IMG/VR virus record: IMGVR_UViG_3300037070_002455 | Coordinates: 1 to 21,066 of that record | DNA length: 21,066 bases | Direction: 5' to 3' (one strand) | Source: a virus | Shown here: positions 1-21,066 of the stretch, piece after piece | Layout: each line of letters starts with the position of its first letter | Numbering within the stretch: position 1 is the first letter of the stretch | Made by a program: the position numbers and the translations under genes | Notes under the pieces: generated by a model | Told to the model about the DNA's origin: nothing | The model's input: the letters and a program-made list of their open reading frames with translations, nothing else | Databases searched by the model: none

Positions 1-22
1 AGGATGGTGGTTTTCATGGGAG

Positions 23-316
23 TTAAGAGCAACAACCACAGCACGGAGCATCCTCACAACGCCCCCGACTGTTCTGAGTCAGGACAGCGCCCGATGACAG
101 GCGAATGACAGACAAACCGAGCCTTGCCAGCCTGCGATCATTGGCCAGCGTGCCCGGTTCAAGCCCGGCCCGTTCATCCTCATCGAATTGCCCAGGTTCA
201 CGGCAACCGGAGTGTTCAGCGTGGCCGCGCCCGTAGAAGTCGATTGACTCCCCGGGATTGATTTGCTCCCCACAGGCGCGACATACGCCGGGGAACTTTG
301 CGATCATGGATTTCAT
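23..316 (-). CDS. Small cysteine-rich zinc-binding-like protein, unknown role
   Basis: This 97-residue protein is not a family I can name. Near the N-terminus it has C12-x2-C15 followed by H35-x2-C38, spaced like a compact zinc finger or zinc ribbon (CRACG, then HSGC). A second cysteine cluster closes the protein (C87, C92, C93, C95, C96). The middle is charged and probably helical. The ATG at 316 is preferred because AAAGG lies 8 bases upstream, inside the shared leader motif ATGAAAGGCACC; an internal ATG at 307 is the alternative. It is the last complete gene of a three-gene leftward set, each member carrying the same leader. Zinc-binding is inferred from cysteine spacing only. A role in host takeover or regulation is plausible for a small early-type gene next to the packaging module, but nothing in the sequence shows it. 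Confidence 0.6.
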   Translation of the reverse strand: MKSMIAKFPGVCRACGEQINPGESIDFYGRGHAEHSGCREPGQFDEDERAGLEPGTLANDRRLARLGLSVIRLSSGAVLTQNSRGRCEDAPCCGCCS

Positions 317-320
317 TCTA

Positions 321-374
321 GGTGCCTTTCATTTTGTGGGCTGGATTGCCCGATCTACCGCCCCATTGGAGCGG
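321..374 (-). promoter_or_regulatory. Structured leader, copy A, upstream of the 23-316 gene
   Basis: Read on the minus strand, hairpin I is CCGCTCC-AAT-GGGGCGG (374 to 358, 7 bp with one G-U). Hairpin II is GGGC-AATCCA-GCCC (351 to 338, 4 bp with a 6-base loop). Five bases further on comes ATGAAAGGCACC (332 to 321), whose AAAGG can serve as the ribosome-binding site. The motif's own ATG would encode only MKGT before a TAG stop. The same arrangement recurs at 931-988. Confidence 0.55.
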
Positions 375-387
375 CAGAGCGGGGAAG

Positions 388-930
388 TCAGGCGGGATCA
401 ACCGTGAAACCAGTTTTGACTTCATAAACCGGATACGGGGCTTTCCCGTCGTCAAACCAGTCATGGCCTAGGCAGTAGGTTTTAGGGCCGTCTGGACATG
501 GATTGCCGAGATACCCTGCACCGGGCGCACAAGGTGAACAGAACTGAGCGTGTGTGTAGTACGGGGACGACAAGATCCACAAATCATTGCCATCCCGCTC
601 CGTCTTGACGTGTAAGCCAGTCGCATCCCGCAATTCGTGCGGGCCACTCTCCCCGTTGCTCGAGTACGAGTCCCCGATGTAATCCTCAACCGCCTCGAAA
701 GCCTCGAGTACGGCCGTTTGGCTCAGGTAATCGCGCAATGCCGATTCGAGCCGTTGCCTGATTTCCTCCTTGAACGCGAGATAACCGATGTCCTCCCCGC
801 GCTCGTAAATCTCTTGCACGGCATCACCGTTGCATTCGCCTTGCGGGATCACCCCAAAACGTATGCCATCGTCGCCAACATTGGATTTGCCAAGTCCGTA
901 GTCGATACCAGCGTATTCAGTAGGTTTCAT
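388..930 (-). CDS. Conserved-looking phage hypothetical protein with CxxC/CxxH cluster
   Basis: This is a 180-residue protein of unknown function. The N-terminal half is acidic and helical. The C-terminal third holds a probable metal site: YTHAQFCSPCAPGAG (C131, C134), then C145, C153 and H156 in TYCLGHDWF, ending with a Pro/Tyr-rich APYPVYEV stretch. I associate this C-terminal signature with hypothetical proteins of environmental phages; that is recollection, not a search result. The chosen start is the ATG at 930, directly after ATGAAAGGCACC, with AAAGG 4 bases upstream. An in-frame ATG at 942 would add MKGT. A TTG-initiated extension to 1002 would read straight through the leader hairpins and is unlikely. 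It sits between two other small leftward genes and is probably co-transcribed with them. Confidence 0.7.
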   Translation of the reverse strand: MKPTEYAGIDYGLGKSNVGDDGIRFGVIPQGECNGDAVQEIYERGEDIGYLAFKEEIRQRLESALRDYLSQTAVLEAFEAVEDYIGDSYSSNGESGPHELRDATGLHVKTERDGNDLWILSSPYYTHAQFCSPCAPGAGYLGNPCPDGPKTYCLGHDWFDDGKAPYPVYEVKTGFTVDPA

Positions 931-988
931 GGTGCCTTTCATTATTGGAGCTTGATTGCTCCATTCCGCCCCCACAACGTAGGAGCGG
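931..988 (-). promoter_or_regulatory. Structured leader, copy B, upstream of the 388-930 gene
   Basis: On the minus strand, hairpin I is CCGCTCCTAC-GTT-GTGGGGGCGG (988 to 966, 10 bp with two G-U pairs). Hairpin II is TGGAGC-AATCAA-GCTCCA (963 to 946, 6 bp). ATGAAAGGCACC follows at 942-931 and abuts the ATG at 930. Compared with copy A, the arms of hairpin I are almost identical. The arms of hairpin II differ in sequence but still pair around a similar AATC[AC]A loop. The 5' GCTCC of hairpin I could also pair with GGAGC of hairpin II, so two alternative folds are possible. Confidence 0.55.
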
Positions 989-998
989 AGTGGAACTG

Positions 999-1217
999 TC
1001 AAACCCTCGCTTTCACGGCAAGCTGTTTGTGGGCTGCGAACGGCCTACTATCGTACTGCCAGTAACCCTGTGACTGGCAGTAGCAGTAGTCGCGCGCATC
1101 TTGTTCGGCCAAGAATCCCAGGATTGGTCCGGGATTGCCACTGTCCCAGGCGATTGCCCTGCATTTCCGGTTCTTTTGCGCTGCTGCTACGGTGGGGAAT
1201 GCTGTTTCGTTAGTCAT
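999..1217 (-). CDS. Small hypothetical protein, 72 aa
   Basis: This 72-residue protein has no recognised family. It opens with a polar, Ala-rich segment, contains C19, and has an aromatic and cysteine-rich core (DYCYCQSQGYWQY, C45 and C47) with a basic C-terminus. The ATG at 1217 is supported by the leader motif ATGAAAGGCACC, which ends one base before it. A second, degenerate copy (CGAAAGGCACTA) lies about 25 bases further upstream. It is the first gene of the leftward set and faces the divergent intergenic region, so its promoter is expected between 1257 and 1476. The gene is credible because it shares its leader with two neighbours and runs in the same direction. Its function is unknown. 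Confidence 0.5.
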   Translation of the reverse strand: MTNETAFPTVAAAQKNRKCRAIAWDSGNPGPILGFLAEQDARDYCYCQSQGYWQYDSRPFAAHKQLAVKARV

Positions 1218-1218
1218 T

Positions 1219-1256
1219 GGTGCCTTTCATGTTTTGAAGCATAATAGTGCCTTTCG
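1219..1256 (-). promoter_or_regulatory. Leader copy C with two GAAAGGCAC motifs
   Basis: On the minus strand, ATGAAAGGCACC occupies 1230-1219 immediately before the start codon at 1217. CCACGAAAGGCACTA lies upstream at 1256-1242. Unlike copies A and B, I see no convincing pair of hairpins here. The element is probably the ribosome-binding region of the first leftward gene, and the double motif is unusual. Confidence 0.45.
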
Positions 1257-1476
1257 TGGACATCAGACTAGCACAACGCGCCTTGTGTTCAATCAAATAA
1301 TACAATCATCCACACTCCAAACACCTAAACACCTACACGGCAACGCCATACACACGAAAGAAATTCGTTGAACAAGCCCAGGTGTCACCCCATACAACCT
1401 CACCCAAACACAAGAAAAACCGCTCCAGGGCAACTGGGAGCTTGCAAATGGCTGTCCTGAGTGGCAGTCACACCCC
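1257..1476. other. Divergent noncoding interval, A+C-rich on the + strand
   Basis: No credible gene lies here. It separates leftward from rightward transcription, so promoters for both directions are expected. Composition is strongly skewed: I count 38 A, 36 C, 15 T and 11 G in 1301-1400. Visible elements are a tandem AAACACCT pair (1319-1334) and a short inverted repeat ACGAA-N5-TTCGT (1354-1368). Two weak promoter-like matches are present: TATTAT on the minus strand (1302-1297) without a good -35, and TTGAAC (1368) with TACAAC (1393) on the plus strand at a long 19-base spacing. None is strong enough to call alone. Confidence 0.4.
1319..1334 (+). repeat. Tandem octamer AAACACCT x2
   Basis: Two perfect adjacent copies (1319-1326 and 1327-1334) lie in the divergent noncoding interval. 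Such a pair could be a regulator-binding iteron or chance in an A+C-rich stretch. Confidence 0.35.
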
Positions 1477-2367
1477 ATGATGGCATCAGCAAGTTCAAGA
1501 GTCCGAAAGCCACTAAAACATGATCGCAGGCGCAATACAGATGCAGCAATCGTACGGGCAATCGAAGCAGACTTGTCCGTATCAAGAACTTACAAGGACA
1601 TCCTCCGAGATTACAACGTCTCAAGTGACACCGTAATCAGGATCAAGCGCCAGATGGTTGATCAGCCCGGAACCTGGATTGATTTGGTGGCTGGACGCAT
1701 CTCGGGTTGCATCACCCTGGCCGTTGAACGGCTCAAACAAGCTCTAATCCGCAACAAGGTGCCAGCCAACCAATTGCATATCGTAATCGGAGTCCTGCTA
1801 GACAAGCACGCGCAGCTTACCAGCCTGACAACCCCGCAAGGGCCGGTACGCACGGACGGCACCATTCTGGAGCGTGTCAGGATAGAGTTTGAGCAGCTAA
1901 GGCAAGTCATCGCCACCCCAGCCCCGCAAAAAGCCTTGGCCATAGAAACCTCTGCCCAACCCGTACCAGAGCAGTCCTGTACCAAAGCCACTCGCACCAT
2001 GGAAGACGGGAGGGATCGTAAGGGAGATCTGCCCAGTTGCGTCAAGCCAATTCCGCAAGAACCTGCGCAGATTCCTGCCCGGGCTTGCCCAGGCCGGGGG
2101 GAGGGGGGCCAGGACGCGGGGCGGGGCGCGGGCGTCAATCCTTGTCCTTCTCTCGAAATTACTAACAAAAAGGGGCAATCCGCTGTTGAGGATGCCGTTG
2201 TGCGGGACGGTACATCTGCTGCCGTGACAACCAGTGTGAAGCGCAAACCACGCAAGAACGCCAGGAAATCAGCCACGTCTGTGTCACTGTTCCCGGCTCA
2301 GGAAGGGGCTTCTGTGGTGGTGAAGCCGGTTCAAGGAACGGAACAGGGGCCTTTAGGCGGATCCTGA
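1477..2367 (+). CDS. HTH protein, candidate terminase small subunit
   Basis: This 296-residue protein begins with a basic tail, followed by a helix-turn-helix at about residues 37-60 (YKDILRDYNVSSDTVIRIKR). Next comes a helical stretch VERLKQALIRNKVPANQL and then VIGVLLDKHAQL (to about residue 114). That combination of HTH and 'GxxxDK' helix resembles small-terminase-like DNA-recognition proteins of environmental phages. Its place as the first rightward gene, four genes before the terminase large subunit, supports packaging-site recognition. The C-terminal half is low-complexity and Pro/Gly-rich, ending in a basic KRKPRKNARK patch. Two ATGs are adjacent (1477 and 1480) with no clear Shine-Dalgarno. 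An alternative is a transcription regulator. The HTH is fairly secure; the terminase role is inference. Confidence 0.55.
   Translation: MMASASSRVRKPLKHDRRRNTDAAIVRAIEADLSVSRTYKDILRDYNVSSDTVIRIKRQMVDQPGTWIDLVAGRISGCITLAVERLKQALIRNKVPANQLHIVIGVLLDKHAQLTSLTTPQGPVRTDGTILERVRIEFEQLRQVIATPAPQKALAIETSAQPVPEQSCTKATRTMEDGRDRKGDLPSCVKPIPQEPAQIPARACPGRGEGGQDAGRGAGVNPCPSLEITNKKGQSAVEDAVVRDGTSAAVTTSVKRKPRKNARKSATSVSLFPAQEGASVVVKPVQGTEQGPLGGS
2096..2132 (+). other. G-run cluster with G-quadruplex potential
   Basis: Five G-tracts lie on the coding strand: 2096-2101 (6 G), 2103-2108 (6), 2118-2121 (4), 2123-2126 (4) and 2130-2132 (3), separated by loops of 1, 9, 1 and 3 bases. They are inside the low-complexity half of the HTH gene, encoding a Gly/Arg-rich linker. 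Confidence 0.4.
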
Positions 2368-2394
2368 GATGGGGCAGTTCACCGCAGAAAGGGG

Positions 2395-2424
2395 TTGACA
2401 TGGACGGTGGGGCCGCCGTATTTA
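2395..2424 (+). promoter_or_regulatory. Weak sigma70-like promoter candidate before the zinc-finger/HTH gene
   Basis: A perfect -35 hexamer TTGACA (2395-2400) is followed after 18 bases by TATTTA (2419-2424), a poor -10. Transcription would then start within a few bases of the ATG at 2434, giving a nearly leaderless message. It lies in the 66-base gap after the HTH gene. Confidence 0.25.
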
Positions 2425-2433
2425 CTGGGCTTT

Positions 2434-2691
2434 ATGAGCCGACAACAGGACTACCAGCGTCGCCACGCCTTGGCTGGGCTGTGCCGATTGTGCTCAAAAC
2501 CGATAGATCCAGAGTCAACCCTTCTGTGCGGTGAACATTTGGACAGAAAACGCCGGAAGGCTGGGTTCAGGAACTTGAAGCCAAAGGCTCGGTGGGCTGG
2601 TGTGGACTGGGCTAAGAGCAATCACGCCATCTCGAAGGAGCTTGGGGTGTGTTGGACGACAGTGCGGTATCAGAGAAGGAAACGGGTATGA
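2434..2691 (+). CDS. Zinc-finger plus helix-turn-helix small protein
   Basis: This 85-residue protein has two parts. Residues 1-45 carry MSRQQDYQRRHALAGLCRLC with C17, C20, C32 and H35, a CxxC-x11-CxxH arrangement typical of a small zinc finger. Residues 58-82 (KSNHAISKELGVCWTTVRYQ) look like a helix-turn-helix, followed by a basic RRKRV tail. Together they suggest a sequence-specific DNA-binding regulator. The ATG at 2434 was chosen over an upstream TTG at 2395 because the paralogous gene at 3058 begins with the matching residues MNRQQ. Its stop overlaps the next start (ATGA), implying translational coupling. A role as regulator or packaging accessory is inferred, and no partner is visible. 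Confidence 0.6.
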   Translation: MSRQQDYQRRHALAGLCRLCSKPIDPESTLLCGEHLDRKRRKAGFRNLKPKARWAGVDWAKSNHAISKELGVCWTTVRYQRRKRV

Positions 2692-3050
2692 CTGAGCATG
2701 TTGTTGAGACCCGGATTGTGTGGTTGAGACCTAAGGACAATTACGAGTATTTGAGGGAGGGGATTTGGCATTGTGGCCAGCGGGTAAGGTTTCCGTTGAA
2801 GCAATGTGATCCTGCCAAGTGGACTGACGGCGGGCCATTATCGCATTTGGTGGCGTACGCCGTTGTGGATATTCGGGTTCCCCGGGATGAATGCGGTTAT
2901 TTTCTGAGAAGATACTGGTGGGTGAAAGGGTATGACCGATTTGAAGGTCATGGTAACTGCCGTGGGTTTTGGTATCGTACGGGTGCTCCATGCGAAGCAG
3001 TGGACGTGATGACGATCATTCCTGGAGTTCGTTCCGAGAGTTACACTTGA
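2688..3050 (+). CDS. Hypothetical protein, 120 aa, aromatic and cysteine-rich
   Basis: This 120-residue protein has no recognised family. It is rich in Trp, Tyr and Arg and holds scattered cysteines (HCGQR, KQCDP, DECGYF, GNCRGFWY, GAPCEAV). The predicted pattern is mostly beta strands. The ATG at 2688 overlaps the preceding TGA and has AGAAGG about 10 bases upstream, which makes it a better start than the GTG at 2649. Its wording is G/T-rich on the coding strand (many TTG, GTG and GTT codons). It contains an Asp codon GAC followed by C, a combination I did not meet in the structural block, so it may have a different recent history. Function unknown. Confidence 0.5.
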   Translation: MTEHVVETRIVWLRPKDNYEYLREGIWHCGQRVRFPLKQCDPAKWTDGGPLSHLVAYAVVDIRVPRDECGYFLRRYWWVKGYDRFEGHGNCRGFWYRTGAPCEAVDVMTIIPGVRSESYT

Positions 3051-3057
3051 GATTCGG

Positions 3058-3195
3058 ATGAACCGTCAGCAGCGATACCAGCAGAAACATTCGTTGGCTG
3101 GGTTATGTAGATCCTGTGTGGGAAATCGTCGCCGTGCTGGCTGGGATTGTGTTGTCGGCGATTGTCTGGTTGGTTGGATGTCGATGAACTTATGA
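3058..3195 (+). CDS. Short zinc-finger-like paralogue of the 2434-2691 gene, 45 aa
   Basis: This 45-residue reading frame begins MNRQQRYQQKHSLAGLCRSC. It matches the first 20 residues of the protein at 2434-2691 at most positions, including C17 and C20. After that the two diverge: cysteines follow at 31 and 36, but the His ligand and the helix-turn-helix are absent. Its stop overlaps the next start (ATGA at 3192-3195), which supports it being translated. It is either a compact stand-alone zinc finger or a shortened duplicate losing function. It starts seven bases after the upstream gene's stop, and I see no strong ribosome-binding site. It was recognised by eye through the paralogy. Confidence 0.5.
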   Translation: MNRQQRYQQKHSLAGLCRSCVGNRRRAGWDCVVGDCLVGWMSMNL

Positions 3196-3500
3196 AGACA
3201 AATGAAGGATACTTTCCTCCAAGCCCACAATCTATTCCTATGGGTTTGGCACCATATCCGAAGAATTCCGGTGTCACAAACGAACGGAAAGAGATCGAAT
3301 CGTGGAGGGCTGTTGCGGAGCAGCGCGAGAAGGAAATACTTTCTATTTTGAGCACCCATGTTCACGTCAGGGACGTGATTCCATTGCTTCAAGCAACCTG
3401 CGTGGTGGAATGCAGCAGTCCTTGGAGGATTCCAAGGCAGGATTTCATCGACAAGCACTCGGACAAGATTGCCGCAGAGTTTCCAAACACGTTGCGTTAA
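3192..3500 (+). CDS. Hypothetical protein upstream of the terminase, 102 aa
   Basis: This 102-residue protein has no recognised family. The first 28 residues are Pro-rich and probably flexible (PPSPQSIPMGLAPYP). A charged helix follows (RKEIESWRAVAEQREKEIL), then a hydrophobic segment VIPLLQATCVV and a basic C-terminus. The ATG at 3192 overlaps the stop of the preceding small gene. This gene ends exactly one base before the terminase large-subunit ATG at 3501, so the two are probably co-translated. The position directly before TerL would also suit a terminase small subunit, but no DNA-binding motif is visible. Confidence 0.45.
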   Translation: MKTNEGYFPPSPQSIPMGLAPYPKNSGVTNERKEIESWRAVAEQREKEILSILSTHVHVRDVIPLLQATCVVECSSPWRIPRQDFIDKHSDKIAAEFPNTLR

Positions 3501-5423
3501 ATGCAACCCCTGATCCCACCGGCCCATCCTTGTCTGCCGAATCTTTCGCAGGAAGAGGTTCTTGGGCTGGTTAATAGGCCCGGTGGCGAAGAGTTGTACG
3601 CGAACTGGCTGGAGACACGGAACAAGACTTTGAGAGAGGCGGAAGAGGATCCACTGTACAGCGGGTTCGAGTTGGATTGTTGGCAGTTGAACGATCAGAA
3701 CCTTTCAGACGATGACGTGGAGATCCTGGCGATCTTCGGGTGGAACCGGGGAGCAGCAAAGACTTGGTGGGCCGTGAAACGACTCTGTGAAGCCGCTCAT
3801 GCCTATCCCGGGTTCGAGGGGCTATTACTCGCCGAGACGGATCAATCCTCCATCGCCATTCATCAGAAGATGGTTTGGGCGTTCTTTGATCGGTACATCA
3901 ACAAGCTTCAAGGAAAGAGAACCCAGAAGTACAAGGTAAACTTCACGGAAGCCAATGGGTTCTCGCAAGGGGTACTCCTGATCCCATCTGGAGCTTGTTG
4001 GATTAAAGGCAATCTTGTCCGGTACACCGGAAATTCGACGATCAAGTTCAAGAGTTACAAAAGTGATCCTGGACAGTTCGAGGGCTGCGAGTTTGGAGCA
4101 AGACGGGACGTGATCGGCACAACCCAGGCAGGGAATCCAATCTTGGATCTCAAAGAACGTCCTGACGGCACGAAGATCCAGAACCTTGCGGTAGTCGCTG
4201 ACGAAGGGCTTCCATTGAGTTGGTTCCGAATGCTGGCGAGACGTGTCCGGTACAGGAACGCCAAACTGGCGTGGCCCTACACCCCGATCAAAGGCATGAT
4301 CCCATCGATCAAGACTGTCGTGGGTTCAGCCCGGTACTTGAAAACGTCTCCTGTGAACGTCAATGGTGAGTTCGGAGATTTCAAAGCGCAGTTGAAAGGA
4401 CTTCCTCTTGGCCACATGCCAGTCCTAGCGGATTGCGAATGGCCCCGTACAAGAGCGGTGTGGCATCATTGGAGCCGACAAAGTTTCAATGGTTACTCCG
4501 AGATCGTCCGAAAGGATTGTGAAGGGAGGATTCAAGAGTACGTGGAAAGGTTCGCGTTCGGATTCGCCCGTGACTCCGTAGCCAGACAGTTCGGGAACTT
4601 CGGCGCCCAGAACATCGTAAGGGCCGATCAACTTCCTGAGGATGGCACGAACTATCAGGTGAACGATCCGGCCGATCAAAGGCCCTGGTTCTCGATCTGG
4701 GTACGAGTCACAGAAGGGTACGGGGGCCGGCCGGTTTACTGGATCTACCGGGACTGGCCGGACATGCAACGGTATGGAGAATGGGCCGTGGAAACCTCAA
4801 GAGAAACGTCTGAAGATCAGAAGAAAGGTTGGGATGGCGATCAGGGTCCCGCGCAGGCGAACCTCAACCTTGGCGTGATCGGGTACAAAAGAGAATGGAA
4901 TGACTTGGAGAAAGTGCTTGGCGGGGGAGTCCCGGAACGCGATCCTTACCGCCTCAGGATCCAGAAGAAACTTCCAACAGGTTCGTTGGCAAGAGAGGAC
5001 ATCTTTGAACGCTTGGCGGATTCACGGGCGTTCGCCCGCCCACAACTCGAAGAACAAGGCCAGATCAGCCCATTGGATCTGTTCGCGGAAGAACACAAGG
5101 ACGACGACAACACCGTTCTGGAGCCAATCGACTTCATTCCCGCAACTGGAGGACGGATTGATCTCGAACTCATCAAGGAACTTCTGGACTACAAAGTGGA
5201 CAAAGGATCCGGGAAGATCGTCCAGCCTCCAAGGCTCTACGTGAGTGAAGATTGCCGGCAAGTGATCTGGGCACTTGAAAATTACACTGGTAGATCCGGG
5301 GAAACGGGTGCATCAAAGGACGTTATCGACACTTTGAGATACATGGCTGGCGGCGATCTTGTCCACGTCACAGACAGGACGTTCAAGATCCGCTCTGCCT
5401 CTGAACAAGACGACAACGAATGA
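3501..5423 (+). CDS. terL: Terminase large subunit (packaging ATPase and nuclease)
   Basis: TerL is the motor that pumps DNA into the procapsid and cuts the concatemer. This 640-residue protein has both expected domains. The N-terminal ATPase shows a deviant Walker A at about residues 80-88 (GWNRGAAKT, with Ala where Gly normally precedes Lys). The FKSYKSDPGQFEG segment (about 183-195) is typical of TerL, and Walker B is VVADEG (231-236, Asp234 and Glu235). The C-terminal RNase H-like nuclease includes VYWIYRDWPD (about 412-421), an acidic ADSRA site near residue 507, and a late KDVIDTLRY (606-613) with the last catalytic Asp. The family usually runs 500-650 residues, so it is full length. 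Its stop overlaps the portal start. The overall pattern resembles TerLs of uncultured environmental phages. Confidence 0.93.
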   Translation: MQPLIPPAHPCLPNLSQEEVLGLVNRPGGEELYANWLETRNKTLREAEEDPLYSGFELDCWQLNDQNLSDDDVEILAIFGWNRGAAKTWWAVKRLCEAAHAYPGFEGLLLAETDQSSIAIHQKMVWAFFDRYINKLQGKRTQKYKVNFTEANGFSQGVLLIPSGACWIKGNLVRYTGNSTIKFKSYKSDPGQFEGCEFGARRDVIGTTQAGNPILDLKERPDGTKIQNLAVVADEGLPLSWFRMLARRVRYRNAKLAWPYTPIKGMIPSIKTVVGSARYLKTSPVNVNGEFGDFKAQLKGLPLGHMPVLADCEWPRTRAVWHHWSRQSFNGYSEIVRKDCEGRIQEYVERFAFGFARDSVARQFGNFGAQNIVRADQLPEDGTNYQVNDPADQRPWFSIWVRVTEGYGGRPVYWIYRDWPDMQRYGEWAVETSRETSEDQKKGWDGDQGPAQANLNLGVIGYKREWNDLEKVLGGGVPERDPYRLRIQKKLPTGSLAREDIFERLADSRAFARPQLEEQGQISPLDLFAEEHKDDDNTVLEPIDFIPATGGRIDLELIKELLDYKVDKGSGKIVQPPRLYVSEDCRQVIWALENYTGRSGETGASKDVIDTLRYMAGGDLVHVTDRTFKIRSASEQDDNE

Positions 5424-7720
5424 ACACTTTAGGAGATCCGTTTGATGACGGCCTTTGGTTGGTGTCGGACACCCCACCCGTGGGGAGACTCATTGACGAG
5501 TTCAAGAAAGCTGGCGGGCTCTCGTCCAACTCAGTCAGGAAACGGCGCAACGACAGGATCCGTTACTGCAAATGGGAAGGACGAGCGCAGGACTACAAGA
5601 AACATCGTGAACTTCTCTCCAGAGATCCTGTCCCGTACGAAGACGCCTGGGACGGACGGATCTACTTGGCTGACGGGATCCTGATGGACATCGGGGACAT
5701 GCTTGAATCGGCGTTCGCCCGGGCACAGATCAAGATGAAACCAACCGGAGCCGAGGACACCGCGCAAGCGGCAAATTCCGAGAAGGTTCTGGGGAAGTAC
5801 ATTGAACGAGACAGAACGATCCTAAATGACGAAGCCGGGTTGATGTGGCAGTTCGGTGGTGGGTACGGGGCTTCAATGTGGCAGGTGTATTGGGATCGCC
5901 AGATCGCAATGAAGATGGTTCCGATCTCAATGGAGCGGCTTGAGGAAGCTGCCCAAATGGCCCAACAAGCTCTTTTGGGTGCGTACTCGGAAGGGATCGA
6001 GATCCCCATTGAAGTCGCCCAGCAAGCCCAGACAGTGGCGTACTTCCCACAGCAGATCATGGACAAGGAGCGGGAGAGCGAAGCAGTTGAAGTTCTTCAA
6101 CAGATCGCCCAAACTGTCGCGGCTCAACTGTTCCAACCCGAACGAGAAGCGTACGGGGATTCGTGGCTCCTGAACTACAAGATGTCCGCGAAGATGGCTC
6201 GGAAGTGCATCCGAAGCCTTCGGGAGAACGGTTCAGGATCGTTCCCGGCACCGTTTCTTTCCAAGAACGCTCCCTGTGTGGTGGCCCGGGAGGTTGGGTA
6301 CGATTACTTTTCACCGCAGGACATGACGGATCCAGAGACTTCACCGTGGCACATGGTTCGGGAATGGCTGACTCCAGCGCAGATCATGGAGAGAAAAGCC
6401 GTTGACGGATGGGACGCGGACTGGTGCGAGAAAGTCATCAAGACAGTCGGGCAATCAACCGAGTGGGGGCCCGACATCGCAATGGTGGACGACTCGGAAG
6501 AGGACGATGACGCCGAGACATTTAATCCTTCGACTCGTACCGGCCACACTTACCTGTGCGAAGTCATCCACGCGTACGTCCGTTACACGACGGACGAAGG
6601 GATCCCGCAAATCTGGTGTACCGTGATGAGCCCACACACCATGAAAACGGAGCGAGGAGACGATCTGTGGGGCAAACATTACCCCATGACGGACTCTTCT
6701 TCGTACGGGTTTTTCCCGTTCCGTTGGCAACGCCGGCGCCGAAACTTTCACGACAACATCGGGATCCCTGAACTGGTTGGTTCCGATCAGCAACTCATCA
6801 AGCGAACCCTGGATCAGTTGACGGATCGGGCCGACATGGAACTGAACCCTCCGTGGATGGTGGCGAACCGGATGTCCATGAAGTACAAAGCCGGCCCGGG
6901 CGCCCAGATCCCACGTAGGCGAGCGGGTGACTTGGAACCAGCCCCGCCACCCCCAGGTTCTCCTGCTCTTGGGTTTGAACTGATCAAGGAAGCCCGGTAC
7001 AGGATCGACAATTACTTCGGGTTTATGACGGAGAATGTTTTGCCGGCGAAATGGCAGAACAAACTGCAGGCTGTTGTCGGGCGGTATCTCGGCTCCGCTC
7101 AGGCGATGTTCAAGTATTACTGGCGGCTCATTCAGGAGAACGCCGACGAGGAAGAACTTGCCAGGATCGCTGGTGGCGCGACGAACTTCCCGACTTCACC
7201 AGAGGACATCTCCGGTGATTTCGATGTTGCGATGGCATTCGACGTGAAGGATCTGGACATGGAATTCGTGTTCAAGAAACTCGACGCCGTAGCCAAGATG
7301 GCGGTTCCGTTGGACAGGGCTGGGGTGATTGATCTAGCCGCGATGGTGAAACTGATCATCACGGCGATTGATCCGACGTACGCGCAAGCTCTCGTGAAAG
7401 ACGAACAGGGAGCCGCGCAAGCCGTTTATCGGGACGTTGACACGCAAGTTCTCAGGATGTACGCCGGCAACGAAGCGGAGTTCACCGAGAACGATCCAAC
7501 CGCGAACATGAAGCTCCAGTTCCTCCAGCAAGTCATTCAGGGGAACCCCCTGTACCAACAGGCGCTTGGGATTCAGGACGGGCAACAGCCAAATCCGTTG
7601 TTCGTGGAACGAGTCCAGAAGTACCAGAAGAACCTCCAGCAATCAGTTCAGCAGGAACAGAACAAGATGACTGGACGGTTGGGGGTTCAACCTGATAACC
7701 AAATGCAGGCAGCACTATGA
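5420..7720 (+). CDS. Portal protein
   Basis: The portal forms the dodecameric ring at one capsid vertex through which DNA is packaged and ejected. At 766 residues it is close to the large P22-type portals. The diagnostic part is GIPELVGSDQQLIKRTLDQL (about 448-467) followed by DMELNPPWM, matching the conserved crown/stem region of phage portals. There is a Gln/Ala-rich helical insertion at about residues 170-235, an acidic loop (DDSEEDDDAE, about 357-366), a short poly-Pro stretch (about 507-513) and a Gln-rich C-terminus suited to a coiled barrel. It starts at an ATGA overlap with TerL and ends at an ATGA overlap with the next gene. There is no clear Shine-Dalgarno, so coupling is likely. 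Position and length make the call firm. Confidence 0.88.
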   Translation: MNTLGDPFDDGLWLVSDTPPVGRLIDEFKKAGGLSSNSVRKRRNDRIRYCKWEGRAQDYKKHRELLSRDPVPYEDAWDGRIYLADGILMDIGDMLESAFARAQIKMKPTGAEDTAQAANSEKVLGKYIERDRTILNDEAGLMWQFGGGYGASMWQVYWDRQIAMKMVPISMERLEEAAQMAQQALLGAYSEGIEIPIEVAQQAQTVAYFPQQIMDKERESEAVEVLQQIAQTVAAQLFQPEREAYGDSWLLNYKMSAKMARKCIRSLRENGSGSFPAPFLSKNAPCVVAREVGYDYFSPQDMTDPETSPWHMVREWLTPAQIMERKAVDGWDADWCEKVIKTVGQSTEWGPDIAMVDDSEEDDDAETFNPSTRTGHTYLCEVIHAYVRYTTDEGIPQIWCTVMSPHTMKTERGDDLWGKHYPMTDSSSYGFFPFRWQRRRRNFHDNIGIPELVGSDQQLIKRTLDQLTDRADMELNPPWMVANRMSMKYKAGPGAQIPRRRAGDLEPAPPPPGSPALGFELIKEARYRIDNYFGFMTENVLPAKWQNKLQAVVGRYLGSAQAMFKYYWRLIQENADEEELARIAGGATNFPTSPEDISGDFDVAMAFDVKDLDMEFVFKKLDAVAKMAVPLDRAGVIDLAAMVKLIITAIDPTYAQALVKDEQGAAQAVYRDVDTQVLRMYAGNEAEFTENDPTANMKLQFLQQVIQGNPLYQQALGIQDGQQPNPLFVERVQKYQKNLQQSVQQEQNKMTGRLGVQPDNQMQAAL

Positions 7721-8007
7721 AAATCACACAATCCCCAACCCGTAAGCCGTGGTGGCACGGCAAAACATTCGAGTGTCAGGTATGCGGGTGGGCCGCTGAG
7801 TTCGAGGAAGGCGATCAGACGAAACCAGGGTTCAGCGGTGGCCCAAACGCCGCAACCCTCATGTGCCGATCCTGTTTCGGGACGATCACGATCTCCAACT
7901 CGCCATCACCTGAAGTTGTTCCAGCGTCTCCACCGGCCACGTTGCCGGATCCTCCCCCAACGGTTGCTCCTCCATCTGGATTCTTCGGAAAGAAGAAAGG
8001 CAAGTGA
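7717..8007 (+). CDS. Small zinc-ribbon-like protein
   Basis: This 96-residue protein has two cysteine pairs in the first half, C20-x2-C23 (CQVCGW) and C50-x2-C53 (CRSCFG), a rubredoxin- or zinc-ribbon-like arrangement that probably binds one zinc ion. The second half is a disordered Pro/Ser/Thr-rich tail ending in a basic GKKKGK. Start and stop overlap the portal gene (ATGA) and the next gene (GTGA), placing it firmly in the packaging operon. Small zinc ribbons in this position occur in other phages without a settled role. Candidate roles are an accessory to packaging or to portal and scaffold assembly, but nothing specific is shown. Confidence 0.6.
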   Translation: MKITQSPTRKPWWHGKTFECQVCGWAAEFEEGDQTKPGFSGGPNAATLMCRSCFGTITISNSPSPEVVPASPPATLPDPPPTVAPPSGFFGKKKGK

Positions 8008-8321
8008 GGACTCTTCACCAACTCACCAACGGCCGAACGGAGGAACAAGCCCGCAAAGAGATCGCGCAATGCGGGGACTCTCTTGGTGGGCTCAAAGAGA
8101 ACGAGGCCGTGTGGCAGGCGATCAAGTCACGGTTCGAGTTGGCGATTGCGGAGGGCAACGACTGGGTGACGCATCCTGATACGAAGAATCGGGAATGGGC
8201 GGCTGGTTGTGTTCGGGGCTTGAACGATCTGTGGCAGGAACTATCGGATCTTCGGGATGGTTCGTGGAAACGCTGGCCGGAGTTCAAAGCCGAGAAGAAG
8301 GTTCAGGAGGAAGAGGATTAG
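8004..8321 (+). CDS. Small helical protein downstream of the portal
   Basis: This 105-residue protein is predicted to be almost wholly alpha-helical and charged. The segment WQAIKSRFELAIAEGNDWV is followed by REWAAGCVRGLNDLWQELSD and a Lys/Glu-rich end. It starts with GTG overlapping the previous stop. AAAGG lies 3 bases before the start and may act as a short-spaced ribosome-binding site. I recognise the general look of short helical proteins found between portal and scaffold genes but no named family. The following 189 bases are noncoding, so this is the last gene of the packaging block. Confidence 0.55.
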   Translation: MRTLHQLTNGRTEEQARKEIAQCGDSLGGLKENEAVWQAIKSRFELAIAEGNDWVTHPDTKNREWAAGCVRGLNDLWQELSDLRDGSWKRWPEFKAEKKVQEEED

Positions 8322-8373
8322 TCTTCCTCTCAGGGCGCCCGAAAGTTCTTTTCCAGAGAGCCGTGTCAACAAC

Positions 8374-8402
8374 TCCAATTTTACGTTAACGATAAAGTTG
8401 GA
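8374..8402 (+). terminator. Stem-loop between packaging and capsid blocks, possible terminator or processing site
   Basis: TCCAATTTTA (8374-8383) pairs with TAAAGTTGGA (8393-8402) over 10 bp, with one G-U and a 9-base loop containing the palindrome CGTTAACG. The sequence after it (TTCTGTATCG) has only a weak T-tract, so a classical intrinsic terminator is uncertain. It lies in the 189-base gap 8322-8510. Otherwise that gap holds only an isolated TTGACA at 8425 with no good -10. Confidence 0.4.
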
Positions 8403-8510
8403 TTCTGTATCGGTAACGCCGCTATTGACAGGATCCAGGAAGGAGCGTAGCAACCCCAAGAACCTTTCTGCCTTTGGTTCATCGGTAAAGGCTGCCTACT
8501 TGCGATAAGC

Positions 8511-9683
8511 ATGAGAAAGAACAAACCAGCGCCAAATCCTGAAGCCCCCTCGGTGGCTTCGGAGGCTCCGGCCGCGCCTACCGTGCAGCGGACTGTTGTT
8601 GTAACCAACGACGCCGCTCAAACGCTTTCACGCGATGACGCTTTGCGTCAGTTGGGTGAGGGCTTACTGGCTCCTGAGCAATCAGGGGATAACCCTCCGG
8701 CCGAAGTTGATGACGAAGCGCAAGTGCCCGTCGAAGACGAAGGCCAAGAGACACCGGAAACTAATGAACTGGCTGAGTCCGACGCTGCCCCGGAGCCGGA
8801 CGCAGAAGTGGACGAAGAGGATCTTGAAGAACTGTCGGAATTGTCCGAGGAAGAACTCACCGCGCACGGCCAAGAAAAAGGCTGGCCCGCTTCCTACACC
8901 AAGAGGGTAAAGAAGTTCACCCGCAAGCTCAGGGAAGCTCAGGCGAAAGCCGAAGGCGCTGCCCAGATGCGGGAGGAACGCGAAGCCCTCAAGGCCAAGG
9001 TTGCGGAACTGGAAGGCACCAAGCCTCAGGAGACGGCCCAGGAAGTGGAAGTCAACGACGGACAGGTTCAACAGTTCGGCAAGCAGTTGGGCGAGATCGA
9101 CAAGCAAGTGGATGGAATCGACAAGTTGCTGATTTGGGCCAAGCGCAATCCCGAAGGGGGAACGCTCCGGGACAAAGACGGCAAGGAAGTCGAAGTGGAC
9201 GCCGATTACGTTATCGAGATGTCCGACAAACTGGAGCTACGCAAACGGCAACTGGACAGGGAAGCCTCACGGTTGATTGCCAAACGCGAAGCCCGGTTGA
9301 GCCAAGTCGCCGTTGAAGAACAGGAACAAGTCAAGACGGTGGCCAAGAAGGCTCTTGAGTTGTATCCCTGGCTCAACGATCCGAAGTCGGCTGAGTGGAA
9401 GAAGGCGGATCAATTCGTCAAAGAAAACCCGGACATCCGGCTTTTGAGGAATTGGCCCCTGATCGTTGGGCAGGTAATCGCCGCAAACGGTACACCAAAG
9501 CCCAACGGTAACGGTAACGGCCATCCACCATCCCGTCCTCCTGCTCGTCCAGCAGCGGCTCCGATGCCGCAGTCCAACTCGCGCAAGTCCAACGACAGCG
9601 CCGCACTCAGTCAGGCCATGAAATCCGGTAACAGACAGGACGCGGAAGCGGCCATCTTGTCTCTAGTGGAGGGGCGCAGATAA
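8511..9683 (+). CDS. Scaffold-like capsid assembly protein
   Basis: This 390-residue protein lies immediately upstream of the major capsid gene, the usual place for a scaffolding protein that templates the procapsid and is then released. It has the expected features. The N-terminus is disordered and Pro/Ala-rich, and residues about 60-115 are very acidic (Glu/Asp/Pro). A long charged helix with coiled-coil character spans about 130-175 and another about 225-290. A Gly/Asn/Pro-rich linker (about 330-355) precedes a helical C-terminus that could contact the capsid protein. No protease motif is visible. The ATG at 8511 has no obvious Shine-Dalgarno. The role rests on composition and position, not on a conserved domain. 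Confidence 0.75.
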   Translation: MRKNKPAPNPEAPSVASEAPAAPTVQRTVVVTNDAAQTLSRDDALRQLGEGLLAPEQSGDNPPAEVDDEAQVPVEDEGQETPETNELAESDAAPEPDAEVDEEDLEELSELSEEELTAHGQEKGWPASYTKRVKKFTRKLREAQAKAEGAAQMREEREALKAKVAELEGTKPQETAQEVEVNDGQVQQFGKQLGEIDKQVDGIDKLLIWAKRNPEGGTLRDKDGKEVEVDADYVIEMSDKLELRKRQLDREASRLIAKREARLSQVAVEEQEQVKTVAKKALELYPWLNDPKSAEWKKADQFVKENPDIRLLRNWPLIVGQVIAANGTPKPNGNGNGHPPSRPPARPAAAPMPQSNSRKSNDSAALSQAMKSGNRQDAEAAILSLVEGRR

Positions 9684-9705
9684 CCCGGCGCTTGCACCAA
9701 AACTC

Positions 9706-10713
9706 ATGTTAATCGAACGAAATCAAGTCGGTAAACGGGAGGCGTTGGCGGATCTCATCAGCCGCGTTGACGCCAAGAGCAAGCCCTTGCTCGCCATGAT
9801 CCCCAAGGGACGGGATCGGAACAATATGTTGTTCTCGTGGCAAATGGACAACTTCGAGGACGACGCGGATCTCGCCGTGGAAGATGGTGAAGATGCGTCC
9901 TCGTTCAGCAACGCCAGCCCGGATCGGTTCCTGGCCAGCACCTACATGACGAAGTTCCGAGACACCGCGATGGTGTCCGATCTCGCCGAGAACGTCTCGG
10001 ACGTGGCCGGGCTTTCCAAGGGTGAGGAAGCGGAATCGATTATGAAGAAGCTGGAAAAGATGGGCCGCTCCATCGAAGCCGCTCTGTGCGGGGATCAGGA
10101 GCATCAAGCCGGTGCTGCCGGTGTCCCGTACAAGACTCGCGGACTCGGGGTTTGGATCCAGTCCGGTGCCCAAGCGTTGCTGCCGGTGGATGCGAACTAT
10201 CGCACGCCATCGACGAGCATCAGCACCACCGCCACCGCGAACGTCACCACAACGATTGTTGACGATCTCCTGGAAAGCTCTTACCAGCAAACCGGGAAAC
10301 GCCATCACTTCATCGGGCTTGTCGGCACCACCCTCAAGCGCCAGTTCACGACGTTCACGGCCCGGGTGTCCGGGGCGGCCAACACGTTCAGCCAGATCCG
10401 AGCCTACAACACGAACTTCAACGGGAAGATCGACAACGTGGTGGACATGTACAACGGCGACTTCGGGATCATCGATCTCCACCCGACGCTGTTCAACGCC
10501 ACCGCCCGGTTTGGCGGTTCGGCGACGGTACAGCCGCTTCGCGGGTATTTCCTGATCATGGAATACCTGGAACTCACCCACAAACGGAAACCTCGCGTCA
10601 AGGAACTGGAAGATCGCGGCGGCGGCCCCCGTTTCCTCGTTGACTCGATCTTCGGCGATTGCGTCAAGAACCCGCGCCCGTTCATCAAGATTGCGTCCAC
10701 TTCGGCGACGTAA
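9706..10713 (+). CDS. Major capsid protein, SU10/DUF5309-like
   Basis: This is the main shell protein, expected to have the HK97 fold. It has 335 residues. The N-terminus NQVGKREALADLISRVDAKS followed by KPLLAMIPKG matches the opening of the SU10-type major capsid family (DUF5309), in which VGKRE-DL-DLI is followed by a PFL-I-KG segment and an F-W-x-D strand (here LFSWQMDNF). The middle is Thr/Asn/Ala-rich beta sequence. The C-terminal region (NGKIDNVVDMYNGDFGIIDL, later FLIMEYLELTHKRKPRVKEL) is the typical closing beta domain. The acidic scaffold gene precedes it and a putative decoration gene follows. No Shine-Dalgarno precedes the ATG. Its Asp codons show the GATC-favouring pattern reported in the findings. 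Confidence 0.88.
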   Translation: MLIERNQVGKREALADLISRVDAKSKPLLAMIPKGRDRNNMLFSWQMDNFEDDADLAVEDGEDASSFSNASPDRFLASTYMTKFRDTAMVSDLAENVSDVAGLSKGEEAESIMKKLEKMGRSIEAALCGDQEHQAGAAGVPYKTRGLGVWIQSGAQALLPVDANYRTPSTSISTTATANVTTTIVDDLLESSYQQTGKRHHFIGLVGTTLKRQFTTFTARVSGAANTFSQIRAYNTNFNGKIDNVVDMYNGDFGIIDLHPTLFNATARFGGSATVQPLRGYFLIMEYLELTHKRKPRVKELEDRGGGPRFLVDSIFGDCVKNPRPFIKIASTSAT

Positions 10714-10745
10714 ACCAGCAACCAACACATCAACTGAACTGACAA

Positions 10746-11291
10746 ATGAAACCTACTCTGTTCAAAAAGCTCGCGTCAGCCGTTATGTTGCTGGCGATCC
10801 TCATCCTGAACGTCTCTCCGGCTCTTGCCCTGGACGTTCAGGTTCTCCCGGAAAACACCGTCGCAAAGTTCGGGTACACGCACGTCATCAAGATCAAGTA
10901 CACGGACGTGACGAACTCGTTGGCCAACTGCCAGTACAGGTTCGTCCCTGGATCCGGCACGTTCCTGGCCAACACGTTCATTGATCGGGCCGGGCTGTTG
11001 CTCACGACTCCGTTCTACGTGGCGGAAGCCAACGCTGGCTCGAACTCGGTGTTCCTGTCGGCGGGTATCACGGGGGCAACCAACAACGTGCTCTCCGGGT
11101 TCATGGTTGGAAGCAACCGAACAACCACGGTGTTCACGACAAACCTGATCGCGCCAGTCCTGTTCAGTGGCGCAACGAACTCGCTCACCGTGAGCCTTTC
11201 GTTCAGCAACGACGCCATGCCGGCGCTTCTCCTGTCCGGGGAAGTATCGGTGTTTGTTAGGGCGTTGAATCTCCCTAACCTCAAGTTCTAG
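10746..11291 (+). CDS. Signal-peptide-bearing beta-rich protein, possible decoration protein
   Basis: This 181-residue protein directly follows the capsid gene, where decoration or cement proteins usually lie. The mature part (from about residue 29) is Thr/Ser/Asn/Val-rich and reads as a beta sandwich. The N-terminus is unexpected: a textbook Sec signal with a basic MKPTLFKK, a hydrophobic LASAVMLLAILILNV and a cleavable SPALA ending at A28. A virion protein assembled in the cytoplasm would not normally need export. Either it is a secreted or envelope-targeted protein hitchhiking in the operon, or a structural protein that keeps a hydrophobic N-terminus. There is no Shine-Dalgarno. A terminator candidate follows 10 bases after the stop. 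Confidence 0.6.
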   Translation: MKPTLFKKLASAVMLLAILILNVSPALALDVQVLPENTVAKFGYTHVIKIKYTDVTNSLANCQYRFVPGSGTFLANTFIDRAGLLLTTPFYVAEANAGSNSVFLSAGITGATNNVLSGFMVGSNRTTTVFTTNLIAPVLFSGATNSLTVSLSFSNDAMPALLLSGEVSVFVRALNLPNLKF

Positions 11292-11301
11292 TCCCTCGGC
11301 A

Positions 11302-11345
11302 GGTGGCGGTGTGCTGTGCAGAACACACCGCCACCCCTCTTTGTT
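11302..11345 (+). terminator. Strong hairpin terminator candidate after the capsid/decoration genes
   Basis: A perfect 12-bp GC-rich stem, GGTGGCGGTGTG (11302-11313) with CACACCGCCACC (11324-11335), has a 10-base loop and is followed by CCTCTTTGTT. It lies 10 bases after the stop at 11291. It would partly end capsid-level transcription before the neck and tail genes, a common arrangement in phages. Confidence 0.7.
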
Positions 11346-11735
11346 ATGGGAATGCCAATTAATCTGGCTGCGCTGCGGCCGGACACTCTGGCCGCTCTGG
11401 AATTGTTGGCCAGAAAGAAACTCCAACTGGAAGCCATCCGGGCTCAACAACAGCAGGAACGTGTGGCAAAAGAGTTTGGTGAAGCCAACGCTGTTGACGG
11501 GATTGGGGAGCTTCAGATGCAGGTTCACGCGCAGGCGTACCACGAATGGAACGCCAAACAGCCCGGGTGCTGGAGTGATCCGGCGTTTCGACGTTGGTAC
11601 AGGAAGAAACAAGCCCCGGAGACAGACGTGAAATGCGGCGGAACAAAGGTGCAGGTTGGATGGACACCTTCGGCACCACAAACAATCGAGATTTTCGGAT
11701 GCCAGGAAAACAAGCGGTTCACCAAAAAGTACTAG
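11346..11735 (+). CDS. Hypothetical neck-region protein, 129 aa
   Basis: This 129-residue protein begins with a helical segment (LAALRPDTLAALELLARKKL) and a Gln-rich coil. A motif I associate with conserved phage proteins of this region follows: QMQVHAQAYHEWNAKQPGCW (about 57-76) and SDPAFRRWYRKK. The C-terminus is short and beta-like with single cysteines. The start is uncertain. The ATG at 11346 is used here and another lies at 11352; neither has a Shine-Dalgarno, and both begin within 20 bases of the terminator hairpin. A GTG at 11316 falls inside the hairpin loop and is unlikely. The gene abuts the adaptor gene with no gap. Function unknown, perhaps a neck component. Confidence 0.6.
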   Translation: MGMPINLAALRPDTLAALELLARKKLQLEAIRAQQQQERVAKEFGEANAVDGIGELQMQVHAQAYHEWNAKQPGCWSDPAFRRWYRKKQAPETDVKCGGTKVQVGWTPSAPQTIEIFGCQENKRFTKKY

Positions 11736-12827
11736 ATGGTTACCGTAAGCGCAGAGGACATTTTGCGGGGAATGAAGGGACTGATCGACGGTTCCGATCA
11801 GGCCACTTCCGCGACTCAATTCGATGTTGCCCCCGATGCTTCGGAGTTCCCCCGTTACAGACAGGCCCTTGATTTGGCTTTGGGGCATTGCTGGCGTTCC
11901 GAATGGTGGCCGGAACTCATGCTTGGGGAACTCCGTTACTTTCGCAACAACTGGGCTTCAGGTTCCACCTACAACAAAACCGATGAAGTCTATGACGCCG
12001 CCACACAAGCCTACTTCCAAGCCCTCCGAAACAGCGTCACTGGCTCAGGACAATCCCCAACCACTTCAACCGGAGCAGAGCGTTCCGATTACTGGGCTCG
12101 GTGCCGGGCTTCCTACGGTGGGGCCAACTGGGTTACGGCTACGAGCTACACCGTCGGGCAGACTGTTTTTTACCCGCCAACCAATCGGTACTATCAATGT
12201 CACACCGCTCACACTTCATCTGGGACGCTGGTTCCGCCAGCGACGGGTGGCAATGAACGGTGGGGAATCCTGACGCCGTTCAAGCGCAACATCACCAAGG
12301 ATCAAAGTTGGGAAACCAACGAGATCGGGGACGTTCATGCGATCACGGATCAGGATCCAGAAGTGTTCCCGCGCTGGAAGAGACTCGATTGGGGCAACGG
12401 AAACGGCGACTTGGGGATCGTGGTTGTCGAAGAAGCCATCAGGGCTTGGGTGACATTCCGGCGCCCGCGTCCCCGCCTCAAGGGAGCCGTGTACGACGAG
12501 GACGAAGCGTACGCGACAGGCGATCAGATTTACTTTCCGGCAGAGGCTTCCGACGAAACACCTGGGAATTTCTACAACTGCTTGGCCACCACGGTTGCGG
12601 GGGAATCTCCCCTGACAGACGCGGATTTGTGGGCAGTCGTGGAGATCCCCCAAACCTTCTACGCGGCTCTTGTCCACATGGGCGTGTCTAAGTTGTATCA
12701 GCCGGACGGACAACAGGAGAAGATGGCGATCCCGGCTGGGATGGCCGAAGAAGATTTGGGACTGGAAGCCGATGTTATTTACCGTCAACAAGGCCAGTCG
12801 CCGCCTGTCCCAATGCGTACCTACTAA
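11736..12827 (+). CDS. Head-tail adaptor-like protein with two chitin-binding-like beta modules
   Basis: This 363-residue protein sits where the adaptor (gp4/gp11-like tail tubular A type) joins portal to tail. The N-terminal helices (about 1-75) include LDLALGHCWRSEWWPELM, typical of such adaptors, and the C-terminus ends in helices (FYAALVHMGVSKLYQPDGQQ). Between them are two segments with the pattern of carbohydrate-binding module family 5/12 folds. The first is WVTATSYTVGQTVFYPPTNR followed by YYQCHTAHTSSG and an ERW (about residues 131-175). The second is AYATGDQIYF, FYNCLATTVAGESP and DLW (about 254-305). These Y-x-x-G-x-x-V plus terminal Trp modules are compact beta domains that may brace the neck. 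It starts directly after the previous TAG and overlaps the next gene (TAATG). Confidence 0.7.
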   Translation: MVTVSAEDILRGMKGLIDGSDQATSATQFDVAPDASEFPRYRQALDLALGHCWRSEWWPELMLGELRYFRNNWASGSTYNKTDEVYDAATQAYFQALRNSVTGSGQSPTTSTGAERSDYWARCRASYGGANWVTATSYTVGQTVFYPPTNRYYQCHTAHTSSGTLVPPATGGNERWGILTPFKRNITKDQSWETNEIGDVHAITDQDPEVFPRWKRLDWGNGNGDLGIVVVEEAIRAWVTFRRPRPRLKGAVYDEDEAYATGDQIYFPAEASDETPGNFYNCLATTVAGESPLTDADLWAVVEIPQTFYAALVHMGVSKLYQPDGQQEKMAIPAGMAEEDLGLEADVIYRQQGQSPPVPMRTY

Positions 12828-13255
12828 TGAAAACTCGACATTATCTCGCCACCGCTCTTTGTTTGCTTTGCCTGTTCATCTGGCAGATCCCGGCCGTTGT
12901 GCCGCCGTCCAGCGGAAACGCCAGCTACCTGAAAACCACTCCCGTTGCCACGAACCTTTGGGCCGCAACACTCCGGGAAGCTCGGGTGTACTCGATCTCG
13001 GCCTGCAACACGTCAGGCTCAGACGTGTGGTTGCATGTGTTCAATACCAACAGCGCCACTGTCCCGAACAACTCCACCCCTGGGTTCGCTCCTGTTAAAA
13101 TCTTGAGCGGAGCCAACGGCGGATATGATTTCGGGGAGAAAGGTTGCCCGTTCACAAGAGGGGTTGTTGCGGGGACTTCATCGACTCCAACGACGTTCAC
13201 GAATGGTTCGGCGGTGTTCGTGATCTCGGTGGTGTACGACGGCATTTTTGAATAA
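12827..13255 (+). CDS. Small beta-rich virion-operon protein with N-terminal signal or membrane segment
   Basis: This 142-residue protein opens with MKTRHYLATALCLLCLF followed by IWQIPAVV, a basic start and a hydrophobic stretch to about residue 25. It looks like a Sec signal or membrane anchor; no good lipobox is present, because Leu precedes the cysteines. The rest is a beta-rich domain (ARVYSISACNTSGSDVWLHV, then GGYDFGEKGCPF) of the kind seen in small phage tail or neck accessory proteins. Both ends overlap neighbours by one base (TAATG), so it belongs to the adaptor-nozzle transcript. It is the second protein in this operon with an export-type N-terminus, and its role is unknown. It could be a tail accessory or a host-surface protein. 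Confidence 0.6.
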   Translation: MKTRHYLATALCLLCLFIWQIPAVVPPSSGNASYLKTTPVATNLWAATLREARVYSISACNTSGSDVWLHVFNTNSATVPNNSTPGFAPVKILSGANGGYDFGEKGCPFTRGVVAGTSSTPTTFTNGSAVFVISVVYDGIFE

Positions 13256-15570
13256 TGAACCACGGCCCATTAGGCCCGCGAGACGATCCCCTGATGGTTG
13301 ACGGGGACAGGGGTTGGCGTGGGATCAACATGCGGTTGGATCCGTCGCTTCTTGAGCCCGGTTGGGGTGCAAGGGCCGTGAACATGCGGTTCAGGAACGG
13401 AATCGCCGAGACTCGGCAAGGTTCCATGCTGGCTCCGTGGATGCTAAACATCGTCACCACCACGACTCGTCCGTGGACGATTATCTACGGGCAAGGAGAA
13501 TTCCGAGATCCAACGACGTTTCAGGAGTACGTGTTGCTGGCTGCTGATGGTAATGTTTATGCGTGTCTCCAGAACAACGCTCCAAGGCTCCTGGGGCTTC
13601 CTTCAGGGGTTACGATCACGGCTCGTTGCACTTTCCTTCAGGCATTCAACGTCGTCCTGTTGCTTCGTGGGTTCGGGGCGGATCCGTTGGTGATGACGGA
13701 TCTGAACATCGGATTCAAGGCCATCACCCAGACAGATACCGGAGACGGCACCCTGACAATCCCAAGGGCGCTCAGGGGTGTTTTCGCGGCCAACCGGGTG
13801 TTCCTGCTTCGGGAAGACGACACCTTGGTTGCGTCGGATGTTCTGGATTACACACGGTACACGATTTTCAACGATTTCCGGGTGAACCAAGGAGACGCCG
13901 ACAAGGGGGTAGCTATCGGGGTGTTCGGTTCCTCAACGATCCTGGTGTTCAAGGAACGGACGGTGTATCGGGTGGACAACATTTTCGGGGACTTGGAAGA
14001 CATCACGTTTTCTCTGGTGACACGCCGGTACGGATGTGTTGCGGCCGACACGGTAGTTGACTGCGGATCGGACATGCTGTGGCTCTCTCAAGAAGGGGTG
14101 GCTTCGCTCACCCTGACGATCCAGAACGAGATTCAAGCCGCTCAAGGGGCGCTCTCTGGCAAGAACCGGATGTTCTCAGAAGACATCGGCCCATTGATCG
14201 ACAGGATCCACGGTGGCTATATCGAGAACTCCTTTGCGGTGCTCTGGCAGGATCGTTATTACTTGGCGCTCCCATTGGATATGGCGGAAGTCCTTGGGGC
14301 GGAACTGGCGCTTGGGCAGGAAACTCTCCCAACTGGAGTCCTCACAATCAGGGATCTTGTGGTTGGGCAGACATACCGCTGGATCCCGAGCAACGCCACG
14401 GAAGGACTTACGACAACGCTTGTCTCTGGATCAATCACTTCAACGAGTGCCACGACGTTCACCGCGACAACCACCACCGCGACGATCACCACAAGCATTG
14501 CCGACTCGTACGACATTCAGGACTCATTCAAGCGCGTGTTCGTGGGAGTCAACAACGCTCTTGCTCATTACGATTTCCAGAATGCGGCTTGGGGAGGTTA
14601 CGACGAAGGCGAGTTTCTGTCGTTCAAGTTTCTCCTGACGGCTTCCAATGTGAACCGCCGAAGATTGTTCGTGATCGACAACGCCGGTTACGTGCGGCTT
14701 TGGGAAGAGGATTACACGGATAGATTGGCGGAACCCTACGTGGACATCGCCGTGACAACCCTTCCGGGGGCCGGCCAAACAGTTCGCGTCAACGGCGGCA
14801 CAACGGTTATTGCCGATCCAGTCCTGACGCTCAACTCCGGGGCGCAATGGGGTTGTTTCAGCCTGAACGTCGCCAAGCAGAACATTTGGGGATTGGGATT
14901 GGCCACAGGTTATTCACCGGACGCCATCGTTCCGTGGACAGCCACGAACACCAGAAGGATCAGGCCGATTGCTGTGAGTCAAATTCCCGGGATCTTCCTG
15001 TTCGTTCCTGGCTCAGTCCGGTTCTACTCAACAAACGGCGTGACGGTGACTGTTGTGACAACCGGGACATGGGCCACCGTCACCCATACCGTTGAACAAC
15101 AGATCCAATCGTTGTTCGAGACTCGGGGTTACAACCCTCCCGATGCAAACGATCTGAAGCCAATCCGGTTCACAATGGACATCAAGACTTGGAACCCGAA
15201 TTACTCAGCGGCTTTGTTGTTCGACGGGGTGAACGAAGAGATCGAGATCGTCGATGAATCCATAAGAAGCCGCACGGGTTACCTGCGTCCATTCAACAGG
15301 GGCGCGTGGACAGTCTCGAACGTCAATGACGATTTCAACACTCCGTATCGCGGGGATTACTCGATCCTGCAACTGGGGACGAGTTGGGAAATGTATCTGC
15401 ACGATGGGGTGAGAACGAACCTTCATCAATCATCCCGGCACACTGTCAGGGCTCGCGGACGGGATCGTTCCTGTCGGGCGTTGCTGACTTCCGAACAGGG
15501 CCGGTTTAGATTGCTGGCTGCGCGGTTGGAATCCACCGTGAAAACCCCAAGGAACGGGGTGAAAGTCTAA
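13255..15570 (+). CDS. Tail nozzle / tail tubular protein B-like, beta-propeller type
   Basis: This 771-residue protein is expected to form the hexameric nozzle of a short tail, like T7 gp12 or P22 gp10. Residues 19-56 carry the hallmark opening (RGWRGINMRLDPSLLEPGW, then AVNMRFRNGIAETRQG). The segment at about 194-263 contains SDVLDYTRY, FRVNQGDADKGVAIGVFG, LVFKERTVYRV and VTRRYGCVA, a strand pattern shared by these tail proteins. Residues about 345-420 look like an inserted beta domain (VLTIRDLVVGQTYRW followed by a very Thr-rich tract), interrupting a propeller blade that resumes at SFKRVFVGVNNALAHYDF. The C-terminus (RHTVRARGRDRSCRALL) is also typical. It starts by TAATG overlap with no Shine-Dalgarno. 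Confidence 0.8.
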   Translation: MNHGPLGPRDDPLMVDGDRGWRGINMRLDPSLLEPGWGARAVNMRFRNGIAETRQGSMLAPWMLNIVTTTTRPWTIIYGQGEFRDPTTFQEYVLLAADGNVYACLQNNAPRLLGLPSGVTITARCTFLQAFNVVLLLRGFGADPLVMTDLNIGFKAITQTDTGDGTLTIPRALRGVFAANRVFLLREDDTLVASDVLDYTRYTIFNDFRVNQGDADKGVAIGVFGSSTILVFKERTVYRVDNIFGDLEDITFSLVTRRYGCVAADTVVDCGSDMLWLSQEGVASLTLTIQNEIQAAQGALSGKNRMFSEDIGPLIDRIHGGYIENSFAVLWQDRYYLALPLDMAEVLGAELALGQETLPTGVLTIRDLVVGQTYRWIPSNATEGLTTTLVSGSITSTSATTFTATTTTATITTSIADSYDIQDSFKRVFVGVNNALAHYDFQNAAWGGYDEGEFLSFKFLLTASNVNRRRLFVIDNAGYVRLWEEDYTDRLAEPYVDIAVTTLPGAGQTVRVNGGTTVIADPVLTLNSGAQWGCFSLNVAKQNIWGLGLATGYSPDAIVPWTATNTRRIRPIAVSQIPGIFLFVPGSVRFYSTNGVTVTVVTTGTWATVTHTVEQQIQSLFETRGYNPPDANDLKPIRFTMDIKTWNPNYSAALLFDGVNEEIEIVDESIRSRTGYLRPFNRGAWTVSNVNDDFNTPYRGDYSILQLGTSWEMYLHDGVRTNLHQSSRHTVRARGRDRSCRALLTSEQGRFRLLAARLESTVKTPRNGVKV

Positions 15571-15571
15571 C

Positions 15572-15832
15572 ATGGCCTTTACCGTCACAGTCACGGCGTT
15601 TCAGTTGTCCCCGGACGAAACGATCACGAATGCCAAGCTCAACATGCTTGGGAACCCGACGATCCTCGTCACGGGCGCCACCACGGACTTGTCGAATTGG
15701 AGCACAACTCCACCGACTGAGGGCCAGATGGTGATCTGGAGGCAAGCCACCGGAAAATGGACGCCAGAAAACATTCCTGTGTCGGTGTCGGACAACTTCA
15801 ACAAGATTTTCTCTTGGGCCAACTTCACCTGA
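15572..15832 (+). CDS. Small tail-associated protein, 86 aa
   Basis: This 86-residue protein starts with beta strands (MAFTVTVTAFQLSPDETI), followed by TNAKLNMLGNPTI, a phrase reminiscent of the attachment regions of tail-fibre-type proteins. An aromatic segment (GQMVIWRQATGKWTPENI) comes next, and a short helix ends the protein. It begins one base after the nozzle gene's stop, with a weak purine-rich GGGGTGAAAG about 6 bases upstream as ribosome-binding site. It is too short for a complete fibre, so a linker or adaptor between nozzle and appendages is the most likely role. No family is recognised with certainty. Confidence 0.55.
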   Translation: MAFTVTVTAFQLSPDETITNAKLNMLGNPTILVTGATTDLSNWSTTPPTEGQMVIWRQATGKWTPENIPVSVSDNFNKIFSWANFT

Positions 15833-15836
15833 AACT

Positions 15837-16250
15837 ATGAGCGCATCTCCAGTCTTTTTCATCACCCCACGGATCAACGGCGTAAACACGTCGGCCAGCA
15901 ACAACGACACAAAGACGTTAGCGGGGACGAACAACACCGTGGCCGTGATTGCCGGCGTTGCCACCGGAACAATCATCGAACGGGTGATTGTTGTCCAGAA
16001 CGACGCGGCGGCAAGTGTCGCCGACAACATCATTCGCTTCTACATTTTCGATGGGACAAGCTATTTCCTTGTCCACGAATTGGCTCTTGGAGGTTCCGTC
16101 ACACCAAGCGCCACCGTGATCGGAAAAAGGTTCGCGGTGCCGGAGATTGTTGGGATGAAACTACCAACAGCAAGTTACGTGCTGCATGTTGGGTTATCGA
16201 ACGCCGCCACTGACAGCTTCACCGTGACGGCACAGGTGGTTGATCTCTAA
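15837..16250 (+). CDS. Beta-rich tail or appendage protein, 137 aa
   Basis: This 137-residue protein is dominated by Val/Thr/Ala/Ser beta strands (TNNTVAVIAGVATGTIIERV, later PTASYVLHVGL and a Thr-rich end). It has no signal peptide or membrane segment. The region RFYIFDGTSYFLVHELALGG suggests a beta-sandwich of the type used in small phage tail or decoration proteins. It starts four bases after the preceding gene's stop without a visible Shine-Dalgarno and overlaps the next gene by one base (TAATG). I do not recognise a named family. Location between nozzle and large virion proteins makes a tail accessory the best guess. Confidence 0.55.
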   Translation: MSASPVFFITPRINGVNTSASNNDTKTLAGTNNTVAVIAGVATGTIIERVIVVQNDAAASVADNIIRFYIFDGTSYFLVHELALGGSVTPSATVIGKRFAVPEIVGMKLPTASYVLHVGLSNAATDSFTVTAQVVDL

Positions 16251-16627
16251 TGAACATCGTCCAATACGATCTCCGTTCCAGGGGTGGTTACCTGATCACC
16301 GATCCTGTGATTCTCGGGGCGTTAGATCGCACACTGCTCTTGCAGCATTCAATGGATCGCCCCCCGGACGTGGCATTCATTCGGCTTACCTGCACGGAAG
16401 CTGACTCGGGCTGGTTGCCTGGGGAGACGCACGATCTTTACAACCCTGGATCCAGTACCCCGAACTTCTACATCGAGAAGAAGCCAGGATCGGTTCTTGG
16501 GTTCATCTGGGCATCGTCACTTTACGTTCCGTCCCAAGCTTCCAACGCCAACTCAACTGTGACGGTGACGAGTTGGCGTGTTCAGTTAGGTGCGGTGTGG
16601 TATCCTCCTATTTTGGCCAATCTTTGA
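16250..16627 (+). CDS. Beta-rich tail or appendage protein, 125 aa
   Basis: This 125-residue protein has alternating hydrophobic strands and Pro/Gly turns (YLITDPVILGALDRTLLLQH, GWLPGETHDLYNPGSSTPNF, and TVTVTSWRVQLGAVWYPP at the end). There are no cysteine pairs, no transmembrane segment and no recognised motif. Size, composition and tight packing (one-base overlap with the gene before, three-base gap to the gene after) match its neighbour at 15837-16250, and the two may form one accessory structure of the tail. This is inference from context. The frame is uninterrupted and the codon use matches the structural block, so the gene itself is credible. Confidence 0.55.
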   Translation: MNIVQYDLRSRGGYLITDPVILGALDRTLLLQHSMDRPPDVAFIRLTCTEADSGWLPGETHDLYNPGSSTPNFYIEKKPGSVLGFIWASSLYVPSQASNANSTVTVTSWRVQLGAVWYPPILANL

Positions 16628-16630
16628 CGT

Positions 16631-17857
16631 ATGGCTGACAACGCATTTGGTGGATTATTCGGCGGCCTCGGCGGGATGTTCGGGGGCGGCGGAAGTAACG
16701 ATCAACTTGCCGGACTTCTTGGCTTCGGTGGCGGTGGCGGGGTGAGCAGCCTGTTCGGCGGTGGCGGAACTTCTGCGTCAGGGATTCTCAAAGACTTGGC
16801 CCCAAACCCACTGTTCGGCGGAATCCCAAACGCCTTGAACCCAGTGGCCCAACTCTTCGGTGGGTTGTTCGGCGGGAAAGACGAGAAACCACCAAACCAA
16901 TTCCTGAAGAACGGACTACCAGTAGGGGATCTGGCTCCTTACTTCGCCAGCATGGGGCAGCGGGGGATCTTCAATCCTTCACCATTCATCAGGGGGATTG
17001 ACTCGGACACCGCCAAAGACGTTCGCAAACGCTCTAAGCGGATCTTCGCGCCCGGACTCGCCGCACTTGTCGCGCAAGACGCGTTGCTTCCAGCGTCTCT
17101 GTTCCTCACCGGAAAGGCTTCGGCTGGGTACGGGAACATTTGGCGTGATGAATCCAGGAAATCACAGGACTTTTTCAAGGAATCCATTGAGCGGCAGAGC
17201 CCTGGATCAAACGCCCTGTTCAGCACCCTTACAAAAGACGCTCTGGATCTGGTTCAAAGCGGAACAAGCCCATACGACAGAAAGAGCGACAGAGACGCGA
17301 TCCTTCAGGCTCAAGCATCTAGGGGACTCGGTTACGGGCAAGGAGACGCGATGGCGGAACTGCTTGGACTGGACAGGGCCTCAGAGGCGCGTCGGATCAA
17401 TCGTGGCAACTACGGCTCGAACATTGCCCGGTTGGGACAGGGGTACTACTCGCAGATCCTTGGGCTTGGGCCGGCCGGCTCCAACATCATGTCCCCCGTG
17501 CAGGCGACTTCCACAGACGATCTCCTGAGCCTTGGCCTGAACGACACTCAAGCCCGCAGGAACCAGCACGCCGCCAGGGTGGCAGGCAATCAAGCCCTTT
17601 GGGGAAATGCCATTCAGGCAGTCGGACAAATCGGTGGAGCTGTGGCGAAGATGTGCTGGGTGGCCGATGAGCTTTACGGGAAAGGCGACTCTCGTTCTCT
17701 GACTGCCCGGGCGTGGTGCTTTGCCAACCAGCACAACCTGTTCGTGCAGGTGTACCAGCGGTGCGGAGCGCAATGGGCTTCAGTGTTGCGGAACAATCCT
17801 CGTCTCAAGAAAGCCGTGCGGCCCATTTGGGACGCGATGGCGAAAGGGGGTAACTGA
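16631..17857 (+). CDS. Virion-associated protein with Gly/Phe-rich N-terminus and CWVA-type C-terminal module
   Basis: This 408-residue protein has three parts. Residues 1-82 are a low-complexity Gly/Phe/Leu region with about seven FGG or LFGG units (GLFGGLGGMFGGGGSND and similar), possibly membrane-active or aggregating. Residues 95-335 are mostly helical, with alternating charged and Gly-rich stretches. The C-terminal 65 residues start with MCWVADELYGKGDSRSLTAR and end AWCFANQ, VYQRCGAQWA and VRPIW. I associate this module with the ends of diverse phage virion or injected proteins in environmental genomes. It follows the small tail genes and overlaps the next gene (TGATG). A role in DNA ejection or the internal core is likely but inferred. 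Confidence 0.6.
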   Translation: MADNAFGGLFGGLGGMFGGGGSNDQLAGLLGFGGGGGVSSLFGGGGTSASGILKDLAPNPLFGGIPNALNPVAQLFGGLFGGKDEKPPNQFLKNGLPVGDLAPYFASMGQRGIFNPSPFIRGIDSDTAKDVRKRSKRIFAPGLAALVAQDALLPASLFLTGKASAGYGNIWRDESRKSQDFFKESIERQSPGSNALFSTLTKDALDLVQSGTSPYDRKSDRDAILQAQASRGLGYGQGDAMAELLGLDRASEARRINRGNYGSNIARLGQGYYSQILGLGPAGSNIMSPVQATSTDDLLSLGLNDTQARRNQHAARVAGNQALWGNAIQAVGQIGGAVAKMCWVADELYGKGDSRSLTARAWCFANQHNLFVQVYQRCGAQWASVLRNNPRLKKAVRPIWDAMAKGGN

Positions 17858-19263
17858 TGCCCATCAATATGTGGACGCAGGATCAGGTTCCTGAACTGAC
17901 ACTTCGCGGTGCGGAATCTTTGGGACGCGGCATCGGTTCTCTTGGGCAGTCCGGCATGAACATCGCGGCGATCCTGGACGAGAAACGGGAACGCAGCAAA
18001 CAAGAGAGCCAACTGACAACCGCTCTCCGCAAGACGATCTCCATTGCGTACCCGGACATGAAGGATTGGGCGAACATGGCCACTAAGCCCGACTTGGAGG
18101 GGTTCCTAAAGGGGAAGGCTTTGGAAGGTGCCGCTCAAGAGATGCGGACGGAACAGGAGTTTCAGCGGGAACGAATGCTGGAACTGCGGGCGGCAGGCGA
18201 AGCCAGGAACAGGCTTGGCAACTTCAACACTGCGGTTGCGATGAACCCAAGCCCGTTTCCGCCGACAGGGCCGGAACTGATCCAATTGGCTGCTGGAGCT
18301 GGTGTGCTTGGAGATCGTTCACTCGACATCGACGCGCTCTTGAAGGCTCAAGAAACTGGCGGCTTGGCCCCAGAGTTCATTCAGGACAAAGTTTCCGGGT
18401 CTCGGTTTGTGATTAATGGGCGAAGCATTCTTCCTTCTGGTTTCGATCCGTCCGTGGATCTGCCGACTGAAGATATTGAACTTCCAGGTGGAGAAAAGGT
18501 GAAGGTAGTTCGGACAAGAAGCGGACTCTCACAACTTCGTCCCACAACAACCAGGACAGCCGAACAGAAGGACTTGGATAAAGCCAGAGCGGAAGCTCTA
18601 CGGGCAGGACTCCCGGGCATCGCCAGCAGGGCGGACTTGGCAAAGGCCAGGGCTGAAGCAATCCGGGCCGGCACAGCTTCCAAGCAAGATGAGCTTACCG
18701 CCATGCAGGAGTTTGGTTCGTACATCGCCGATTACCCAGGTGATCTGGACGAAGAAATGGCCAAGCGGATCGCGGGGCAGTTTGGGCTCCTGACACCCGC
18801 TCAAGCCATCAAGACGATCAGTAAACAGGACGACTCATTTTTCAAGGACGTTAAACCAGGAGAAGTGATCCCGGCCAGACGACAGGATACAGGAGAGATC
18901 ATCCCAGACGAGTTTCTTGCGGTGACAGGCCCAAAGACAGCCGTGCGGTTCAGCACCAAACCCCCGAGAACAGGTGTTCCGCTTGCCGACAAGGCCACTC
19001 TCTTGAAGTTGAACGAGAAGTATCGGCAGTTTAGACAGTACAACGCCGCTGCCGCAAATGTTATTGGATCCGGTACGAATGCCGTTGCAACTCAAAAGAA
19101 GTGGCTGGATATGGCTGCCGGAGTCAGCAAGGAAATCGACAAGATCGAGAAAGAGATGAAGGGCAAGGAAATCCCAACCATCACAACCCAAGAAGAGTAC
19201 GACGCTCTGGATTCTGGAGATTTCTACTACGAAGAGGACGGCGTTAAATATCGCAAACCGTGA
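17857..19263 (+). CDS. Large helical virion or internal-core-like protein
   Basis: This 468-residue protein is mainly helical and charged, with no cysteine-based or enzymatic motif visible. An N-terminal amphipathic stretch (RGAESLGRGIGSLGQSGMNI) precedes long helices (about 40-120). Residues 239-272 hold a duplicated unit, DLDKARAEALRAG and DLAKARAEAIRAG, 21 residues apart. The last 30 residues (ITTQEEYDALDSGDFYYEED then GVKYRKP) resemble a short beta tail that I associate with phage virion proteins. GGGGG seven bases before the ATG is one of the clearer Shine-Dalgarno sites in the block. The gene overlaps its successor by GTGA. It sits where podoviruses keep internal or ejected proteins, but a precise function is not shown. 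Confidence 0.6.
   Translation: MPINMWTQDQVPELTLRGAESLGRGIGSLGQSGMNIAAILDEKRERSKQESQLTTALRKTISIAYPDMKDWANMATKPDLEGFLKGKALEGAAQEMRTEQEFQRERMLELRAAGEARNRLGNFNTAVAMNPSPFPPTGPELIQLAAGAGVLGDRSLDIDALLKAQETGGLAPEFIQDKVSGSRFVINGRSILPSGFDPSVDLPTEDIELPGGEKVKVVRTRSGLSQLRPTTTRTAEQKDLDKARAEALRAGLPGIASRADLAKARAEAIRAGTASKQDELTAMQEFGSYIADYPGDLDEEMAKRIAGQFGLLTPAQAIKTISKQDDSFFKDVKPGEVIPARRQDTGEIIPDEFLAVTGPKTAVRFSTKPPRTGVPLADKATLLKLNEKYRQFRQYNAAAANVIGSGTNAVATQKKWLDMAAGVSKEIDKIEKEMKGKEIPTITTQEEYDALDSGDFYYEEDGVKYRKP
18571..18672 (+). repeat. 63-base-period duplication inside the internal-protein gene
   Basis: Two copies of a 13-residue unit (DLxKARAEA[LI]RAG) are encoded at 18571-18609 and 18634-18672. The DNA differs at many silent positions, so the protein repeat is older than, or maintained against, drift of the DNA. 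Confidence 0.6.
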
Positions 19264-21066
19264 GCAAATTCGGTGGAACACCAGTTGCACAAAGTCGCTT
19301 TGGCGGTACACCCGTCAGCGAAAGCAAGTTCGGCGGTGTAGTTGTAGAAGAAGAGGAAGGCGGAGAATCCCCGGAAGTCATGGCTGAGATTGAAGCCGAG
19401 ATGGCCGCTCAGGAACGTCCACCGGAACGCAAGGCACCATTCCAACTTGGCGGTGAAGGCGAGCGCGGCCTCTACGTTTACCCTGATCGAATCGAGATCC
19501 CAGACTTTGAACCGCCGATCCCCGTTGGGAGCGAGTCCCCCGCGGTATTCGAGGACATCCTCAACGAAGAGATGATGGGGAAGATCTCGGCCGACACGCA
19601 TGGGTGGTGGGACAGGTTCCGGGCTGGCGAGATCGGCAGGACGCTCCTTGGCCCGCCTGAATGGGAAAAGGCGATGGCCGAAGAAGAAGGGGTGGATCCC
19701 CAGCGAGCGCACGCGGGACTCCCGGGACTGGTTGAGCAAGCCCAAACGCTGGTCAGGGCCATGAGCCCACCGGAACAGTTGACCACCCCGCTCAAGGAAC
19801 TTGCTCGCCACACCACAACCGGACTGCCCCCGCAGGTCTCGGGGCCAATCAACGCGGTGACGGATCTCGGGATCGACATGGCCGGGTTTGTCCCGATGGC
19901 CAAGGGGCTTCAAGGGGGTCGTGCGGTGTCCGCGGCGTTCGCGGCCGACATGGCCCTGCATTACCCGGATCTTCTGGACGAGTTCGACGCAGCGCGGGCT
20001 TCCGGGGACAAACAAGCGGCGTGGGAGACCGGGACAGCCCTCGTGCTGGTCCCGAAACTCATCAAGAGCGCCGTGATGCACGCGGCCAAGCCAGGAGCTC
20101 CCACAGAAGCGGCCAAGCGCGACATCGACGAGCGCCAGAAATTCAACTTCCCATCAGAAGAATTTCCCAGCCAAGTTGAAATTGACGCGATAGTAGAGGC
20201 GCAGGCGATTCGTGGGGGCGAACCTCGGACCATCTCGATTCCAGATCGGATCGATAAGCCGGCCCTACCTCCAGCCCCCCTGCCCGTCATCCCAAAGGGA
20301 CCACCCTCCCCAACTGCTCCACCAAGCCCGACCCCTCCAACTCCGGCCCCGCCGAGCACGCCTCCAAGACGCAGAACGGGTGCGCCACCACCAGGAACGC
20401 CACCAGGAACGGTTCCAGCCCCGCCCACACACCCAACGCCCTTCCGGAAGCCAAACAGGCCCCTTGGCGAGCCATACAGTGAGCCGATGGCAGAAGAGTT
20501 GCGACGGGTTGGTGGGGTTACCGCAAGTCGTGTGGCCGATGAGGCTCTGGCGATCTCGGACGTGAAGAAACGGCTCTACGGGGACTTGTCGGACAGGGTT
20601 CTGCAACGAGCAAAAGACATGGCCGGGTATGCGTCTCGCGCGACAACTTGGGTTCAGGGCGTGCGCCGGGTTACGCCACGGGCTGCTGTCGGGCGACTCC
20701 ATGACGCCCTTGAGACTCACCGAACTACTGGTAACTGGAATCATGTCCAGGCTTCTTACCGGCCTTACCTGAAGGCTCTTTGGGATGCCAACCTTGAGAT
20801 TGGGAGAGTAGCGCAACTAGCCAATCCTGCGTTCGTCGCCACGGGCCATGTCCAGCGGATCCTGACTCCATACGGGATGGACGTTTTGAAACGCGGGACA
20901 GGACGCGGCAGTGGCCCCGGGCCGAACCGGGCTTGGAACGAATGGACTCAAGGGATGGCGACGGCCAACGGCATGAGTGTCCGCAACGTCCGAAGAATCT
21001 TCCGTGCCCTGAAGGCCAATCTGGACGCGCCCGACATGGACGCCGCGACAGTGGACACCATCGCGC
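19260..21066 (+). CDS. Large multidomain virion protein, truncated by the window's right edge
   Basis: The reading frame starts at GTG 19260, overlapping the previous stop, and stays open for at least 602 residues to the window end. Residues 2-31 are three tandem 10-residue repeats (SKFGGTPVAQ, SRFGGTPVSE, SKFGGVVVEE). An acidic stretch and a helical region (about 120-290) follow, including a hydrophobic segment around residues 190-215 (GIDMAGFVPMAKGLQGG). Residues about 336-410 are an extended Pro-rich linker (PPSPTAPPSPTPPTP and similar). After it comes a new basic helical region (ELRRVGGVTASRVADEALAI onwards). No catalytic motif is reached before the edge. Size, order of regions and last position suggest a giant ejected or polyvalent virion protein. 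That is inference. Confidence 0.6.
   Translation, partial: MSKFGGTPVAQSRFGGTPVSESKFGGVVVEEEEGGESPEVMAEIEAEMAAQERPPERKAPFQLGGEGERGLYVYPDRIEIPDFEPPIPVGSESPAVFEDILNEEMMGKISADTHGWWDRFRAGEIGRTLLGPPEWEKAMAEEEGVDPQRAHAGLPGLVEQAQTLVRAMSPPEQLTTPLKELARHTTTGLPPQVSGPINAVTDLGIDMAGFVPMAKGLQGGRAVSAAFAADMALHYPDLLDEFDAARASGDKQAAWETGTALVLVPKLIKSAVMHAAKPGAPTEAAKRDIDERQKFNFPSEEFPSQVEIDAIVEAQAIRGGEPRTISIPDRIDKPALPPAPLPVIPKGPPSPTAPPSPTPPTPAPPSTPPRRRTGAPPPGTPPGTVPAPPTHPTPFRKPNRPLGEPYSEPMAEELRRVGGVTASRVADEALAISDVKKRLYGDLSDRVLQRAKDMAGYASRATTWVQGVRRVTPRAAVGRLHDALETHRTTGNWNHVQASYRPYLKALWDANLEIGRVAQLANPAFVATGHVQRILTPYGMDVLKRGTGRGSGPGPNRAWNEWTQGMATANGMSVRNVRRIFRALKANLDAPDMDAATVDTIA
19263..19352 (+). repeat. Three tandem 30-base units encoding the [K/R]FGG repeat
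   Basis: The units are 19263-19292, 19293-19322 and 19323-19352. Each encodes S-[KR]-F-G-G-x-x-V-x-[QE]. The codons differ between units (for example AGC/AGT for Ser and GGT/GGC for Gly), so the amino-acid pattern looks selected rather than freshly duplicated. Confidence 0.75.

Follow-up and report, generated by a model that had tools for sequence, protein, structure and literature searches.

A repeated stop-codon hairpin at gene junctions of two phages without detectable common proteins

Two gene junctions of a tailed phage carry the same RNA element, a long hairpin that opens with one gene's stop codon and is followed by the Shine-Dalgarno site of the next gene. Nine further copies lie at gene junctions of a second phage, with which the first has no detectable proteins in common, and the pairing covaries across the 11 copies. 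The element is an RNA family for which no prior description was found in the open-access sources consulted or in Rfam 15, and the carriers found are these two phages. Our preferred reading, held tentatively, is that of a cis-acting intercistronic RNA on polycistronic mRNA, which would most likely insulate two cistrons from each other.

The element in the window

The window, that is the whole stretch of DNA analysed, is the entire IMG/VR record IMGVR_UViG_3300037070_002455 (21,066 bases), a fragment of a tailed phage whose major capsid protein is of the SU10 type. Another contig from this phage, L004, lengthens it leftward by 2.6 kb; the left-end bases of the window (1-5) conflict with L004, probably through an assembly-end error. 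Three small genes of the window are read leftward:

999-1217, minus strand: gene C, 72 aa, function unassigned; its own UGA falls inside element B
388-930, minus strand: gene B, 180 aa, function unassigned; relatives with 40-42% identity in two phage contigs
23-316, minus strand: gene A, 97 aa, phrog_5664, a widespread phage protein, function unassigned

No relative of gene C was found beyond the window phage, and the element was not found beside the relatives of gene A or gene B in other phages. More than 500 relatives of gene A turned up in the stretches examined, and its tail, GRCEDAPCCGC, is conserved. The closest relative (72% identity) has a different, strongly structured leader (L030 3860-4000), in which an 11-bp stem closes two hairpins directly ahead of a GAAAG start signal. 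Small past duplications in the leftward arm are indicated by a coding stretch (CAAATCGGCGACTATTCGTGT...) imperfectly repeated ahead of another gene (L004 about 1240-1300 and 1830-1875) and by a partial paralogue, at L004 1-228, of the gene at L004 1284-1604. Elsewhere, a large protein encoded downstream of a putative terminase (window 5420-7720, likely the portal) has a single distant relative among GenBank phages, in Phage C75C1 (24% identity), which suggests that the lineage of the window phage is poorly sampled. A host search via an open frame in the L004 extension gave no match.

The initial annotation had described a duplicated leader ahead of genes A and B, and the sequences and pairings that it named were located on the minus strand, at 314-390 and 928-1001. 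Between the upstream stop codon and the ribosome-binding site, copy A folds with -27.1 kcal/mol (z -3.9; 0.14% of 5000 dinucleotide shuffles equally stable) and copy B with -35.3 kcal/mol (z -7.2; 0 of 5000). Folded with their flanks, each forms a single long hairpin with the UGA stop codon at its start; this anchoring at the stop codon of the upstream gene is a feature that the initial annotation had missed. The hairpin is topped by a 3-nt loop on an 11-bp distal stem; a one-by-one mismatch separates this from a middle stem, below which an internal loop leads to the lower stem with the UGA. Its parts are as follows:

949-1002, minus strand: element B, whole hairpin anchored at the stop codon, between genes C and B; 43.4 bits with model R3 (B is in the R3 training set); fold -38.5 kcal/mol
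990-1002, minus strand: 5' basal strand of B, UUGACAGUUCCAC; gene C UGA stop codon at 999-1001
965-989, minus strand: distal stem of B, 11 bp, 979-989 with 965-975; loop 976-978
952-964, minus strand: 3' basal strand of B, AUGGAGCAAUCAA; 77-92% identity to the nine relatives
946-963, minus strand: 'hairpin II' of copy B, an alternative fold about 10 kcal/mol worse; absent from the relatives
339-391, minus strand: element A, whole hairpin anchored at the stop codon, between genes B and A; 24.7 bits with R3 (A is in the training set); fold -29.4 kcal/mol; aligned with B, the weaker member
379-391, minus strand: 5' basal strand of A, CUGACUUCCCCGC; gene B UGA stop codon at 388-390
354-378, minus strand: distal stem of A, 11 bp, 368-378 with 354-364; loop 365-367
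342-353, minus strand: 3' basal strand of A, UCGGGCAAUCCA; 46-54% identity to the relatives
338-351, minus strand: 'hairpin II' of copy A, an alternative fold about 3 kcal/mol worse

The leader had been taken for two successive hairpins, and on this point the initial annotation has to be revised. The 5' arm of the proposed 'hairpin II' is the 3' basal strand of the long hairpin, which is more stable than the two-hairpin fold by about 3 kcal/mol in A and about 10 kcal/mol in B; furthermore, 'hairpin II' can form in none of the nine relatives (longest stem 3-4 pairs), and a failure to pair in homologues was the ground on which the initial annotation itself would have given up this part. 'Hairpin I' is real, but in both copies it is a stem of 11 bp around a 3-nt loop and not, as supposed for B, of 10 bp. 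Its supposedly near-identical arms, CCGCTCC and GGGGCGG, are conserved in place in one of the two possible A-B alignments; in the end-anchored one the common 7-mers are offset by three bases. With the stop codon and ATGAAAGGCACC as anchors and one internal 1-nt gap, the long hairpin shows 4 double-sided changes in 14 pairs and 96% pairing, which drops to 41-59% once the partner strand is displaced by one to three columns; a shuffle test on two sequences is weak by itself (41 of 500). For 'hairpin II' the same alignment gives 1 double-sided change in 6 pairs, with two pairs broken in A.

The 12-mer ATGAAAGGCACC, which had been counted as belonging to the element, has three occurrences in the window, each ahead of a leftward gene:

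1219-1230, minus strand: ATGAAAGGCACC ahead of gene C; no hairpin upstream
931-942, minus strand: ATGAAAGGCACC ahead of gene B; GAAAGG at 935-940, likely Shine-Dalgarno site
321-332, minus strand: ATGAAAGGCACC ahead of gene A; GAAAGG at 325-330, likely Shine-Dalgarno site

The leader of gene C is unstructured (z +0.7), and the presence of ATGAAAGGCACC before this hairpin-free gene makes it separable from the element. The GAAAGG within it lies 4-8 nt ahead of each start codon and matches the usual 16S 3' end; ATGAAAGGCACC is best read as a translation start signal apart from the element. GAAAGG also lies outside both folds and is mostly unpaired, contrary to the suggestion of a fold switch at the ribosome-binding site. 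The alternative that ATGAAAGGCACC is a mini-ORF (MKGT) was abandoned, as its frame relation to the next gene is different in all three leaders. Besides genes A, B and C, the leftward gene at L004 853-1215 carries GAAAGG, and most of the rightward (structural) genes (window 1477-17857, plus strand) lack a Shine-Dalgarno match of at least 6 bases; the two arms of the phage may use different initiation modes or times. An inverted pair of ATGAAAGGCACC, 26 nt apart, is found at L004 746-795, in a GC-rich 500-bp stretch without a clear gene.

Nine copies in a second phage

The initial annotation had recommended a covariance-model search for copies elsewhere, and this proved productive. Model R2 was made from A and B alone (R1, with the structure two columns off, was not used). 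In 628 kb of loci it gave six matches, all on one strand, the coding one, of IMGVR_UViG_3300032053_000608 (locus L028), the best with 32.4 bits (E 3.3e-5); scores at all other searched loci were 17 bits at most. The discovery owes something to luck, since L028 had been chosen only because its opposite strand has ATGAAAGGCACCATGA within a gene. On reading the contig we found nine copies, all with the same fold, which follow the pattern UUGAUCCCUGC(ACA or UA), a variable stem-loop, then (G/A)AUGGAG(U/C)GAUC(A/G)A. A short pattern for the family is TGATCCCTGCACA, a gap of 15-40 nt and GATGGAG. The other half of the contig has no copy. A look for more copies had been proposed by the initial annotation; those found are in another phage, and the third ATGAAAGGCACC of the window, that of gene C, came without a hairpin.

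Every copy, nine of nine in L028 and two of two in the window, is placed at a gene junction, with a stop codon at or just before its start and the Shine-Dalgarno site of the following gene past its end. In L028 the stop codon is the element's own UGA in seven copies and stands 5 nt earlier in the other two. Most gaps with the element measure 51-81 nt, those of the window being 68 and 71 nt, whereas many other junctions of the L028 contig overlap or are shorter than 25 nt. An A-rich spacer of about 3-17 nt leads from the end of the element to the Shine-Dalgarno site, and the single strand directly past the element is 62% A, as against 24% genome-wide. The genes of this phage include a family A DNA polymerase fused to a uracil-DNA-glycosylase domain, a clamp-loader-like protein and an AAA ATPase; no protein homology was detectable between this contig and the window phage, its L004 extension included. 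A 520-aa radical-SAM-like protein encoded on the relative's contig (L211 7920-9482) has no match among 50,697 GenBank phage records.

A5, the alignment of all 11 copies, was set by hand to match the fold, and its pair counts are to that extent biased towards it. Standard pairs make up 93.3% of its pair cells (74.8% after shuffling), double-sided changes affect 12 of 19 pairs (5.8 after shuffling) and the covariation score is 0.557 (0.180 after shuffling); none of 500 shuffles reaches the real values on any of these measures, and pairing falls to 35-50% when the partner is slid. A further control, added because A5 had been fitted to the fold, re-matched the arms: a distal arm pairs at 8.64 of 9 positions with the partner from its own copy and at 5.13 with arms taken from different copies, where 5000 tries gave 6.91 at most. 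Within the L028 set of nine, identity is 89% for the basal strands and 49% for the distal stems, which nonetheless still pair. The initial annotation's idea of a phage-encoded RNA family in which structure is kept as sequence changes is thereby borne out; of its cis-regulatory family, the place in gene leaders has held and the two-hairpin anatomy has not.

The two window copies do not fit the family equally well. The 3' basal strand, AUGGAGYRAUCRA, is 77-92% identical to the nine relatives in B and 46-54% in A; basal pairing is kept in both, with mismatches that differ from those of the relatives. On its sequence B is a clear member of the family, while A is a member mainly by virtue of its place, its resemblance to B and its fold, and fits the model poorly (24.7 bits) though it is in the training set.

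Other searches placed no third carrier beside these two. With the 4227 models of Rfam 15, the window gave no match at the gathering threshold, and its positions 280-1060 none at E <= 1; L028 gave only weak unrelated matches, far under threshold. R3 had no match in the remaining loci examined, and in a sample of about 1,480 genomes from four phyla, a scan run without a positive control, it gave no credible copy. Its matches in cellular genomes (L213, L214 and L234) were set aside as chance: they lie inside or antisense to coding genes and miss the conserved parts. A blastn comparison of the element consensus with phages and plasmids returned short chance matches only. Exact-pattern scans for the hairpin plus GAAAGGCACC, in viral contigs and 29 genome contigs, recovered the same phage and apparent chance GC-rich hairpins only, and the pattern GCAATCNAGCNC...GAAAGGC had 64 other matches, all without the fold. 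In the open-access sources consulted we found no description of a covarying family with the stop codon inside.

What the element might do

The layout runs from the UGA of the upstream gene through a mismatched basal helix and a distal stem of 9-11 bp to the A-rich spacer and a Shine-Dalgarno site that would be largely free. A ribosome terminating at the UGA would cover the basal helix. Counted from the U of the UGA, the foot of the distal stem is reached at 12-13 nt in nine copies and at 17 nt in the other two. Toeprints place the leading edge of a ribosome with the stop codon in its A site at about 12-13 nt from that U, and the spacing thus fits an insulator that closes upon departure of the ribosome. 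One could envision that the hairpin, closing behind the departed ribosome, would bar run-on or re-initiation and leave the next gene to be translated solely by ribosomes that initiate anew at its own site. In a synthetic E. coli operon, stable structures right past stop codons do reduce re-initiation, and they are enriched at gene gaps of at least 25 nt (PMC7518266). About 20 nt between genes, however, nearly abolishes coupling unaided (PMC10666635); the gap alone might therefore insulate, which counts against this reading.

A serious alternative, though one that we consider unlikely, is that of a site for mRNA processing or stability, in which an endonuclease of the RNase III, E or Y type, from host or phage, would cut at or beside the hairpin. 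The stem would then shield the 3' end of the upstream message and the next gene would keep an A-rich leader, giving each gene a separate mRNA level. Long imperfect helices at gene junctions, devoid of a U-tract, are what such a site might look like; the A-rich single strand past the element makes a plausible cleavage zone, and a precedent exists in the cip-cel operon, where intergenic stem-loops set cleavage and stability (PMC10311766). Such sites need no stop codon, however, and in all 11 copies a stop codon lies inside the element or at its edge.

Stability is all that insulation calls for, and the conservation of the basal sequence is a hint of some specific partner. A trans-acting protein or small RNA could recognise the basal helix with its internal loop and thereby control all genes that bear the element, the distal stem merely closing the structure. 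The contrast between the basal strands and the diverged but paired distal stems would be explained in this way, as would the occurrence of the element in phages without detectable protein homology, which a shared host factor would produce. We take this possibility seriously but regard it as distinctly unlikely: no candidate factor has emerged, the mismatches of the window copies differ although their basal pairing is kept, and the copies in one genome could be recent duplicates. The wider proposition, that of a widespread phage RNA family at stop codons whose basal helix is recognised by a common host or phage factor, so that unrelated phages would set the expression of many early genes at the junction of termination and initiation with one element, appears rather doubtful as well.

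The element might instead act as DNA, as a small palindrome that is mobile or as a recombination linker that joins gene cassettes, as has been proposed for PeSLs. It is multi-copy and intergenic, it occurs in two unrelated phages, and gene B is flanked by two copies. Such a role is nonetheless improbable, given that all 11 copies are sense-oriented, beginning at a stop codon and ending ahead of a Shine-Dalgarno site; a mobile palindrome would be expected elsewhere and in both directions, with the caveat that the surrounding genes all run one way. Considerably less probable still is a two-fold switch beside the ribosome-binding site. The 3' basal strand of A and B can in fact pair either upstream, in the long hairpin, or downstream, in 'hairpin II', but the latter is impossible in all nine relatives, has one double change against two broken pairs, and leaves the ribosome-binding site outside, as does the long hairpin. 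Lastly, the UGA at the hairpin base resembles readthrough or selenocysteine-insertion signals, but these are scarcely credible, as is an intrinsic terminator: readthrough would add 9 to 65 residues with no conserved protein and no common sequence beyond the conserved RNA, and no GC stem with a U-run was found in window 1-1600.

Relation to known systems

Among known phage repeats, the start-associated and extended start-associated sequences (SAS and ESAS) of cluster K mycobacteriophages invite comparison. They are short elements repeated ahead of many phage non-structural genes, nearly all in one orientation and adjoining the ribosome-binding site, and the ESAS is an inverted repeat with a spacer (PMC3203893, PMC11373665); the element resembles them in being repeated before phage genes. 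The authors found, however, that RNA pairing is not supported by the ESAS repeats, which contain putative SigA promoters (PMC3203893, PMC11373665); the pairing of our element covaries, and the ribosome-binding site, which the SAS includes, lies outside it. The 13-bp GGGATAGGAGCCC that the SAS places next to the start codon is absent from the window leaders, which have GAAAGGCACC instead, and a consensus scan of window 1-1600 found no sigma-70-type promoter. The PeSL cassettes of T4-type phages are likewise repeated intergenic stem-loops. As cited in PMC4503421, they combine an early promoter with a terminator-like stem-loop and are proposed to serve gene shuffling; for our element neither promoter nor terminator was found. 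The cip-cel stem-loops (PMC10311766) also lie between cistrons, and both they and the element could set cleavage or stability. They belong to a bacterial operon, however, have different loops and shown cleavage, and the stop codon is not described as part of them.

By position, the element would act like the ribosome termination structure (RTS) of Chemla et al. 2020 (PMC7518266). Both place a stable structure directly past the stop codon, in gaps of 25 nt or more, and for both insulation is proposed. The RTS is a statistical folding signal for which neither a sequence nor a common fold has been described, whereas the 11 copies described here have a single covarying fold, largely conserved basal strands and the UGA inside. 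Past stop codons, structures have so far been described as a tendency seen in genome statistics; an element that recurs, covaries and is found in two phages with no detectable proteins in common would offer a defined object for studying the separation of cistrons, and R3 can be used to scan virus collections for it. The element could perhaps also yield a compact natural insulator.
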